Below are positions 1 to 64,000 of a stretch of 64,000 nucleotides of DNA, in pieces. The stretch comes from Erysipelotrichaceae bacterium. GTDB taxonomy: Bacteria > Bacillota_I > Bacilli_A > Erysipelotrichales > Erysipelotrichaceae. The notes under the pieces were generated by a model. The model searched no databases, was not told where the DNA came from, and was given only the letters and a program-made list of their open reading frames with translations. Location: NCBI GenBank assembly GCA_017405785.1, contig JAFQZR010000027.1, positions 124,001-188,000 of the forward strand. The letters are read 5' to 3'. The translations under genes were made by a program, and so were the position numbers. Each line of letters starts with the position of its first letter. Positions within the stretch are counted from its first letter, which is position 1.

Positions 1-8
1 ACCTCGTT

Positions 9-35
9 TTAGCACTCAATATATCTGACTGCTAA
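9..35. promoter_or_regulatory. CIRCE element (HrcA operator) at left edge
   Basis: An inverted repeat TTAGCACTC-N9-GACTGCTAA is present, differing at one base from the canonical CIRCE consensus TTAGCACTC-N9-GAGTGCTAA that HrcA binds. It lies directly downstream of a minus-strand promoter, and an AGGT-type ribosome site is visible at bases 1-6 on the minus strand. It should therefore control a heat-shock gene whose coding region begins left of the window. Confidence 0.88.
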
Positions 36-36
36 T

Positions 37-65
37 ATTATAAAACCATTGATCAGATAATGCAA
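37..65 (-). promoter_or_regulatory. Sigma-A promoter of the off-window heat-shock gene
   Basis: On the minus strand TTGCAT (60-65) and TATAAT (37-42) are separated by 17 bp. The transcription start would fall at the CIRCE element, the usual arrangement for HrcA repression. Confidence 0.75.
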
Positions 66-73
66 GAGCCCAC

Positions 74-97
74 CAAAAAACCTGGTATGACCAGGTT
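74..97 (-). terminator. Terminator of the trhP/TrmH operon
   Basis: Minus strand hairpin AACCTGG-TCATA-CCAGGTT followed by a T run, starting eight bases after the stop codon of the methyltransferase gene. Confidence 0.85.
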
Positions 98-104
98 GTC
101 GGTT

Positions 105-833
105 TTACTGCTGATGTCTCTGACGATATACTTCGGAGGCAAATACCACCGCTGCCGAGGCGGCATTCAGAGCGTTTCTGAATTCACTGGCATACGGGAT
201 ATAAACATATTCATCAGTATTATCGAGGACTTCTCTGGACAGACCCCTTAACGGTCCACCAATGCATACAAGGATTGGACCCTTGGACATGTCACATTGA
301 TAGATTTCTTTAGGATTATTGCCTCTGTAAGCACTTATGATGCGGAAATTGTTGTCGTGAAGTGTACTTAGAGTTACTGCCAGGTCATCGGTAAGATGAA
401 TCGGAATGAATTCACTGGCTCCGGCAGAGCTCTTTACCATCGTCCCGTCCTCAAAATCCCATTCGCGTTCCGGCAGAATGACACCGTCACAGCCAAAAGC
501 ATACAGAGAACGTAATATGTAGCCCAGATTATAACTGTCTTCAACACCTTCAATCAGTGCCAGGAAAGGCGCATCTTTCACCATCAGTGATGTTATTGAC
601 TGGAAGCGTCTCTGCTGAACATCCCGGATGATCCCGCCATGGGTCTTTCCCAGAGCATTCTGTTCGATGAACTCACGCGGTACTCTCTCCACATTGACAC
701 GGCATTTATAAGCCTCGTGCACGATAAAAGCCACATCCTGAGTATGTTTGTCCTTATCGATGTAAATCACTTCCACCTTACGGAATTTGCTGTCCATGGC
801 CGCCTTTACGGCGATTGCTCCTTCAATGATCAT
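105..833 (-). CDS. TrmH (SpoU) family RNA 2'-O-methyltransferase
   Basis: A 242-residue SpoU/TrmH-family protein, which transfers a methyl group from SAM to a ribose 2'-OH of tRNA or rRNA through a trefoil-knot fold. Motif 1 is clear (NLGYILR, residues 102-108). Motif 2 reads CIGGPLRGL (180-188) and motif 3 IPYASEFRNALNAA (202-215); both depart from the usual G-x-E-x-x-G-L and S-L-N-V forms, so the target may be unusual. The start has a good AAAGGAG site and overlaps the upstream U32 stop by 4 bp (ATGA), implying coupled translation. It is last in the operon and is followed by a terminator. The exact RNA target cannot be read from sequence. Confidence 0.8.
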   Translation of the reverse strand: MIIEGAIAVKAAMDSKFRKVEVIYIDKDKHTQDVAFIVHEAYKCRVNVERVPREFIEQNALGKTHGGIIRDVQQRRFQSITSLMVKDAPFLALIEGVEDSYNLGYILRSLYAFGCDGVILPEREWDFEDGTMVKSSAGASEFIPIHLTDDLAVTLSTLHDNNFRIISAYRGNNPKEIYQCDMSKGPILVCIGGPLRGLSREVLDNTDEYVYIPYASEFRNALNAASAAVVFASEVYRQRHQQ

Positions 834-2035
834 AACTGCTCCTTTACCAGATGAACGAATGTATATTCATTTACCTCTACCGGTACCTTAATCCTTAATA
901 ACTGCAGCGGTCTGTTGGCTACTGCAACCTCTTCACCGTCAGTATCCGTCATCTTATCAACTATGAATGTAACATCTTCCTGATACGGATTCATTACGGC
1001 CAGAGTATCACCTTTTTCAAAATGGTTTCGCACTTCAATGACTGCCTCAGAAGAATCCCTATCATAGCTTACAACATTGGCGACAAAGTTCTGCGAAGCC
1101 GTTGTCGGGAAGTTGTATAACTGTCCTTTACTGATGTCAAAGCCGGGATAGAAACCCGCAAATACTTCTCGGTTGGTTCCCAGCATCAGCATTTCCCAGC
1201 CCTTTTCCTTCTGCCGGTCGCTGATGTATCCCTGTTTCTGGTAACAGTCGATCAGATATCGGTAACCTCTGACGATCGAGGCAATGTAGAAAGCTGTTTT
1301 CATGCGGCCTTCGATCTTCAGTGAAGCCACATCCAGTTTCAGAATGTCTTCCAGATACTCCGCTGCACACATGTCTCTTGATCCCAGTGACAGAAGATAA
1401 TCATCTCTGTCCAGTAACTCTTCATCATGCCAGAGATGATAGTCCCAGCGGCAGCTGTGAGCACAGCCTCCTCTGTTGGCATCTCTATTGGTCAGCAGAT
1501 TGGAAATGGTACAGCGTCCGGAATAGTTGGCGCACATGCCGCCATGAATGAATACTTCAATCGGAACATCCGTTTTGCCCATTATCTCTTCCAACTGTTT
1601 CAGATTGACCTCCCTGCCCAGTACCACACGGTCGGCATTCTTGTCTTTCCAGTATGATAAAGCCCGGGTATTGATGGTTGTCTGCTGAGTGGAAATATGC
1701 ACCTCCATCTCAGGCGCAACTCTCTTGCAAAGGGTCAGTATAGCCTGTGATGCACAGATAATGGCATCAACGCCGAATTCTTCAAGCTTCTTCAGGTATT
1801 CCTCCAGACCGTTGAAATCGTCATTGTGAGGAATGATATTGACGGTGACATAAACTCTTCGGCCATACCCGTGAGCAAACTCAACCGCTTCCCTTATGTC
1901 TTCCAAAGTGAAGTTTGAAGCGCGGGAACGCAATGAAAACTGCTTGCCGCCAAAATAAACGGCGTCAGCACCGTAGATTATCGCTGTCTTCAGTCTGGCC
2001 ATGTCACCGGCCGGTGCCAGCAGTTCCGTCTTCAT
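830..2035 (-). CDS. trhP: U32-family protein, TrhP-like (YrrO type)
   Basis: A 401-residue member of the collagenase-like peptidase U32 family. In Bacillus the paired YrrN/YrrO proteins and E. coli TrhP are needed for prephenate-dependent 5-hydroxylation of wobble uridine in tRNA, and I infer that role here rather than proteolysis. The U32 signature is seen at residues 160-197: E160-V-F-I-H164, with Cys168, Cys175, Cys191 and Cys195 as likely iron-sulfur ligands. It overlaps the second U32 gene upstream and the RNA methyltransferase downstream by 4 bp each, consistent with a tRNA-modification operon. Confidence 0.85.
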   Translation of the reverse strand: MKTELLAPAGDMARLKTAIIYGADAVYFGGKQFSLRSRASNFTLEDIREAVEFAHGYGRRVYVTVNIIPHNDDFNGLEEYLKKLEEFGVDAIICASQAILTLCKRVAPEMEVHISTQQTTINTRALSYWKDKNADRVVLGREVNLKQLEEIMGKTDVPIEVFIHGGMCANYSGRCTISNLLTNRDANRGGCAHSCRWDYHLWHDEELLDRDDYLLSLGSRDMCAAEYLEDILKLDVASLKIEGRMKTAFYIASIVRGYRYLIDCYQKQGYISDRQKEKGWEMLMLGTNREVFAGFYPGFDISKGQLYNFPTTASQNFVANVVSYDRDSSEAVIEVRNHFEKGDTLAVMNPYQEDVTFIVDKMTDTDGEEVAVANRPLQLLRIKVPVEVNEYTFVHLVKEQL

Positions 2036-2904
2036 GCCTGCTCCTTATCCAGCCAGGTTTTCCTGACATCTTCAATAGCGGTATATTCCTTATCGCCGTT
2101 TTCACTTAACAGTTTTCTCAAGGCAACAGTGCCCTGCTGTTTTCCCAGGGCTGCCTCTTTGTATAAATCCAGAATCCTCAGAGTCTGTTCATCATCTTCG
2201 CATATGTTATCAATAATAAAACCTTCAAACGGTTTCTGCAGCATTTCACTGAATACACTTAAGCTCTGCAATACGGTACCGTAAAGCCAGCTGCCCTCTT
2301 TCTTCTCAATGATCGGCAGCAGTGTTTTCCTGGTTTCTTCCTGCAGAAAATACCCTTCTGTATATTCATCTTCCTTTTGTAGATAGGAAGAAATGTAACG
2401 GCGGCGGGAGTAAGCGATAAGAACAGGTCCGTGAATCCTGATGTAACAGTAATCCGGACATTTTTCCGCAATGTCATAAACATCCTGCAGAGGAATGTCC
2501 TTGGAAATGATGCAGCTGTCTACTCCGTCGTTTTTAAGATCCTCAATATCGTAGTAATTTGTCAGCAGTGTTTCCGGAGCATAGATACCACGGTATGAAA
2601 CGCCAAGTTCACCCATCAGTTTGAAAACACCTATATCGGAATATATGATGCCGTCGGCCTTTATCTCATCGATCATCTTCAGAAACTGTCTGAGTTCCGG
2701 CAGTTCCTGCTGCTCATACAGTCTGTCACATCTGACGAACAGATTACGGCTGATCAGATGAGCCTGTCTGACACATTCCTTCAGATCATTACAGTCAGGG
2801 CTGCTGGAAAACTGTCTGTCAGCCATGATGAAACCGTCTGCGTAACTGTCCGCAAACCTGCTGATGTTTTCCCGGTTTCTGACCGTAACTAGGATCTGTG
2901 TCAT
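2032..2904 (-). CDS. Short U32-family protein (YrrN type)
   Basis: A 290-residue U32-type protein lacking the four-cysteine signature of its downstream partner. The TIM-barrel-like phrases KADGIIYSDIGVF and YIRIHGPVLIAYSRRR match the shorter partner (YrrN) that accompanies YrrO in Firmicutes. Paired U32 genes in this order support a joint role in tRNA 5-hydroxyuridine formation. The start codon immediately follows the TAA of the yhaM-like gene (TAAATG), so it is translationally coupled. It may be the non-catalytic subunit; that is inference. Confidence 0.75.
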   Translation of the reverse strand: MTQILVTVRNRENISRFADSYADGFIMADRQFSSSPDCNDLKECVRQAHLISRNLFVRCDRLYEQQELPELRQFLKMIDEIKADGIIYSDIGVFKLMGELGVSYRGIYAPETLLTNYYDIEDLKNDGVDSCIISKDIPLQDVYDIAEKCPDYCYIRIHGPVLIAYSRRRYISSYLQKEDEYTEGYFLQEETRKTLLPIIEKKEGSWLYGTVLQSLSVFSEMLQKPFEGFIIDNICEDDEQTLRILDLYKEAALGKQQGTVALRKLLSENGDKEYTAIEDVRKTWLDKEQA

Positions 2905-3837
2905 TTATTCACCTTTCAGGCGATAGAAACTGCGGTTATCCAGCGAGAAGATCTTCTTGGTAAACTCACCTTTCTTTGTTTCAGCTAATTCCTTTGTGAT
3001 CATGGTGATCTTGGCATCCATGTCATCGATCATGTGAAGTACTTCCGCTTCCAGTGTCAGCGGTAATACCGGTGATCCGAATTCTCTTTTGCCGTGATGA
3101 GCCAGGATAATATGTCTGAGCACGGTGACAGCTTCCGAATCAATGCCTAATTCTGCAGCGGTTTCCCGTACCATGGTCTGAGATATGGTTATATGTCCCA
3201 GCAGCTTTCCTTCAGTGGTGTATTCCGTAATGCTGCTGCCGCCCAGTTCAATGATCTTTCCGACATCGTGCAGCAGAACTCCGGCAACCAGATAATCACG
3301 GTTGACATCCGGATAGATGGAGCAAACAGCTTCCGTCAGCTGCAGCATGCCTGAAACATGGGTAGCCAGACCGCCAAAGTATTCATGGTGGTTGCGGGTA
3401 GCAGCCGGTGATGAGTATATTTCCTTATCGTATTTCCTGTAAATGGCCTGTACTATCTCTCTGATGTCAGAGTTTCCGATGGACTCGACAGCTCCCTGCA
3501 GCGTATCCCTTAAGACCTGTGAAGGAATCGGTGAAACCGTAACAAACTGGGAGATGTCCACTTCATTGGTATCCACTGGAGTGATGTCCAGTACCTTCAT
3601 CTGCAGGGAATCCTTATACAGCAAGGAAGTACCCTTGACTTTGACCAGAGAACCGACTTTCACCTTATTGGCAATCTCATTATTAACATTCCACATCTTG
3701 GCTACCATCGTACCGGTATTGTCCTTAAACTCCAGATTCAGGTAAGGCTGGTCATTGTTGGTAACACCCTGATTGGCCAGTGTCACCAGAGCCAGAAACT
3801 CAACCTGCATGTTTTCTCTGATATCCTTAATCTTCAT
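2905..3837 (-). CDS. yhaM: YhaM-type 3'-5' exoribonuclease
   Basis: A 310-residue protein with an N-terminal OB-fold nucleic-acid domain (about 10-95) and a C-terminal HD phosphohydrolase domain. Metal-site residues visible are His160, the HD pair 190-191 (LLHDVGK) and His237-His238 (AHHGKREFG). Length and domain order match YhaM, a cytosolic Mn-dependent exoribonuclease also active on DNA. The start overlaps recX by 11 bp. Confidence 0.92.
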   Translation of the reverse strand: MKIKDIRENMQVEFLALVTLANQGVTNNDQPYLNLEFKDNTGTMVAKMWNVNNEIANKVKVGSLVKVKGTSLLYKDSLQMKVLDITPVDTNEVDISQFVTVSPIPSQVLRDTLQGAVESIGNSDIREIVQAIYRKYDKEIYSSPAATRNHHEYFGGLATHVSGMLQLTEAVCSIYPDVNRDYLVAGVLLHDVGKIIELGGSSITEYTTEGKLLGHITISQTMVRETAAELGIDSEAVTVLRHIILAHHGKREFGSPVLPLTLEAEVLHMIDDMDAKITMITKELAETKKGEFTKKIFSLDNRSFYRLKGE

Positions 3838-4693
3838 TGTCTTCCTCCCGTATTGTCTCTAACAGAATTCTGATATCTTCACTGCGGTATCCCTTGCTGT
3901 ACAGACTCTGATATATCCGGTTTTTGAGCTTACTGCCGGAATACCTGTTCTGATATCTCCTTCTGGCTTTTTCAAACTGTCTGTTCAGATTATCCTGTTC
4001 CCGATCTTCATCCGGCTCTAACTGCAGCGCAGCAACTATTTCCGGTATCATTGCCCCGGGGTATCCGGCGGACCGCAATCTGCTTTTCAGCACGTTGACA
4101 GTCTCCCTGTAAGAACGGTTTCTGATCGTCTTTACTATCCCGGCAGCCTTCTCTATTCCTCTCTGGCATTCTTCTTCAGGGTCGATCTCACTTATATACT
4201 TGTCTATCAGTTCCTGGTCAATTCCTCTTCTGGACAGATTGCCAGCTGTCTTGTGGTGACCGACCAGTTTCATCCGGTCATTTTCGATCTCATTCTGGAC
4301 CAGCTGTTCATCATTCAGCAAACCGCTTTCGGTAAGCTGCTCCATGATTCTTTTGCGCCCCAGGGAATCCAGATTCTGAATGCCGTATAACAGATCACTA
4401 ATTTCCTTTACGCTGTGGTCTTTATACCGCAAAGCTCTTATGGCTCTTCTGTAACCGTAAGCGAACCCATGCAGTCTGGTCAGCTGATAATACATTTTCT
4501 GATCAATGATCTGATCCTGATAGATCTTCAGGTCAAAATAATCAGACGTCATGATGACGAACGCCGTTTCCATCTCATTGTCCGCCACGTATATCCTGGT
4601 GTAATCATCGTCCACCTTCAGGCGGACGACTCTGTACTCTGCCTCATCCTGAGCGGATGAAATGTCCTTATCGTTAAGCTGTGATAATGTCAT
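3827..4693 (-). CDS. recX: RecX-like regulator of RecA
   Basis: A 288-residue all-helical protein with RecX repeats: a first repeat around residues 80-120 (RAIRALRYKDHSVKEISDLL) and the phrase ESGLLNDEQLVQNEIENDR. RecX caps and inhibits RecA filaments. It is longer than E. coli RecX (166 aa) and similar to Bacillus RecX (264 aa). An N-terminal ~60-residue beta-rich stretch precedes the repeats, as in Firmicute homologues. It overlaps the HAD gene upstream by 4 bp and yhaM downstream. Confidence 0.8.
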   Translation of the reverse strand: MTLSQLNDKDISSAQDEAEYRVVRLKVDDDYTRIYVADNEMETAFVIMTSDYFDLKIYQDQIIDQKMYYQLTRLHGFAYGYRRAIRALRYKDHSVKEISDLLYGIQNLDSLGRKRIMEQLTESGLLNDEQLVQNEIENDRMKLVGHHKTAGNLSRRGIDQELIDKYISEIDPEEECQRGIEKAAGIVKTIRNRSYRETVNVLKSRLRSAGYPGAMIPEIVAALQLEPDEDREQDNLNRQFEKARRRYQNRYSGSKLKNRIYQSLYSKGYRSEDIRILLETIREEDNED

Positions 4694-5259
4694 TTACCTT
4701 TTCCCCAGTCCTTTATGGTTTCACCCTTGACGATATAGCTGGCTTTGGCCAGCTGGGCCATAGGCGTATCACCGTAGGAATCACTGTAAAACTCTTCTAT
4801 TTCTTCAGGATCATATCCGGCATCCAGAAAACGTACGACTTTCTGAGCACCGTTGCAGTTCTCACCGGTCACCTCACCGCTGTACTGATCTACTTCGGAA
4901 CAGATAACATTGGTGATTCCCAGGCGGCGGCAGGCTTCATTTACCAGGAAGTATGCTGAAGCACTGATTACCAGATCGTCATCCTTATGTTTTTCACCAT
5001 ACCATTTGCTCATGTTCTTCATGTGACCGTCCCAGAATTTCACTACTTCAGCATCAATGTCCTTAATGGCAGCCAGATAGCTGTAGAAATAATTCTTCAT
5101 CTCTGTCTTGTTGATATTTCCGGTAAAATACAGCAAAAACCCTGCCAGCTGCTTAGGCAGGAAACGTATCAGTGCCGGCTTGCGCCTTAACTGCCAGAAA
5201 TAGAAATCGACCGTTGAATCATTATGATATATGGTCTTGTCAAAATCGTAAACGTTCAC
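4690..5259 (-). CDS. HAD-superfamily hydrolase, phosphoserine-phosphatase-like
   Basis: A 189-residue HAD phosphatase. Motif I is DFDKT at residues 5-9 (nucleophile Asp5), motif II the serine in SASAYF near residue 99, and motif IV SYGDTPM near the C-terminus. The cap is helical (class C1-like). The substrate is unknown. The start is GTG; upstream TTGACA-16-AATAAT ends only 12 bp before it, so the 5' leader is very short. First gene of the trhP-recX operon. Confidence 0.8.
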   Translation of the reverse strand: MNVYDFDKTIYHNDSTVDFYFWQLRRKPALIRFLPKQLAGFLLYFTGNINKTEMKNYFYSYLAAIKDIDAEVVKFWDGHMKNMSKWYGEKHKDDDLVISASAYFLVNEACRRLGITNVICSEVDQYSGEVTGENCNGAQKVVRFLDAGYDPEEIEEFYSDSYGDTPMAQLAKASYIVKGETIKDWGKGK

Positions 5260-5271
5260 ATTATCACCATC

Positions 5272-5299
5272 ATTATTGTAATCTAAAAGCGCCTGTCAA
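5272..5299 (-). promoter_or_regulatory. Promoter of the HAD-recX-yhaM-trhP operon
   Basis: Minus strand TTGACA (5294-5299), 16 bp spacer, AATAAT (5272-5277). The predicted start site lies only about five bases upstream of the GTG codon. Confidence 0.65.
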
Positions 5300-5313
5300 G
5301 GCAAACCAAGCAT

Positions 5314-5437
5314 CACATTATTTCACACATATTCCATATAATTCGATGATTATGTATTGTTATATTATAATTGCAAATCAGGAATGGTTTGTATAGAATT
5401 CTCCTTTCTATTTTCAAAAAATTTATCCCCCTTAACA
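5314..5437. repeat. Copy A of a duplicated ~125 bp intergenic unit
   Basis: Bases 5314-5437 align with 5495-5617 at a 181 bp offset. Shared blocks include CACATTATTTCACACATATT, TATAATTGCAAAT, ATAGAATTCTCCTTTCTATT and TTTATCCCCCTTAACAA. Each copy is followed by a GGATCTCAGAT-containing hairpin. This is the only stretch over 300 bp (5260-5635) without a convincing gene. Confidence 0.85.
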
Positions 5438-5468
5438 AAAAGTGCCTTATTTCCGAAAGGCCAAAATC

Positions 5469-5494
5469 AGGATCTCAGATGAGGTCCTTTTTTT
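5469..5494 (+). terminator. Hairpin with T run after copy A
   Basis: Plus strand stem AGGATCT/AGGTCCT with loop CAGATG followed by eight T residues. It is oriented plus although no plus-strand gene precedes it, so it may end a small RNA read from copy A. Confidence 0.55.
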
Positions 5495-5617
5495 CACATT
5501 ATTTCACACATATTCTATATATTTCAGTGATTTTGTATTGCGATAATATAATTGCAAATAAACAAGAAGTATTTGCATAGAATTCTCCTTTCTATTTAAA
5601 ATTTATCCCCCCTTAAC
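5495..5617. repeat. Copy B of the duplicated intergenic unit
   Basis: The second copy of the 5314-5437 unit. On the minus strand it carries AAAGGAG-7-ATG and a 24-codon frame (5504-5578) that copy A does not preserve, where the start is ATA and a stop occurs early. A related ~20 bp segment (CATTATTTCACATATATTTC) recurs at 57727-57746, upstream of oppA. Confidence 0.8.
5504..5578 (-). CDS. Possible 24-residue peptide in copy B
   Basis: Minus strand ATG at 5576-5578 with a near-ideal AAAGGAG site seven bases upstream, TGA at 5504-5506. The peptide begins MQILLVYLQLYY and is hydrophobic and tyrosine-rich at its N-terminus. The duplicate copy keeps the ribosome site but not the frame, which argues against coding. 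Function unknown. Confidence 0.2.
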   Translation of the reverse strand: MQILLVYLQLYYRNTKSLKYIEYV

Positions 5618-5621
5618 AATG

Positions 5622-5660
5622 AAGAAAGAAGGATCTCAGATCCTTCTTTCTTTTTGTTTT
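5622..5660. terminator. Hairpin at the 3' end of tdk
   Basis: A 12 bp stem (AGAAAGAAGGAT / ATCCTTCTTTCT, loop CTCAG) covers the tdk stop codon. The T-rich tail TTTTTGTTTTT is on the plus side; on the minus side the 3' arm itself is T-rich, so bidirectional use is possible. Confidence 0.6.
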
Positions 5661-6223
5661 TCCAATACCAGGCGATGGTAGCAGCGCCAGCACAGACCTT
5701 CATAGCTCTCATTGCCGCCGATGAATACCTGCTCACCTTCCGTCTGTATTTCTCCCTTGTCGTTGAAACGGGCATTGACTGTGGCCTTGGAACCGCACTT
5801 GCATATTGACTTGATCTCAGCTATGCTGTCAGCCAGTTCAAACAGTCTCTTGGAACCCGGGAACAGCTGGGTCAGGAAGTCGGCACGCAAGCCGAAGCAT
5901 AATACCGGAATATCATAATCAGTCGCAATGATGCGCAGATCGTCAACCTGTTCAATCGTCAGAAACTGGCATTCATCGCAGATAATGACATCTATCTCAT
6001 CACGCGGACACATTTCCAATATGGAATCAGTGGTCTTAAGAGCAATACACGGAGCCTGCAGACCGATACGGCTCTTTATTATCTGCACACCGTCCCTGTT
6101 ATCAATGGCCGGCTTAATCAGCCAGACCTTTTTGCCCTTTTCCTCATAATTGAATTTTGTCATCAGAGCATTTGCCGTCTTGGATGAATTCATTGCTCCG
6201 AACTTGAAATACAATTTTGCCAT
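5636..6223 (-). CDS. tdk: Thymidine kinase
   Basis: A 195-residue type II thymidine kinase that phosphorylates thymidine with ATP in the dTTP salvage pathway. The P-loop GAMNSSKT is at residues 9-16, the catalytic-site segment is IICDECQFL, and zinc ligands appear as CKCGS and CWRCYHR. The start at 6223 is chosen because AGGAGG lies six bases upstream; the frame runs open to 6244, but an ATG there would precede this ribosome site. It lies 10 bp downstream of the lipoprotein gene and is probably cotranscribed with it. Confidence 0.95.
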   Translation of the reverse strand: MAKLYFKFGAMNSSKTANALMTKFNYEEKGKKVWLIKPAIDNRDGVQIIKSRIGLQAPCIALKTTDSILEMCPRDEIDVIICDECQFLTIEQVDDLRIIATDYDIPVLCFGLRADFLTQLFPGSKRLFELADSIAEIKSICKCGSKATVNARFNDKGEIQTEGEQVFIGGNESYEGLCWRCYHRLVLEKQKERRI

Positions 6224-6233
6224 GTTTTTCCTC

Positions 6234-7259
6234 CTATTTATCAAACAGATTAAGCATATCCTGTAAATCGCCCAGATCTTTATCGCTTATCTCCTGGAAT
6301 CCGTAAATGTTAATATTGCGCAGAACGCTGTCATCAGGTTCGCCGATAGCCTGCAATACCTGCAACAGAGCCTTCTGATATGGGGCTGAGATACTCTTGT
6401 TATTAAAGATAATTATATTGTTATATATACGCGGTGTTACCCCGATGACCTTGATCAGATCATACATGTCGTCATATTGAGAACCGTACCGGTTATAGAT
6501 AACCTCTTCAAACCTGATCTCCTTGCGCATGTCAGCGTACCGGCAAATGACGTCACACTGCTGGTTGATCAGCCTGCTCATCATCTCATAGTAGCCCAGA
6601 TGGCTGGTCACATTGCTGAGTTCAGCTACCGTACGGCGGCTGGAGCCAAAACCCTTGCCAAACTTCTGGTTTAGCCATAAGGATGGATACAGATATGTAT
6701 CCATGGATGCCGGTGAACCTACACACCATCTGACATCCTTTACATCATTCCATTTCAGGCTGTCATTTAAAGCCTTGTCATACAGATTTCGGCCAGTTTC
6801 CGAAGCGATGTTGACATAGATGAAGGAATAGTATCCCGGTGCCTTATCCGCCTGGATCTCATAGCCCTGATCGTTGACATAGGTTAAGTCCCTGCTTTCC
6901 AGAATGTTATCAAGAGTCAGAGTGACTGCCAGTGGCTTGATATGACTGCTCTTATTGTCCAGATAGCCCATAGGCGAGATAAGACCGATATCTATTTCTC
7001 CCTTTTCCATCTGCTGGCACAGATCACGGTTACTGGCTGTAAAGACGATCTCAATGTCGGCAATACTGAATCCCAGATCATAGATCCGCTGCTGGATGCT
7101 ATTAGTCAGCTCACGGGAAAACTCCTGTACGGCCGTGCTGTCAGTTTCCGGTGTAAACCCGATGACCAGTCTGTCAACTTCAGTCATTTTCTGACGGCAT
7201 CCGCCTACAGTAAGCATTATCGTGATACATATTAACAATGAGATTATTTTCTTCATCAT
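6234..7259 (-). CDS. Orphan PhnD-like ABC substrate-binding lipoprotein
   Basis: A 341-residue lipoprotein: signal peptide residues 1-20, then lipobox LTVGGC with lipid-anchored Cys21. The mature part is a type 2 periplasmic-binding-like fold of the phosphate/phosphonate (PhnD) class, with the telltale segments RLVIGFTPETDS, EKGEIDIGLISPMGYL and VGSPASMDTYLYPSLWL. No permease or ATPase gene is adjacent, so its transporter lies elsewhere or it acts as a sensor. The ligand is unknown; related Mollicute proteins (p37/Cypl) bind thiamine phosphates, so phosphonate is not assured. A GGCGGG site precedes tandem ATGs at the start. Confidence 0.75.
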   Translation of the reverse strand: MMKKIISLLICITIMLTVGGCRQKMTEVDRLVIGFTPETDSTAVQEFSRELTNSIQQRIYDLGFSIADIEIVFTASNRDLCQQMEKGEIDIGLISPMGYLDNKSSHIKPLAVTLTLDNILESRDLTYVNDQGYEIQADKAPGYYSFIYVNIASETGRNLYDKALNDSLKWNDVKDVRWCVGSPASMDTYLYPSLWLNQKFGKGFGSSRRTVAELSNVTSHLGYYEMMSRLINQQCDVICRYADMRKEIRFEEVIYNRYGSQYDDMYDLIKVIGVTPRIYNNIIIFNNKSISAPYQKALLQVLQAIGEPDDSVLRNINIYGFQEISDKDLGDLQDMLNLFDK

Positions 7260-7271
7260 ATACCCGCCGGT

Positions 7272-7300
7272 TTGAATATCCGTTACTAATATAATATAAT
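7272..7300 (+). promoter_or_regulatory. Promoter of the 76-residue membrane protein
   Basis: TTGAAT (7272-7277), 17 bp spacer, TATAAT (7295-7300), followed by a GAGG ribosome site and ATG at 7319. Confidence 0.75.
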
Positions 7301-7318
7301 TTTAATGAGGTAAAATCT

Positions 7319-7549
7319 ATGAATAATCAGACAAAAACCATGATGTTGATCCTGACCGCAATCCTGTTACTGGTATCCGTTGTAATGACGACGATTTTTC
7401 ATAACCTGCGCACCAGAATATTTGATGACGACCGGGACAGAATCAAGCTCAGAAACAGAATGAGATTCTGTATCATCATCATGACCATGGTACTTATGAG
7501 TCTGGTGATAATGTCGCGGTATATCCTTATACGTTATTATATGGGATGA
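7319..7549 (+). CDS. Small two-helix membrane protein
   Basis: A 76-residue protein with two predicted membrane helices (about 8-27 and 48-68) joined by a charged cytoplasmic or external loop rich in Asp and Arg (RIFDDDRDRIKLRNRMR). It is the only plus-strand gene in this part of the window and has a complete promoter and ribosome site, which supports it being real. No family recognised. Confidence 0.6.
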   Translation: MNNQTKTMMLILTAILLLVSVVMTTIFHNLRTRIFDDDRDRIKLRNRMRFCIIIMTMVLMSLVIMSRYILIRYYMG

Positions 7550-7561
7550 TTCATCCATTTT

Positions 7562-8866
7562 TTATTTGCGTTTAAGCGATACCACGGTTTCTATATGTGG
7601 TGTATTCGGGAACATGTCATAAGGAATGACTGTCTCCCGGTAATATCTGTTTTCCAGGTCCCTGATGTTTCGTGCCAGAGTAGCCGGATTGCAGGAAACA
7701 TAGATGATCTGTTTGATATCACTTTTCAGAACACATTCGATGAATTCATTTGACAATCCCGTACGAGGCGGATCGGCTATCAGCAGATCCGGCTTTTTCT
7801 TTCTGGAAAGCCTGATCAGTTCACTGCCGGCATCACCGCATTTAAATGATACATTTTCAATACCATTGATATCAGCGTTGTTTCTGGCTGAATCAACAGC
7901 CCGTCTGTCAAGTTCAATGCCGATGACTTCCTTACACTTATCATGGATCAACAGGCTCATCACGCCTACACCGCAATAGGCTTCCACTGCGAGGGAAACT
8001 TCATCACAGATCAATTCCCTGACCTTCTCATAGATCCTGGCTCCCTGCTTCCGGTTAAGCTGGAAGAAAGCCTGCGGATGCAGTCTGACATCATAACCGC
8101 AGATCTGCAGATCGATTTCCGGTTTACCGGCAATAAGCGTTATCTTATCAGGCATCAGCGATACCGGATTCTTCCGGGTATTGATACCCTGATAGAGACT
8201 GACAACTCCCTCAACAGCCATGATTGCTTCAGAGAGCTGATAAGTGATCGTATTTCTTCCGGTTATCAGGACAACCTGGAATTCACTGAATCCCCTGATC
8301 ACCAGCTGCCTGATACCGGTTTTTTCCTGATTGTCATAAGGCTTCATCTTAAAACGGTTGAGAACCTTCAGCACTTCGATCCTGACCTGTTCCAGTTTTT
8401 TATCATGAAGCACACATCTGTCTATCGGTACCGGAGTATTACTGTTTGGGCGGTACATGGCATTATTGAGCTTGCCCTTTTTGTCAGCCAATACCGGCAT
8501 ATTGACCTTATTACGGTAATACAGCTGATCACTGGCCACCATGTGTTCAAAAGTACCGCTGAAGCCGCAGTATTTCTGCAACGTCTCGGAAAGGATCTCT
8601 TCCTTATACTGTAACTGTGTCTGGTACTTCAGATTAATGAAAGGACAGCTGCCGCACAGCGAAGAAACGGCACACGGGCTTTCCACGCGATGTGCACTTC
8701 TTTTTATGATCTTGTCAGCCCTGCCGCGGCTGTATTTCTCCTGCCTGGAGGTTATTGTCACATCAACTATTTCACCAGGAAAACAGCCAGACACAAAAAC
8801 CGGCTTCCTGTTAAGGTAACCTATTCCTTCACCATTGATACCGGTTTTCTTTATTTCTATTCTCAT
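7562..8866 (-). CDS. rlmCD: RlmCD/TrmA-family 23S rRNA (uracil-5-)-methyltransferase
   Basis: A 434-residue SAM-dependent m5U methyltransferase. It has an N-terminal TRAM RNA-binding domain (1-55), iron-sulfur ligands Cys65, Cys71 and Cys74 with a later Cys (PIDRCVLHD), the SAM motif VEAYCGVGVMSLLI, DPPRTG, and the catalytic-Cys motif YVSCNPATLARN. In Firmicutes one such enzyme methylates both U747 and U1939 of 23S rRNA; the exact site specificity is inferred. The ATG has no Shine-Dalgarno site, and an extended -10 box (TGTTAGAAT) ends only six bases upstream, suggesting a leaderless mRNA. Confidence 0.9.
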   Translation of the reverse strand: MRIEIKKTGINGEGIGYLNRKPVFVSGCFPGEIVDVTITSRQEKYSRGRADKIIKRSAHRVESPCAVSSLCGSCPFINLKYQTQLQYKEEILSETLQKYCGFSGTFEHMVASDQLYYRNKVNMPVLADKKGKLNNAMYRPNSNTPVPIDRCVLHDKKLEQVRIEVLKVLNRFKMKPYDNQEKTGIRQLVIRGFSEFQVVLITGRNTITYQLSEAIMAVEGVVSLYQGINTRKNPVSLMPDKITLIAGKPEIDLQICGYDVRLHPQAFFQLNRKQGARIYEKVRELICDEVSLAVEAYCGVGVMSLLIHDKCKEVIGIELDRRAVDSARNNADINGIENVSFKCGDAGSELIRLSRKKKPDLLIADPPRTGLSNEFIECVLKSDIKQIIYVSCNPATLARNIRDLENRYYRETVIPYDMFPNTPHIETVVSLKRK

Positions 8867-8872
8867 ATATCT

Positions 8873-8881
8873 ATTCTAACA
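8873..8881 (-). promoter_or_regulatory. Extended -10 box immediately before rlmCD
   Basis: Minus strand TGTTAGAAT, with the hexamer at 8873-8878, directly after the T run of the PPase terminator and six bases from the ATG. The -35 is weak (TCAACA at 16 bp, inside the terminator). Confidence 0.6.
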
Positions 8882-8903
8882 AAAAATGTCTCTGTTGAGA
8901 CAT
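8881..8903 (-). terminator. Terminator of the PPase-like gene
   Basis: Minus strand ATGTCTC-AACA-GAGACAT followed by six T, overlapping the stop codon of the gene it ends. Confidence 0.85.
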
Positions 8904-9286
8904 CAGTTGCTGCTGTTTGCCCAGTCAGGAATCCCGTTTCCTCTTCTTATGATCACGGATTTCTGGAAATCGGTCTGATTCAGGAAGCTCAGAATATCTT
9001 CTTCTTCTTCATCAGTACAGCCGACCAGGAGTTTCACCTCAATATCCTTGTTGAGAATGTCAGCACATACTACCATGGCATTCACACTTGTTTCATGCTT
9101 GCTTCCCTTATAGCAGCTGATATGTTCATCTCCCAGGATATCTTTCAGATAACCATAATCTACCGGATAGACAAGATTGGAATATAAAGGATGGCTTGTT
9201 CCTTTCGGTCTGTCGATAACCAGATCGCTGGAAAGATACAGCGTATCAAGTTTCTGCCAGAAATAAGCGTTGTTTTCAAATTCCAT
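8903..9286 (-). CDS. Short inorganic-pyrophosphatase-like protein
   Basis: A 127-residue protein with the family I pyrophosphatase-like segment VIDRPKGTSHP...VYPVDYGYL (residues 23-46), containing Lys and Tyr residues typical of the PPi site. It is shorter than the usual ~175 residues, and the D-x-D-P-x-D metal motif of classical enzymes is not visible; the equivalent region reads SCYKGSKHETS. It may be a divergent or non-catalytic relative. A GGGAGG site precedes the ATG. Confidence 0.6.
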   Translation of the reverse strand: MEFENNAYFWQKLDTLYLSSDLVIDRPKGTSHPLYSNLVYPVDYGYLKDILGDEHISCYKGSKHETSVNAMVVCADILNKDIEVKLLVGCTDEEEEDILSFLNQTDFQKSVIIRRGNGIPDWANSSN

Positions 9287-9363
9287 AATATGTCCTCCCC
9301 GATAGTATTAAACCTTATTATATAGAGTTTCAGGAAATTAAACAAGCATTTGCTTCATTACTT

Positions 9364-9933
9364 TCAAACAATGTCTGAAAATTTTTTCAATCTGATGGAT
9401 GTTTTCTGCAGAAGTTTCTCAATATCATATTCATCCAGCATTTCCATAACAGCTTCAATTATGGCCATGCAGCCAAAGGCATCCTGGCCTGCCTGATGAT
9501 GATTAAACCGGAATCCCAGGTATTCACACACGGTATTCAAGCGGTGATTAGGCAGCCTCGGAAACATCTTGCGGGACAGATATACCGTGTCCAGATATGG
9601 AAAATCATCCATCTCTATCCCATAGAGTTCATTGATGCTTTTAAGAACCTTCAGATCAAACATGGCATTGTGGGCAGCGATGATGCTGTCATCAAACAGA
9701 GGATAAATGTCACTGAATACATAGGGCCAGCTTTCCGCGCAGTCACAGTCGCTTTTATGCAGACCGTGAATGGCTGTATTGTGCGCACTGAAATATCCGT
9801 ATCTTGGATGCGGCTTTATCAGTATCTCTCCCTTTCTGATGATCTCGCCCTGATCCCACAGACAGTATCCGATGGAACAGGCGGAACAGAAGGAATTATT
9901 GGCGGTTTCAAAGTCAATGGCCAGTATTCTCAT
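9364..9933 (-). CDS. DnaQ-like 3'-5' exonuclease
   Basis: A 189-residue DEDDh exonuclease. ExoI is AIDFETAN (Asp6, Glu8), ExoII AAHNAMFDLKVL, ExoIII HHQAGQDAFGC. Proteins of this length and type are annotated as DNA polymerase III epsilon-like exonucleases and act in DNA repair or proofreading; no polymerase or BRCT domain is fused. A GGGAA ribosome site precedes the start. Confidence 0.85.
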   Translation of the reverse strand: MRILAIDFETANNSFCSACSIGYCLWDQGEIIRKGEILIKPHPRYGYFSAHNTAIHGLHKSDCDCAESWPYVFSDIYPLFDDSIIAAHNAMFDLKVLKSINELYGIEMDDFPYLDTVYLSRKMFPRLPNHRLNTVCEYLGFRFNHHQAGQDAFGCMAIIEAVMEMLDEYDIEKLLQKTSIRLKKFSDIV

Positions 9934-9983
9934 GTTTATTCCCTTTTCTGTGTAACATTGTCATTATATACCCTATTATCAGT

Positions 9984-10012
9984 TTGAAGAAACCAATCAT
10001 ATCATTTAAAAT
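9984..10012 (+). promoter_or_regulatory. Promoter of the YoaP-SPL operon
   Basis: TTGAAG (9984-9989), 17 bp spacer, TAAAAT (10007-10012). A GAGGG ribosome site follows before the ATG at 10042. Confidence 0.75.
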
Positions 10013-10041
10013 GAAAATAACATAACTTTGCGAGGGTATTT

Positions 10042-10788
10042 ATGAGCAATGAATATATTAATTTAACCAGTGAAAACATAGATGAAGAACACATCTGCTG
10101 TGCCATAGGCGATCCTAAGCATCAGCAGGGTGTTGACAGGAAAAAGGAATGGATTAGAAACAAACTGAAGGACGGCCATGTCTTCAGAAAACTGAACGCC
10201 AGAGGCAAGATCTTCATCGAATACGAACCGGTTGAAACAGCCTGGGCACCCGTTACCGGTAACAACTACATGTACATCTACTGCCTGTGGGTTGCCGGCA
10301 GTTTCAAGGGTAAGGGTATCGGCGGTGAACTGTTGGAATACGCCATCAGCGATGCCAGAAAAAAGAAGATGAACGGTCTATGTACCCTGGTATCTCAGAA
10401 GAAGAAACCTTTTATCGGCGAAAGAAAATTCTTTGAACACTATGGTTTCAGAGTAGTTGACACCGTAAATGATTATCAACTGGTTGCGCTGTCATTCAAT
10501 GATGAGGAAACACCGAGATTTACCGACAACGCCAGAAAGATGGAGATAGATGATCTGAATTTCACCATCTACTATTCCAATGAATGTCCTTATGTTGAAT
10601 ATGAAATAAAAGAACTCACCGAATACGCTGAAGCAAAAGGGATCATCATCAATTTCGTAAAAATTGACTCCCTGGAAAAGGCCAAAAGTGTTCCGTGTGT
10701 CTTCAATAACTGGGCAAATTTCCATAATGGAAAGTTTATATCCAATACCATACTTAACGCCAACGCTTTGGAGAAACTGATAAAGTAA
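10042..10788 (+). CDS. yoaP: GNAT acetyltransferase with C-terminal YoaP domain
   Basis: A 248-residue two-domain protein. Residues ~5-155 form a GNAT fold with the acetyl-CoA loop SFKGKGIGGELL (motif A), followed by FFEHYGFRVVD. Residues ~170-248 match the YoaP-type domain with a thioredoxin-like pattern and a single-Cys motif NECPYVEYEI. Substrate unknown. It ends 2 bp before the radical SAM gene, so the two are one operon and may act on the same molecule. Confidence 0.8.
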   Translation: MSNEYINLTSENIDEEHICCAIGDPKHQQGVDRKKEWIRNKLKDGHVFRKLNARGKIFIEYEPVETAWAPVTGNNYMYIYCLWVAGSFKGKGIGGELLEYAISDARKKKMNGLCTLVSQKKKPFIGERKFFEHYGFRVVDTVNDYQLVALSFNDEETPRFTDNARKMEIDDLNFTIYYSNECPYVEYEIKELTEYAEAKGIIINFVKIDSLEKAKSVPCVFNNWANFHNGKFISNTILNANALEKLIK

Positions 10789-10790
10789 AC

Positions 10791-11678
10791 ATGGAATTCA
10801 TAAAAGCAAAGACCATTATGACAAAGGTTAATTATGGTGACCAGTGGTACGGTGTCGATTACAACATGAACTTATACAGAGGATGCTGCCATGGCTGCAT
10901 ATACTGTGACAGCCGCAGCAACTGTTATCATATTGACGATTTTGACATCCCTAAAGGCAAGGAAAACGCTCTGGCAATACTGGAAAGCGAACTGTCACGC
11001 AAACGTAATAAAGGTGTTGTCGGTGTCGGTTCAATGTCTGACACCTATAACCCTTTTGAAAAGCAGTACGAGCAGACCAGAGGAGCCCTGAAACTGCTGT
11101 CAGAATACAATTTCGGTGTGGCCATCGATACCAAAAGCGACCTTATCTTACGAGACATTGACTTGCTGAAAGAGATCAATGCCAAAAACAACGTCATTAT
11201 CAAGGTTACCATAACTACACCTGATGATGAGCTCTCAGCCATAATTGAACCGCATGTCTGTGTTTCTTCAAGAAGATTTGAAGTGATCAGAACCCTGAGC
11301 GATAACGGCATTTTTGCCGGGATAATGATGAACCCCGTACTCCCTTTCATCACAGACAGACAGGAAGACATCAGAAAACTGATCAGAATGGCTCACTATG
11401 CCGGTGCGAAATTCATTCAGACATATATGGCAGTTACTCTAAGGGAGAACCAGAGAGACTATTATTATGAAAAACTCGATCAATATTTCCCTGGATTGAA
11501 AGAACGATATCGGAAATGTTACGGTGACCGTTACAGCTGTGTGGTTCCTGACTGCCGGAATCTGTATAAGGCGTTTACCGAGGAATGCGACAGATACGGA
11601 ATCCTGTATGAAATGAGCGACATCATTAAAGCCTATAAGAAAGACATTAAAACAACGGAACAGATATCTCTGTTTTAA
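10791..11678 (+). CDS. SPL-like radical SAM protein (COG1533)
   Basis: A 295-residue radical SAM protein. Cys32-x3-Cys36-x2-Cys39 binds the 4Fe-4S cluster that cleaves SAM. It resembles spore photoproduct lyase relatives (GVGSMSDTYNPFEKQ, TKSDLILRDIDLL) but is not a proven DNA repair enzyme; many such proteins occur in non-sporulating Firmicutes. Three further Cys (C-terminal YSCVVPDCRNLY) could hold a second cofactor. It follows the YoaP gene by 2 bp and is ended by a terminator. Confidence 0.8.
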   Translation: MEFIKAKTIMTKVNYGDQWYGVDYNMNLYRGCCHGCIYCDSRSNCYHIDDFDIPKGKENALAILESELSRKRNKGVVGVGSMSDTYNPFEKQYEQTRGALKLLSEYNFGVAIDTKSDLILRDIDLLKEINAKNNVIIKVTITTPDDELSAIIEPHVCVSSRRFEVIRTLSDNGIFAGIMMNPVLPFITDRQEDIRKLIRMAHYAGAKFIQTYMAVTLRENQRDYYYEKLDQYFPGLKERYRKCYGDRYSCVVPDCRNLYKAFTEECDRYGILYEMSDIIKAYKKDIKTTEQISLF

Positions 11679-11683
11679 AGAAG

Positions 11684-11710
11684 AAAAAAACTGGCAATTG
11701 CCAGGTTTTA
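11684..11710. terminator. Bidirectional terminator
   Basis: A perfect palindrome CTGGCAATTGCCAG flanked by A7 on the left and TTTT on the right. It serves the radical SAM gene (plus) and tRNA-Trp (minus). Confidence 0.85.
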
Positions 11711-11742
11711 ATGTATTCGCTGTTTTGATCTTTAAGTACTGA

Positions 11743-11816
11743 TGGCAGGGGTGGAGGGAATCGAACCCCCATCAACGGTTTTGGAGACCGTTGTTTTGCC
11801 ACTAAACTACACCCCT
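11743..11816 (-). tRNA. tRNA-Trp (CCA)
   Basis: A 74-base cloverleaf with acceptor AGGGGTG/CACCCCT, anticodon loop CTCCAAA on an ACGGT/ACCGT stem, T-loop GGTTCGATTCC and an encoded CCA end. The anticodon CCA reads UGG. Confidence 0.95.
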
Positions 11817-11828
11817 ACAGCACTTAAT

Positions 11829-11856
11829 ATATTACCATATTTCCGGGATTACACAA
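11829..11856 (-). promoter_or_regulatory. Promoter of tRNA-Trp
   Basis: Minus strand TTGTGT (11851-11856), 16 bp, TAATAT (11829-11834) preceded by TGG. Confidence 0.55.
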
Positions 11857-11861
11857 GACTT

Positions 11862-12470
11862 TTAACTGTCCTTGTATTTGGAAATATAGCCTTTCTCAAC
11901 CATGGATTCACCACCGTATTCAAATGTGATGCCATCTTCGAAGTTAAGACCGTAGATGGTGCTTTCCAGTTCATAGATCTTCGGATCTACGCCTACCTGA
12001 TAGAAGAAGAAATCTTCAACCGGGATGCGGTAAACAATGTTATCGCCGTCTTCGACATAGAAAACAATCTTGACAGCCACGGTATTCTCATCTCGGGTAG
12101 CTCCGTACAGGATGTTATAGCCGTCCCGATTCTCCGTAGTTAACATTCCGTAACAGTCCATCGGAATATACTTTGAACTGGTTGATTCACACTTGAAATT
12201 GGCGATCAGAGTCGGCAGCTGGGAATCGAATGTGCCTACATGAGCTTTGTCCCCTGCTCCGTTTTTGCTTCTGGTGAAATAGAACATAGTATCCTTGTCC
12301 AGATATTTCCGGTCAATAAGACGATATGTTAAAGCGCCGTCATCTCTTTCCTGTTTATCCAGAGCACCTACCGGATACGGGTAGATGAAATGATAGACAC
12401 AGACCATGATGAGCACGTAAAGGAATACAAATGTCAGTAATGTTGAAATAGTCTTTTCTAAAAACCTCAT
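11862..12470 (-). CDS. Membrane-anchored protein of unknown function
   Basis: A 202-residue protein with one N-terminal membrane helix (about 8-28, LLTFVFLYVLIMVCVY) and a ~170-residue extracytoplasmic domain with predicted beta-rich character. No family recognised. An in-frame ATG exists at 12488, but the -10 box lies four bases upstream of it, so translation more likely starts at 12470, where GAGGAA precedes the codon. Confidence 0.7.
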   Translation of the reverse strand: MRFLEKTISTLLTFVFLYVLIMVCVYHFIYPYPVGALDKQERDDGALTYRLIDRKYLDKDTMFYFTRSKNGAGDKAHVGTFDSQLPTLIANFKCESTSSKYIPMDCYGMLTTENRDGYNILYGATRDENTVAVKIVFYVEDGDNIVYRIPVEDFFFYQVGVDPKIYELESTIYGLNFEDGITFEYGGESMVEKGYISKYKDS

Positions 12471-12492
12471 ATGTTCCTCAACTTTCATACTG

Positions 12493-12521
12493 ATTATACA
12501 TTTTCGAAAAGTTTATATCAA
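12493..12521 (-). promoter_or_regulatory. Promoter of the membrane-anchored protein
   Basis: Minus strand TTGATA (12516-12521), 17 bp, TATAAT (12493-12498). Confidence 0.75.
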
Positions 12522-12586
12522 GTACGCAATTCTTAAGCAACTTCTAATTCGCATATAGTATAATTAAGTGTGAATGAGGTGATTCT

Positions 12587-12925
12587 ATGGTCATACCAAA
12601 ATCATTTGAGAACGGATACGATTTTGAAACAATGCTGCTGACCAGCATTCTCGGCACTTTTGTGGCGCTTAAGGAGGATCTGATTTCCTACAGACAGGCT
12701 GAAAGCTACTGGCTCAGCGATCTAACCGCTGAGATTTTTGAAGAGCTCAGTCTTTCCGAAGAAATCATTTCTCTGATCCAGCACGGTATGGAGCTGAAAG
12801 ACATGGAAGTTACATCACGGGAGTATCAGCAGCTCATTGACCAGCTCATCACTTCCAGCAAGGAACTCATCAGCCGTCATTATACGGAATACGATGAGGA
12901 GTTCAATGCCGGAATCATTAACTGA
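12587..12925 (+). CDS. Small acidic helical protein, unknown function
   Basis: A 112-residue acidic, mostly helical protein with no membrane segment and no motif I recognise. It is preceded by TATAAT at 12559-12564 and a GAGGTGA ribosome site, and lies 12 bp upstream of pepV, so it heads the pepV operon. Confidence 0.65.
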   Translation: MVIPKSFENGYDFETMLLTSILGTFVALKEDLISYRQAESYWLSDLTAEIFEELSLSEEIISLIQHGMELKDMEVTSREYQQLIDQLITSSKELISRHYTEYDEEFNAGIIN

Positions 12926-12937
12926 AGGAGAACTTAT

Positions 12938-14263
12938 ATGGAAATCAAGGAAAAAGTACAGCAGTATACACCTGCCCTGCTTGCCGATCTGGCCGAGCTG
13001 GTGTCATATCCATCCGTCCTCAGCGATGATGCTGCTCCATTCGGGCAGGCCAACATCGACTGTCTGAACGCTGCCCTCAGACTGGGCGAAAGAGAAGGTT
13101 TCAAAGCCGTCAACGTTGATAACTATGTCGGTTATATTGAAATGGGCGAAGGCGACCAGGTCATTGGTATCGTCGGCCATCTTGATGTCATTCCGGTTAC
13201 CGATTCCTGGAAGACCGATCCGTTCAAACTGACAAAGATCGATGACAAGTATTTCGGACGCGGTACTTCCGATGACAAGGGCGGTGTCATCTGCGGTTTA
13301 TATGCCATGAAGATATTATCTGAACTGCAGCCTAAGCTTAACAAGCGCGTCCGCCTGATCATGGGCTGTAACGAAGAAAACGGTTCTGCCTGCTTAAGAC
13401 ACTACGTCGCCAAAGAAGGTGTCGTTGACTGTGGCTTTACACCTGACGGAAGCTTCCCACTGGTATTCGGTGAAAAAGGCATGATATTCGGAACCTTAAC
13501 CGGTAAAAGTGAAAAGATCGTCAACGTTGCCGGAGGTACGGCTCATAACGTTGTATGTCCAAAGATCGTCTTCACTTTTGCAGAAGACTGCTTTGATGAA
13601 AAGATCCTCACTGAATATCTGCAGCAGCATGATCTGAAATTCACATATGAAAACCATGTTCTCACCGTTTACGGTGTGGCTGCCCATGCTTCAACCCCTG
13701 AGGAAGGCCTTAATGCCATGTCACATGCCTTTGAAGCTTTGTATAAGGCCGGCATAAACGACAGTTTCGTTGATCTTTATCACGAAAAAGTCGGAACCGG
13801 TTATTACGGTGAAAAACTGGGTATTGATCTGAATGACGAATACGGTCGTTTGACTTTCAACATGGGTGTCATTGAAGAAAAAGACGGAGTCATCAGAGCA
13901 TCTATTGATATCAGATTCCCAGTCACCATGAGGCACGGTCCGATCATGGAAACCATGATTGCCAACGGCGAAGGACATGTTGTCGATCTGGAAGGCGAAG
14001 ACCCTCTGTTCTTCCCTCTTGATCATCCAATGATCGGTGCTATGTTACAAGCATATTATGATGTAACCGGCAGTGATGAAAAACCTATCACCATGGGCGG
14101 CGGCACCTATGCCAGAGATATGGCCAATATTGTTGCCTTCGGCTGTGATACCCATGAGTATAACTGGCACATTCATGATGACAATGAATTCGTAACTCTG
14201 AAATCTCTGCAGCTGCAGACTGAAATATACACCAAGGCTTTAATAAACCTGCTGAAAATCTAA
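12938..14263 (+). CDS. pepV: M20 dipeptidase, PepV family
   Basis: A 441-residue zinc dipeptidase of the PepV/Sapep type. Metal and catalytic residues: His81 and Asp83 (GHLDVIP), Asp113 (SDDKGG), Glu146-Glu147 (CNEENGS) and a late His (THEYNWHIHDDNE). It releases amino acids from dipeptides in the cytosol and would process peptides brought in by the Opp transporter later in the window. AAGGAGA precedes the start. Confidence 0.92.
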   Translation: MEIKEKVQQYTPALLADLAELVSYPSVLSDDAAPFGQANIDCLNAALRLGEREGFKAVNVDNYVGYIEMGEGDQVIGIVGHLDVIPVTDSWKTDPFKLTKIDDKYFGRGTSDDKGGVICGLYAMKILSELQPKLNKRVRLIMGCNEENGSACLRHYVAKEGVVDCGFTPDGSFPLVFGEKGMIFGTLTGKSEKIVNVAGGTAHNVVCPKIVFTFAEDCFDEKILTEYLQQHDLKFTYENHVLTVYGVAAHASTPEEGLNAMSHAFEALYKAGINDSFVDLYHEKVGTGYYGEKLGIDLNDEYGRLTFNMGVIEEKDGVIRASIDIRFPVTMRHGPIMETMIANGEGHVVDLEGEDPLFFPLDHPMIGAMLQAYYDVTGSDEKPITMGGGTYARDMANIVAFGCDTHEYNWHIHDDNEFVTLKSLQLQTEIYTKALINLLKI

Positions 14264-14267
14264 ACAT

Positions 14268-14906
14268 ATGAACATAGCTATACTGACCAGATATACCGAA
14301 AAACCTAACGGCAGACTGATTGCCAGAAGATACACGATCACCGCTGAATTCCAGAACATGGCCCGGAAAGCCGGATTCAATCTCATTCCTATCATTCCGG
14401 GAAGTGATTTTCACGACATTCTCGCCATCACTGACGGCCTGATAATTCCGGGAAGCGGCACTGACGTGGATCCAAAGCATTACGGTAAAAAGCTTGATCC
14501 TCATACCGAACTTGATCCTTACGATCTTTACGCTGCCGATTATCCTGTCATCAAGGCCTACAGAGAAGCAGGTAAGAAACTGCTGGGAATCTGTGCTGGC
14601 CATCAGGAGCTCAATGTATTTCTGGGCGGTACGCTTACTCAGCATATCGAAAATCATTTCATGCCCGGTGAAAGACATCCGGTAACAATCAATAAAGACT
14701 CAACTCTTTATAAAATGTATGGCAAAGACCGTCTGGATGTCAGTTCAACACATCATCAGTGCATTGATCAGATTGCTCCTGATGTAAAGATCATCGCGAT
14801 GAGTGATGACGGAATCATTGAAGGTTTTGAGACAGAAGGCATTCTGTCAGTTCAATGGCATCCTGAAGCCATGAATGATCCCGTTATATTCAAAATGTTT
14901 TTCTGA
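14268..14906 (+). CDS. Class I GATase-like hydrolase, peptidase C26 (PuuD-like)
   Basis: A 212-residue glutamine-amidotransferase-like hydrolase of the gamma-glutamyl-GABA hydrolase family. The nucleophile is Cys109 in GICAGHQELN, with His198 and Glu200 in QWHPE. The substrate is likely a gamma-glutamyl compound. Its start lies 4 bp after the pepV stop and no separate ribosome site is strong, so it is probably translated by coupling. Confidence 0.85.
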   Translation: MNIAILTRYTEKPNGRLIARRYTITAEFQNMARKAGFNLIPIIPGSDFHDILAITDGLIIPGSGTDVDPKHYGKKLDPHTELDPYDLYAADYPVIKAYREAGKKLLGICAGHQELNVFLGGTLTQHIENHFMPGERHPVTINKDSTLYKMYGKDRLDVSSTHHQCIDQIAPDVKIIAMSDDGIIEGFETEGILSVQWHPEAMNDPVIFKMFF

Positions 14907-14920
14907 AGCTGTCGTCTGAC

Positions 14921-14949
14921 TTTACATAAGAATTACAGATCACTATAAT
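14921..14949 (+). promoter_or_regulatory. Promoter of the FMN riboswitch-ribU unit
   Basis: TTTACA (14921-14926), 17 bp, TATAAT (14944-14949), starting 15 bp after the preceding stop codon. Confidence 0.85.
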
Positions 14950-14957
14950 AAAAGAGA

Positions 14958-15113
14958 AATCTTCAGGGACAGGTGAAATTCCTTACCGGTGGTATACCCC
15001 ACGAGCTTAGCGGCAGATATGGTGCAATTCCATAGGCGACAGTAAAGTCTGGATGAGAGAAGAATTATTCTTTTCATGGAAAACTGGAGGTTTTGATGCA
15101 AGACCTCTTTTTT
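14958..15113 (+). ncRNA. FMN riboswitch (RFN element) with terminator
   Basis: The aptamer spans about 14958-15065 with the conserved RFN blocks ATCTTCAGGG, GTGAAATTCC, ACCGGTGGT, GGCAGATATGGTGCAATTCC, GGCGACAGT and GTCTGGATGAGAGAAGA. The expression platform is GAGGT (15087-15091) pairing with ACCTC (15103-15107), followed by six T. A second GAGGTC (15115-15120) can compete for GACCTC. FMN binding should therefore shut off ribU. Confidence 0.95.
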
Positions 15114-15135
15114 CGAGGTCAGGGAGGAATAACTC

Positions 15136-15732
15136 ATGTCATTGAAACTTAACATTAAAACGATCGCCAAGATTGCGATACTGGGAGCCATAGCTGTAGT
15201 AATCATGCTTTTCTCCTTTCCTTTACCGTCAATTGCCCCTTCATTCTACAAGTTTGACTTCTCAGAAGTAGCTGTTCTTATCGGTTCCTTTGCTTTAGGA
15301 CCGGTTGCGGCTATCCTGATAGAAGCTCTCAAGATACTTCTGAACCTGCTTTTTAACGGAACGAACACGGCATTCATCGGTGAATTTGCGAACTTCCTGA
15401 TGGGTTGTGCTATGGTAGTGCCTGCCGGAATCATCTACCACAACAATAAAACCAGAAAAAACGCCCTTATCGGCATTGTTGTCGGTATTATCACGATGGT
15501 AGTTGCGGGGGATTTATTGAATTACTTCCTGCTGATACCGGCTTATGTTAATATCGCTCACTTCCCGCTGGAAGCCATCATCGCAGCCGGAACAAAGATC
15601 TTCCCGTTTATAAACAGTACCCTTTCCCTGGTACTTGTATGTGTCACTCTGTTTAACACCGTGAAAGGTGTTCTGGTTGGCATAGTTACCATTCTCATCT
15701 ATAAGAGAGTTTCACCGTTACTGAAAAAATAA
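15136..15732 (+). CDS. ribU: Riboflavin ECF transporter S component RibU
   Basis: A 198-residue integral membrane protein with about five to six helices, matching RibU-type S components (phrase LPSIAPSFYKFDFSEVAVL in the first external loop, then FALGPVAAILIEALK). It captures riboflavin for the shared EcfAA'T module, which is not in this window. The FMN riboswitch directly upstream makes the substrate assignment firm. AGGGAGGA precedes the ATG. Confidence 0.95.
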   Translation: MSLKLNIKTIAKIAILGAIAVVIMLFSFPLPSIAPSFYKFDFSEVAVLIGSFALGPVAAILIEALKILLNLLFNGTNTAFIGEFANFLMGCAMVVPAGIIYHNNKTRKNALIGIVVGIITMVVAGDLLNYFLLIPAYVNIAHFPLEAIIAAGTKIFPFINSTLSLVLVCVTLFNTVKGVLVGIVTILIYKRVSPLLKK

Positions 15733-15756
15733 AAAACAGCATTTCTGCTGTTTCAG
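15733..15756. terminator. Convergent terminator after ribU
   Basis: AACAGCA-TTTC-TGCTGTT with A-rich left and T-rich right flanks, lying between convergent genes. Confidence 0.8.
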
Positions 15757-16262
15757 TCATCAATGATGTAATCCATTTTATTTTCCAGATCTTTATCTGC
15801 CGGCTGTTCATCCTGAACTTCCGGCTTTTTCTTTACTGCGTTCTGGCCCAGTATGGCAGCCCATAACAACAGTGCCAGGACACCGACATGAGTTATGATG
15901 TCGAATGCCCATGTACTGTAGCCTAACCCTCTGACTTCCACGAAATAGATCAGAAACCAGGTATCGACCAGATACCGCAGAAAGGCAACCATCATCCATT
16001 TCCAGTTCTTACGGGAGAATACATAGCAGATATAGAACAGCAGTATCAGCATTGCTCCGGCACCGATGGCCAGATTCTGGTTTTCGCCCCGGCTGACATA
16101 CACAGTGTAGTTTGCGCCTAATACCGGCAGAAAGGCCGAAAACAGCAGGCTTCTTTCAAACTCCATTTTTATCATGAAAACATTCCGCAGCGAAATAACA
16201 GCTATGGCTGCCGGAATCGTTCTGAGACTCTGATATGTCTTATTCTTCAGTAATTCTTCCAT
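15753..16262 (-). CDS. Multi-pass membrane protein, unknown function
   Basis: A 169-residue protein with about four to five membrane helices (VISLRNVFMI, LLFSAFLPVLGA, AIGAGAMLILLFYICYVF, LALLLWAAILG) and an acidic cytoplasmic tail. No family recognised. The frame opens at a TTG at 16298, but a -35/-10 pair covers that stretch and the -10 ends seven bases before the ATG at 16262. No Shine-Dalgarno site is present, so the mRNA may be leaderless. Confidence 0.65.
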   Translation of the reverse strand: MEELLKNKTYQSLRTIPAAIAVISLRNVFMIKMEFERSLLFSAFLPVLGANYTVYVSRGENQNLAIGAGAMLILLFYICYVFSRKNWKWMMVAFLRYLVDTWFLIYFVEVRGLGYSTWAFDIITHVGVLALLLWAAILGQNAVKKKPEVQDEQPADKDLENKMDYIIDD

Positions 16263-16269
16263 ATGCTTG

Positions 16270-16298
16270 ATTCTAACAGACTTTTGCCGCCTTGGCAA
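16270..16298 (-). promoter_or_regulatory. Promoter abutting the 16262 start codon
   Basis: Minus strand TTGCCA (16293-16298), 17 bp, TGTTAGAAT extended -10 (hexamer 16270-16275). Seven bases separate the -10 from the ATG. Confidence 0.7.
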
Positions 16299-16303
16299 AT
16301 TGG

Positions 16304-16618
16304 CTACAGTTTATCGTACTTGGTGTTCTTTCCTCTGGCCTTTTCAACCGGATACTTGGCAATGTTCTTTTCCAGTTTCCGTAAGACTATCTCTTCCAGA
16401 TCGACATCCAGCTTATCGGCCATGACCAGACAGTAATTGACGACATCAGCCAGTTCTTCACAGACTGCTTCCTTATCATAATCGCCACCCCACTGGAAAC
16501 ACTCCAGCAGCTCCCCTGCCTCAATCGAGATTGATTTGGCCAGGTTGGCCGGGCTGTGGAACTGATCCCAGTCTCTTTCTTCATTGAACTTTCTGATTGC
16601 TTCCATGGCCTTATCCAT
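16304..16618 (-). CDS. MazG-like nucleotide pyrophosphohydrolase
   Basis: A 104-residue all-alpha NTP pyrophosphohydrolase of the MazG/RS21-C6 type. The metal site is EAGELLECFQW (Glu32, Glu35) with EELADVVNYCL (EExxD). It hydrolyses (d)NTPs to monophosphates, likely clearing dCTP analogues or non-canonical nucleotides. The start overlaps the GNAT gene upstream by 8 bp. Confidence 0.88.
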   Translation of the reverse strand: MDKAMEAIRKFNEERDWDQFHSPANLAKSISIEAGELLECFQWGGDYDKEAVCEELADVVNYCLVMADKLDVDLEEIVLRKLEKNIAKYPVEKARGKNTKYDKL

Positions 16619-17144
16619 TTTCCTGACCTTCTTTCTTATAGTAACGGTAACTGTTGATCATTGTAGGTATACCGTCTTTTTTCATGACTTTCTCATAAGT
16701 GGTTACCAGTTCAAACCCGTTTTTCTGAATAACACGGTTGGAACCGATATTGTTTACATCGGCCTCTATGACAATGACAGCAAACTTTTCCAGTAACTCG
16801 TTTTTCAAAGCCCGCAGAGCTTCAGTCATGTATCCGTTATTCCAGTATTTACGGGCTGATGCATAACCTATCACCGGATCATCATGATGATAACCGACGA
16901 CATCGATCATACCGATCAGCTCCCCTGTTTCCTTCAGGGTAATTCCGTAACGGTAAACATCAGGGTTTTCATAATCCTTCAGCCAGACGTTGAGAACACT
17001 TTGGGTTACTTCCATGGATGGATGCGGGTTCCACGTCAGATATCTGGCCACTTCCGGATCACTTGCCCATGCGAAAACGCTCTGCAGATCATCTTCCTGC
17101 AGTTTTCGCAATATCAGTCTTTCCGTTATGAGTCTGTCCTTCAT
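16611..17144 (-). CDS. RimJ/RimL-type GNAT N-acetyltransferase
   Basis: A 177-residue GNAT. It opens with the family hallmark LITERLILRKLQEDD, has a conserved YLTWNPHPS segment, the acetyl-CoA region YWNNGYMTEALRAL, and NIGSNRVIQKNGFE. Members acetylate protein N-termini, aminoglycosides or small amines; the substrate is unknown. AAGAGG precedes the ATG. Confidence 0.85.
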   Translation of the reverse strand: MKDRLITERLILRKLQEDDLQSVFAWASDPEVARYLTWNPHPSMEVTQSVLNVWLKDYENPDVYRYGITLKETGELIGMIDVVGYHHDDPVIGYASARKYWNNGYMTEALRALKNELLEKFAVIVIEADVNNIGSNRVIQKNGFELVTTYEKVMKKDGIPTMINSYRYYKKEGQENG

Positions 17145-17183
17145 ATCCTCTTTCCTTGGGAAAAGGAGGCTTGCGGCCTCCTG

Positions 17184-17888
17184 TTAATCACCGGTGTTAA
17201 TCGTTGTTGTGGTTGGCTCTGGTAAGAATGGAATCAGTCTGCCAGCCAGGTCTTTTGCGGTCATGGTCTGCAGCCATACCTTACCAGGTCCGGTAAGAGT
17301 AGTTAAGAACAGGCCTTCGCCGCCGAACAGAACGTTCTTGAAGCCCTTAATTGATTCAATGTTATACTGAACCTTATCTTCAAACATGGCAACGTTGCCG
17401 CTGTCAACCTTAATAGTCTGGCCTTCCTTCAGTTCGATTTCCTTTACTGAACCGTCCATTTCAACAAAGACAATTCCTTCACCGCCTAAATGCTGTAAGA
17501 AGAAACCTTCACCGCCGAACAGACCTGCCCAGAATGAATTGGTTGTAGCCATTTCAACCTGAACACCCTGTGTTGCTCCTAAGAAGGCACCCTTCTGAGC
17601 AATATACTGATGATCAGCGTCAATTGTCATAGGCAGAATCGTGCCAGGCAGTGATGCAGAAAGAGTGATCTCCTGTCCGTCTTTTGTAGCTGTATAGTCA
17701 GCGATAAACAGAGAGTCTCCCGTCAGCATTCTCTTGAAACCGGCTAATAAGCCGCCCTTTACGTTGGTTTCCATTTCAATGCTGTCACTCATCCATGCCA
17801 GACCGCCGGCCTGTGTATAGATGCTTTCACCATTGTCCATGAAGATTGTTACGGCAGGAAAACTGCCACCGAATATTTCATAATTCAT
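17184..17888 (-). CDS. AIM24/TIGR00266-family protein
   Basis: A 234-residue beta-rich protein of the AIM24 (TIGR00266) family, with repeated glycine-aromatic segments (SFWAGLFGGEGFFLQHLGG, KNVLFGGEGLFLTTLTG). The family is widespread and thought to form trimeric beta-prism assemblies; its function in bacteria is not established. The start follows a GAGGTAT site. Confidence 0.85.
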   Translation of the reverse strand: MNYEIFGGSFPAVTIFMDNGESIYTQAGGLAWMSDSIEMETNVKGGLLAGFKRMLTGDSLFIADYTATKDGQEITLSASLPGTILPMTIDADHQYIAQKGAFLGATQGVQVEMATTNSFWAGLFGGEGFFLQHLGGEGIVFVEMDGSVKEIELKEGQTIKVDSGNVAMFEDKVQYNIESIKGFKNVLFGGEGLFLTTLTGPGKVWLQTMTAKDLAGRLIPFLPEPTTTTINTGD

Positions 17889-17931
17889 GTCTTATACCTC
17901 ACTATTATTTATTTTACCTAAATAGAAGAAA

Positions 17932-17960
17932 AAAGAAAACCCGATTTGAAATCGGGTGTT
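17932..17960 (-). terminator. Terminator of tRNA-Glu(CTC)
   Basis: Minus strand CCCGATTT-C-AAATCGGG followed by TTTTCTTTTTTC. Confidence 0.85.
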
Positions 17961-17967
17961 TTAGTCA

Positions 17968-18044
17968 TGGTAGCCTGTACGGGAATCGAACCCGTGAATG
18001 TCGCCTTGAGAGGGCGATGTGTTGAACCGCTTCACCAACAGGCC
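17968..18044 (-). tRNA. tRNA-Glu (CTC)
   Basis: A 77-base tRNA with acceptor GGCCTGT/ACAGGCT, anticodon loop CTCTCAA on a TCGCC/GGCGA stem, and encoded CCA. Anticodon CTC reads GAG. A second tRNA-Glu (TTC) is at 47990. Confidence 0.93.
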
Positions 18045-18054
18045 ATGTGAAAAC

Positions 18055-18082
18055 ATTTTAACACAACATTTCTGATTGTAAA
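18055..18082 (-). promoter_or_regulatory. Promoter of tRNA-Glu(CTC)
   Basis: Minus strand TTTACA (18077-18082), 16 bp, TGTTAAAAT extended -10 (hexamer 18055-18060). Confidence 0.65.
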
Positions 18083-18157
18083 AGAAAAACTGTTATACTT
18101 TGAGCTTTTTTTCATTACAATATATAATAAAATAAGAGATATAAGGAGGTATTCCTC

Positions 18158-18634
18158 ATGAAAGAGAAAAAAGTCGCATCTAAAAACCGTTATTATCCCA
18201 AGGATGCCTGGAAGCTGCCGGAGAACAAGCTGAACATCATCGTCGGGTGTAATCCTGCCGGTATCGCTCTGGCTGAAAAGCTCAGCAGTGAGGGAGAAAA
18301 AGTCCTTCTGACTGACCGTGATTTCAACGCTGTCAACACCGTTCCTGCCATCAGTGGTCTGGATACATTCTGCGGTAACATGAGTGTCCCGGGAATGGCT
18401 CTGGAAGCCGGCATTAACGAGGCGGGAAGACTGATTGCCGTCAGCGGCGACGACAACGCCAACATCATGGCTGCCCAGGTAGCCAAGTATGTTTTTGAGA
18501 TACCTTCAGTCATCGTTCTTATCAATGATTCCACATTGAAGCCTTTACTGGAGAAGACGGGAATTGAATATCTTACCCTGACTGATCTGATAATTAAAGG
18601 ATTTGACAACCTGGTTAATCATGACGAAGAATAA
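18158..18634 (+). CDS. Stand-alone TrkA-N (RCK) domain protein
   Basis: A 158-residue protein whose residues ~27-140 form an NAD-binding Rossmann domain (IIVGCNPAGIALAEKL then VLLTDRD), as in TrkA/KtrA regulators of potassium channels. The nucleotide loop reads G-C-N-P-A-G rather than G-x-G-x-x-G. There is no RCK-C domain and no transporter gene nearby, so its partner is unknown. AAGGAGGT lies upstream of the ATG. Confidence 0.75.
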   Translation: MKEKKVASKNRYYPKDAWKLPENKLNIIVGCNPAGIALAEKLSSEGEKVLLTDRDFNAVNTVPAISGLDTFCGNMSVPGMALEAGINEAGRLIAVSGDDNANIMAAQVAKYVFEIPSVIVLINDSTLKPLLEKTGIEYLTLTDLIIKGFDNLVNHDEE

Positions 18635-18680
18635 ACTTCTCTATAACAAAAAAACAGCGTGTTCTGATGAACATGTTGTT

Positions 18681-19493
18681 TTAATTTCTGATATCTGCCA
18701 TGTCAATGACTTCCTTCAGGATGCCTACCAGCACATAACGGCGGCCGGTATTGATACCCTGACAGGTTGACAGTGTGACAATAGGCTTGGTGACATCGGC
18801 AGCTACTCCGGTCTCATAATACTGTTCTGTCTTGAGTTTCCGTAAATGGTTGGCATATGACCGGGTATCCGGGAAGCCGAATGTATAGACATAGCCAGTG
18901 GCACTGGTCAGCACAAAGCAGTAGTTTTCGTAGATGTAGACCTTGTCATCTCTGTAAATATGGAAAACATTGTTGGTTGTACCGAATTCCCAGTTCTGGA
19001 ACAGGTCTAACTGCGTGAACATGGTGTTGTTATTCATGTGGTGACCGTAAACGACAGTGTTTGTGTCACTGAAATCACCTTTGTTGCGGTAATCCAGGAA
19101 CAAAGCTCCGGCATAGGCATACTGCCCTTCAAAAGTCTTGTGCAGGTATTCATCGTTACTGGAACCAAGCACCATTGGATAACTGATATTGGTGCCCGGG
19201 ATATATAACCATCCAACATAGTCAGGATTCTTTTTCTTGAGACCCTCATGGTTGATGTCCAGATAAGGGCTCTCTTCCTGCGTTACCGGGTCAACAGCAT
19301 CTATCTTCTTGACAACATCCTTGTTAAGGCCTTCATATTCAGTAATACTCTTGTTATAGTCGGTCATGATCGTGATGATCTTATAGGCACTGAAACCGGC
19401 AACGCAGACGAAAACGGCCAACAGAGCAATGATAATGCCCTTCTCTTTCAGCCTTTTCTGCTTGATTTCAGTCCGTGTTCTCTTAGTTGTCAT
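18681..19493 (-). CDS. srtB: Class B sortase
   Basis: A 270-residue membrane-anchored transpeptidase: one N-terminal helix (19-41), then the sortase barrel with catalytic His151 (VVYGHHM), Cys244 (TLSTCQG) and Arg251/252 (GRRYVLVG). It cleaves a C-terminal sorting signal and links the protein to peptidoglycan or a pilin. No obvious substrate or pilin gene is adjacent; the large surface protein at 25.4 kb uses CWB2 repeats, not a sorting signal. It starts 25 bp after the 3' end of tRNA-Ser with no stem-loop in between. Confidence 0.92.
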   Translation of the reverse strand: MTTKRTRTEIKQKRLKEKGIIIALLAVFVCVAGFSAYKIITIMTDYNKSITEYEGLNKDVVKKIDAVDPVTQEESPYLDINHEGLKKKNPDYVGWLYIPGTNISYPMVLGSSNDEYLHKTFEGQYAYAGALFLDYRNKGDFSDTNTVVYGHHMNNNTMFTQLDLFQNWEFGTTNNVFHIYRDDKVYIYENYCFVLTSATGYVYTFGFPDTRSYANHLRKLKTEQYYETGVAADVTKPIVTLSTCQGINTGRRYVLVGILKEVIDMADIRN

Positions 19494-19518
19494 TCTCTTC
19501 TGTCCTTGAATAAAAAAA

Positions 19519-19608
19519 TGGCGGAGAGCATGAGATTCGAACTCACGGTAGCTGTTAAACTACGCCGCCTTTCCAAGACGGTGCCTTAAACCGCTCGGCC
19601 AACTCTCC
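19519..19608 (-). tRNA. tRNA-Ser (GGA)
   Basis: A 90-base class II tRNA with a long variable arm, acceptor GGAGAGT, anticodon loop TTGGAAA and encoded CCA. Anticodon GGA reads UCC/UCU. A TATACA-17-TAGAAT promoter is seen just upstream on the minus strand. Confidence 0.93.
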
Positions 19609-19699
19609 GCATGCGATAGTATTCTAACATTTTTTATAAAAAGTGTATAGTTTTAAATTTCATGTATTTCATTGTATAATAAACAAGAGGTAAACGACC

Positions 19700-20236
19700 A
19701 TGGATGTAAATACCCTTTTTAACAAAACACCAGATGATATCCCTGCCAACGCCGTGTGCAAGAAAGCAATTAAAAACAGACCTTATGTCTATATAGCCGT
19801 AATGCTCGCTTTCATCATTCTGGGAGCCATCTATCTGCCGCCTATCCGCACCATCTGCATCGTAACTGCTGTTCTGGTACTGGTTTTGCAGTTCTTCATG
19901 AAGGATACTCCGGTAATTGAGTTCTATGACGGATTTGTCGTTCTGCACGAGCCAAGAGATCCAAACAAGGTTGCTATCGTACCGGATGAAAAACTGCTTA
20001 ACTGGAATATTGAATCAAACCATGTCAATAACATTTATTTTGAAATTGATACAGGCAAGGAATATCCGGAAACTGCTGTCGTCGTTACAGCTAACTATGC
20101 CCGGGTAACTGAGGCTCTCTATAAGTATTACGGAGATCTTTCCAAGAGCAAGCAGAGATTTGAACGGTATAAGGAAAAGCAGAGAAAAACCATAAATAAC
20201 TTATTTTCCAAAAAGAAAAATGCATCAGATAAATGA
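19700..20236 (+). CDS. Two-helix membrane protein with PH-like domain
   Basis: A 178-residue protein with two adjacent membrane helices (about 28-47 and 50-67), a beta-rich domain (68-145) and a basic coiled C-terminus. The post-membrane segment KDTPVIEFYDGFVVLHEPRD aligns with KDKPVMDVYDDSVIIYNLRD in the gene at 32775-33251, so the two are paralogues. I do not recognise a named family. AAGAGGT precedes the ATG, and a terminator overlaps the stop. Confidence 0.75.
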   Translation: MDVNTLFNKTPDDIPANAVCKKAIKNRPYVYIAVMLAFIILGAIYLPPIRTICIVTAVLVLVLQFFMKDTPVIEFYDGFVVLHEPRDPNKVAIVPDEKLLNWNIESNHVNNIYFEIDTGKEYPETAVVVTANYARVTEALYKYYGDLSKSKQRFERYKEKQRKTINNLFSKKKNASDK

Positions 20237-20248
20237 TGCATTTTTTAT
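20218..20248. terminator. Terminator between convergent genes
   Basis: AAATGCATC-AGATAAAT-GATGCATTT then TTTATTT, overlapping the end of the plus-strand gene and shared with ptsI on the minus strand. Confidence 0.85.
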
Positions 20249-20262
20249 TTCGGTTAATTTAA

Positions 20263-21966
20263 TTACTTAACTGTGCTGTGGATCAGATCCAGAACTTCTG
20301 AGCTGGTTGAGCAGGCAACGGCCTTCTCTGCCAGTTCTTTCATTTCAGCATGGCTTAAGCTGTTGGCAATCTTTCTGGCTCTTAAGATGCTGGTAGCACT
20401 CATTGAGAATTCATCCAGTCCTAAGCCCATCAGAACGCTGATGGCATCAGGTTCGCCGGCCATTTCGCCGCACATGCCAACCCACTTGCCTTCCTTATGA
20501 GCACCGTTGATGGTCATCTGAATGAGTCTTAACAGTGATGGGTTGAATGGCTGATACAGGTAAGATACCTTTTCGCTCATTCTGTCTGCAGCCATTGAGT
20601 ACTGGATCAGGTCGTTAGTACCGATTGAGAAGAAGTCAGCAACCTTGGCAAACTGGTCTGCCAGAACAGCGGCTGCCGGAATCTCGATCATCAGACCGAC
20701 TTCAATGTGATCACTGACGGCAACACCTTCCTCGATGAGCTTAGCCTTTTCTTCTTCGACCATGGCCTTGGCCCGGTTGAATTCATCCAGAGTAGCGATC
20801 ATTGGGAACATGATGCATAACTTACCGTAAACAGATGCTCTTAACAGAGCTCTTAACTGAGTTCTGAAGATATCCTTGCGGTCCAGACACAATCTGATAG
20901 CTCTGTATCCTAAGAACGGGTTCATTTCAGGATCGATTGGCAGATAAGGAAGCTTCTTGTCGCCGCCGATATCCAGAGTTCTGACAACTACTGACTTGTC
21001 ACCCATTGCCTCGAGAACCTTCTTGTAGGCAACAAACTGTTCTTCTTCAGTAGGCAGAGCCTGTGAGTTCATATAAAGGAATTCAGTACGGTATAAGCCG
21101 ACAGCTTCAGCACCGTTGGCTAAGGCACCTTCGACATCATCAGGAGTACCGATGTTGGCTGCCAGGGTGATCTTATGTCCGTCAACAGAAACGGTTTCCA
21201 TGTCCTTGTAAGCCTTCAGAGCAAGAACTTCTTCATTGTATTTCTTCTCCTTGGCTCTGCACTTGACTACTTCTTCTTCGTTAGGATTGATTACAACATT
21301 ACCTTTCAGGGCATCCAGAGCCAGTACATCACCGGCATTGACGGTTTCCATGATTCCCTTGACACCGACAACAGCCGGAATCTCAAGGCTTCTGGCCATG
21401 ATGGCTGAGTGTGATGTTCTGCCGCCGATTTCGGTAGCGAAACCCTTGACATACTTCTTGTCAAGCTGAGCAGTATCACTTGGGGTCAGGTCATGAGCAA
21501 CAATGATGCATTCACTGTCGATCAGTGACAGATCAGCAGGCTTGACTCCCAACAGATGGTATTTGATTCTGGTGGTAACGTCTCTGATGTCAGCTGCTCT
21601 GGCCTTCATGTACTCATCGTCCAGAGATTCAAAGATGGCGATATAATTACCGGCAACCATATCAAGAGCGTATTCAGCATTGACCTTGTCATTGTTGATC
21701 ATGTTCTTGACTTCATCAGCCATGGCTGGGTCTTCAGCGACCATCAGGTGAGCATCAAAGATAGCCAGTTCTTCATCGGAAAGTCTGCCGGCAGCTTTTT
21801 CCTTGATTGTCTCAATGTCCTTTACACTCTGAGCAACAGCTGCATCGAACTTGGCAATTTCAGCCTCCGGTTCAGCTTCTTTTCTGACGATCTCAATGGC
21901 TGGGCTCTCGTACTTGTAGGCAGGTGCAATTGTTACACCACTGCTTGCTGCGATTCCTTTTAACAT
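20263..21966 (-). CDS. ptsI: PTS enzyme I (PEP-protein phosphotransferase)
   Basis: A 567-residue enzyme I. The phosphohistidine is His186 in [13 protein letters not shown], the PEP-binding C-terminal barrel shows the segments [27 protein letters not shown] and the active-site Cys in VGMCGEMAG. It passes phosphate from PEP to HPr for all sugar PTS systems, including the mannose-type PTS at 34-39 kb. ptsH is not adjacent, unlike in most Firmicutes. A GGGAGGA site and TATAAT lie upstream. Confidence 0.97.
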
Positions 21967-22053
21967 ATTGGTTAATTCCTCCCTAGTATTATATAAATTA
22001 ACACTTTTTTCCTAAGTTCATACTATCATTAAAACGCTTTCATTTCAATGTGA

Positions 22054-22344
22054 TTACCATCGGCTTAAACGAATAAAGTTACGCAGAGCATTGCTTTTGA
22101 TACGGTAATACCGGGATTTGGAGTAGTAATTCTGCCACCAATTACGTGGGTAATTCAGAACATATTCATTACGGAGAATATTCTTTTCATCCTCCTTCAT
22201 GCTGTTGAGTATTTCTTCTATGGCTTTGACAAGTTCATTGTCTTCAGCGTCGCAGAGGCTGTTTACGGCAGTATTTCTGTTTCTTAAGCGGAAATAATAC
22301 CTGACGAGTTTTTCATTGTTCTTGAATTCCATGTTCTTATTCAT
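22054..22344 (-). CDS. Small sigma-region-4-like helical protein
   Basis: A 96-residue basic protein. Residues ~35-90 (AIEEILNSMKEDEKNILRNEY followed by WWQNYYSKSRYYRIKSNALR) look like a sigma-70 region 4 or ArpU-type helix-turn-helix. Related short proteins occur in Mollicutes and Erysipelotrichia (MG284-like), but I cannot confirm membership. It probably binds DNA. GAAGG precedes the start. Confidence 0.55.
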   Translation of the reverse strand: MNKNMEFKNNEKLVRYYFRLRNRNTAVNSLCDAEDNELVKAIEEILNSMKEDEKNILRNEYVLNYPRNWWQNYYSKSRYYRIKSNALRNFIRLSRW

Positions 22345-22380
22345 AAATCAATACCTTCACTACTTATTACACAAAAAAGG

Positions 22381-22404
22381 AGCACATTCCTTCTTTTATG
22401 TGCT
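22381..22404. other. Inverted repeat between divergent genes
   Basis: AGCACAT-N10-ATGTGCT lies in the 81 bp between the sigma-like gene and nudF and reaches the extended -10 (TGCTAAAAT, 22401-22409) of nudF. On the minus strand it is followed by CCTTTTTT, so it could be an operator or a weak terminator of antisense transcription. Confidence 0.45.
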
Positions 22405-22425
22405 AAAATCATTAAAGGTGATATT

Positions 22426-22956
22426 ATGAGCAACAGAACTATTAAGGAAAATGAAATATACGTCGGTAGAATATGCCGATTCACTCACAATGAAGTTACG
22501 TTCGATGACGGTTCAACCGGTTATCGTGATGTCCTGCATCTGCCGGGGGCCGTTGCCATTCTGGCCATTGACGATGAAGACAACATCTTCTTTGTGGAAC
22601 AGTTCCGTCACGCTGTAGATGAATTGCTTCTGGAGCTGCCGGCAGGCATGCTGGAAAAAGGTGAAGATCCGCAGGAAGCTGCGTTGAGGGAACTCGAAGA
22701 AGAGACGGGATACAAAGCCCATCATATTGAGTTTCTGGCAAGTTTCTTCACTTCCCCTGGTGTAGTCAATGAGAAGCTTTATCTATATCTGGCTGACCAT
22801 CTGGAAAAGACTGCTCAGCATCTGGATGATGATGAATTCCTGAAAGTCAGAAGGATTCCTTCTGCACAGGTAAGACAGATGATTCTGGATAATAAGCTGA
22901 ACGATGGTAAATCCATCCTGGCCTATACACTCGCGATGCTTAAAAAGACCCGGTAA
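22426..22956 (+). CDS. nudF: Nudix hydrolase, ADP-ribose pyrophosphatase type
   Basis: A 176-residue Nudix enzyme with the complete box GEDPQEAALRELEEETGY preceded by ELPAGMLEK, as in ADP-ribose pyrophosphatases. It cleaves ADP-ribose to AMP and ribose-5-phosphate. AAAGGTGAT precedes the ATG. Confidence 0.9.
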   Translation: MSNRTIKENEIYVGRICRFTHNEVTFDDGSTGYRDVLHLPGAVAILAIDDEDNIFFVEQFRHAVDELLLELPAGMLEKGEDPQEAALRELEEETGYKAHHIEFLASFFTSPGVVNEKLYLYLADHLEKTAQHLDDDEFLKVRRIPSAQVRQMILDNKLNDGKSILAYTLAMLKKTR

Positions 22957-22967
22957 TGGGTCTTTTC
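22942..22967. terminator. Convergent terminator nudF/patatin
   Basis: AAAAGACCC-GGTAA-TGGGTCTTTT, flanked by A and T runs. Confidence 0.85.
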
Positions 22968-23823
22968 ATTCGCTTAAGAACTTGATAATGTCATCTTTTC
23001 TGTCTTCCATATCCTGCCATCCCAGCTGGAATAATTCCTCCAGTTGCTCTGCATCACCGGAAAATCTCTTAACACCGCAGTCACGGCTTGGCCTGATCAG
23101 GATGGCGTTGCCTTCATCTTCCAGTTCGTATACACTGTCCATCTGTTCATAATACGCAGCAGTACGGTGATCCAGAGTCTTCAGCATCTCCTTATACTTA
23201 CCGTATAAGATCTTCAGCCGCAAGGTCAGCCAGAAACCGTTAGGTTTTCTGACATAGTTTTTGTCCTTGGTGACAATTACCAGCATTTTCTTATAGCCCT
23301 TGGCCTTGGCTCTGGCAGTTGATACCATTGTGTCAATACCGCCATCAAGATACTTTTCTCCGTCAACCTCTGTCATTCTTCCGGATATAGGTAAGGTACA
23401 GGAGGCCTTGAGTATGTCAGCGTTATCATCAAGTTCATACTGATTCTTGTACTGAAGCTGCTGCTGAGTCATGTTGTACATGCCTATCTCAAAGTCCATG
23501 TCGCTGTCTCTGACCTTCTCCAGAGCTTTTTTGTATGTTGGTCTGATATATTTGTCGCACATGTAGTTATAGGCTACAATGGCCCCTTCACTGAGTATGG
23601 CCTGTATGCCTACAAATTTAGGGTCAGTAACAGAATTAACGGAAATGTCATGCATTTCCTGGATCATTCCCGCAGCATAATAAAGAGAGTGAATGGCTGT
23701 TGCTGAAATGGAAACCGTATATTTGAACATGTATCCATGTTCATACAGCCACTTCATGGCCCCTGCCGTATAGCAGCCTCTCATGCCTCCGCCTTCAAGT
23801 ACCAGTGCTACTGACTCAACCAT
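22966..23823 (-). CDS. Patatin-like phospholipase with altered nucleophile elbow
   Basis: A 285-residue patatin-fold protein. The oxyanion motif EGGGMRG (10-16) and the catalytic-Asp motif YLDGGI are intact. The nucleophile elbow, normally G-x-S-x-G, reads S38-I-S40-A-T42: Ser40 is kept but both glycines are replaced. It resembles the YjjU/RssA-like group of cytosolic lipid hydrolases. Whether it is active is uncertain. AAAGGAG precedes the start. Confidence 0.82.
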   Translation of the reverse strand: MVESVALVLEGGGMRGCYTAGAMKWLYEHGYMFKYTVSISATAIHSLYYAAGMIQEMHDISVNSVTDPKFVGIQAILSEGAIVAYNYMCDKYIRPTYKKALEKVRDSDMDFEIGMYNMTQQQLQYKNQYELDDNADILKASCTLPISGRMTEVDGEKYLDGGIDTMVSTARAKAKGYKKMLVIVTKDKNYVRKPNGFWLTLRLKILYGKYKEMLKTLDHRTAAYYEQMDSVYELEDEGNAILIRPSRDCGVKRFSGDAEQLEELFQLGWQDMEDRKDDIIKFLSE

Positions 23824-23848
23824 AAACTAACTCCTTTACTTTACTGAC

Positions 23849-24298
23849 TCAATCCTTTGTAAAATTGTAACGGTAGATCATTTTGACCTTTTCGTTATTT
23901 CTGTATAATGAATGCCAGACAGGCACATCAACTGTTTCAACATATTCACAGCCTAATTTCTCAATGGTTTTTATTGAAGCTGTGTTCTCGGGGGAAACGG
24001 TGATTATCAGATAGTCCATCTCCAGCCTTTTGGCCAGCTGAAACAGCAATAAACTGGCCTTGTACGCATAACTGTGTCCGCGGTATTGCGGAAAGATGCG
24101 ATAACCTATGTTACCCAGATAATACAGTGAGATATTGTGACCGGTTCGTAAGTCACAGTATCCGATGTGTTCACGTGTTGACTTCAGTATTATCTTATAG
24201 ATGTAACTCTCCTTGGTAACATGGTTGCTTACCAGTTTAATCGTGTCATCTTCAAGATCATATTTCTGTATAGCTAATCTGCTGATCAAAAAAGACAT
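23849..24298 (-). CDS. GNAT-family N-acetyltransferase
   Basis: A 149-residue GNAT with the acetyl-CoA loop FPQYRGHSYAYKASLLL and the C-terminal NTASIKTIEKLGCEYVE. The frame is open to 24373, but a promoter (AGGACA-17-TATAAT) lies inside that stretch, so the start is placed at 24298, where AGGGATGG sits upstream. Substrate unknown. Confidence 0.8.
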   Translation of the reverse strand: MSFLISRLAIQKYDLEDDTIKLVSNHVTKESYIYKIILKSTREHIGYCDLRTGHNISLYYLGNIGYRIFPQYRGHSYAYKASLLLFQLAKRLEMDYLIITVSPENTASIKTIEKLGCEYVETVDVPVWHSLYRNNEKVKMIYRYNFTKD

Positions 24299-24344
24299 AA
24301 GTCCATCCCTGACTTCATTATATACTTTTTTTCTTAAATTGTCC

Positions 24345-24373
24345 TTGCATAAAACAATTAGGTATGTTAACAT
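24345..24373 (+). promoter_or_regulatory. Promoter of the tRNA Ser-Asp-Gly cluster
   Basis: TTGCAT (24345-24350), 17 bp, TAACAT (24368-24373), 24 bp upstream of tRNA-Ser. Confidence 0.55.
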
Positions 24374-24396
24374 AATAAAGCATCCGAAATTGGCAT

Positions 24397-24487
24397 GGAG
24401 AAATACTCAAGAGGCCGAAGAGGCGCCCCTGCTAAGGGTGTAGGTCGGGAAACTGGCGCGAGGGTTCAAATCCCTCTTTCTCCGCCA
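24397..24487 (+). tRNA. tRNA-Ser (GCT)
   Basis: A 91-base class II tRNA, acceptor GGAGAAA/TTTCTCC, anticodon loop CTGCTAA, long variable arm, encoded CCA. Reads AGC/AGU. Confidence 0.94.
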
Positions 24488-24500
24488 ATTTCTGCAAGAT

Positions 24501-24576
24501 GGTCCAGTGGTGTAGTGGCTAACATGCCTCCCTGTCACGGAGGAGATCGCGAGTTCGATCCTCGTCTGGACCGCCA
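24501..24576 (+). tRNA. tRNA-Asp (GTC)
   Basis: A 76-base tRNA, acceptor GGTCCAG/CTGGACC, anticodon loop CTGTCAC on a CCTCC/GGAGG stem, encoded CCA. Confidence 0.95.
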
Positions 24577-24583
24577 TTTCCAT

Positions 24584-24657
24584 GCAGGTGTAGTTCAATG
24601 GTAGAACGCGACCTTGCCAAGGTCGACACGGGGGTTCGATTCCCCTCACTTGCTCCA
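24584..24657 (+). tRNA. tRNA-Gly (GCC)
   Basis: A 74-base tRNA, acceptor GCAGGTG/CACTTGC, anticodon loop TTGCCAA on a CGACC/GGTCG stem, encoded CCA. Confidence 0.95.
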
Positions 24658-24668
24658 TTAAAAAGAAT

Positions 24669-24691
24669 AAGCTCCGCAGGGAGCTTTTTTC
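24669..24691 (+). terminator. Terminator of the tRNA cluster
   Basis: AAGCTCC-GCAG-GGAGCTT followed by a T run. Confidence 0.85.
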
Positions 24692-24696
24692 TTGTT

Positions 24697-25332
24697 CTAT
24701 TTGTCAGAAAGACCTTTTGTCTTATTCAGCCAGAAGTCAACCAGCGGGCCGAATTCCAGAGCATTTATGATTGTCCCTTCTCTGATAGTCAGTTCACCAT
24801 GGAAAAAGAATACCGCAATCAGTATAACAATAATGCAGATGATATCGACTCCCTGTCTGGCAAAAGCATATGGTTTTTTCAAGGCAGTTGAGACAACATG
24901 ACAGGCACCTCCCAGAGGTGTCGATACATAATCAATGTTGAGCAATGTGGCCACGGCAAATGAGTTAACGATGTCACTGACCACCAGCAAGCCCACCTTC
25001 AATATATAGCTGTCTACATGGAAATCACCCAGCAGATTATAGTAAATGTAATTCGTCAGGGCTCCGGTCGCCATGGCAAAGAAGAACTGCAGGAAATGTC
25101 TGAGTTTGAAATCCTTCTTCAGAATTACCAGTTCAACCAGTATGCACATAATATTGAGACAGGCACCGATGGTTCCGATCTTAAGGTTTATTAACGGTGA
25201 AAGAGTTTTGGTAATGGCACTGTAGGCACCTGTACCGATATTGGCTTTAAGAGCCAGACACCGGGCAAAAGGCGAAATAAAGAAACAGGCTAAAAATAAC
25301 AGTGTTTTCTTTAAAGTAAATGATTTCTTCAT
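24697..25332 (-). CDS. YitT/YczE-like multi-pass membrane protein
   Basis: A 211-residue protein with about five to six membrane helices. The signature ALKANIGTGAYSAI near the N-terminus and DYVSTPLGGACHVVSTAL resemble the YczE/YitT group of uncharacterised inner-membrane proteins. The ATG at 25332 is chosen because GGGGAAGG lies just upstream; the frame extends to 25368 without a ribosome site. Transport substrate unknown. Confidence 0.7.
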   Translation of the reverse strand: MKKSFTLKKTLLFLACFFISPFARCLALKANIGTGAYSAITKTLSPLINLKIGTIGACLNIMCILVELVILKKDFKLRHFLQFFFAMATGALTNYIYYNLLGDFHVDSYILKVGLLVVSDIVNSFAVATLLNIDYVSTPLGGACHVVSTALKKPYAFARQGVDIICIIVILIAVFFFHGELTIREGTIINALEFGPLVDFWLNKTKGLSDK

Positions 25333-25404
25333 TGCCTTCCCCTGTCCTCTGTGTTCATTATAATACATCAGATAAGGTTGTAACAGACTAACGCCTTCTC
25401 ACAG

Positions 25405-25440
25405 TAAAAACCCATGACCTTCAAGTCATGGGTTCTTTTT
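25405..25440. terminator. Bidirectional terminator
   Basis: AACCCATGAC-CTTCAA-GTCATGGGTT with flanking A and T runs, after the surface protein gene on the minus strand. Confidence 0.88.
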
Positions 25441-25451
25441 CATTTTTTTTG

Positions 25452-28400
25452 TTACTTCCACTCAAGTTTGTTGATCTCAATACTTGAGGAAGCACTGAAC
25501 AGTTTTCTTAATACCTTATCAGTAATTCTCGCTGTACCGCCAAGACATATACCATTGATATGATACTGCTTATCAATATACTTCTGAGTTATGTCCTTAT
25601 TCTCTTCTCTGGTAAGCAGCAGAGGTGCTCCGATCATATAAGCGAATGGTCCGCCGCATAAGCCGTCAGCAAAGTCATGGCTGTATGCCACTACATCGAA
25701 TAGCGGCTCGTTAAAGAATGTCTGAGCAATCTTTACTGATGTATCTACTCTGTTGGTACCGGCTATTCTCTTGACTTCACCGTATTTCTTGAGTTCGGTT
25801 TCAATAGCCTTGGATACCGCGTTTTCTCCACCAATTACATAAATCTTCTTACCTTTATACTTATTCAGGAATTCCTTTTGGGTGTCATCCAAGCTGTTCT
25901 TCACCAGCAGGATCGGCAAACCTGTAGCAGAAGCACTTAAGGAGTCAGCATAGTTTGTACCCGTAGCTACCAGAATAGCGCCAACATCCATACCTGCTTC
26001 CTTTATGATTTCAAGGTTGGTAGCGTATCTGTTGCTTCCCTGTAACCTCTTTATCTTGCCGACCTTCTTCAGGATGGATTCAGCCTTTGAAGATACTGCA
26101 GCAGGTCCTCCGAGAATATAGATCGTACCGTTCTTACTGATTCTTTCCTTGATGAAGTCAGCAACTTCCTGAGCCTTGTCATCATTGATCAGCAGTATCG
26201 GAGCCATTTTGACAGCTGCCAGATATGAACCTGCCAGAGCATCGGCAAAGTTATTACCACAGGCAACAACGAAGTAATCACACTTATTATCAGGCCAGAA
26301 TGAACATACCTGTTCAGCAATGGCAAAGCCTGTCTTATATCTGTTGGAACCGAAGATTCTGTACAGTGATGGATCATACGGGATTGTTCCTCTTTCAACA
26401 ACATGAATCTTTATTGTGTCAGAGAGATCTGAACCATCTGTGGTGTGAGCAGTAACAGTATATTCACCCACTGCATATGCTTCAAAGTAACCGTTAGTCC
26501 ATACCTCAAGACCATCTGGATTATTTGATGTCCAACTAATAATATATGGGTCTAAATCGCTTGGGGTATATTCATATGGGATATTGCCTGAAGTATTGAC
26601 TTCAATCATAATCTCATCTTCCAGGATATCAAGTTTTGTTATATACCTTTTCGGAGTAACTATGATTTTAACTGTATCAGTCAGATCAGATCCTTCACGA
26701 GTATGACCGGTAACAATGTATTCCCCAGGTGTATATGCCCAGAAATTGCCTGCAGGCCATACATACAGTCCATCCGGATCACTGGAAGTCCATTCAATGC
26801 TGATCGTTGCTTCATCTGGAGTATATACATAAGGGATTTCTCCACCATTTTCAGCTTCAATTTCAATAACATCTTCTGTTATATCGAATGTTGCTGCCAG
26901 TATTAACTGTCTTGTCCATGTTCCAGCCAATCCTTCTGTACTCTCTGCGAAGTGTTTATCAAATTCATCTGCTGCGTAAGTAACTGAACCATTTGTCCAG
27001 TTTCCTACAGGCAAGCCCAATGTACCAGCATATTTCGTAAAGCTTTCACCAAAGGTGATTTCTTCGATAACAGAACATCCTTCAAAAATGTCCCACATAT
27101 CTTCAGCTGATGAGGTATCCATTGTACCGAGATTAACTTTCTTCAGTGATTTATCTTCAAAGAATATCGCACCAAAGGCAGTTAACCTCTTTGTATTAAT
27201 ACCTGTAAGATCTACTTCCTCAAGCATATCTGCACCCGATAACCACCAGTTTATGTCATCTGGTTCTATTGTAAAGCCTTCTGCTATACAGAGTTTTTTT
27301 ACAGAGTCAATAAAAACTCCTCTTTCCGCTGTCCAGTTGAACCAGTCAGGACTATCACTTTCGATGTCACCAATCACATATCCTGTGTAATCCTTACCAT
27401 CTGATCCCTTTACTGTCACTTTCTCTTCAGGGGATGTTTCGTGTTTTTCCTTGCTTCTGATAAGTACCAGTTCACCGTCATCTGAAAGAATACCATAAGC
27501 TATGTCTTCACGAACCTTTACTGTAATCTTTGCTTCAATATTAGAACCGTCAGTTGTTCTGGCAGTAATAACCGCTTCCCCTACTTTCTGAGCATATACT
27601 GTTCCGTTTTCATCTACAGTCAGAACGCTTTCGTCACTGCTGCTCCAGATAAAATCTGTTTTAACATTAGATGGTTCTGTCCAGAAATATATTACACTGG
27701 CATCACCTGGCATTAATGGCTTATATCCACTGAGCTCAAGACGTTCTATCATGTCAAACTCTCTGGTCCATGTACCAGCCCATGTTGCAGCATTAGATGA
27801 ATATTCACTTATGAGTTCTTCACTTGTCTTTATCAGTGATCCGTTTTTCCATCTTCCATTTTCCAAACCAATTTCATTCCAGTTGACAAAGTACTTTCCA
27901 AGCTTGATCTCTTCAAGTTTTGACAAGCCACCTAACATATATATGACACCGTTTTCCGTAGTATTTCTGGTATCAAAACTGCTGATATCAAGTTTCTTAA
28001 GTTTTTCGCAATAACTGAACATTGAATTCATGTTAACAGCACTTACAGTATTAAATGATGACAGATCAAGTTCTGTCAGACTGTCGCAGTGATAAAACAT
28101 GCTGGTGAAATCTTCTACCTTTGAAACATCCAGTGTTTTCGGGAATTTGATATCTTTAAGTGCATAACAGGCGTTAAACATACAGGACAATGACTTAACA
28201 GCGGAGAAATCAAATGCGGATAAGTCAATTGTTTCCAGGTTATAACAGTTGCAGAACATATATTCAAAATTAACAACCTTGGATGTATCCATGTCGGCTG
28301 GGAATGTGACATTCTTAAGACTGTTACATCCATTGAACATGCCATCCATTTCAGTTGTTAAGGATATGTCAACTCTTTCAAGAGAAACTGTTTCCAACTG

Positions 28401-28751
28401 CTCACATCCATAGAACATATAATCCAGGCACGAAGGTTTGACTATAAAATCCTCAGCTACTCTGAATGATTTTATCGGCAGATACTTTCCAGCCCAGAGG
28501 AATACCCCGTTTTCAACCTGAGGGAATACTGTTCCGTGATATGGATTCCCGTAAATGTCAGTAATATCATATTCACCGGTATCAGAGATTTCATCTTCGC
28601 TTCTGATCAACAGCAATTCACCGGTATCAAGCAGAACACCATACGCTGTCCCGTCTGTCGGTGAAGCAGCTTTGACCTGAACATGCAGCACTGACATGCA
28701 AATCAAAAACGCCATCAGTGAAACTGCCAGATTTCTCAGCAATCTTTTCAT
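25452..28751 (-). CDS. Large secreted surface protein: leucine-rich DUF285 repeats, Ig-like domains, CWB2 anchor
   Basis: A 1,099-residue exported protein with a signal peptide (1-28, cut near VKAASP). Residues ~85-300 carry DUF285/BspA-like leucine-rich units (repeating MFYGCEQLETVSL, MFNGCNSLKNVTF, MFCNCYNLETIDL). A BIG2-type Ig domain spans ~335-415. A second, shorter leucine-rich block (~415-615) ends with TWTRQL, echoing TWTREF after the first block. Two related Ig-like segments (~617-790) follow. Residues ~795-1090 hold three CWB2 cell-wall-binding repeats (FGSNRYKTGFAIAE, LQGSNRYATNLEII, IAGTNRVDTSVKIA), which attach non-covalently to anionic wall polymers as in clostridial Cwp proteins. 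Likely an adhesin; target unknown. It is monocistronic with a strong GGGAGG site. Confidence 0.88.
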   Translation of the reverse strand: MKRLLRNLAVSLMAFLICMSVLHVQVKAASPTDGTAYGVLLDTGELLLIRSEDEISDTGEYDITDIYGNPYHGTVFPQVENGVFLWAGKYLPIKSFRVAEDFIVKPSCLDYMFYGCEQLETVSLERVDISLTTEMDGMFNGCNSLKNVTFPADMDTSKVVNFEYMFCNCYNLETIDLSAFDFSAVKSLSCMFNACYALKDIKFPKTLDVSKVEDFTSMFYHCDSLTELDLSSFNTVSAVNMNSMFSYCEKLKKLDISSFDTRNTTENGVIYMLGGLSKLEEIKLGKYFVNWNEIGLENGRWKNGSLIKTSEELISEYSSNAATWAGTWTREFDMIERLELSGYKPLMPGDASVIYFWTEPSNVKTDFIWSSSDESVLTVDENGTVYAQKVGEAVITARTTDGSNIEAKITVKVREDIAYGILSDDGELVLIRSKEKHETSPEEKVTVKGSDGKDYTGYVIGDIESDSPDWFNWTAERGVFIDSVKKLCIAEGFTIEPDDINWWLSGADMLEEVDLTGINTKRLTAFGAIFFEDKSLKKVNLGTMDTSSAEDMWDIFEGCSVIEEITFGESFTKYAGTLGLPVGNWTNGSVTYAADEFDKHFAESTEGLAGTWTRQLILAATFDITEDVIEIEAENGGEIPYVYTPDEATISIEWTSSDPDGLYVWPAGNFWAYTPGEYIVTGHTREGSDLTDTVKIIVTPKRYITKLDILEDEIMIEVNTSGNIPYEYTPSDLDPYIISWTSNNPDGLEVWTNGYFEAYAVGEYTVTAHTTDGSDLSDTIKIHVVERGTIPYDPSLYRIFGSNRYKTGFAIAEQVCSFWPDNKCDYFVVACGNNFADALAGSYLAAVKMAPILLINDDKAQEVADFIKERISKNGTIYILGGPAAVSSKAESILKKVGKIKRLQGSNRYATNLEIIKEAGMDVGAILVATGTNYADSLSASATGLPILLVKNSLDDTQKEFLNKYKGKKIYVIGGENAVSKAIETELKKYGEVKRIAGTNRVDTSVKIAQTFFNEPLFDVVAYSHDFADGLCGGPFAYMIGAPLLLTREENKDITQKYIDKQYHINGICLGGTARITDKVLRKLFSASSSIEINKLEWK

Positions 28752-28855
28752 AAAAACCTCCCTTTATCTATTATTGATAAACTGTTTTATACACATATTA
28801 TAATGTATTTTTCTGCCCATTTCTCAATTAAATACAACACAAACAACAAAACCAG

Positions 28856-28887
28856 AAGAAAAAAGCTGACTGGTGCAGATCAGCTTC
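28856..28887 (-). terminator. Terminator of the MATE gene
   Basis: Minus strand AAGCTGA-N10-TCAGCTT then TTTTCTTC. The rest of 28752-28940 holds no gene I can see. Confidence 0.8.
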
Positions 28888-28940
28888 TTCCTATAGAAAC
28901 ATTATTATTGAAAAGGAGATTAATAATATATGTTCAACAC

Positions 28941-30296
28941 TTATTCATTATTCTTAAGCCGGCTGACTTCTTTTTTTACTACCAGCTCATAGTAGACAAA
29001 TCCGATAATTCCGCAGCATGCCCAGGTCAGAGGATAACACCAGTAGATGTTCTGGATGACATGATTGTTAGCCAGGGAAATAGCTAACCATGCCTGTCTG
29101 ACAATCACCATGCTGAAGATGTTGTTGGCCATGTCAAACTTGGCTTTATGGAAACCTTTGTTGATTCCTGAGAACAGCTGATGCAGTCCCATGAATCCAT
29201 ACAGCGGCATGACTGTATGCAGGAAATCCACGATGACCTTGATGATTTCTTCATCAGGTGTGAATATTCTGGCCAAAACAGGAGCAAACATGTAGACAAT
29301 GAAACCCGGAATGATCGTAAGCGACATTACCAGGATCCGTGATACTGTAACACCCTTAACGGCTCTGTCATACTTTTTGGCTCCGATGTTCTGAGCAATG
29401 AATGTCGGAATAGCCAGACCCACACCCTTGCAGGCCAGCTGGGCAAACTGATCAATTTTCTGACCAGTCGGCAAGCCGGCTGTAGCAGCCTTACCGAAGC
29501 TGTTTATATATCTGTGGGTAAACAGATTGGCCACTGAGGTGATGCTTGACTGGATCGCTGCAGGCAAGCCTAAGGCGAGGACCTCCTTCAGCGTCCGCCA
29601 GTTTATATGCAGTTCTTTCAGGTTCAGAGCATATTCACAGTCCATTGACCGCATTCTTCTGAATACCAGTACTACCGAGATGAATTGGGCAATTATGGTA
29701 GCCCAGCCAACTCCATTAACACCCATCTTGAATACGGCGACAAATAACAGGTCAAGTACAATGTTGACAACACTGCTGATGACCAGGTGCCAGAACGGGC
29801 TCATGGAGTCACCGATGCTTCTGACAACAGAAGCTCCGACATTATAGATGGCAGTAAACAGCACGCCGAACATGTAGATACGCAGATAAGCAACTGAAGC
29901 ATCCATAATATCCCGGTCTACCTTAAGCCGTAACAGCATACCTCTGGCAAAGACGATACCCAGCAGAGCAACCGCAATACCAGCAATCAGAGTAAAGGTT
30001 ATGGTTGTCTGAATGGCTTCATGAAGACTCTTGTAGTTTCTGGCTCCGTAATGACGGGCAAAGACTACACCGACACCGGCTGATAAACCAGTGAAGAAGC
30101 CGACCAGGGTATTGCACAGGCTTGATGAGGCATTTACTGCCGCCAGGGCATCTCCGCTGATGAAATTCCCGACAACCATTGAATCAACACTGTGATAAAG
30201 TGTCTGAAACAGCTGTCCGATAAAAAGAGGTATTGCAAAGGCAATCAGAACACTGACAATGCTTCCTTCAGTCAGATCAATGTTTTTCTTTTTCAT
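28941..30296 (-). CDS. MATE family efflux transporter
   Basis: A 451-residue protein with 12 predicted membrane helices. It opens with the MATE hallmark IPLFIGQLFQTLYHSVDSMVVG and has the mid-protein repeat IQSSITSVANLFTHRYINSFG. It would export cationic compounds using a Na+ or H+ gradient. Substrate unknown. AAAGGGGGAA precedes the start. Confidence 0.92.
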   Translation of the reverse strand: MKKKNIDLTEGSIVSVLIAFAIPLFIGQLFQTLYHSVDSMVVGNFISGDALAAVNASSSLCNTLVGFFTGLSAGVGVVFARHYGARNYKSLHEAIQTTITFTLIAGIAVALLGIVFARGMLLRLKVDRDIMDASVAYLRIYMFGVLFTAIYNVGASVVRSIGDSMSPFWHLVISSVVNIVLDLLFVAVFKMGVNGVGWATIIAQFISVVLVFRRMRSMDCEYALNLKELHINWRTLKEVLALGLPAAIQSSITSVANLFTHRYINSFGKAATAGLPTGQKIDQFAQLACKGVGLAIPTFIAQNIGAKKYDRAVKGVTVSRILVMSLTIIPGFIVYMFAPVLARIFTPDEEIIKVIVDFLHTVMPLYGFMGLHQLFSGINKGFHKAKFDMANNIFSMVIVRQAWLAISLANNHVIQNIYWCYPLTWACCGIIGFVYYELVVKKEVSRLKNNE

Positions 30297-30402
30297 CTGT
30301 TTTCCCCCTTTTCAACTGTATTATACGATCTGCGTTTTTTCACTTTAGTCCTGGTTCTGCGTTTGTAAAAAGCAATTTCAGACAAGAACACTTCCAAAAA
30401 GC

Positions 30403-30428
30403 AGAAAAAGCGCTGTATCAACGCTTTC
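30403..30428 (-). terminator. Terminator of the Nif3-like gene
   Basis: Minus strand AAAGCG-N9-CGCTTT then TTCTGCTTTTT, overlapping the stop codon. Confidence 0.7.
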
Positions 30429-31269
30429 TCAGTTGATAATCAAATGTATCTCCTGACTGTATATAAATAACCTTAAGCTCATCATTGAAGAACTGCGGTA
30501 AAATCCTTGTAAGATATTTCATACCCAGCTCTTCAGCTGTAAAATGTCCCATTTCAAACATGACCTTATTCATTCCCATAAAGGCAGCATCCCTTACATA
30601 TTGAGTAAGAGTATAATCCACTATCTCAAACGGGATGATACAGTCTGCCTTCAGGGCGGCATCGATCTTAGGTAGATCATACTTATCCCATTCACTAGCA
30701 ATGACATGTTCCGCAAAGAAGACCGTCTTTATGACGGCATTTTTATTGCCGACAATACGCAGACCGTTCAGATTCCACTTCTCCATCAGTTCATCAGCTA
30801 ACTGCTCAGCTGTTGTTTCAGGTATTTCAAACCATAACGGTTTTTTAGGATTAGAACTGCAGTAAGGTTTCCAGCCCAATTCCTGCATGGTCCCGTAGAA
30901 GATCATGTCGTTTCTTAATCTTTCCGTAATAAACGGACCGCCATTGCCGTGCATGTGATCGTGATCTCGCCAGATACACAGATTGTTGTCTCTGATGTAT
31001 TTCAGTTTAGCCTGAAGCACTTCATTGTCAACTTCATCAACGTTAAAAGTTTTCTCATAGTTATAAGTTATTCCCTCATGGGAAATGATCAGGTTGACCC
31101 CTTCCTTTACGGCTTTGCGCAGCACATCAAAGTTTGCGGTAGCCGTTACCGCAATACCGGTGCATTCCTGATCAGGATCACCATACAGAACTTTGTCTCT
31201 TGTTTTCTTTCCTTCAGTATATGGCTGGTGGAATTCGTGCATTTTCTCTATTACTTCTGATATCTTCAT
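30418..31269 (-). CDS. Nif3-like dinuclear metal protein
   Basis: A 283-residue Nif3/DUF34-family protein. Segments seen are TATANFDVLRKAVKEGVNLI, ISHEG and FEMGHFTAEELGMKYL (C-terminal metal side), with a DHDHMHG cluster near residue 104 that adds metal ligands. The family binds two metals in a hexameric ring; its reaction is debated. It lies 6 bp after the nitroreductase gene and is cotranscribed. Confidence 0.8.
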   Translation of the reverse strand: MKISEVIEKMHEFHQPYTEGKKTRDKVLYGDPDQECTGIAVTATANFDVLRKAVKEGVNLIISHEGITYNYEKTFNVDEVDNEVLQAKLKYIRDNNLCIWRDHDHMHGNGGPFITERLRNDMIFYGTMQELGWKPYCSSNPKKPLWFEIPETTAEQLADELMEKWNLNGLRIVGNKNAVIKTVFFAEHVIASEWDKYDLPKIDAALKADCIIPFEIVDYTLTQYVRDAAFMGMNKVMFEMGHFTAEELGMKYLTRILPQFFNDELKVIYIQSGDTFDYQLRKR

Positions 31270-31275
31270 ATCTTC

Positions 31276-31803
31276 TTACCATTTATTGAAATGAACTCTG
31301 TCTTCTTCATAATCCAGATGAGGCTGTCCTGTCTTATTTTCAGCAGGATATCCGAAAGATATGATTGAATGAGGTGTTACTGTATCTGGAAGACCGAAAT
31401 ATGCTTTCTGAACATCAATCTTATCCTGCTGTGGCCAGATGCCCAGCCATACAGAACCTAACCCGAGGCTTTCAGCTGCCAGTATCATGTTCTGACCGGC
31501 AATGGAACCGTTTATGATCCGGTATTCAGGGGCTCTCTTAAATTCTCTTTCGCCATCTGCACAGAGCAGTACCGAGAATGCGCTGCCTGCCATGATGGTT
31601 CCGGCGCGTCCGCTCGCCCGGGCCCATTTCTGCAGTTCTTCAGGATCATTAACCACCACAAAACTCCAGTCTCTGGCATTTACCGCGCTTGGACCACTCA
31701 TACCGCAGCGTAAAATGGTTTTTATTGTTTCTTCATCTGCTTTCTGTTCCGTATACTTTCTGATGCTTCTTCTTTTCAGGATCGTTTCAACTGTTTCTGA
31801 CAT
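31276..31803 (-). CDS. Nitroreductase family FMN oxidoreductase
   Basis: A 175-residue flavoprotein. FMN-binding residues lie in ILKRRSIRKYTEQKADEETI and CGMSGPSAVNARDWSFVVV near the N-terminus, and ESLGLGSVWLGIWP and ISFGYPAE in the second half. It reduces nitro compounds or quinones with NAD(P)H; the physiological substrate is unknown. GGGAGGAAA precedes the start. First gene of a two-gene operon with the Nif3-like gene. Confidence 0.9.
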   Translation of the reverse strand: MSETVETILKRRSIRKYTEQKADEETIKTILRCGMSGPSAVNARDWSFVVVNDPEELQKWARASGRAGTIMAGSAFSVLLCADGEREFKRAPEYRIINGSIAGQNMILAAESLGLGSVWLGIWPQQDKIDVQKAYFGLPDTVTPHSIISFGYPAENKTGQPHLDYEEDRVHFNKW

Positions 31804-31885
31804 ATTTCTTTTCCTCCCATGCTTTTCAGTTTTATCTTACGGTTTTCAGATGTTTACTTCTTTTCTGTTTTTTCGTTATCCAAAA

Positions 31886-31908
31886 GAAAAGTGTTACATG
31901 AACACTTT
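31886..31908 (-). terminator. Terminator of the PTS-amidase operon
   Basis: Minus strand AAAGTGTT-CATGT-AACACTTT followed by TCTTTT, just after the ChbG-like stop. It separates this operon from the nitroreductase gene. Confidence 0.82.
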
Positions 31909-31910
31909 CT

Positions 31911-32771
31911 TTACATATTGCCGATCCACAATGGTGAATCAATTTCTTTCAGGTGCTGCTGGAATTCATCTGTTCCATATAAAGCATCGCGGAAGTTTAT
32001 TAGTTCCACATGGTTCTCAATGATCCAGTTTCTGAACTGATCACTGACGGCAGCTTCATGCTCCTTGCAGCGGTGCAGATTGCAGCGTGATTCCGCCATG
32101 ATATGAGCATCACAGAAACCGGGATGCCAGCCATAGAAGAATATCTCTTCCCTGTCAGTCCATTCAACACTGATCATCTTTTCCAGTGGATCATATTCAT
32201 CAAAGTATTTCAGATCAAAGCCCTTATCCTTATCCGGCTGGATATGCACAGAGATTATGTTCCTGTCAGCCCATCTTGGATCTGCTACACGGGAAAACGG
32301 GTGGTTACCGTCTGTGCTGAACACATCATACGCGGCAACATACTTTTTAACCACCTCATTGTAGGCCTTCTCCATCGGCAGATCACTGTTCATCAGAGAA
32401 GCCACATCAGGATAACGTCCCAGACACCTGTAACACAGCCGCATTTCAGCTTCGAATTCACGGTATGCATCCTCATAAGTAACATCTTTGCGGAATTCAT
32501 TGTGTCTATGACGCCACTTGAATCTTCCTTCTTCATCTACCATGCTTGGTACTTCCTTACCAAGTACAGGTGATTCCCACAGATGTCTGTGCCATCCTAC
32601 TGAAAGCCATGGTTTCTCCTTAAGTATTTTGAGTTCTTCAATTACATGAGGTGCATCAAACATCACATCTGCACTGCAGCCGACACCGCTGTCAAACACG
32701 ATGTTGACACCCATGTCATAAGCTTGTGTATAGCCTACATCATCAACTCGATAAATCAATCTCTTTCTCAT
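31911..32771 (-). CDS. ChbG/YdjC-like carbohydrate deacetylase
   Basis: A 286-residue metal-dependent deacetylase of the ChbG/HpnK (YdjC) family. Metal-site segments are YRVDDVGYT (Asp at ~10-11), SVGWHRHLW (His pair ~60-62) and YGWHPGFCD (His ~225). Relatives remove an acetyl group from N-acetylglucosamine-containing disaccharide phosphates after PTS uptake. It is last in the PTS operon, which supports action on the imported phosphorylated substrate. An AGAGGT site precedes the ATG. Confidence 0.82.
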   Translation of the reverse strand: MRKRLIYRVDDVGYTQAYDMGVNIVFDSGVGCSADVMFDAPHVIEELKILKEKPWLSVGWHRHLWESPVLGKEVPSMVDEEGRFKWRHRHNEFRKDVTYEDAYREFEAEMRLCYRCLGRYPDVASLMNSDLPMEKAYNEVVKKYVAAYDVFSTDGNHPFSRVADPRWADRNIISVHIQPDKDKGFDLKYFDEYDPLEKMISVEWTDREEIFFYGWHPGFCDAHIMAESRCNLHRCKEHEAAVSDQFRNWIIENHVELINFRDALYGTDEFQQHLKEIDSPLWIGNM

Positions 32772-32774
32772 TTT

Positions 32775-33251
32775 TTATTTACCTCTCCCCAATCTTTCTC
32801 TGATCTTTTCCATAGTTGATGGTTCACTTTTATCAGGCACTGACTTAACCAGCAAATTATAGGCTTTCAGATACCTGGAAGTTCTAACCGGGATAACCGT
32901 ATCATCGTTAAGCGTAAAGTAAACCTTATTGTCAGATGCATCAACAGACCACTGCTTAAGATCAATAAAAGATATCTGATAAGCTTCTGATGAATCCCTG
33001 AGGTTGTAAATGATCACTGAATCATCATAAACATCCATAACCGGCTTATCTTTAATGAAAAGTAAACCGATAAAAGCCAACAGCAGAAAGAAGATACCTG
33101 CGAAAATACTGTATTTGGTTTTCAGCAGTAACAGACAGATGCCGAGAACACCCCGTGTAACAATCTGTCCGATCGGTCGAAGTGATATGCTGCCCTGTAA
33201 TGATCCAGTTATTCTGCTTTTATCTCTGTTTTCATATTTGATATTGTTCAT
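32775..33251 (-). CDS. Two-helix membrane protein with PH-like domain (paralogue)
   Basis: A 158-residue protein with two membrane helices (about 31-47 and 50-66) followed by a beta-rich domain beginning KDKPVMDVYDDSVIIYNLRD. It is a clear paralogue of the gene at 19700-20236. Its place between the amidase and the deacetylase, 3 bp and 11 bp away, suggests a role tied to this operon, but no function is known. AAGGTG precedes the start. Confidence 0.72.
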   Translation of the reverse strand: MNNIKYENRDKSRITGSLQGSISLRPIGQIVTRGVLGICLLLLKTKYSIFAGIFFLLLAFIGLLFIKDKPVMDVYDDSVIIYNLRDSSEAYQISFIDLKQWSVDASDNKVYFTLNDDTVIPVRTSRYLKAYNLLVKSVPDKSEPSTMEKIRERLGRGK

Positions 33252-33262
33252 AATACACCTTA

Positions 33263-34480
33263 CTAAACGATCGTCATGATCTTATCGATATACTGCTGTA
33301 CCTCCCGAGGTGGAATACCGGAAGATATGGTTTCAAAAGTCATTCCATACAGTTCTTCCGGAAACAGGTATCCGGCCTTGCCGTTGGTATATCCAAACAC
33401 CAGACAGCATTCTGCCTTACTTGCATTCTTTATCTGCAGTCCGAATTTGGAAGCAAGTTCAGCCGGAGTGACGATAATTTCCAGATCTTTCAGCTTTATG
33501 GCATCCGCAAACCAGTCAGCTGTTACTCTGTCTAAACCTGAGAGTTTCTCTAAGGCAGGCATCATGGACTTGAGAACCTTGATTCTGTCAAATTCTGTCG
33601 CTGTTTTCAGTTCTTTCTGGGAATAATATATTTTTCTTTCCACATCCAGATGATCTACAGTTACATCAACATGATGGGTTATGGTCTTTATCTCAAGTAA
33701 TTCCAGATCAAGTGGATTATTTACTTCAATGCTCACCATTTCCCTTGCCATGCCTTTGGAAATACGGTCAAGTTCCACAAAGTCATTACCCTGTCTGGTA
33801 TTACGGGTTGAGCAGTCCCCTGCTGCTCCGACGATCATGTGCGGATAATAGCCTTTGAGCTTCTGATATTCTTTGGCTGTATTTCCGGCAAATTCACCTG
33901 TCAGCAGATCGTTTTCAGGTGTTACAGCTGTTGAATGCACTGCCCAGTTACAGATTCCTGTTACAACCTTATCATCACTGTCACGGAATTCCACCAATAT
34001 GACTTCATTGTCAGCCAGGGTGTTCTCCAGTACACGGCTGTTATAATAGCCGGTAATGACCCTCTTGCCCCAGTAAGCTTTTACTTCCGTAAGATTATCA
34101 AGACCGTTTCTGTAACCGTTGATGCCCAGCTGTATCAGCCAGTCATAGTATTCCTGATTGAAGTGCTCATTCTGTTTCATCTGATCACCGACAGACTGAT
34201 GATTGTGCGTGGCACTGACCAGTACCAGTTTTCTGTCAATTCCGAATTCGCTATTAAGCCTGGCACTCAGCTCTTCATAGAAGCCTTCTTCCACGCTGAT
34301 CCAGTCAGTGGAATAAAGGAATATCATTGATCCGTTGACGTCCAGCAGAGACATCTGTATATAGATATCATCGTGTACTCCTGCAGCCGGGAGCTTTCTC
34401 AATGGCGATTTATACCCTGTTAAATAAAAAGGAGTATAATCCGGAGTAACACACTGTCTTTCGGTATATGCTCTGATCAT
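33263..34480 (-). CDS. Neutral/alkaline ceramidase-like amidase
   Basis: A 405-residue protein with the N-terminal domain of neutral ceramidases. Zinc-site and active-site segments are SATHNHQS (His ~91-93), NWAVHSTAVTPENDLLTGEF (His ~182) and GAAGDCSTRNTRQGND (the Ser-containing loop). No signal peptide is present, so it works in the cytosol, and the C-terminal domain of secreted ceramidases is reduced. It likely cleaves an N-acyl amide of an imported molecule. Part of the PTS operon; GGAGAAAG precedes the start. Confidence 0.75.
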   Translation of the reverse strand: MIRAYTERQCVTPDYTPFYLTGYKSPLRKLPAAGVHDDIYIQMSLLDVNGSMIFLYSTDWISVEEGFYEELSARLNSEFGIDRKLVLVSATHNHQSVGDQMKQNEHFNQEYYDWLIQLGINGYRNGLDNLTEVKAYWGKRVITGYYNSRVLENTLADNEVILVEFRDSDDKVVTGICNWAVHSTAVTPENDLLTGEFAGNTAKEYQKLKGYYPHMIVGAAGDCSTRNTRQGNDFVELDRISKGMAREMVSIEVNNPLDLELLEIKTITHHVDVTVDHLDVERKIYYSQKELKTATEFDRIKVLKSMMPALEKLSGLDRVTADWFADAIKLKDLEIIVTPAELASKFGLQIKNASKAECCLVFGYTNGKAGYLFPEELYGMTFETISSGIPPREVQQYIDKIMTIV

Positions 34481-34492
34481 ACTTTCTCCTTT

Positions 34493-34909
34493 TTAATCGT
34501 CATCTACATCTTCACTGTCATTAGCCAGCAGGATTTTGGCATTGACAATACCCTGCTGTCCTACTGCCGCCAGATGATCAATGTCATTTTGTGAGAACTC
34601 TCTGGTTGCCAGTAATTCCATGATCATCGGCAGATTCATGCCGGCGATAAGATCAACCTTGTCATTCACCAGCAAGGCCGCCTGATTGAACGGTGTTCCT
34701 CCTAAAAGATCTGCGAATATGATCACACCGTCATCGTTCATGAGTTCATTGACTTTTTCCTTCAGCTGGTCACCGAACTGATCGGCACCCATGTCGGATG
34801 TCAGTGACAGGGTTTCAAACTGAGGAAGCTGTTTTCCGAAAAACATCGTCAGGGAGTCTTTGACACCTGCTGCCATGCCGCCATGGCTTATCAATAAAAT
34901 ACTCTGCAT
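34493..34909 (-). CDS. Mannose-family PTS IIA component
   Basis: A 138-residue IIA of the mannose (PTS-Man/EIIA-man) class. The phosphorylation site is His9 in LLISHGGMA, and the conserved ADLLGGTPFNQAA follows. It receives phosphate from HPr and passes it to IIB. It is separate from IIB, as in the glycated-amino-acid PTS group, and displaced downstream of the hydrolase. The acidic C-terminus is short. Confidence 0.92.
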   Translation of the reverse strand: MQSILLISHGGMAAGVKDSLTMFFGKQLPQFETLSLTSDMGADQFGDQLKEKVNELMNDDGVIIFADLLGGTPFNQAALLVNDKVDLIAGMNLPMIMELLATREFSQNDIDHLAAVGQQGIVNAKILLANDSEDVDDD

Positions 34910-34912
34910 GAA

Positions 34913-35989
34913 TCATACCTCCTCATCTTCCTGAACTTGTTTCTTAAATACCAGGTCTGGATTGTATCTTAATGCGGTCCACTGATGAATGTTCTTTGAT
35001 GCTGATTTTACAGTGACACCGTTTCTTTCAAATTCATTGTATGTATCGTAATTATACGGATCCTTCATGATCGCACAGGTCGTGTTATAGAGATTTCTCA
35101 GACATACCGGATGCAGATCCCACGGACCGTGTCCCGGGAAGATGCCGCTGAACTCTCTTAAGCGAGGCTGTAGTTTTTCCAGTTCATCATGCATGGCTTC
35201 GACCGTGCACATTTCTCTGTAAGGAGCACCCTTAGGCTTCCCGCCGACTCCGGTGCAGTCACCGACAAAGAAGCATCCTGTCTGATGATCAAAGTATCCG
35301 CACTGTCCTGCTGTATGACCCGGAATCAGAATAGCTTCCACGATGTAGCCCTGCCCCAGATCAAATTCATAATGATTCGGAATACCGACGATTTCATAAG
35401 GATGGTATTCAATCACATCCCGGGGATCAAATTCGGTATACAGAGGCTGACCCGGTGCCACTTCTTCTCCGGCTACCATAACAGGATGATCAGTCTGATT
35501 GAACAGATAATCCCAGATGTGCGGATTGTTCTTGCTCTGCATGTCAGGTACTTCATATTCATGGCAATAGGCTCTTTCAAACTGAGCGTTGCCATAAGCA
35601 TGGTCAAAGTGAGCATGCGTGTTGGCTACAACTATTTCTTTGTCACCGACAAGGTGTCTGATCAAACCCTTGAGGTCACCAACACCGAAGGAAGTATCAA
35701 TGATCATGCATTTTTCCGGGCCGTCGATCAGATACATCCAGACATCGCCGGCACCATCGAAGGTATCGTTATACAGTGCCCAGGTGTTATCTCTGACCTT
35801 ATAACATTCTGTATAGGGATTGATTTCAGGATAGAATTCCTTTAGAGTGCTGTATTCTCTTAAGACCTTCATGAATGACCATCTGAACGGATGTTCAGCT
35901 TCAAAGATCCTTTCTCTGGATTTTAGTTCACTTTTAATAGCTCTGGGAATTGAGTTGATATCATTTCCGTTAAAGAGTTTTCCAGGCAT
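34913..35989 (-). CDS. Metallo-beta-lactamase-fold hydrolase
   Basis: A 358-residue MBL-fold protein. The zinc motif is NTHAHFDHAYGN, followed by PGHTAGQCGYF, FFVGDCTGVGG and FPGHGPW. Such enzymes hydrolyse thioesters, lactones or phosphodiesters; the N-terminal ~80 residues are an extra segment. It sits 3 bp upstream of the PTS IIA gene, so I infer it processes the imported substrate. AAAGGAGGAA precedes the start. Confidence 0.85.
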   Translation of the reverse strand: MPGKLFNGNDINSIPRAIKSELKSRERIFEAEHPFRWSFMKVLREYSTLKEFYPEINPYTECYKVRDNTWALYNDTFDGAGDVWMYLIDGPEKCMIIDTSFGVGDLKGLIRHLVGDKEIVVANTHAHFDHAYGNAQFERAYCHEYEVPDMQSKNNPHIWDYLFNQTDHPVMVAGEEVAPGQPLYTEFDPRDVIEYHPYEIVGIPNHYEFDLGQGYIVEAILIPGHTAGQCGYFDHQTGCFFVGDCTGVGGKPKGAPYREMCTVEAMHDELEKLQPRLREFSGIFPGHGPWDLHPVCLRNLYNTTCAIMKDPYNYDTYNEFERNGVTVKSASKNIHQWTALRYNPDLVFKKQVQEDEEV

Positions 35990-36036
35990 ACCGTTCCTCC
36001 TTTTATCTTATAGACATTAAGTCTTTGCTTCCGTAT

Positions 36037-36531
36037 TTACTGCTGTGTACTTCTGAGCAGATATCTCACCAGTACTTCCATTGTTTCCTCATTGCCCCCA
36101 AAGGCATGCTGAGGGATGATGAGATTGCTGTTGTCATCGAAGGCAATCACCATCAGATCATAATATGCAACAAATGTAACGGGATTCTTTACTTCCCCGT
36201 TTACTGTAAGAACATCGTCTTTCAGTCTGATATTTAAATTTCTGTATTCAAATCTGTCTTTTTCTATCTTTCTTCTGGCAGCTGTAACTGCTACATCCTG
36301 GAACATGCGAGGTGCCAGAAATGTTGCCCAGAAAAGAGAAAGGAAGACAGCTGTCATGATCCATAATACAGAGTTGTACAGTTTAAGTGCTATCAGCAGG
36401 GCTGCCAGAAATGCCGGTACCCAGATTACCGCGAATATTCTTGCGATTCTTGTTTCTCGGGAATTGGCTGAAATCATTTCATAATACCTGACGGCATCAT
36501 CTTCTGTGAGTCTGTAATTAAGATTGAACAT
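36037..36531 (-). CDS. YcxB-like membrane protein
   Basis: A 164-residue protein with two membrane helices (about 33-50 and 53-70) and a C-terminal beta-rich domain (LNIRLKDDVLTVNGEVKNPVTFVAYYDLMVIAFDD), matching the YcxB-like C-terminal pattern. Function unknown. It sits between PTS IID and the hydrolase; AAGGAAG precedes the start. Confidence 0.65.
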   Translation of the reverse strand: MFNLNYRLTEDDAVRYYEMISANSRETRIARIFAVIWVPAFLAALLIALKLYNSVLWIMTAVFLSLFWATFLAPRMFQDVAVTAARRKIEKDRFEYRNLNIRLKDDVLTVNGEVKNPVTFVAYYDLMVIAFDDNSNLIIPQHAFGGNEETMEVLVRYLLRSTQQ

Positions 36532-36563
36532 AAATGTCTTCCTTTTCTTTCAATGTTAATAAA

Positions 36564-37406
36564 TTAAGCTAAGATCTTTGTTAAGTAACCGACGATTGCT
36601 ACCGGGATCATCCATAACATGATCTTGGTTGCTGACCACTTCTTCTCCTTAACCAGATAGTAAACGATGAAGCATACTACCAGTGATAAGAACTTAGGGA
36701 AGAAGGCGTCGAGAACGTCTTTCTGAATGTTGACAACTGTTTCACCGGCTGTGGCAACCAGAGCTGTCTTAACGTTCATGATACCAGCAAGAACGCCGCC
36801 GATAACGGTGATACCCAGAGCTTCGAAACCCTTGATAGCACGATCCTTGAGGTCAGAACCCATCAGTAATTCAGCACCGGCAATACCTGAGCTGAAACCG
36901 ACTTTGAATAATCCGTATGATAAAGCTGTATTGATTGCTGTATAGGATACGATCATGAATAACGGGCCTAAGATGGAACCTGTAGCTGAGCTTAAGCCGA
37001 TACCGATTGAAATCAGGATCGGTGTTAACAGAGCCTGGATAAGGGAGTCACCTAAACCAGCTAACGGACCAGCTAAGGCCTGCTTGATTGACTGAATCAG
37101 GTCGTTGGTAATGGTAGGGTCTTTTGCTCTTTCAACTTCCATACCGACAACGATACCGTAAATAACAGCACCTAAACCCTGCTGAGTATTGAAGAATACT
37201 TCATGGTTACGGCATAATTCCTTCTGCTTTTCCTTATCACCAGGATAGATCTGATCTGCAACCTTGGCTAACATGACAACCATTGAACATCCTAACATAC
37301 GCTCACGGGTAAAGTTCATTGGAACGCCCCAGACGTAGCCCCAGAATGCATCATTGACAAACTTCTTGTTTTCCTTTAAGGAATTTAATCTTTCTAATTC
37401 TGACAT
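36564..37406 (-). CDS. Mannose-family PTS IID component
   Basis: A 280-residue IID membrane subunit. Characteristic are the N-terminal ERMLGCSMVVMLAKVADQIY, FNTQQGLGAVIYGIVVGME and LAGPLAGLGDSLIQALLTPI. It pairs with IIC to form the sugar channel. Its ATG overlaps the IIC stop (TAATG). Confidence 0.93.
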   Translation of the reverse strand: MSELERLNSLKENKKFVNDAFWGYVWGVPMNFTRERMLGCSMVVMLAKVADQIYPGDKEKQKELCRNHEVFFNTQQGLGAVIYGIVVGMEVERAKDPTITNDLIQSIKQALAGPLAGLGDSLIQALLTPILISIGIGLSSATGSILGPLFMIVSYTAINTALSYGLFKVGFSSGIAGAELLMGSDLKDRAIKGFEALGITVIGGVLAGIMNVKTALVATAGETVVNIQKDVLDAFFPKFLSLVVCFIVYYLVKEKKWSATKIMLWMIPVAIVGYLTKILA

Positions 37407-38203
37407 TAATCATCATCCTCCTGTAATGCAACTGTGGCTGACGGTGTGAACTGGAATACCAGATATCCGATAACGCAGCCAATTAATGTGACAGCAATAG
37501 TGCTCCAATTCAGTCCGGCAACTAAAACGAAACCGAATAAGAAGTAGATCCACTGTAACGGTTCATGAATCAGGGTAACCATCAGGATCATGAAACCGAT
37601 AGCCGGTAATAAGCTGGTAAATGTTGACATGATCTTGTTGACCTGTGGCGGAATAGCAGCAACGATATTTGTTACAACTGCTGAACCGGCCAAACAGAAG
37701 ATTACAACAATAACGAAGTTCTGAACGAATGTCCATACATGACCGACAACCGGGAACCACCATTTTTCGCCGATAACACCTTTTTCAATGATGTCATCCT
37801 GCTTGTGCAGAACTGCAACCTTGACCATGTTGCCGATTGTGCCGAGGATATCGTTGACTGGTACGAATGCCAGAGCGATAGTCAGAGTTTCAGCAGCAAG
37901 GGTCTCATAATCAGCACTGCTGTTGGAAGTCAGAGCGATCGGTAAGGCAAACCATAAGGCTGTATCAATTCTCGGAAGTGTTGATACACCGCCGATAGCC
38001 ATCTGGCCGATGTAAGCGGCCTGAATGATCGTTCCGACTAACAGGGCTTTGGAAGGCTGTCCCATGATGAGCCCGATAAACATACAAGCGACCAGAGGCT
38101 TGTTCATGATGTTCTGACTGAGCCATCCTAACGGGAACATGGAAGTGCCGATAAGGAATGCGAACAGTCCTAACAATAAAGCCTGTACAACTGTAATTTG
38201 CAT
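37406..38203 (-). CDS. Mannose-family PTS IIC component
   Basis: A 265-residue IIC membrane subunit with about eight helices. The signature LVACMFIGLIMGQPSKALLV and GGVSTLPRIDTALWFALP match IIC of this class. It carries the sugar across the membrane during phosphorylation. Upstream AGGAGGA precedes the start. Confidence 0.93.
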   Translation of the reverse strand: MQITVVQALLLGLFAFLIGTSMFPLGWLSQNIMNKPLVACMFIGLIMGQPSKALLVGTIIQAAYIGQMAIGGVSTLPRIDTALWFALPIALTSNSSADYETLAAETLTIALAFVPVNDILGTIGNMVKVAVLHKQDDIIEKGVIGEKWWFPVVGHVWTFVQNFVIVVIFCLAGSAVVTNIVAAIPPQVNKIMSTFTSLLPAIGFMILMVTLIHEPLQWIYFLFGFVLVAGLNWSTIAVTLIGCVIGYLVFQFTPSATVALQEDDD

Positions 38204-38257
38204 AAGTATTTATCCTCCTCTCCATCTATCATTAAGTAAAATACTTTAATGCCTTTT

Positions 38258-38746
38258 TTAATATTTTGACTTTACGTCTTTCCAGTAGAAGTTCTCGGCT
38301 CCGTCGCCTGGGAACTGCTGGAAGAATAAGTTAACTCCCAGCTCATCCAGTTTCTTTATGGCAGCAAGCTGTTCGTTGTCGATCCAGATGTCCTTGCGGA
38401 TCAAGAATCCTTCATTTTCCATCGGGATATTGGCAATGTTAACTTCTTTATACAGATCAGGAATTCTTTCATAGAGTTTTAAGATCGTTGAAGGTCTTCT
38501 GGCTATGATCAGGGTTCTCTTGTCATTGACCATGCATTTTGAGATAGGCGTTAAGGCATCTTCAAATGTATGAACGGTAACTCTGACTCCTGATGGGGCA
38601 GCCATTTCGAAGATCCTCTTGAGCATAGGGTTGTTTGCGGTATTATCATCAACGCCTATAACTCTGTTAATCTTGTTCATTGGGATGATCTTAGTCTGAC
38701 ACTGACCGTGAATCAGACGGTCATCAACACGGATAAATGTAATCAT
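38258..38746 (-). CDS. Mannose-family PTS IIB component
   Basis: A 162-residue IIB with phosphorylation site His13 in RVDDRLIHGQ, followed by IPMNKINRVIGVDD. It transfers phosphate from IIA to the incoming sugar. First of the PTS block IIB-IIC-IID. AAAGGAAAAAG precedes the ATG. Confidence 0.93.
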   Translation of the reverse strand: MITFIRVDDRLIHGQCQTKIIPMNKINRVIGVDDNTANNPMLKRIFEMAAPSGVRVTVHTFEDALTPISKCMVNDKRTLIIARRPSTILKLYERIPDLYKEVNIANIPMENEGFLIRKDIWIDNEQLAAIKKLDELGVNLFFQQFPGDGAENFYWKDVKSKY

Positions 38747-38786
38747 GTTCTTTTTCCTTTCATTGGGTTTTATCTACCTTAATCTT

Positions 38787-38816
38787 ACTGACTGAAAAAT
38801 CAATCATCAGTTCAGT
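38787..38816. promoter_or_regulatory. Inverted repeat upstream of PTS IIB
   Basis: ACTGACTGA-N11-TCAGTTCAGT lies in the 105 bp gap between the MFS and IIB genes. There is no T run, so it is a candidate operator for the upstream PRD regulator rather than a terminator. A weak TTGATT lies within it. Confidence 0.45.
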
Positions 38817-38851
38817 TATTTCCTTTATTCAAGGCATTTTGTGAAACCACG

Positions 38852-40081
38852 CTAGTTCATCTTGTTAGCAGCGAAATCAGTTTCGATCTGATCAAGTCTG
38901 CCTCTGAACGCCAGCACACAGACAATGGCTATAAATACCGGGACAGCCATGACAAGCCACATGGCAGGAACATAACCAAGTACACTGGCAACATATCCGC
39001 AGACTGCAGGTCCCAACAGAGTAGCAGAGTCGAGCGCTATATAATTTGTACTGGATGCAGATCCTCTGCGGGATGTCGGTACACTCTTCATGCACATTGA
39101 CTGTAAGGCCGGCTGAACAGCACCGTAACCAAATGAGTTTATTACGGCTACTGCCAACAGATGCCACAGTCTTGTTGATAAGCCGATCAGAATCAGGGAA
39201 ATACCAGTTAACCGGCAAGCCGGTATGGCAATCTTTACAAAACCATATTTATCATTAAGCTTGCCAACCAGCGGTTTGGTCAACATTAATGCCAGTGCAT
39301 TAACCGTGAAGTACCAGGTTGCCCCTTCGATGCCTCTTTCCTCGGCATAAACCAGGAAGAAGGCATTTATTGAAGTGAAGCCGAATGATACCAGAAATAC
39401 TATCAGTGCCGGGATCAGAGCTTCCTTAGCTATCATGTTATTGAGATTAATGACCATTTTTCCGGTTCCCCTGTTTGGAACCTTGACAATGAAGGCAACC
39501 AGGAAGATGGATGTGAACATCATGAGTGATGTCAGAATGTATGTTGTGTTATAGCCGAAGGCATTGCTTAACCGCTTGCCTACGGTTGGTCCAATGGCCT
39601 GAGCAACTGACTGGGCTAAGGCGAAGATACCCATTCCGGAAGAGAATGACTCTTTTGGCATGCAGTCAGCGACGATCGTCAGCAGGCAGGCATTACCAAA
39701 CGCATTCCCTATTCCCTGTAACAGTCTGAAGGCTTTCATGATGGTTATGACATTGATTCCGGTTATTTCCGCCAGTTTTGGTGAAAAGCTGAATCCCAGA
39801 TATGCTGTACCAAACAGAGCCATTGCCATCTGCAGCAGATTCTTACGGTTATAGGCATTCATTGCCGGACCGGCAATGAAACGGAAGATCAGAGCCGTCA
39901 GAGCAAACATGCTCATCAGGGTACCGATCTGATCAGCTGGTGCTCCGGTTGACTTGGCATACAGCGACAGCATTGAATTGCTCATCTGTGCACTCATATT
40001 GAAAGCGATGCTGCAGACAAACACGCTTATAAACATCGGATTCCACAGTTTTTCAGGCTGCGTCCAGTTCTCTTTTTCCAT
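38852..40081 (-). CDS. MFS transporter
   Basis: A 409-residue major facilitator with 12 predicted helices and a central loop after helix 6. Seen are LIFRFIAGPAMNAYNRKNLL (helix 2-3 motif), LQGIGNAFGNACLLTIVAD and the second-half LVGKLNDKYGFVKIAIPACR. The start at 40081 is preceded by AAGGGAG; an in-frame GTG at 40090 sits on that ribosome site. It lies between the PTS regulator and the PTS genes, and may move the same substrate or a product; direction is unknown. Confidence 0.85.
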   Translation of the reverse strand: MEKENWTQPEKLWNPMFISVFVCSIAFNMSAQMSNSMLSLYAKSTGAPADQIGTLMSMFALTALIFRFIAGPAMNAYNRKNLLQMAMALFGTAYLGFSFSPKLAEITGINVITIMKAFRLLQGIGNAFGNACLLTIVADCMPKESFSSGMGIFALAQSVAQAIGPTVGKRLSNAFGYNTTYILTSLMMFTSIFLVAFIVKVPNRGTGKMVINLNNMIAKEALIPALIVFLVSFGFTSINAFFLVYAEERGIEGATWYFTVNALALMLTKPLVGKLNDKYGFVKIAIPACRLTGISLILIGLSTRLWHLLAVAVINSFGYGAVQPALQSMCMKSVPTSRRGSASSTNYIALDSATLLGPAVCGYVASVLGYVPAMWLVMAVPVFIAIVCVLAFRGRLDQIETDFAANKMN

Positions 40082-40116
40082 AAAAATCACTCCCTTATGC
40101 TTTGATTATGGCCGAC

Positions 40117-40149
40117 AAAAAAAGGAAGATCCGTCCAGAATCTTCCTTT
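40117..40149 (-). terminator. Terminator of the PTS regulator gene
   Basis: Minus strand AAAGGAAGAT-N9-ATCTTCCTTT followed by TTTTG, between the regulator and the MFS gene. Confidence 0.9.
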
Positions 40150-40172
40150 GGTAAAGTATATTCCTGATTTGG

Positions 40173-42107
40173 CTATTCGGTATACATTATATCTGCCAGC
40201 AGCTGATAATCTCTTTCCCTGTCATGGCTGATGTATGTATCATGTGAATGGATCAGAGAACCGATCCTGCCACTGATAGTTGCCTTATCAAATATAGAAT
40301 TACCGGCAACATTGAACACTATTATTTTGTTTACGATATTACCGTCGATGATGATGGCATCCTTCAGACAGATGATCTTTATGAAAGTCTTTCCCAGATA
40401 GTCAATGACTGTATTTATGAGATAACAGTTGTTGTTTCTGGTTCCTCCGTAAATACTGTTCTTCCTGGCTGCTTTCTGCAGGAAAACCTCTGTTCCCTCA
40501 TTATCAGGCAGAATACTCTTTATATATGGAATTATATCTGCCTCATAGGTAATCTGATCTGTATAATACAGGTCATTCTTAGTAAATATCTTTCTGAACT
40601 GTTTTTCACTGATGGAGAAAGTCAGCCCCATACGGTCAATGGCTTTCCGGCTGCGGAAGAATTGCATGTTGAAAAAAGGCAGTTGAGGGTACTGATCCTT
40701 AAGAATAGTTATGTCTGAAACAATACCCCGGTACTCTCTCATATCAAGGTTTTTCAGATCGAGATACTCCTTTGGTACATATTCAATGAAGTAGTTTGTA
40801 TTCTTGCGGTTAAGCACACTGGCCTGGGTACGTGAATAGAAATATCCTCCATCCGACACGACCATGATCTTCTTTTTCTGAATGCTGGTCTGCCGGCTGG
40901 TGAAATTGAGAAACATGTGATAAAAGTAGGACACATCATAAGGAAGACATTTGATATCTGTCTCTTTTGTCAGGTATAGATAATATGAATAGCACATATC
41001 CAGAATCATTAATCCATCAGCCATCTGCTGGTGAACACTGGCGGCTATGACATGGTTATCCAGTAATGCAGAATAATAAAGATTATAAGTACCTCCGCAG
41101 AGATCCTTGTAAAGTACACTGACATCTCTTCCTTCAAGGTCGTATATTCTGCGCAGCTCCAGAAAGAAACCGTCAACGATCTTCTGAATCATTTCCTTTT
41201 CCGGCATTTCTACAAAAACAGGGAAACGGATCAGCCTGACACTCTTCAGGAAGATGCTCAGATACATCTCATCCTGAGTACTCAGTTCACTGCGCTGCAG
41301 ATACGGAAAGCTCTGATAGATATCCCTTACAACTTTTCTTTCTTCATCGATATTGACGGAAGTCAGACGTTCATTTGTTATAAGGAGCGGTGAATAACGG
41401 CTTCTGGTTGCACTTAACGCAATCATTACGGCAAAGCGTTTAAGTGCCCCATAGGAAAGAACGAAATCATGTCTGCGGATGACTGTTTCAATTGTTCTGA
41501 CAAGATTGTCCACCTTCCTGTCTTCAGCCAGAAACAGCTTTTCCCAGTCGGTTTCACGGTCATGGAAATAAACCTTGCTCTTGAAGTTATAATCATAATC
41601 TTCATGAAGCATGGCTACTCTGACATGCCATTCATCACCTTCAAGAGAGGTTCCCTTGTTGGTGCGGTTGACTAATGACAGCTTATATCCTTTCAGGATC
41701 TCTCTGACGATTTTGATATCACGGCGGATCGAGGATTCCGAACAGCTGCACTGATCCATCAGTTCATAGATGCTGAGATTCTTCTTTGCCAGAAAACAGC
41801 GGATGATATAATGAACTCTTTCATCCTGACTGTCCTGATAAAACAGATTACGGTTGTGCATGCCCTTGATTGTCTCAACAAAGGAACTGTACCGTTCTCT
41901 GTCATTTATGCTCATCTGATATCCGCTTCCCGGATAGGAAATGATCTCACAGCCGTAATCCTGACAGATCAGATTGAGATCATCGATCTCTTTTTTTACG
42001 GTTTTCAGTGAGGTATTGATCATGCTGGCTATTATGTTGGCATTTACCGGTGTTTCATGATTGAAAAGCACATTAAGTACCGAAACCTGGTTATTGAACA
42101 GTTCCAT
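40173..42107 (-). CDS. PRD/BglG-type transcriptional regulator with degenerate PTS domains
   Basis: A 644-residue regulator of the ManR/LicR layout. Two N-terminal helix-turn-helix regions (about 8-50 and 110-150; IIASMINTSLKTVKKEIDDL and CSCSESSIRRDIKIVREIL) are followed by PRD-like helices, an IIB-like domain (KKIMVVSDGGYFYSRTQ) and a IIA-like domain at the end. Expected phospho-acceptors look altered: the IIB loop has VSDGG rather than a Cys, the PRD phrase YLSIFLKS lacks His, and no clear IIA active His is seen. It probably regulates the PTS operon downstream. An ATG at 42113 is also in frame; 42107 fits the GAGAGGA spacing better. Confidence 0.82.
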   Translation of the reverse strand: MELFNNQVSVLNVLFNHETPVNANIIASMINTSLKTVKKEIDDLNLICQDYGCEIISYPGSGYQMSINDRERYSSFVETIKGMHNRNLFYQDSQDERVHYIIRCFLAKKNLSIYELMDQCSCSESSIRRDIKIVREILKGYKLSLVNRTNKGTSLEGDEWHVRVAMLHEDYDYNFKSKVYFHDRETDWEKLFLAEDRKVDNLVRTIETVIRRHDFVLSYGALKRFAVMIALSATRSRYSPLLITNERLTSVNIDEERKVVRDIYQSFPYLQRSELSTQDEMYLSIFLKSVRLIRFPVFVEMPEKEMIQKIVDGFFLELRRIYDLEGRDVSVLYKDLCGGTYNLYYSALLDNHVIAASVHQQMADGLMILDMCYSYYLYLTKETDIKCLPYDVSYFYHMFLNFTSRQTSIQKKKIMVVSDGGYFYSRTQASVLNRKNTNYFIEYVPKEYLDLKNLDMREYRGIVSDITILKDQYPQLPFFNMQFFRSRKAIDRMGLTFSISEKQFRKIFTKNDLYYTDQITYEADIIPYIKSILPDNEGTEVFLQKAARKNSIYGGTRNNNCYLINTVIDYLGKTFIKIICLKDAIIIDGNIVNKIIVFNVAGNSIFDKATISGRIGSLIHSHDTYISHDRERDYQLLADIMYTE

Positions 42108-42201
42108 ATTCATTTCCTCTCACTGTGATTATAGCACAAATGCAAAAAAGATCCCTGTACCCTTTTTTCATGATATGATAGGAATATCAGGAGATTTGGA
42201 A

Positions 42202-43107
42202 ATGAAAAAAAGACTGCTTATCATCAACAGCATTACCGGCGGAGGCCGCAATAAGGCCAGAGCTTTTGATCTGATCAACAGACTATCCGTTAATGATTAT
42301 GCAGTTACAGTCTTCCCTGTGAGTACAGATAATCAGATAGAACTGGCTGATTACCTTAAGGATAATCAGTATGACAGTGTAGTCTGCGTTGGCGGTGACG
42401 GAACTCTTAACCGTACTGTCAATGAAGTTATGAAGACTTCATATCGTCCTGTCATAGGCTATATACCTTCCGGCACCTGCAACGACTTTTCCAAGAACCT
42501 GCCTTTATCCACTGATTTCTATCAGGCCTGTAAAATCATCAACAACGGAAAGACCGTTTCCTATGACCTGGGGCGATTCAATGATCAGTATTTCATGTAT
42601 GTGGCATCATTCGGCTCCATTTCCTCCGTCAGCTACAATACCGACCAGCAGTCCAAGAACTTTCTGGGATATGCTGCCTATGCAGCTTATGCCTTATCCA
42701 TGCTGCCGGAGATACTGTCAGCCAAATGTCATCTGAGGGTTGAAACCGATGAAGAAACCTTCGAAGGCGATTATCTTTTCGGTGCCATAGCCAATTCCCT
42801 GTCGGTAGCCGGGGTAAAGATCAATACCATGTCATATGAAGATCTTATGGATGGAGAATTCGAACTGCTACTGGTTAAGTGTCCTGAACACATTCAGGAT
42901 GTCGGTTCCATAGCCATAGCTCTGCTTAACAGCGAGTTTGACAACCCTTATCTGGAATTCCGCAAGATAAAAAGAGCACATATTTATACAACCGCAAACA
43001 CCGAATGGACACTGGATGGCGAGTATGGCGGCAATCCAGAGGAAATCACCTTTGAGATACGGGAAAAAGCCATCGATATCGCAGTTGATACCAGAAGAAT
43101 AAAATAA
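42202..43107 (+). CDS. dgkB: Diacylglycerol/lipid kinase family protein
   Basis: A 301-residue lipid kinase of the DAGK catalytic family. The ATP-binding region is VVCVGGDGTLNRTVNEVM, followed by IGYIPSGTCNDFSKNL. It phosphorylates diacylglycerol or a related lipid to recycle lipid intermediates of wall polymer synthesis. The frame extends to 42061, but 42202 has AGGAG nine bases upstream and matches the family start. The DgkB/YegS choice is by similarity only. Confidence 0.88.
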   Translation: MKKRLLIINSITGGGRNKARAFDLINRLSVNDYAVTVFPVSTDNQIELADYLKDNQYDSVVCVGGDGTLNRTVNEVMKTSYRPVIGYIPSGTCNDFSKNLPLSTDFYQACKIINNGKTVSYDLGRFNDQYFMYVASFGSISSVSYNTDQQSKNFLGYAAYAAYALSMLPEILSAKCHLRVETDEETFEGDYLFGAIANSLSVAGVKINTMSYEDLMDGEFELLLVKCPEHIQDVGSIAIALLNSEFDNPYLEFRKIKRAHIYTTANTEWTLDGEYGGNPEEITFEIREKAIDIAVDTRRIK

Positions 43108-43126
43108 CCTCTCACGAGGTTATTTT
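43102..43126. terminator. Convergent terminator
   Basis: AAATAACCTC-TCAC-GAGGTTATTT overlapping the lipid kinase stop and shared with the DUF5131 gene. Confidence 0.88.
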
Positions 43127-43842
43127 CTTTCATAATTGATATTTGCTTTTTTAGCCTGGCTATGCTGGCGTTCACGCGGTATCTTATATGTTTTACCATC
43201 CTTGCGGAAGTTAGCTCCGGTCTGATGAAAATGGAATGAGACATTATTCGCAATACACTGTCTGCGTGTATCAAGTATCCAGCTGTAATCACATACCCTG
43301 GCGTCATCTCCCGATTCTCCTCCGCAGCCGATCCATTCGATCTGGCCGTTTTTAAGATACTTATCCATGTCGATCGGGCCAAGCATCGGTTCCTGGTTAA
43401 CAGCCTTATGCTTTATCGGCAAGGACAGAAATATCGGCATTCTTTCATCAGCCATGGCCTGATTCTCTATTGTGCTTATGATCGTTACATGATCCCAGCC
43501 GTCTTTCCAGTCTTCAGGGATGCAGTCTATGAATCTTTCTATTCTTTTGGTGATAATGTGTATGTTCAGATCACTGCGGTATCTGATCATGTCCCATATA
43601 TCCTTTCTCCACTGGTCAGCTTCTTCAATGAAAAAATCGGAGGTCATGCAGCAGTATACCGTTGATCCCGGTCTGAGATAATAGGAACCGTCCCTGTGTC
43701 TTCTGATGCCCAGATTAAAATCATTTGTCCTGGTGACAATGTTGCTGTCCTTATCATACATTGAGTCGCGTCTGTAGACATAACAGTGCAGACAGCCGGC
43801 AGACTTCTTATGGCAGCCATGCCAAGGGTTCCATACAGGCAT
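43120..43842 (-). CDS. DUF5131 (Gp37/Gp68-type) radical-SAM-like protein
   Basis: A 240-residue protein of the DUF5131 family first named from phage. It starts with NPWHGCHKKSAGCLHCY: Cys10, Cys17 and Cys20 resemble a CxxxxxxCxxC iron-sulfur site. Later segments (TKRIERFIDCIPEDW, VSTIENQ-like ISTIENQAMADERMP, WIGCGGESGDDARVCDY) match the family. Function is not established. GGAGG lies nine bases before the start. Confidence 0.82.
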   Translation of the reverse strand: MPVWNPWHGCHKKSAGCLHCYVYRRDSMYDKDSNIVTRTNDFNLGIRRHRDGSYYLRPGSTVYCCMTSDFFIEEADQWRKDIWDMIRYRSDLNIHIITKRIERFIDCIPEDWKDGWDHVTIISTIENQAMADERMPIFLSLPIKHKAVNQEPMLGPIDMDKYLKNGQIEWIGCGGESGDDARVCDYSWILDTRRQCIANNVSFHFHQTGANFRKDGKTYKIPRERQHSQAKKANINYERK

Positions 43843-43904
43843 ATAGTGGATCCTCCATCATTATTATAATCTTTTCACAGTCATAATTCATCAAAACGGA
43901 TATC

Positions 43905-43919
43905 TTAGAGTCGCTCTAA
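43905..43919. other. Short dyad upstream of the DUF5131 gene
   Basis: TTAGAG-TCG-CTCTAA is a symmetric sequence about 65 bp upstream of the DUF5131 start, between it and the dxs terminator. It could be an operator; evidence is the symmetry only. Confidence 0.3.
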
Positions 43920-43947
43920 AGCTAAATATGATATATAAAATATAGAG

Positions 43948-43972
43948 AAAAAGAGCTTAACTGCTCTTTTTT
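43948..43972 (-). terminator. Terminator of dxs
   Basis: Minus strand AAAGAGC-AGTTAA-GCTCTTT followed by TTC, overlapping the dxs stop. Confidence 0.85.
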
Positions 43973-45804
43973 GATAATGTGACAATGTCTTGGGCGGTTA
44001 AATGATACCTCTCTCTGAGCTGAACTATAGTGCCATGCTCAATGAAACCGTCAGGAAGTGTTACTGCTTCAATTCTGACGTCATTTAAGGCCGCCTGCAG
44101 GCGCTGAGTATAGCTGCCTGTATAAACTGCTTCTTCTGCCATAACAAACGTCTTATGGCTTTCTGAGAGCCTACGGACAAGGTCAGTGTCTACATCATGT
44201 ACAAAACGGATGTTTACCAGTGTCGGATTATATCCCTCTTCTTTCAGAATCAGACATGCCTTATACGCCTGTGATACCATTGCTCCGGTTGCCATGATGC
44301 AGATGTCATGTCCTTCAAGCATGATCTCATTTTCATTCATTACTACCGGCTGACGGAATTCATCAAGTGCAGGATCAACCTTTCCTCTCGGATATCTGAT
44401 GACCACCGGACCTTCGCAGACAAATGCGAGTTCCAGCATATCTTGCAGCTCCAAACCGTTTTTAGGTGACATTACAGTCAGATTCGGCATCAGGGCTAGG
44501 AAACTTTCATCAAAAATTCCCTGATGGGTCTTACCGTCATTGCCTACCAGCCCTGCCCTGTCTACCGCAAAGACGACAGGAAGTTTCTGCATGCAGATGT
44601 CATTGAGCAGCTGGTCAAAACCTCTCTGCAGGAAAGTCGAATATATGGCCACAACCGGCTTCAGTCCGGAAGCTGCCAGAGCTCCCGCAAAGGTTATGGC
44701 ATGTTCCTCCGCAATGCCCACATCGAAGAAGCGGTCAGGATACTGTTTTTTAAAGTCATATAATCCCGTTCCGTATGGCATGGCTGCCGTTACGGCAACG
44801 ATCCTTTCATCCTTTTCAGCCAGCTCCATTATCTTATCAGAGAATACTGATGTGAAGCTTGTACCGCAGCTTTCTTTCAGCGGTGCGCCGGTTTCAACGT
44901 CAAACGGGTCAACGCCGTGATACTGGGCTGGGTGAGCCATGGCCGGCGTGTAACCTTTTCCTTTTTTAGTAAGGCAGTGGATCAGTACAGGAGCATCAAA
45001 TTTGGAAGCACTTTCAATGGCTTCGGATATCTGATGAATGTCATGGCCGTCAATAGGCCCGATATATGTTATGCCCAGATCCTCGAAATACATACCTGAA
45101 ATAAACAATCTCTTTAATGATTCCTTTACGGTACGGATGAACTGTATCAGCGGTTCTCCTACCAGAGGTATCTTAGCCAGCCATTTCTGTACGACTCTTT
45201 TGGCGTTGTTATAACGAGCTGAAGATCTTATCTTGCCCAGATAGTTGGACAGACCTCCAACATTTTCAGATATGGATCTCTCATTATCATTAAGGACAAT
45301 TATCAGATTACTGTTAAGTGAGGACGCGTTATTCAGCGCTTCCAGACACATGCCTCCCGTCAGCGAACCGTCACCGATCAGGGCAACTATCTTCTCATCT
45401 GTTCCCTTTATGTCACGGGCATGGGCAAAGCCCAACGCCACTGACAAAGCTGTCGAAGCATGTCCGGCAACAAAGGCGTCACAATCGCTTTCGTTGGGAT
45501 CAGGAAAACCGCTGATACCGTCAAGCTGCCTCAGGGTGTTCATTTCCTGTTTTCTTCCTGTAAGTATTTTATGTACATAGGACTGATGTCCCACATCAAA
45601 AACCAGTTTGTCTTCTGGCAGGTTCAGATAACGGTGCAGTGCGATCGTTATCTCCACGATGCCCAGGTTGCTGGCAAGATGTCCGCCGGTCTGGCTGACA
45701 CTCTGCAGCAGATATTCTCTTATTTCCTGAGCCAGTACATTCAGCTGATCTTCAGGAAGTTTTTTTATGTCATCAGGCTTGTTGATTTGTTCAAGTACTG
45801 TCAT
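43957..45804 (-). CDS. dxs: 1-deoxy-D-xylulose-5-phosphate synthase
   Basis: A 615-residue thiamine-diphosphate enzyme that condenses pyruvate and glyceraldehyde-3-phosphate in the MEP isoprenoid pathway. ThDP and metal motifs: GHQSYVHKILTGR, LIGDGSLTGGMCLEALN, LNDNERSISENVGG; the transketolase middle domain has FFDVGIAEEHAITFAGALA. The start at 45804 fits the family N-terminus (MTVLEQINKPDD) and has AAGGGA upstream. An earlier in-frame ATG at 45852 would add 16 residues and sits five bases after a TGCTAGAAT extended -10 box; a hairpin (AGACGG/CCGTCT) lies between. Confidence 0.95.
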   Translation of the reverse strand: MTVLEQINKPDDIKKLPEDQLNVLAQEIREYLLQSVSQTGGHLASNLGIVEITIALHRYLNLPEDKLVFDVGHQSYVHKILTGRKQEMNTLRQLDGISGFPDPNESDCDAFVAGHASTALSVALGFAHARDIKGTDEKIVALIGDGSLTGGMCLEALNNASSLNSNLIIVLNDNERSISENVGGLSNYLGKIRSSARYNNAKRVVQKWLAKIPLVGEPLIQFIRTVKESLKRLFISGMYFEDLGITYIGPIDGHDIHQISEAIESASKFDAPVLIHCLTKKGKGYTPAMAHPAQYHGVDPFDVETGAPLKESCGTSFTSVFSDKIMELAEKDERIVAVTAAMPYGTGLYDFKKQYPDRFFDVGIAEEHAITFAGALAASGLKPVVAIYSTFLQRGFDQLLNDICMQKLPVVFAVDRAGLVGNDGKTHQGIFDESFLALMPNLTVMSPKNGLELQDMLELAFVCEGPVVIRYPRGKVDPALDEFRQPVVMNENEIMLEGHDICIMATGAMVSQAYKACLILKEEGYNPTLVNIRFVHDVDTDLVRRLSESHKTFVMAEEAVYTGSYTQRLQAALNDVRIEAVTLPDGFIEHGTIVQLRERYHLTAQDIVTLSKKSS

Positions 45805-45883
45805 TAATGCTGTTCCCTTCACAGACGGCTGTCCGTCTGCTGTTGCTTTCATGTACTATTCTAGCACAGACAATATGAAATTT

Positions 45884-47371
45884 TCATGATTTATGTCCGC
45901 CGATCTGTCTGTTTCGCTCTCGGCCGGTTGCGCCTTCCTGCATGCTGGTGCCCTTGATGACGGCATTGCTGCCGTACTTTTCCTTGATTTTCAGTATCGC
46001 CTGGGCTGCCTTTTTTTCCTTTTCACTCATCTTCCGGAGCTTCTCATCTGTCTGTTTTTTCTTGTCTGCATCAGAGAACAGATCAAGCTGTTCCCAGGTA
46101 TCAGATACCTTGCTCTCAGGAATGATACGAACGGCTATGACCGTGATTTTGCGTACGGTAAGGTTCTTATCCGCCAGACGCTTAAAAAGCTTCATCATGG
46201 CCTCTGTCATGATTGCAGAGGAAGATGTATACATGCCTAAAGATATTGAACCATTGGCACTTTTAGGAGCCGGACGGCCGTAATAATCCAATACGATATC
46301 ACCGTCAAAGCTGTCGTTAACGTTGCTGGCATCGTAGTTTATGAACAATCCCAGCTGATCGGTAACCACACCCTTGGCTACCATGGACAGTGATAACCCA
46401 TCAGTCATTTCCCTGACAATTATCTCGGCCTTGTCATATGGATATGGTTCAGCCAGTACCTGTCCGCTGGATAGGCTGTTATTCTGCGGTATATAACCTT
46501 TAATGTCACTGATAAGACATGGCTCCCAGCCCCAGGCATGGTCTATCAGCAGTTCCGCATTGATACCGAACTCCTTGAATAACACTGCCGAGTTTTCCAG
46601 AGAAAAACGGGCAACATCTCCCATGGTATGCAGGCCGTATTTATCCAGTCGGCGGTAGATGCCATTCCCTATTCTCCAGAAATCACGTAAAGGCAGATGA
46701 TCCCACAGTTTCTCACGGTAGCTTATCTCATCCAGATCAGCTATTCTTACTCCATCTTCATCAGCCGGAACATGCTTGGCAACAATGTCCATAGCTACCT
46801 TGGCCAGATACATGTTGGTACCTATGCCTGCAGTAGCAGTAATGCCGGTTTCTGATAAAACCTTGCGGATGATGGTCATGGCCATTTCATGGGCGGATCC
46901 GCCGTAATGATGCAGATAGGAAGTAATGTCCATGAAGACCTCATCTACTGAATATACATGTATGTCTTCCTTTGCCACATACTGAAGGTAGATGTTGTAG
47001 ATCCTGTCACTGTAATCCAGATAGAACTGCATTCTCGGCTGGGCGACTATGAAATCCAGTTCCAGATTGGGATCGGCCTGCAAAGCCACAAAATCACTGG
47101 AACTGCCGGTAAATGTATGGCGGTATGCTTTCTTTCTTCTTCCCTTATTAACATCCCTGACCTTCTGATACACTTCAAAAAGACGCGGTCTTCCCGGTAT
47201 GCCGTACATCTTCAGTGACGGTGACACAGCCAGGCAGATGGTCTTCTGCGTACGGCTTTCATCAGCCACAACCAGATTGGTGGTTAAAGGATTCAGCCCG
47301 CGTTCAACACATTCCACAGAAGCGTAGAATGATTTCAGGTCGATGCATAGATATGTTCTGTTTCCATCCAT
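45884..47371 (-). CDS. Y-family DNA polymerase, UmuC-like
   Basis: A 495-residue translesion polymerase. Catalytic acidic residues lie in CIDLKSFYASVE (Asp11) and YSVDEVFMDI (Asp-Glu). The helix-hairpin region LPLRDFWRIGNGIYRRL is present. A beta-clamp-binding QLDLF motif is followed by the UmuC/UvrX tail NAVIKGTSMQEGATGRERN. It copies damaged DNA. There is no UmuD partner next to it and no clear LexA box; instead an 8 bp hairpin with the AGAG loop lies in its leader. Confidence 0.93.
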   Translation of the reverse strand: MDGNRTYLCIDLKSFYASVECVERGLNPLTTNLVVADESRTQKTICLAVSPSLKMYGIPGRPRLFEVYQKVRDVNKGRRKKAYRHTFTGSSSDFVALQADPNLELDFIVAQPRMQFYLDYSDRIYNIYLQYVAKEDIHVYSVDEVFMDITSYLHHYGGSAHEMAMTIIRKVLSETGITATAGIGTNMYLAKVAMDIVAKHVPADEDGVRIADLDEISYREKLWDHLPLRDFWRIGNGIYRRLDKYGLHTMGDVARFSLENSAVLFKEFGINAELLIDHAWGWEPCLISDIKGYIPQNNSLSSGQVLAEPYPYDKAEIIVREMTDGLSLSMVAKGVVTDQLGLFINYDASNVNDSFDGDIVLDYYGRPAPKSANGSISLGMYTSSSAIMTEAMMKLFKRLADKNLTVRKITVIAVRIIPESKVSDTWEQLDLFSDADKKKQTDEKLRKMSEKEKKAAQAILKIKEKYGSNAVIKGTSMQEGATGRERNRQIGGHKS

Positions 47372-47377
47372 AAGAAA

Positions 47378-47397
47378 AGACAGTCCTCTGACTGTCT
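47378..47397 (-). promoter_or_regulatory. 5' leader hairpin of the UmuC-like gene
   Basis: Minus strand AGACAGTC-AGAG-GACTGTCT, a perfect 8 bp stem starting at the predicted transcription start and followed by TTTCTT and ATG. The only Shine-Dalgarno-like sequence (AGAGGA) is in the loop and 3' arm, so it may control translation. Confidence 0.6.
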
Positions 47398-47399
47398 AT

Positions 47400-47428
47400 A
47401 TTATAGCACTAGATTTTCTTTCAAGCAA
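47400..47428 (-). promoter_or_regulatory. Promoter of the UmuC-like gene
   Basis: Minus strand TTGCTT (47423-47428), 17 bp, TGCTATAAT extended -10 (hexamer 47400-47405). Confidence 0.7.
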
Positions 47429-47438
47429 GCTGACAGGA

Positions 47439-47666
47439 CTAGTGTGCATATGAATAAGTCTCCTTCGTGAAGAAGTACTTTACTATTTCTTCACGAGGGA
47501 TGCCAAGCAGCGAGACGGCTGAATCAATCTCGTCCTGGTCGAAGAATGAAACTCCGTTCATCTTCTTGGAGAGAGTTGATTCATTGATGCGAAGAGCCTT
47601 GGCAAACTCTTTCTGAGAGCCGTATACCTGAATGATACGGGATTTAAGGATTCCATAATTAAACAT
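47439..47666 (-). CDS. Small HTH regulator, DUF739 phage-type
   Basis: A 75-residue protein with a helix-turn-helix in SQKEFAKALRINESTLSKKM and a tail SAVSLLGIPREEIVKYFF, matching the DUF739/phage Cro-like group. It may be a prophage remnant; no other phage genes flank it. The start has GGAAGG and overlaps the upstream short frame by 8 bp. Confidence 0.78.
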   Translation of the reverse strand: MFNYGILKSRIIQVYGSQKEFAKALRINESTLSKKMNGVSFFDQDEIDSAVSLLGIPREEIVKYFFTKETYSYAH

Positions 47667-47775
47667 GTATGCACCTTCCTTCCTTGATTACAGTAATTCC
47701 CTTTTGCGATCTGTAATGCAGGTGATCTGCATCATTTTTAACTGTTAAGATATCTTTTTTACTGATTTTTGACAT
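47659..47775 (-). CDS. Possible 38-residue protein overlapping the DUF739 gene
   Basis: Minus strand ATG at 47773-47775, with AAAGGGG six bases upstream, and TAA at 47659-47661. The peptide begins MSKISKKDILTVKND and ends KEGRCIHV; it is basic with alternating charged residues. Its end overlaps the start of the DUF739 gene by 8 bp in another frame, as in coupled genes. The ribosome site lies inside the tRNA terminator stem. No family recognised. Confidence 0.4.
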   Translation of the reverse strand: MSKISKKDILTVKNDADHLHYRSQKGITVIKEGRCIHV

Positions 47776-47806
47776 AAAAAGCCCCTTTCGTCGACCTCCA
47801 GGAGCT
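47775..47806 (-). terminator. Terminator of the tRNA Glu-Lys pair
   Basis: Minus strand AGCTCC-N15-GGGGCT followed by TTTTAT. Confidence 0.65.
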
Positions 47807-47816
47807 AATATTCAAC

Positions 47817-47892
47817 TGGTGCTCCGATAGGGACTCGAACCCTAGACCCACTGATTAAGAGTCAGTTGCTCTACCATCTGAGCTATCAAAGC
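47817..47892 (-). tRNA. tRNA-Lys (CTT)
   Basis: A 76-base tRNA, acceptor GCTTTGA/TCGGAGC with two G-U pairs, anticodon loop CTCTTAA, encoded CCA. Reads AAG. Confidence 0.94.
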
Positions 47893-47989
47893 AGCATAGT
47901 TATTCTAGCACTTACTCAATATCATTGCAAGACATCAAGTAATAATCTATATAAAACGAACTACCTTTTAAATAGTTCGCAATTGGCAA

Positions 47990-48066
47990 TGGTAGCCCGT
48001 ACGGGATTCGAACCCGTGAGTGCATGCGTGAAAGGCATGTGAGTTAAACCTCTTCTCCAACGGACC
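47990..48066 (-). tRNA. tRNA-Glu (TTC)
   Basis: A 77-base tRNA, acceptor GGTCCGT/ACGGGCT, anticodon loop CTTTCAC, encoded CCA. Upstream of tRNA-Lys in one unit. Confidence 0.94.
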
Positions 48067-48083
48067 ATCTTAAACGCTTGATT

Positions 48084-48113
48084 ATTATAACAATATCTTA
48101 ATCTTTTAGTCAA
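48084..48113 (-). promoter_or_regulatory. Promoter of the tRNA Glu-Lys pair
   Basis: Minus strand TTGACT (48108-48113), 18 bp, TGTTATAAT extended -10 (hexamer 48084-48089). Confidence 0.8.
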
Positions 48114-48148
48114 GGCCCTTTTAATACTTTATTACTAGTTTTTTGCAT

Positions 48149-48173
48149 AAAAAAAGCCGCGTTGAACGCGGCT
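48149..48173 (-). terminator. Terminator of hsp20
   Basis: Minus strand AGCCGCG-TTCAA-CGCGGCT followed by T6. Confidence 0.92.
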
Positions 48174-48181
48174 GTTTCTTT

Positions 48182-48586
48182 TTAGTCAATACTGATGTAT
48201 TTCTTTTCCTTTACAACAGGTGTCTTAGGAACAGTAATGTTCAGAATGCCGTTGGTGAAACTGGCCTTGATCTGTTCCTTGTCAACATCGCCGATGTACC
48301 AGCTTCTGGTTAATGAACCGGTATATCTTTCTCTGGAAACATATGTTTCCTTCTTGGTTTCCTTGGTTTCGTCCTTTTTGGCTGTTACTGTCAGATATCC
48401 GTCGTTAACAGTGATCTCAACATTCTCCTTATTATATCCCGGCAGCTCAATGTCCATCAGGTATTCGGTTTCGGTTTCGGTAATATCGGTCTTCATACCC
48501 TTTACATATTCAGTGTTGAAGAATTCATCGAAGAAATCTCTCTGCAGTTCATTTCTTCTGGCTGGCTTTAAAAAGTAATTTAACAT
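48182..48586 (-). CDS. hsp20: Hsp20/alpha-crystallin small heat-shock protein
   Basis: A 134-residue small heat-shock chaperone. The alpha-crystallin domain runs ~35-125, with MDIELPGYNKENVEITVNDG, the conserved SRERYTGSLTRSWYI and the NGILNITVPK hallmark, and a C-terminal segment after it. It binds unfolding proteins without ATP. The start at 48586 fits AGGAG seven bases upstream better than GTG at 48595 or ATG at 48592. Two CIRCE elements flank its promoter. Confidence 0.93.
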   Translation of the reverse strand: MLNYFLKPARRNELQRDFFDEFFNTEYVKGMKTDITETETEYLMDIELPGYNKENVEITVNDGYLTVTAKKDETKETKKETYVSRERYTGSLTRSWYIGDVDKEQIKASFTNGILNITVPKTPVVKEKKYISID

Positions 48587-48604
48587 TGTCATCACTCCTA
48601 TCTT

Positions 48605-48631
48605 TTAGCACTCTGTTACCTCGTGTGCTAA
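48605..48631. promoter_or_regulatory. CIRCE element 1 of hsp20
   Basis: TTAGCACTC-N9-GTGTGCTAA, one half perfect, the other with one mismatch. It lies between the -10 box and the start codon. Confidence 0.85.
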
Positions 48632-48635
48632 TTAT

Positions 48636-48663
48636 ATTATACATGCATTTTTAGCACTGTCAA
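48636..48663 (-). promoter_or_regulatory. hsp20 promoter
   Basis: Minus strand TTGACA (48658-48663), 16 bp, TATAAT (48636-48641). The -35 lies inside the second CIRCE. Confidence 0.85.
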
Positions 48664-48677
48664 TACACGAGTGCTAA
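48651..48677. promoter_or_regulatory. CIRCE element 2 of hsp20
   Basis: TTAGCACTG-N9-GAGTGCTAA, one mismatch to consensus, overlapping the -35 box. Confidence 0.88.
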
Positions 48678-48692
48678 TAATTCACACAAAAT

Positions 48693-48713
48693 AAAAAGCC
48701 TTTTCAGGCTTTT
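48693..48713 (-). terminator. Terminator of the opp operon
   Basis: Minus strand AAAAGCC-TGAAA-GGCTTTT followed by TATTTTG. Confidence 0.8.
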
Positions 48714-48718
48714 CATAC

Positions 48719-49129
48719 TTATTTGGCTTTGATGTTATAGAGCAATGTGAACAGCAATGCCAGGGCAATGAATACCGCACCTACTATGACAAACGGCAGG
48801 AAATTGCTGTTACGGGTGCTGTTTTTCTTCTCAACGAAATCCCCGTAGCTTTCCATCCTGCTTCTGCCTCCCGGAATCAGTGCCAGCCATACGGTATTTA
48901 GGCCGTAGAGAATGCCGTCCAGGGCTCCTTTGTCATAGACCCAGTTCAGCAGTCCGTAGCTGGTTACCAGTAATCCCGGAATCGCAAAACCGTCTGATAT
49001 GATCTTCAGTTTATCAGCGCCTTCGGCAAATCCGCCGTCATGAGTGACTATATGAACTACCGTAAATACGCAGGAAAACAGGATGATTCCAAGGTATTTC
49101 TTCAGAAAATTGCTGAGGGATTCATTCAT
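48719..49129 (-). CDS. DUF3899-like membrane protein
   Basis: A 136-residue protein with about three membrane helices (11-30, 45-62, 112-131), similar to DUF3899 proteins. Its start overlaps the oppF stop by 4 bp, so it is the last gene of the opp operon. Function unknown. Confidence 0.7.
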
Positions 49130-50346
49130 AGATTGAATTCTTCCCTGTACTTCCGCTCCTCTTCATCGTTGCAGTGGACAAAGTGGCCAGGAGTGATCTC
49201 TCTGAGATGAGGCTGCTGCTGTGAATAGTCATGAGCTTCCAGAGGATTGTAGGTTATTCTGGTCCTGCCCTTCTCAATCTTCGGGTCAGGCAGAGGAATG
49301 GCACTTAACAGGCTTCTGGTATACGGATGCATCGGACGGGCAAACAGTTCATCAGATGAAGCCAGCTCAACCAGATTACCGTAATACATGACACCGATAC
49401 GGTCGGAGAAATACTTGACGACTGAGAGGTCATGTGCGATGAACATGATGGTCAGACCCAGCTCATTACGCAGGTCATTCAGCAGATTTATAACCTGAGC
49501 CTGAATGGAGACGTCCAGAGCTGAAATCGGTTCGTCAGCGATAATCAGTTCAGGATTGAGAACGATCGCTCTGGCGATGCCTATTCTCTGTCTCTGGCCG
49601 CCTGAGAATTCATGCGGATATCTGGAGGCGTGTTCGTTAACCAGACCTACCATGTCAAGAACCTTGTAGACTTCCTGTTCGATGAATTCCTTGTCCTTGA
49701 CTCCTCTGATCTTAAGACCTTCCGCGATGGTTTCCTTGACGGTCATACGAGGGTCCAGGGAAGCGATCGGGTCCTGGAAGATCATCTGGATCTTGTTGGT
49801 GAGTTTGTCCTTACGGGCAAAGGCCACCTTTTCTTTCTTTTTCTTCTCCAGAGCTGCCCTTTCCTCAGGCGCAGCGGCAGCAATCTTTTCATCATATTCA
49901 GCGGCAATCTTTTCCGCCTGAGCCTTGGCATAGATCTTATTGCAGTTTTTATGATCGAACTTGGCTGATTCGATTTCCTTCTTCAGCTCAGCGATCTTCG
50001 TTTCTGCTTCTTTTTTTCTCTTCTCGATCTCGGCGCTGTCAGTCAGCTTGGCGAGATCTTCCTTGAGAGCTTTCTGTTCGTTGGTTATGGCTTCCTTGTA
50101 TCTTCTGATACCGGCTGCGATTCTCTGTCCCTTGAAGTAGACGGAACCGCCGGTTATGTCGTAAAGACGGATGATGCTTCTGCCGGTTGTGGTCTTGCCG
50201 CAGCCTGACTCACCGACCAGACCGAAGACTTCTCCCTTGTAAATGTCAAAGGAAACGTCATTGACAGCCTTAAGCTGTGATCTGCCCATCTTAAAGAACT
50301 GTTCCAGGTGCCTTACTGATAAGAGTACTTCTCTGTTGTTATCCAT
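49126..50346 (-). CDS. oppF: Oligopeptide ABC transporter ATPase OppF
   Basis: A 406-residue ABC ATPase. Walker A is GESGCGKT (45-52), the Q-loop [13 protein letters not shown] is near 188, then [17 protein letters not shown] and [10 protein letters not shown]. Between Walker A and Q-loop, residues ~80-183 are a highly charged coiled-coil insertion rich in Lys, Glu and Ala, absent from usual ~320-residue OppF. It ends with the OppD/F C-terminal peptide-transport domain. It powers peptide uptake with OppD, and overlaps oppD by 8 bp. Confidence 0.93.
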
Positions 50347-52486
50347 TCTTCTTGGCCTCCCTTTCCCTCATTCTGTTAATACGATCGGTAATGATCTTCG
50401 GTTTTTCGATCTTCGGTGCGCTTGGATGCAGTAACCAGGTTGCCGCACGATGGGTTTCCGTAATGTCAAACATAGGCGGCTCCTGCTCAAAGTCGATTTC
50501 CAGAGCGTACTTGTTACGGTCAGCGAAAGCATCGCCCTTTGGCGGATAGATCATGTTAGGAGGAGTACCCGGAATAGCTTCCAGCTTTTCCTTGGTATCA
50601 AGGTCAGGCATGGAGCTTAACAGAGCCCAGGTGTAAGGATGTCTAGGATCATAGAAGACTTCTTCAGCCGTTCCCTCTTCAACGATCTTGCCGGCATACA
50701 TGACCGCGATACGGTCAGCCATGTTGGCAACAACGCCCAAGTTATGCGTGATGAAGATAACGGAAAGATTTCTTTCCTTCTTGATGCGGTTGATCAGTTC
50801 CAGAATCTGACCCTGAATGGTTACGTCAAGAGCTGTTGTCGGTTCGTCGCAGATCAGGATATCCGGGTTGGCTGCCAGAGCGATGGCGATGACGATTCTC
50901 TGTCTCATACCACCTGACAGTTCAAACGGATACTGATTGTATCTTATGGTCGGTTCCGGAATACCTACTTCTTCCAGAAGCTTCAGAGCCTTGGCTTTGG
51001 CAGTCTTCGGAGTGACCTTATGTACCAGGTTGCTGGCCTGTTCTTTGAAGTAGTCGATCAGAGTGACCATCTTGTATTCAGGATTGAACGCCTTTTCGGT
51101 TTCATAGTCATTGATCAGGTTCTGAATCAGAACGGAAATGTTGTTCAGACCAAGTTCTTCATCAAAGTAAACCGGTTCAACGACTTTCCATTCCGGAGTC
51201 TTGCCTCTGGCTACCAGAGATTCATGTTTCTTTTTCTGCTTTTCATATCTCTTGGTCTCAGCAGCATTGTGTCTGATACCGTCAAAGTACTTGTTGACCA
51301 TCTTCTTGATGCTTGAATGGAATGTGTATTCTGTAGCATCCTTGACAACTTCAAGATTATCAATAGCCTCAGTTACACTGTCGCCGAGCTTCTTGGCCAG
51401 TGCCTTGGCTTCCTTCTCTTCGACTTTGCCGCTTTCAAAGTAAGCCTCAGCTTCTTTTAAGGCATCAATGTTTGCTTTTTTCTTAACTTCAGCAGCATTA
51501 TGAGAATACTGTAAGGCCTTGGAACCGTCCCGGATGAATTCATCCAGGAAGTCCTTATCGATGAATTCTCTGGTCATCTTGTTGAGTTCATTGAGATCCA
51601 TGTCATCAACACTGGCACCTGGGTTCTTCATCATGTAATAACCCAAGGTAAAGAAATCAGGCTTATCCTTGGCAATGGCATCACCTAAAATGTTTGATAA
51701 CTCTCTGAGATGATCCAGTGCTCCTTCAGCCAGTTCACCATGATTAACGCCGTTTAAGTCAGCATTGAGCTTATCCTTGAGAGCACGGGTTACATCATCG
51801 GAAACGACTACGCGCGGATGAATGGTCTTGTCAAATCTCTTGATGAAGTCTCTTAAGCTCTTCTTGGCATCTACCTTCTGCTTTTTCTCAACTAGGAAGA
51901 CAAAGTCATCAATGTCGACTTTCAGTTCCTGAGCTTCGTTGTAAATTGTATTGAAAGCGCCTTCCAGCTTGGTTGAATTGATAACAAACTGGTTGAATGT
52001 TGTACAGTCAGCCTTGTTATGGGCTATTTCTTCAGCATTTCCCCGGGCCACGGCATCCATGTTCTTGTTAAGAAGCTGCAGTTTGCTGTTGAACAGGTTC
52101 TTGGCCTTGCGTCTGGCTGCATTGTTCTTCAGCAGCATGGCTTCCGTCAGCTGCTTGCCGATCTTCATGATCGGGTTAAGTGAGGACATCGGGTCCTGGA
52201 AGATCATGGCGATCTGGTCACCACGGATCTTGTGGAAGTCATCTTCAGAGATCTGTACGAGGTCCTGACCATCGTAAATGATCTCGCCTGATTCAACGAA
52301 ACCGTTGCCGGCCAGAATGCCCATGATAGTACGGTTGGTAACGGACTTACCGGAACCGGACTCACCGACTATGGCTAAGGTTTCGCCTTTATATAAGTCA
52401 AATGATATATTTCTTACAGCCTGCAGTATGCCTCCCTGCGTACGGAAGGAGATCTTCAGGTTTCTAACTTCTAGTTTCTTTTCCAT
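50339..52486 (-). CDS. oppD: Oligopeptide ABC transporter ATPase OppD with giant insertion
   Basis: A 715-residue ABC ATPase, about twice the usual length. Walker A GESGSGKS is at 41-48, the Q-loop [12 protein letters not shown] at 94-105, the signature [10 protein letters not shown] at 521-530 and Walker [13 protein letters not shown] at 543-554. Residues ~122-492 (~370 aa) are an inserted, charged, largely helical region between Q-loop and signature, where other OppDs have the compact helical domain only. The C-terminal peptide-transporter domain ([16 protein letters not shown]) is normal. Insertions of this kind are known from Mollicute Opp ATPases. Confidence 0.92.
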
Positions 52487-52488
52487 GA

Positions 52489-54039
52489 TTAGTCCTCCGT
52501 TCCTCTTAATGATGGGTTGAAGGCATCACGTAAACCGTTGCCGAAGAGGTTGAAACTGATTTCCAGCAGAGCAATGAACAGTGCCGGGAACATCATTATG
52601 TGAGGGTATGCCGTCATGATTGACTGACCGTTAGCCAGCATGGAGCCGACTGAAGACATGACCGGTGAGTCAAGGTTGATGATACCCAGATATGTGAGTG
52701 AAGTTTCCTCAAAGATTACACCAGGAATTACCATTACGGAACCCGTTATGATGGTACCCAGTGAGTTCGGGAAGATATGCTTGAACATGATGCTCCAGTC
52801 ACTGGCGCCCAGTGTTCTTGCGGCCAGGACATACTCCTGGTTCTTGAATCTGTAGAACTGCATTCTGACCCTCGATGCCATGCCGATCCATCCTGTCAGG
52901 ATGAACGCATAGATAAGTGAAGGAATCGTTCCGACCTTACCGGAAAGATGCAGGTTGAACAGAACGGTAACGACCATGAACGGAATACCAGACAGAATAT
53001 CGGAAATACGTTCCATGATCAGGTCAATGGTACCGCCATAGTAACCTTCAATGGCACCGTATACGGCACCTATGCTCAGGTTGACCACGCTGACCAGAAT
53101 AGCCAGAATGAATGAGAAGCGGGCACCGGAAGCCAGACGTGAGAAGATGTCATAGCCGTGAGTATCCGTTCCGAAAATGAACGAAGGTTCAAATCCGTAA
53201 CGGTACTGGAAATACTTGTAGGCATTTACTCTGACGACATAGTTATAACCGGTCTCGGCCGTACCTGTTCTCTGAGCGTAACGGTAGGCGTTGGTCTTAT
53301 CGCCTTTATTATACGGGTCGGATTCCAGTCTCATCTTGGAGAAGTATCCGTCTTCACCTTCCTGGACATAGGAACTGATAAAGTTTCCGTTTCTGTCAAA
53401 TACCGGGTTACCCTTCCGGTCGCACTGGAACCAGACGTTCTTGTCACCACCGATAATGTCAACGTTTGTTCTCGGCATGATGACCTGCATATTGTTTTCA
53501 TCCTGCCATTTCTGCAGCTGCTCATACTGTGCATAAGTCATTGTTACTTCAAAGGCACTGCAGCTGCCATAGCTGTCTATTCTGAGTTTGTAGAATGTCT
53601 GTCTGCCTCTGAAGATATCGTCCTTGGTATACTTGTCTACGATATCGACAATTATCTTGTTTCCTGTCTCTTCCTGCTGTCCCAGAAGACGGTAATATCT
53701 GTTTTCGGATACGGATATGACCTGGGTTCCGTCCCAGATACCCGTGCCCTCAAGAGCCTTGATCTTCGGCAGCAGATACTGATAACGCATTATGGTGTTA
53801 TCGGTTGCATATGCGGCCTTATAGTCCGCGTTGCAGCAATACGGTCCGATAATGGCATAGAGCACCAGTATCCGGATTACGCAGGCGGCAACAACTGATG
53901 ATTTGTTCTTTCTGAAACGGTTCCAGGCGTCGCCGAAATAGCCGACAGCCTTGGTATCGAATTTCTGGTCGTGCTTGTCAGTACGGTTGGCAAGTCTGAA
54001 CTTTTCTTCCGGAATGTTCTGATAATCTTTTTCGTTCAT
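52489..54039 (-). CDS. oppC: Oligopeptide ABC transporter permease OppC, enlarged
   Basis: A 516-residue permease, versus about 300 usually. A first helix (~45-65 of the protein) is followed by an extracytoplasmic ~205-residue insertion, then FGTDTHGYDIFSRLASGARF, the normal OppC core and the EAA loop near ARTLGASDWSIMFKHIFPNS. The insertion contains tyrosine-rich repeats and may contact OppA. The start at 54039 follows the oppB stop by one base (TAATATG); a longer open frame to 54093 overlaps oppB. Confidence 0.92.
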   Translation of the reverse strand: MNEKDYQNIPEEKFRLANRTDKHDQKFDTKAVGYFGDAWNRFRKNKSSVVAACVIRILVLYAIIGPYCCNADYKAAYATDNTIMRYQYLLPKIKALEGTGIWDGTQVISVSENRYYRLLGQQEETGNKIIVDIVDKYTKDDIFRGRQTFYKLRIDSYGSCSAFEVTMTYAQYEQLQKWQDENNMQVIMPRTNVDIIGGDKNVWFQCDRKGNPVFDRNGNFISSYVQEGEDGYFSKMRLESDPYNKGDKTNAYRYAQRTGTAETGYNYVVRVNAYKYFQYRYGFEPSFIFGTDTHGYDIFSRLASGARFSFILAILVSVVNLSIGAVYGAIEGYYGGTIDLIMERISDILSGIPFMVVTVLFNLHLSGKVGTIPSLIYAFILTGWIGMASRVRMQFYRFKNQEYVLAARTLGASDWSIMFKHIFPNSLGTIITGSVMVIPGVIFEETSLTYLGIINLDSPVMSSVGSMLANGQSIMTAYPHIMMFPALFIALLEISFNLFGNGLRDAFNPSLRGTED

Positions 54040-54040
54040 A

Positions 54041-55000
54041 TTACTTAGCCCCCATTCTGATTCTCGGGTCAATGATACTGTAGGAAATATCAATGACGAT
54101 GCCGGCTGCCAATCCGATCAGAGTATAGAAGGACGACAGCAGCATGAAGAAGTTATAGTCAGGCGGTGAAGCCTGGATGGAACTGACGTAGAGCTTGCCG
54201 ACACCAGGAATCGAGAACATCTGCTCGATGATCAGGGAGCCTGACATGATGTAGATGAATTCGCCCAGGATCATCGGGAAGATAGGAACCATGGCATTTC
54301 TCATGGCATGTCTGATGGTTGCCTGCGCCTTGGTCAGACCTTTTGTTCTGGCCAGCAGCATGAATTCGGAAGTCAGAACCTCAATAAGTTCAGCTCTGGT
54401 ATATCTGGCGAAGCCGGCGATCGTACCGAAGGACATGGAAAGAATAGCCGGAATCATTGATTTGAACCCGATCCAACTGAAAGCGCCCATCGAGGTATCC
54501 ATGGTAGCTGATGCCCAGCCTAACTTGAAGTACAGAATGTACTGCACCAGGAATGCGTAAATGAAGGAAGGTACGGAAACCACGATCATTACACTGGTGG
54601 AAATGAAGTGGTCGATCCAGGTATTCTTTTTCAGAGCAGCCAATATGCCAAGTCCGATTCCCAGAGGAATGGAAACCAGAATGGAGTATACGTTAACAGC
54701 TACGGTATAAGGCAGTTTCTGTACGAATACCTTCCAGACATCCTGGCCGATATAAAGTACCTCACTGATACCGAAATTGCCTTGGAACGCATACTTCCAG
54801 AAGCGGGCATACTGCTGCATGATCGGCAGGTTATAGCCTAGCAGCTCCCTTCTCTGCATGATCAGTGCCATATCCTTGCCGAACTGTTCCGCCGGCAGTG
54901 AAGGCAGCATTTTAACCAGCACAAAACATATTGTCGTTATGATGAAGAAAGTCATCAGCATCAGCCCAATACGTTTTAATACATATTTAAATAAATACAT
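54041..55000 (-). CDS. oppB: Oligopeptide ABC transporter permease OppB
   Basis: A 319-residue permease of normal length with six helices: N-terminal RIGLMLMTFFIITTICFVLV, the core IPLGIGLGILAALKKNTWID and the EAA loop ARTKGLTKAQATIRHAMRNA. It forms the pore with OppC. GAGGAGG lies upstream. Confidence 0.95.
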   Translation of the reverse strand: MYLFKYVLKRIGLMLMTFFIITTICFVLVKMLPSLPAEQFGKDMALIMQRRELLGYNLPIMQQYARFWKYAFQGNFGISEVLYIGQDVWKVFVQKLPYTVAVNVYSILVSIPLGIGLGILAALKKNTWIDHFISTSVMIVVSVPSFIYAFLVQYILYFKLGWASATMDTSMGAFSWIGFKSMIPAILSMSFGTIAGFARYTRAELIEVLTSEFMLLARTKGLTKAQATIRHAMRNAMVPIFPMILGEFIYIMSGSLIIEQMFSIPGVGKLYVSSIQASPPDYNFFMLLSSFYTLIGLAAGIVIDISYSIIDPRIRMGAK

Positions 55001-55050
55001 AAGACAGAACCTCCTCGTCTGATCTGTATTAAGTAGAGTTCTATTTATAA

Positions 55051-55056
55051 ATTATA
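55051..55056 (-). promoter_or_regulatory. Internal -10 box ahead of oppB
   Basis: Minus strand TGGTATAAT extended -10 with a weak -35, in the oppA-oppB gap after the oppA terminator. It may supply extra oppBCDF mRNA. Confidence 0.45.
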
Positions 55057-55132
55057 CCATTTTTTTTAGTTAAAACTATATATCATATTGTTTTATATAT
55101 ATATTTATATGTTTTTTCCATACTCACGGTAT

Positions 55133-55161
55133 AAAAAAGGACAGGAATTTCACCTGTCCTT
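55133..55161 (-). terminator. Terminator after oppA
   Basis: Minus strand AAGGACAGG-TGAAATT-CCTGTCCTT followed by TTTTAT. It is in the middle of the opp cluster, so oppA should be made in excess of oppBCDF. Confidence 0.9.
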
Positions 55162-55196
55162 AGATCACGTTTATCTGAATAAAGCAGTCTTCCGGT

Positions 55197-57686
55197 TTAT
55201 TTGTAGTCCAGAGTGCCGCCGTTTTCCTTAACGTAGTTAGCCCATTCGGCGTCGTCCATGGCGTATGTGATGTACTGTACTCCGCCACGGCCCATGCCAT
55301 ATACGAATTCCTCAGTGTAGTAGTTAACTCTCATGCACTTCAGAGCTGCAGTGGCATCCAGACCTACTGGGATCATTGTGTACTGCTGTAATACTGTACC
55401 TTCGATGGCAGCCAGGATAGCTAATCTCATGCTGTTCTCAGCCTTTGTGCCTGCTTCGATTTCCTTTTCAGAACCGTCAGCACCCTTGACAGTAACAGTT
55501 TCACCTGACAGAGCCAGATACCAGTCGTATGTAGGAGCAGTGTACTTGACACCATCTAATTCAACTTCTGTTTCGATTGAAGTGTAGTCGATGGCTGGGT
55601 CATACTGGTAGCTTTCCTGGACATAGGCCTGAATCAGACCATATGGGTCAAGAGCTGAACCTGTCCAACCTACACCGAACAGCATATCGATGGAGTTGTT
55701 CTTCAGATAGCTTGAGAATGCTGATGAGCCTAAAGGCTGTGACTGAGTGAATTCCATGTGGCCTTCCAGCTTAGTGCCCTTAACAGCTTCGGTCCAAACC
55801 TGCTTTAACAGATGGTAGCCGTTGTTGTAGTAAGCACTTGAACCTGAACCAGGCTGACCGATGATGATCTGGATTTCCCATGCATCAGAACCGGCTGGGA
55901 TATAGCCTGCTTCAACAGCCTTGTCATAAGCCTGGTTGAATAATTCCTTAGCACCGGCCAGGTCATAGCCAGAGATTGATTCAATGGCTGCATCGATGTC
56001 AGCGTATTCCTTGCCTTCGCCGAATGAATCTGACAGACCCCAGAAGTCAACGATAACCTGCTTAGCTTCATCAGTTGTTCTGTAAGCAGTACCATTGTCA
56101 GGGTCGGAAATGATCATGTTACCATATAATGCCTTTGCAGGAGCACCTGTTGGGTCCAGAGCCAGCTGATAAGCTGCACGGTCAACGGAGAATGATAATG
56201 CCTGACGGAATTCCTTGATGCAGATGATTCTCTTGACAACAGTGTTACCTGCAGTTACAGGTGAAGCTGCTTCTTCAGCGTTAGCCAGAGCTTCTTCGTT
56301 CGGGTTCAGAGCGATGAACCAAGTTGAGTCACCTTCTGTGAAGTAAGTGAACTGTGAACCCTGGTAATCATCCATGTCGTCCTTCTGTAAGCCGTACTGT
56401 TCGAGTTCGCCCTTTAAGAACATTTCCAGACGGGTTGAAGCTTCAGAAACCTGCTTGTAAGTGATATTGGTTGTCTGATACTGACCCTTGTGTTCTTCTT
56501 CATAGTAACCATGCCAGAATTCATTTCTGCCGAATGCCATGTTGCTGTCAGCTAAGAAGTCAGTCAGCTTGTATGGGCCATATCCGACATATGTGTCAAC
56601 TGATGTACCATAACTGTTGGAGTAAACACCGCCATCGTTTGATGTGCATGCATCATATGTAGGAATGTGTACCAGGTTCATATTTGAGCATAATGCATAG
56701 TTCAGATAGAATCCTGTTAATGGCTTTGTTAATGCGAGAACCAGAGTATGGTCGTCCTTAGCAAAGTAACCAACGTCTTCCCACTTGACTTCTGGATATG
56801 CATAGTCATATGCCAGGTATGCAGGCAGGTCATCATCTGTTTCGCCCCAAGCCGGGTTACCGGTTGTGGTTGTGCTCAGATAACCTAATGTTTCATCAGT
56901 TAATGGAGCCAGACCATAGTGGTCAGAATCTTCGTCTGCATCCATCCGGGCTACCAGAGCATCCCAGTCAGTTGTATCGAAGTAAGCATCGCCATATGCA
57001 CCAACATAGTCAGCCAGCGTATTGCCGCTTAACCATTCTGACAGTGCCCAGTCAACTGCTACATAAACAGTATTTCCATCAGGAGTAGTGTAGACACCGT
57101 CTGCACCCTTTACCAGGTCTTCAACTGCATAGTAATCGTTTGTAGCGTTCTCGTTGATAACTTCCATGCCTGAATAGCAGTATTCCTTGGCATTGTAGAT
57201 CTTCAGGTTGCCTGCATAGAAGTTGTCAGCTCTGTAGTTAGCTGCTGCAGGATTCATTAATCTCTTGGCAGATTCGATGAAGTCGTTAGCTGTGATAGGA
57301 TCACCGTTATCGTACTTCAGCCAGTCTTTCAGAGTGATTTCATAAACCTGATTTTCAGACTCTTCTGTAATTCCGAACTTACCAACATAATCCTTGGTTA
57401 CGTCCTTTGGCATTTCTGTTGCCATGCCAGGAACGATCTGATAACCATCCTTGGTTGCGTTGTAGTCAAAGACATACAGAGCGTCTTCAGTGTTGTCCAT
57501 TACCTGTGTTGCGTCATTTGACTGATATGTGTGGTTGTTCCATGAAGTAGGCATGGAGTTAACGGCAAAACGCATGGTATATGTTGTCTTGTCGTCAACA
57601 TATGACTTGTCATGCTTGTCCTTACCACAGCCAGTCAGAGAGAGGACCAGTAACAGAACTAATGCTATAATTAAACTCTTTTTCAT
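55197..57686 (-). CDS. oppA: Oligopeptide-binding lipoprotein OppA, enlarged
   Basis: An 829-residue lipoprotein (signal 1-19, lipobox LSLTGC, Cys20) of the SBP_bac_5 peptide-binding family, versus ~540 usually. Extra length is spread through the middle (~130-260 and ~530-650). SBP landmarks include TSWNNHTYQSNDATQVMDN, LKDWLKYDNGDPITANDFI and FRQALSFSVDRAAYQ. It captures peptides for OppBCDF and is separated from oppB by a terminator. AAGGAAGGGAG precedes the start. Confidence 0.92.
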   Translation of the reverse strand: MKKSLIIALVLLLVLSLTGCGKDKHDKSYVDDKTTYTMRFAVNSMPTSWNNHTYQSNDATQVMDNTEDALYVFDYNATKDGYQIVPGMATEMPKDVTKDYVGKFGITEESENQVYEITLKDWLKYDNGDPITANDFIESAKRLMNPAAANYRADNFYAGNLKIYNAKEYCYSGMEVINENATNDYYAVEDLVKGADGVYTTPDGNTVYVAVDWALSEWLSGNTLADYVGAYGDAYFDTTDWDALVARMDADEDSDHYGLAPLTDETLGYLSTTTTGNPAWGETDDDLPAYLAYDYAYPEVKWEDVGYFAKDDHTLVLALTKPLTGFYLNYALCSNMNLVHIPTYDACTSNDGGVYSNSYGTSVDTYVGYGPYKLTDFLADSNMAFGRNEFWHGYYEEEHKGQYQTTNITYKQVSEASTRLEMFLKGELEQYGLQKDDMDDYQGSQFTYFTEGDSTWFIALNPNEEALANAEEAASPVTAGNTVVKRIICIKEFRQALSFSVDRAAYQLALDPTGAPAKALYGNMIISDPDNGTAYRTTDEAKQVIVDFWGLSDSFGEGKEYADIDAAIESISGYDLAGAKELFNQAYDKAVEAGYIPAGSDAWEIQIIIGQPGSGSSAYYNNGYHLLKQVWTEAVKGTKLEGHMEFTQSQPLGSSAFSSYLKNNSIDMLFGVGWTGSALDPYGLIQAYVQESYQYDPAIDYTSIETEVELDGVKYTAPTYDWYLALSGETVTVKGADGSEKEIEAGTKAENSMRLAILAAIEGTVLQQYTMIPVGLDATAALKCMRVNYYTEEFVYGMGRGGVQYITYAMDDAEWANYVKENGGTLDYK

Positions 57687-57726
57687 ACTTTCTCCCTTCC
57701 TTGCGTATTTTGAGAATAATATATCT

Positions 57727-57746
57727 CATTATTTCACATATATTTC
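57727..57746. repeat. Third copy of the 5.3 kb motif, upstream of oppA
   Basis: CATTATTTCACATATATTTC resembles CACATTATTTCACACATATT in the duplicated units at 5314 and 5495. Here it overlaps a possible minus-strand promoter (TTGATT-17-AATAAT) of oppA, hinting at a shared regulatory or promoter sequence. Confidence 0.45.
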
Positions 57747-57831
57747 AAAAAATCAATTAAAGGTCCGAATATAAATAGCATAATTTTCGTAAATATTTAT
57801 ATATTTTTATAAGAAATTGCCAAAAAGCATG

Positions 57832-57854
57832 AAAAAACCCGCCATAAGCGGGTT
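57832..57854 (-). terminator. Terminator of rplM-rpsI
   Basis: Minus strand AACCCGC-TTATG-GCGGGTT followed by T4. Confidence 0.9.
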
Positions 57855-57872
57855 TCCATAACACTGAACGAA

Positions 57873-58280
57873 TTAACGCTTTGAGAACTGAGGAGCTCTT
57901 CTGGCTGCCTTCAATCCATACTTCTTACGTTCTTTAGCACGTGAATCTCTGGTTAAGAATCCGGCTGCCTTTAACTTTGGACGATAGTCTTCAACTACCT
58001 GTAACAGAGCTCTGGCAATACCGTGTCTCATAGCACCGGCCTGTCCTGCATGACCGCCGCCGTATACGTTGATGTTAGCATCGTATGCGCCTAAGGTCTC
58101 AGTAACTTCAAATGGTGCTCTGACAACCATTCTTAATGTTTCCAGCGGTAAGTATTCATCCAATGTCTTGCCGTTGACCATGATGTCACCCTTACCTGGA
58201 GTCAGGTAAACTCTGGCGACTGAACTCTTACGACGACCGGTTCCCTGGTATCTAACTACTTCTTTTTTCTTAGCTGCCAT
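57873..58280 (-). CDS. rpsI: 30S ribosomal protein S9
   Basis: A 135-residue S9 with the signature [20 protein letters not shown] and the basic C-terminal tail ending APQFSKR that contacts P-site tRNA. It follows rplM by 13 bp, the universal bacterial order. Confidence 0.98.
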
Positions 58281-58293
58281 CTACCTTTTCCTC

Positions 58294-58728
58294 CTAGTCG
58301 ACCTTAAGCTCTACTGGCTTCTGGGCAGCATGTGGATGTTCACTGCCCTTGTAAACAAATAAGTGCTTGCGCTGGGCGTTACCTAACTTGGTGTGAGGTA
58401 ACATACCCTGGATTGACTTCTCAACCCACTCTACAGTGTATTTGTCCTTCATGGTGCGCATGCTTCTGATACGCATTCCACCTGGATACTGTGAATGATG
58501 ATAGTAGTTCTTGGTATCTAACTTGTTACCGGTTACGACGATCTTGTCAGCGTTGACTACGATCACATAGTCACCACAATCAACATTCGGGGTGAACGTA
58601 GGCTTATGTTTGCCTCTTAAGACTGAAGCCACTACGGTTGATAAGCGTCCGAGTGTCTTACCTGCTCCATCGACAACATACCATGTACGTTCTACTTCTT
58701 TTGGTTTTAGCATCGTTGTTTGACGCAT
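58294..58728 (-). CDS. rplM: 50S ribosomal protein L13
   Basis: A 144-residue L13 with RTWYVVDGAGKTLGRLST and GMLPHTKLGNAQRKHLFVYK. In other bacteria L13 binds its own mRNA leader to limit synthesis; such a leader is seen upstream. Confidence 0.98.
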   Translation of the reverse strand: MRQTTMLKPKEVERTWYVVDGAGKTLGRLSTVVASVLRGKHKPTFTPNVDCGDYVIVVNADKIVVTGNKLDTKNYYHHSQYPGGMRIRSMRTMKDKYTVEWVEKSIQGMLPHTKLGNAQRKHLFVYKGSEHPHAAQKPVELKVD

Positions 58729-58740
58729 GTTTTCTTCCTC

Positions 58741-58774
58741 CTTACAAATGTAGTTTCCGGGGCTACATTATAAG
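58741..58774 (-). promoter_or_regulatory. L13 leader hairpin
   Basis: Minus strand CTTATAATGTAG-CCCCGGAAA-CTACATTTGTAAG forms a 7 bp stem extended by TTA/TAAG pairing, with the base overlapping the AAGGAGG ribosome site of rplM. Position and loop match the L13 leader class of Firmicutes. Confidence 0.65.
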
Positions 58775-58785
58775 TGCCATCTACA

Positions 58786-58814
58786 ATTCTATTATTTATA
58801 AATAATAAAGTCAA
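58786..58814 (-). promoter_or_regulatory. Promoter of rplM-rpsI
   Basis: Minus strand TTGACT (58809-58814), 17 bp, TAGAAT (58786-58791). Confidence 0.85.
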
Positions 58815-58920
58815 TGAAAATCTTCTCTGATTTTCACTTTTTCGCACCTGGGTTTTACTGTCTGCCCTGTAACACAGACAACACTCCTATTTTCTTACAA
58901 ATATACGTAAAAAACAACAT

Positions 58921-58977
58921 AAAAAAGGCATAAATCCTAACCTTAGAGTTACTATAAGGTACGATATTATGCCTTTA
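58921..58977 (-). terminator. Two-tier terminator of pepF
   Basis: Outer stem AAAGGCATAA...TTATGCCTTT enclosing an inner hairpin CCTTA/TAAGG, then a T run, directly after the pepF stop. Confidence 0.8.
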
Positions 58978-58982
58978 AATCA

Positions 58983-60686
58983 TTATGCTTTCTGCAATTT
59001 CATGTCATCAACGCTGTCCAGATACTCTGAAACTTCGCTGATGATTGACTTTATGCAGCCATCCTCAAATGGAACGATCAGTCCTGCCTCTTTGACCAGC
59101 TTGGTAAATGACAGTGTTCCGCCCAGTGAACACAGATGCAGATAGTCCTTCCAGCTTTCCGGATCATGGCGCTGATTTCTGGCCCAGAACTGTAAGGCAC
59201 ATACCTGAGCCAGGGTGTAGTCGATGTAATAGAACGGTGACTCAAAGATGTGTCCCTGACGGTACCACCAGCCGCCTCTTTCCAGAAGATCGGCATCACT
59301 GTAGTCCTTGAAAGGCAGATACATCTTTTCCAGTTCTCTCCAGCACTGTTTTCTCTGCCGTGGAGTATATTCCGGATGATCATATACCTCATGCTGGAAA
59401 TGGTCTACCAGAACACCGTAAGGCAGGAAAGTAACGGCACCGGAAAGATGCAGGAACTTGTATTTCTGTTCATCTTCCTTAAAGAACAGGTTCATCCACG
59501 GCCAGGCATTGAATTCCATGCTCATGGAATGGATCTCGGCTGATTCCATGGTCGGCCACTGAGCATTCATGACCGGAATGTTGCGGCTGCAGTAATACTG
59601 GAAGGCATGTCCTGCTTCATGAGTCAGCACGTCAACGTCACCGCTGGTACCGTTGAAGTTTGCGAAAATGAACGGAACCTTGTAGTCAGGAATTGACGTA
59701 CAGTAGCCTCCCATCTCCTTGCCGTCGCGGCTCTTGAGATCCCACAGTTCGTTTTCAATCATCATGTCGATGAATTCGCCGGTCTGCGGGCTCATTTCGT
59801 GATACATCTTTCTGGCTGCTTCGATCAGTTCATCATATGTTCCCTTCGGCGTCGGGTTGCCGTCCAAAAAGTTCATTGGTTCGTTGTAGTAGGCAACGGT
59901 ATCCTTACCCAGTCTGGCTGCCTGTCTTTCATACAGTCTGTTGGCAACCGGGACCAGATCTTCCAGAATCTGGCGGCGGTAATTGGCTACCATTTCCGGA
60001 GTATAGTCAATGCGGTACATGCGCTGATAAGCCAGCTGGGTGAAAGTCTCATAGCCCAGCTGATGAGCTATTTCGGTTCTGACTTTAACCATTTCATCAT
60101 AAATGCGGTCAAACTCAGCTTCATTGTCGCTGTAGAACTTCAGAGATGCCTGGCTGGCTTCCTTTCTGGTTTCCTCATCCAGTGATTCTCTAAACGGTGA
60201 AATAGTTGACAGATTATATGTCTGACCTCTGAATTCGATCTGAGCAGAAGCTTTCAGACGTCCGTATTCACTGGCCAGACGGTTTTCCTGCTGTAACAGC
60301 GGAACGATCTTTTCATCAAAGGATTTCAGTGAACATTCAATCAGACGGAAGTAGACTTCCGGAATAACATCATAAAGTTCTTCCTTGAATGGACAATCTG
60401 CCAGAATCTTCTCAACTCTGTTGGTATAGACCTCCAGTTCAGGCATCCGCTCGTCCCAGAAATCATTCTCCCGACGGTAGAATTCATCATTGGTATTGAT
60501 GGAGTGACGGACCCGGGAGAGAGTTGACATTGTCGCAACGTAGGATTCCAGTTTCTCTATTTCAAAGAAAACCTTCAGGAAATCCTCTCTGTTATCAGCG
60601 GCTGCCAGTTTTTCAGCCAGTTCGTCCATCTGTTTTCCCACTTCCTGAATATCAGGACGGGTGTACATAAATTCTTCAAATTTCAT
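58983..60686 (-). CDS. pepF: Oligoendopeptidase F (M3 family)
   Basis: A 567-residue zinc metallopeptidase with the active-site LTHEAGHAFQYYCSRN (HExxH) and downstream Glu in MESAEIHSMSMEF. It cuts medium-length peptides in the cytosol and should act on Opp-imported peptides before PepV. AAGAGGTA precedes the ATG. Followed by a strong terminator. Confidence 0.95.
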   Translation of the reverse strand: MKFEEFMYTRPDIQEVGKQMDELAEKLAAADNREDFLKVFFEIEKLESYVATMSTLSRVRHSINTNDEFYRRENDFWDERMPELEVYTNRVEKILADCPFKEELYDVIPEVYFRLIECSLKSFDEKIVPLLQQENRLASEYGRLKASAQIEFRGQTYNLSTISPFRESLDEETRKEASQASLKFYSDNEAEFDRIYDEMVKVRTEIAHQLGYETFTQLAYQRMYRIDYTPEMVANYRRQILEDLVPVANRLYERQAARLGKDTVAYYNEPMNFLDGNPTPKGTYDELIEAARKMYHEMSPQTGEFIDMMIENELWDLKSRDGKEMGGYCTSIPDYKVPFIFANFNGTSGDVDVLTHEAGHAFQYYCSRNIPVMNAQWPTMESAEIHSMSMEFNAWPWMNLFFKEDEQKYKFLHLSGAVTFLPYGVLVDHFQHEVYDHPEYTPRQRKQCWRELEKMYLPFKDYSDADLLERGGWWYRQGHIFESPFYYIDYTLAQVCALQFWARNQRHDPESWKDYLHLCSLGGTLSFTKLVKEAGLIVPFEDGCIKSIISEVSEYLDSVDDMKLQKA

Positions 60687-60692
60687 AATTTC

Positions 60693-61307
60693 TTACCTCT
60701 TGTAATCATCCAGTGTGTCATAAGCCTGATACATATCTTCCGGCTTTGTGATCTTTCCCACTGCTATAAGATTCTCATTTTTCATTTTTCTTTCAATTTC
60801 CACCAGATAGTTCTTGTAATCCTGTGGTGTTGCCTTAGGCAGGCCCATGCGTCCGTTAACATAGTTACGGGTCTCAAAGAACTCCCGGGCAGTAAAGACA
60901 TGGAAACAGTAACTGGAAGCTGTTGCGAATTCAGCGGTTTCAATGGCAGCCTGGCTGGCGATAATTGTCTTACCGTAACTGTCAGTCAGACGGTATCCGT
61001 CAGGACGTAAGGCAGCCAGATTGACCGGTGCGCCCTGCTCTTCATCATAGACCCAGAATTCAATGTTTCCGGTGTCACGGTATCCGCGACTTCTTTCTTT
61101 TCCATAGTCGATATTGGTAACAGCCAGAGCATACACCGGCATACCGTCACAGTCCCACGGCGTCAGTAAAAGCTGCTCCAGCAGCGGTTCCAGATTACCG
61201 GTGCTATAGTTATCATAATCGTAATGCTGAACGGCATCAGTGACAATGAAGCCTTCCGCTAATCCTTTTCTGTAGATCTCATCATGGTTTTCTTTATTTA
61301 CTGCCAT
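60693..61307 (-). CDS. Unknown protein upstream of pepF
   Basis: A 204-residue cytosolic protein with no recognised motif. It is acidic, rich in Tyr and Asp, with phrases TPWDCDGMPVYALAVTNIDY and SYCFHVFTAREFFETRNYV. It lies 6 bp upstream of pepF and 26 bp downstream of the AlaX gene. The ATG at 61307 with AAGGTGGG is preferred over the GTG at 61316. Confidence 0.7.
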   Translation of the reverse strand: MAVNKENHDEIYRKGLAEGFIVTDAVQHYDYDNYSTGNLEPLLEQLLLTPWDCDGMPVYALAVTNIDYGKERSRGYRDTGNIEFWVYDEEQGAPVNLAALRPDGYRLTDSYGKTIIASQAAIETAEFATASSYCFHVFTAREFFETRNYVNGRMGLPKATPQDYKNYLVEIERKMKNENLIAVGKITKPEDMYQAYDTLDDYKR

Positions 61308-61333
61308 AAAACCCACCTTTCCTTATCTGTTTT

Positions 61334-62506
61334 CTATTCCTTTTCCGGATCAATACTGCCGTAACGCAACGTTAATTTAAACAGCAGACCGGGATCATTA
61401 AGGCCTCCGCCCTGGGCAAAGGCCGGGTTTCCGCCTCCCCTTAATCCGTATTCATCAGCCAGTTCTCTGAACAACCGGTTACAGTTGACTTTCAGATCCC
61501 TGCTGCGTGCAACGATCAGATGCATTTTCTCACCCAGATCACTGATCAGAAATACCAGTTTGGAACTGTTATTGATGATCATGGTAGCCAGGCGGTTAAG
61601 CGTCTTGCTGTCAAAGTCGAACTGGCCGAATATAACCTTCTCGTCACTGTCAATGTATCTCTGAGCCACACTGTCAACATAGTATTCCATATACTGTGTC
61701 TTTTCCTGCTGTGCCCGATGCAGCTGTTTCTGCAGTTTTTCCACGGCTGAAGCTATTTCATCAAATGGCACGGACAGATTAACCGATAACTCATGCAGTT
61801 CGTTGTAATACTTTTCCAGCATTTCCTTTAACCGGGTTCCTACCAGATAGAACAGTTTATATCCTCTGGTGGTTTTCTCGTAGTGAGTTATCTTCATCAT
61901 TCGTAGATATCGCAGAGACGGCACATGCACGCATCCGCACATGTCATAATCTATCGGTTCAATTCTGACCGTACGCAGTATTTCATGATCCAGTTTCGCT
62001 TCAGTAAAGTATTCCCGGACGTCTTCCCTTCGCGGATATGCTATTTCAACGGGAACATCCTTCTGGATGAAGTCGTTGCAGATATCTTCAATCTTTCTGA
62101 CGGTAGCGTCATCAAGATATTCAAAACCCATTTCCGCGTAAGCTTCCTGTCCGTCATTGTAAAATGCCACGGTACGGGCATTGAAACGCTTGTTGATCAG
62201 GGAACACATCAGATGCGATGCCGTGTGTATCTCAGCCTGTTTCAAACGGAACAGAGGGTCAACGCTCATATGACATATACCGCTGACTTTTTCAGGTAAT
62301 ACATGCCATAAGTGTCCGTCTTCCCGGATCAGTTCCAGTACCTGTAACCCATTGATGGTTCCCCTGTCCCCTCTCTGACCGCCGCTTTCAAAATAGAAAA
62401 CGGTATCTTCAAACTCACAGTAATAACGGCCATTTCTTTCAATGCAGTTAATGACCGTACTGTCCAGTTCTGTATCAAGATAATCATCATAATGCCTATT
62501 TATCAT
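61334..62506 (-). CDS. AlaX-like alanyl-tRNA editing protein with DHHA1 domain
   Basis: A 390-residue free-standing editing-domain homologue of alanyl-tRNA synthetase. The zinc site is HTASHLMCS (His pair ~93-97) plus CGCVHVPSL (Cys, His). A C-terminal DHHA1-like domain (ARSRDLKVNCNRLFREL, GLRGGGNPAFAQGG) is linked by a coiled coil (ASAVEKLQKQLHRAQQEKT). It hydrolyses Ser- or Gly-tRNA-Ala. The start at 62506 has AAGAGGAA upstream, one base past the regulator's stop. Confidence 0.88.
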   Translation of the reverse strand: MINRHYDDYLDTELDSTVINCIERNGRYYCEFEDTVFYFESGGQRGDRGTINGLQVLELIREDGHLWHVLPEKVSGICHMSVDPLFRLKQAEIHTASHLMCSLINKRFNARTVAFYNDGQEAYAEMGFEYLDDATVRKIEDICNDFIQKDVPVEIAYPRREDVREYFTEAKLDHEILRTVRIEPIDYDMCGCVHVPSLRYLRMMKITHYEKTTRGYKLFYLVGTRLKEMLEKYYNELHELSVNLSVPFDEIASAVEKLQKQLHRAQQEKTQYMEYYVDSVAQRYIDSDEKVIFGQFDFDSKTLNRLATMIINNSSKLVFLISDLGEKMHLIVARSRDLKVNCNRLFRELADEYGLRGGGNPAFAQGGGLNDPGLLFKLTLRYGSIDPEKE

Positions 62507-62507
62507 G

Positions 62508-63788
62508 TTATTCCTCTTCCGGTATGCTTTCCGATCCAACCTGAAGATTGGTAGTCTTGCGGAATTCTCCAGGTGTGGTATTCTTCAGTCTTTCAAAGTT
62601 ACGGGTAAAGGTCTTAGGGTTGTTATAGCCCACCTCATAGGCAATATCTATGATTGCGGCATCGCTGCTTAACAGCAGTTCACAGGCCTTGTTGATGCGC
62701 AGATAATTCAGCAGATTGTCAAAGTTCTTTTCTGTGAGATACAGAAGTGTCATGTTGATGTCAACGATGTTGGTCTTGAACTTGTCGGCTACGTCGGTGA
62801 TCTTGAGATCATCAGTAAAATGATCATAGATGTAGCTGATCAGTTCAAAGCCAAAGGACTTGTTCTTCTCTGAGAAGATGTGATCCTGAACCTTATAGAT
62901 CCTGCGGTACTGACTTGGTGACAGTTCCAGTTTTTCATTGAAAACCTTGATCAGATGGCTGGCATCCGCAAAACCTACCAGTGAAGCAATGTCGCTGATG
63001 GTCAGGCTGGTATAGGTCAGTAAGTCCGTAGCCTTGGTAATTCTCATTTCTCTGGTCAGATCAGAGAAAGACATGCCGGTTACAGATGTGATGTAACGGG
63101 AAATCGTAGATTCTGACAGATAGAATACTTCTGACAGCTTTGTCAGAGTGATGTTCTCAGCGATGTGGGAATAAATGTACTTGAAGATCAGATAACGGTT
63201 ATCAAGTTCAACATCTTCCCCATCCCTGTTCTTGAGATCCACTTTCTTCATGTAGCGGTTAAAGTCGATCAGCAGTTCCATCAGCTTGTTGGTGACGTAG
63301 ATGTTGCTTAACGTACGCTCTTCAACATTGTCATATAAGGAATCAGTTCCTACTTCATTCTTAATGGAATTCATGATTCCCCTGATCCTTTCAGCCTCAT
63401 CATCAGTCAGATAAAGAACCGGATTCTGAGAGATTGGTTCCAACAGCGAAATAAACTCATTAGTCGGATTATAGAAAGACTTTGTATCCGTCAGGAAATC
63501 GGATTTGTATATTATCTTGATGAAATGCAGAGGTTCTTCAACAACCGAGATTTCCGTTGTTTCCCATGGCAGAATGGCGACAAAGGTGTTTTCCTTGATC
63601 TGATAATCAGTACCTTCAACGACCAGTGTACCCTTTCCCTTCATAAAAAACCAGAAACGCGCGGTCTGGTGAATCAGAGGTTTGGTCGGCCTGTCAATGA
63701 ATTCCACATCATAGCTGCATAGTTTGCGCTTGTCGTAGCTTGAACAGTACTGATCCTGTATTTCATGCAGTCTTATATCTTTTCCCAT
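62508..63788 (-). CDS. AraC-family regulator with two HTH modules
   Basis: A 426-residue regulator: an N-terminal cupin-like sensory region (~20-115), a linker, a first AraC HTH pair (~200-305; LTKLSEVFYLSESTISRYIT and ISDIASLVGFADASHLIKVF), and a second related HTH region (~325-420; ITDVADKFKTNIVDINM and IIDIAYEVGYNNPKTFTRNF). Two AraC domains in one chain are unusual. The start at 63788 lies six bases after TGTTATAAT; the nearby GAGG is too close to act as a good ribosome site. The inducer is unknown. Confidence 0.85.
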   Translation of the reverse strand: MGKDIRLHEIQDQYCSSYDKRKLCSYDVEFIDRPTKPLIHQTARFWFFMKGKGTLVVEGTDYQIKENTFVAILPWETTEISVVEEPLHFIKIIYKSDFLTDTKSFYNPTNEFISLLEPISQNPVLYLTDDEAERIRGIMNSIKNEVGTDSLYDNVEERTLSNIYVTNKLMELLIDFNRYMKKVDLKNRDGEDVELDNRYLIFKYIYSHIAENITLTKLSEVFYLSESTISRYITSVTGMSFSDLTREMRITKATDLLTYTSLTISDIASLVGFADASHLIKVFNEKLELSPSQYRRIYKVQDHIFSEKNKSFGFELISYIYDHFTDDLKITDVADKFKTNIVDINMTLLYLTEKNFDNLLNYLRINKACELLLSSDAAIIDIAYEVGYNNPKTFTRNFERLKNTTPGEFRKTTNLQVGSESIPEEE

Positions 63789-63794
63789 GACCTC

Positions 63795-63822
63795 ATTATA
63801 ACACACCACAGACAAATGAAAA
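63795..63822 (-). promoter_or_regulatory. Promoter abutting the AraC gene start
   Basis: Minus strand TTTTCA (63817-63822), 16 bp, TGTTATAAT (hexamer 63795-63800), six bases from the ATG. Confidence 0.6.
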
Positions 63823-63840
63823 GGCCGCCGAAGCGGCCAT
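63815..63840 (-). terminator. Terminator of the right-edge gene
   Basis: Minus strand GGCCGC-TTCG-GCGGCC, with a UUCG tetraloop, followed by TTTTCATTT. Confidence 0.88.
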
Positions 63841-63863
63841 TTCAATACATCTTTTCTTCTGAA

Positions 63864-64000
63864 TTACAGTATCATCATTGCGATTGTAACAATAATGATA
63901 TTGGCGATACCGATGCAGATGACCGGCTTCAGAGCGAACTTCATGTAAGTTGGATATTCGATCTTAGCTGTCTGCAGACCACCCATTAAGGCACCGGCTG
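63864..64000 (-). CDS. C-terminal fragment of a membrane protein
   Basis: The last 44 codons of a gene that continues right of the window. The fragment reads AGALMGGLQTAKIEYPTYM and ends with one strongly hydrophobic helix (VICIGIANIIIVTIAMMIL). It looks like the last membrane helix of a transporter. The family cannot be named from this much sequence. Confidence 0.7.
   Translation of the reverse strand, partial: AGALMGGLQTAKIEYPTYMKFALKPVICIGIANIIIVTIAMMIL

Follow-up and report, generated by a model that had tools for sequence, protein, structure and literature searches.

A mannose-type PTS operon of an Erysipelotrichaceae bacterium with a cytosolic ceramidase-fold protein and an MBL-fold hydrolase: a candidate catabolic system

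Results

Organization of the locus

The window, the 64,000-nucleotide stretch of Erysipelotrichaceae DNA analysed here, contains between positions 31911 and 42113 a run of long open reading frames, all on the minus strand, in which a complete mannose-type PTS is interleaved with genes for a ceramidase-fold protein (CER), an MBL-fold hydrolase (MBL), a YdjC/ChbG-like protein (YdjC), two small membrane proteins (sm1 and sm2) and an MFS transporter, with a regulator gene adjoining. The genes overlap or are separated by short gaps, and are transcribed in the order regulator, MFS, IIB, IIC, IID, sm1, MBL, IIA, CER, sm2, YdjC. Coordinates below are window positions, and Pfam assignments were judged against the curated cut-off (gathering score).

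40173..42113, minus strand: regulator with HTH_11 and Mga domains (PRD/Mga-like architecture; domain scan)
40121..40149, minus strand: terminator-like hairpin with T-run, between the regulator and MFS genes (sequence pattern only)
38852..40090, minus strand: MFS transporter (PF07690, MFS_1, 164.3 bits, over cut-off)
38258..38746, minus strand: PTS IIB, mannose/sorbose type (PF03830, 115.4 bits, over cut-off)
37406..38203, minus strand: PTS IIC (PF03609, 132 bits, over cut-off)
36564..37406, minus strand: PTS IID (PF03613, 229.4 bits, over cut-off)
36037..36531, minus strand: sm1, small membrane protein, hydrophobic at about residues 27-74 (no Pfam family)
34913..35989, minus strand: MBL-fold hydrolase (Lactamase_B, 51.7 bits, over cut-off)
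34493..34909, minus strand: PTS IIA, mannose type (PF03610, 92.8 bits, over cut-off)
33263..34480, minus strand: CER, cytosolic ceramidase-fold hydrolase, 405 aa (profile match and predicted structure)
32775..33251, minus strand: sm2, small membrane protein, hydrophobic at about residues 35-72 (no Pfam family)
31911..32771, minus strand: YdjC/ChbG-like protein (Pfam YdjC, 64.3 bits; cut-off 29.7)
31276..31803, minus strand: nitroreductase-family protein (PF00881, 84 bits; syntenic)
30418..31269, minus strand: DUF34/NIF3 protein (PF01784)
28941..30296, minus strand: MATE transporter (PF01554, 181 bits)

The gene set given in a preliminary description of this DNA is thus all present as long open reading frames, with the PTS, MBL, YdjC and MFS proteins over their Pfam cut-offs, and the operon encodes neither a glycosidase nor a sugar kinase, as that description had stated. 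Its end point at YdjC agrees with a weak hairpin 3′ of the YdjC stop codon, which suggests that the core operon may end there. The syntenic block is longer: nitroreductase, DUF34/NIF3 and MATE genes (28941-31803) follow in the same direction, in an order that is identical in the nearest relative (L005/L039), and the latter two are also found in a second relative (L006). The nitroreductase gene probably belongs to a separate or read-through unit. Terminator-like hairpins follow the regulator (40149-40121), NIF3 (30430-30404) and MATE (28892-28857) genes, and the first of these, lying between regulator and MFS genes, indicates that the regulator probably forms a unit by itself, the operon beginning at MFS. 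The MFS gene is kept in the nearest relative (89%) and, divergently, in L006 (60%), and sm1 is conserved beside the orthologous PTS. Just downstream of the MATE gene, 25452-28751 encodes a large secreted protein with repeated MFxGCxxLxxV-like motifs (read from the translation) and an apparently cell-wall-binding C-terminal part.

The regulator had been called PRD-type. A domain scan detected HTH_11 and Mga alone and no PRD domain (PF00874), while its relatives have a weak EIIA_2 domain and one of them a PRD, so that "PRD/Mga-like" is a fair label; adjacency is what ties it to the enzymes. No Rfam match was found in 28000-43500, and CcpA cre-like sites with at most one mismatch numbered 40 in the whole window, with 31.9 expected, a count near enough to expectation to be uninformative.

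The PTS and phosphosugar genes of the genome

All four PTS subunits score over their Pfam cut-offs for the mannose type, and the phosphoacceptor histidine motifs of IIB (DDRLIHGQ) and IIA (LISHGG) can be read in the sequence. Every subunit falls below the cut-offs of the NCBIfam equivalogs for PTS of defined specificity (AgaVWEF, galactosamine, Man). HPr is encoded elsewhere in the genome, and together with family membership this makes import and phosphorylation of the substrate by the PTS well supported. Two NagB and three NagA proteins over cut-off are also encoded elsewhere in the genome. A muropeptide substrate processed via MurQ was set aside, as the genome contains no MurQ over cut-off.

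A cytosolic protein with the neutral ceramidase fold

As a single sequence, CER scores 26.5 bits against Pfam Ceramidase_alk, below the cut-off of 32.1, and single-sequence searches of solved structures returned no match for CER or MBL. A profile of 25 CER homologues matches the Pseudomonas aeruginosa neutral ceramidase (2zws) over both halves of the fold with an E value of 2.7e-22. The predicted structure (pLDDT 92.9) found neutral ceramidases as its only strong Foldseek matches (best E value 1.7e-25), and in VIA-align it was superimposed on a neutral ceramidase over 371 residues (Z 36.9, rmsd 3.0), the best unrelated chain reaching Z 7.1; the matches above Z 8 were ceramidases only, a list that does not exclude other families. 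Six positions of CER align with catalytic positions of 2zws and are conserved in most of 99 CER sequences: H92 (98), H94 (98), H182 (97), S224 (85), E341 (92) and Y371 (97). In 2zws these positions include the zinc ligands and the catalytic serine.

CER is cytosolic, as it has no hydrophobic segment, and the earlier assignment of a ceramidase-like protein is confirmed by profile and predicted structure alike. We conclude that CER is a cytosolic member of the neutral ceramidase superfamily for which the name ceramidase is unjustified: in the strict sense a neutral ceramidase reaches the gathering score, has full length with the C-terminal domain and is secreted, none of which applies to CER. 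The ceramidase fold could act on esters or lactones as well as on amides.

A gene for a diacylglycerol-kinase/YegS-like lipid kinase (42061-43107) diverges from the regulator gene. A sphingolipid pathway that would join this kinase to the ceramidase fold was set aside, since in L005 and L006, the two nearest relatives, no homologue of the kinase was found next to the operon.

An altered metal site in the YdjC-like protein

The zinc ligands of Klebsiella ChbG are D11, H61 and H125, while D10 serves as the base and H206 as the acid (PMC9402603). YdjC of the window keeps D10, D11, H61 and H216, the histidine of the HPG motif, and the motif of zinc ligand H125 is absent from it and from the Man-PTS-linked homologues examined. 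The preliminary assignment of a ChbG-like deacetylase therefore stands for the family and falters at the zinc site, and deacetylase activity should not be assumed from this sequence. A histidine two residues past H61, H63, is found in YdjC and its nearest homologues, and is not present in the homologue at L119; judging by its position, it may replace H125 and restore a CE4-like metal site. In the same genome, a second Man-PTS operon (L219, contig C2, 8000-26000) encodes a NagA-like amidohydrolase and a YdjC protein in which H61 and the H125 motif are both missing.

CER and MBL are linked to PTS genes across the family

Of 195 genomes sampled from the family, 90 encode CER homologues, and these represent 31 of 59 genera; at lower sampling, homologues were also found in further families belonging to the order and class. 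The neighbourhoods of about 90 homologues were examined. Among those with scores above 400 bits, 38 of 52 have a PTS IID gene on their own strand no more than 5 kb away. Random placement, calculated with IID density at an upper bound, predicts 4.4 (P ~2e-30); because the genomes are related this P value is only a guide, yet 33 genomes contribute to the count. All linkage P values presume random gene placement and independent genomes. Linkage of MBL to PTS genes was seen independently, at 18 of 25 places (2.1 expected, P ~5e-15), and CER lies at most 8 kb from MBL at 10 of 30 MBL places (1.0 expected, P ~1e-8, or 1.8e-6 without the window's genus). Both the CER-PTS and the CER-MBL pairings span several different PTS lineages, and CER, MBL and YdjC occur together with two other PTS, one at L040 that is more distant and one at L042 that is unrelated. 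The neighbourhood conservation that had been put forward as a check on the preliminary description is thus found for CER and the PTS.

Several CER homologues without a Man-PTS adjoin SIS-domain sugar isomerases and RpiR-type SIS regulators, and further distant homologues lie near MurQ, NagA or NanE. The former pairing is a second recurrent one, found with distant CER homologues at L209-L216, L171, L178, L182 and L183. At L043 (7486-12954), a tandem pair of CER genes accompanies a glucose-type PTS EIIBC, an EIIA and an amidohydrolase. The SIS, glucose-type PTS, MurQ, NagA and NanE neighbours support the view that, in these bacteria, the substrates of the superfamily belong to the phosphorylated amino sugars or sugar conjugates.

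The DUF34/NIF3 protein is a recurrent partner of the CER and MBL PTS operons, and a survey of DUF34 (PMC8469502) makes no mention of PTS operons. CER operons with DUF34/NIF3 were seen at L045, L047, L049, L052, L139 and L143, several of which also encode a Cof-type HAD phosphatase.

MBL is the constant enzyme of the orthologous PTS

A search with the window's IID found orthologues of 62-89% identity in nine other genomes, and two further loci at 47-49%; with orthologous PTS loci defined by an IID at least 60% identical, there are ten including the window. MBL is encoded at all ten, which marks it as the constant enzyme, with CER and YdjC as recurrent additions. Only the four nearest of the ten (G000, G098, G610, G618) have CER of the window type (72-82% identical) in the operon. 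At three loci that are intact, in G078, G104 and G030 (L122, L123/L237 and L124), the PTS, sm1, MBL and MATE are present and the operon includes neither CER nor YdjC. G078 and G104 have a separate PTS-CER-NIF3 operon close by, and in G120 a distant CER gene lies about 5 kb downstream. The loci in G069 and G005 are interrupted by contig ends.

These patterns weaken the proposal that two amidases define the substrate, in that one of them lacks a zinc ligand and the orthologous PTS keeps MBL, often without CER or YdjC; what remains of it is CER as a hydrolase in a PTS-fed operon. The binuclear metal motif of MBL is complete (HxHxDH at H125, H127, D129 and H130, with distal H225, D244 and H287). 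MBL reaches none of the curated lactonase cut-offs, and a structure search with its model, modest in confidence at pLDDT 74.7, returned MBL folds of a general kind.

Discussion

A proposed route for the PTS substrate

We consider it probable that the operon catabolises a PTS substrate that carries hydrolysable groups, by import and phosphorylation followed by cytosolic metallo-hydrolysis. Our starting points are the computed gene set, folds, conserved catalytic residues and conserved linkage, from which we infer the order of steps. The mannose-type EIIABCD would import and phosphorylate the compound, using the general PTS proteins of the cell. MBL would then make the cytosolic hydrolytic cut that is common to every version of the orthologous PTS, and CER, whose zinc site and Ser224 correspond to those of neutral ceramidase, and YdjC would strip further groups, most likely N-acyl ones. 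The product would join the common phosphosugar pool and, if it is glucosamine-6-phosphate, could pass to glycolysis through the two NagB proteins encoded elsewhere. Should the product indeed be a common phosphosugar, no kinase, isomerase or glycosidase would be needed in the operon. MFS, MATE or both may export the released moiety. The amide chemistry, the amino-sugar nature of the substrate and the export step all belong to the interpretive part of this scheme, and the absence of CER and YdjC from three intact orthologous PTS loci counts against it.

An N-acyl amino sugar is a plausible substrate. A more specific version, in which the acyl group is other than acetyl (e.g. glycolyl or longer), CER removes this group, YdjC removes acetyl, and glucosamine-6-phosphate or a similar product is passed to NagB, is possible and on the unlikely side. 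The conserved neutral-ceramidase active site of CER, the distant CER homologues near SIS, MurQ, NagA and NanE, and the presence of NagB in the genome are consistent with it, whereas the orthologous PTS-MBL loci without CER and YdjC and the altered metal site of YdjC argue against it, and such a scheme gives MBL no step. MBL would have the leading part if the PTS substrate were a lactone, ester or other conjugate that it opens, with CER cleaving an ester or lactam elsewhere in that compound. UlaG, which also has the MBL fold, opens ascorbate-6-phosphate. This route would account for a complete binuclear metal site in the sole hydrolase found at all ten orthologous PTS loci; we regard it as unlikely, given that MBL scores under every curated lactonase cut-off and that its modestly confident model resembles MBL folds in general.

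The recurrence of MATE near PTS-MBL loci (14 of 25 MBL loci, compared with 7 of 46 CER loci without MBL; Fisher P 0.0008) and of nitroreductase at some loci could instead reflect detoxification or modification, in which a glycosylated toxic compound is imported and dismantled and the aglycone leaves via MATE or MFS, growth on the sugar being secondary. We hold this to be quite improbable: energy-coupled import would be an unusual first step of detoxification, MATE genes are common and have no assigned substrate here, and several intact PTS-CER loci lack MATE. That an ordinary sugar PTS merely neighbours unrelated hydrolase genes, as variable gene order and the absence of CER from orthologous PTS loci might suggest, is very improbable indeed in view of linkage counts in which same-strand CER-PTS and MBL-PTS pairs far exceed random placement and CER lies close to MBL in several PTS lineages.

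Returning to the catabolic route with PTS import and cytosolic hydrolysis, we propose more tentatively, and with somewhat less than even confidence, that CER represents a new cytosolic class of the ceramidase fold acting on PTS-phosphorylated N-acyl amino sugars or sugar conjugates in many Erysipelotrichaceae and with several PTS types, and that the window's operon, with MBL and an altered YdjC, constitutes an undescribed catabolic pathway. The earlier remark that its author knew of no described pathway with this gene set agrees with the open-access papers searched, in which we found no account of the set, of PTS-linked ceramidase-fold enzymes or of a NIF3-PTS pairing. A fold characterised as a ceramidase, with lipid substrates, recurs here as a cytosolic partner of sugar import in gut bacteria. 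Finding the substrate of CER would assign a function to an enzyme family that is widespread and unannotated, and would show what nutrient the Erysipelotrichaceae use; a targeted assay is possible because co-occurrence names MBL as the constant enzyme.

Relation to known systems

In the Aga, Gfr (glucoselysine/fructoselysine) and Dga (glucosaminate) systems, a Man-type EIIABCD is combined with cytosolic enzymes that dismantle the phosphorylated substrate. The window's operon resembles them in joining a Man-type EIIABCD to cytosolic enzymes, and differs in that it encodes no deglycase, ammonia-lyase, aldolase or AgaS-type enzyme and that its PTS falls below the AgaVWEF and Man equivalog cut-offs. 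CER shares with the neutral ceramidases of P. aeruginosa (2zws/2zxc) and human (4wgk) the fold of the whole protein (Z 34.5-36.9) and the zinc and serine positions, but at 405 aa, compared with 630-670 in the solved enzymes, it lacks the C-terminal domain; with less than 20% identity, no secretion signal and a place in a sugar-PTS operon, it is not expected to act on ceramide. The window's YdjC has family and PTS-operon context in common with ChbG/YdjC of the chitobiose PTS operon (Klebsiella ChbG, PMC9402603; E. faecalis EF_3048, 2i5i), as well as D10, D11, H61 and the HPG histidine, whereas zinc ligand H125 and the HxDSHH motif are missing, the PTS is of another type and no NCBIfam equivalog applies. 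The operon is probably of a known type, the PTS catabolic operon, and what sets it apart is an unusual and repeatedly recruited set of hydrolases.
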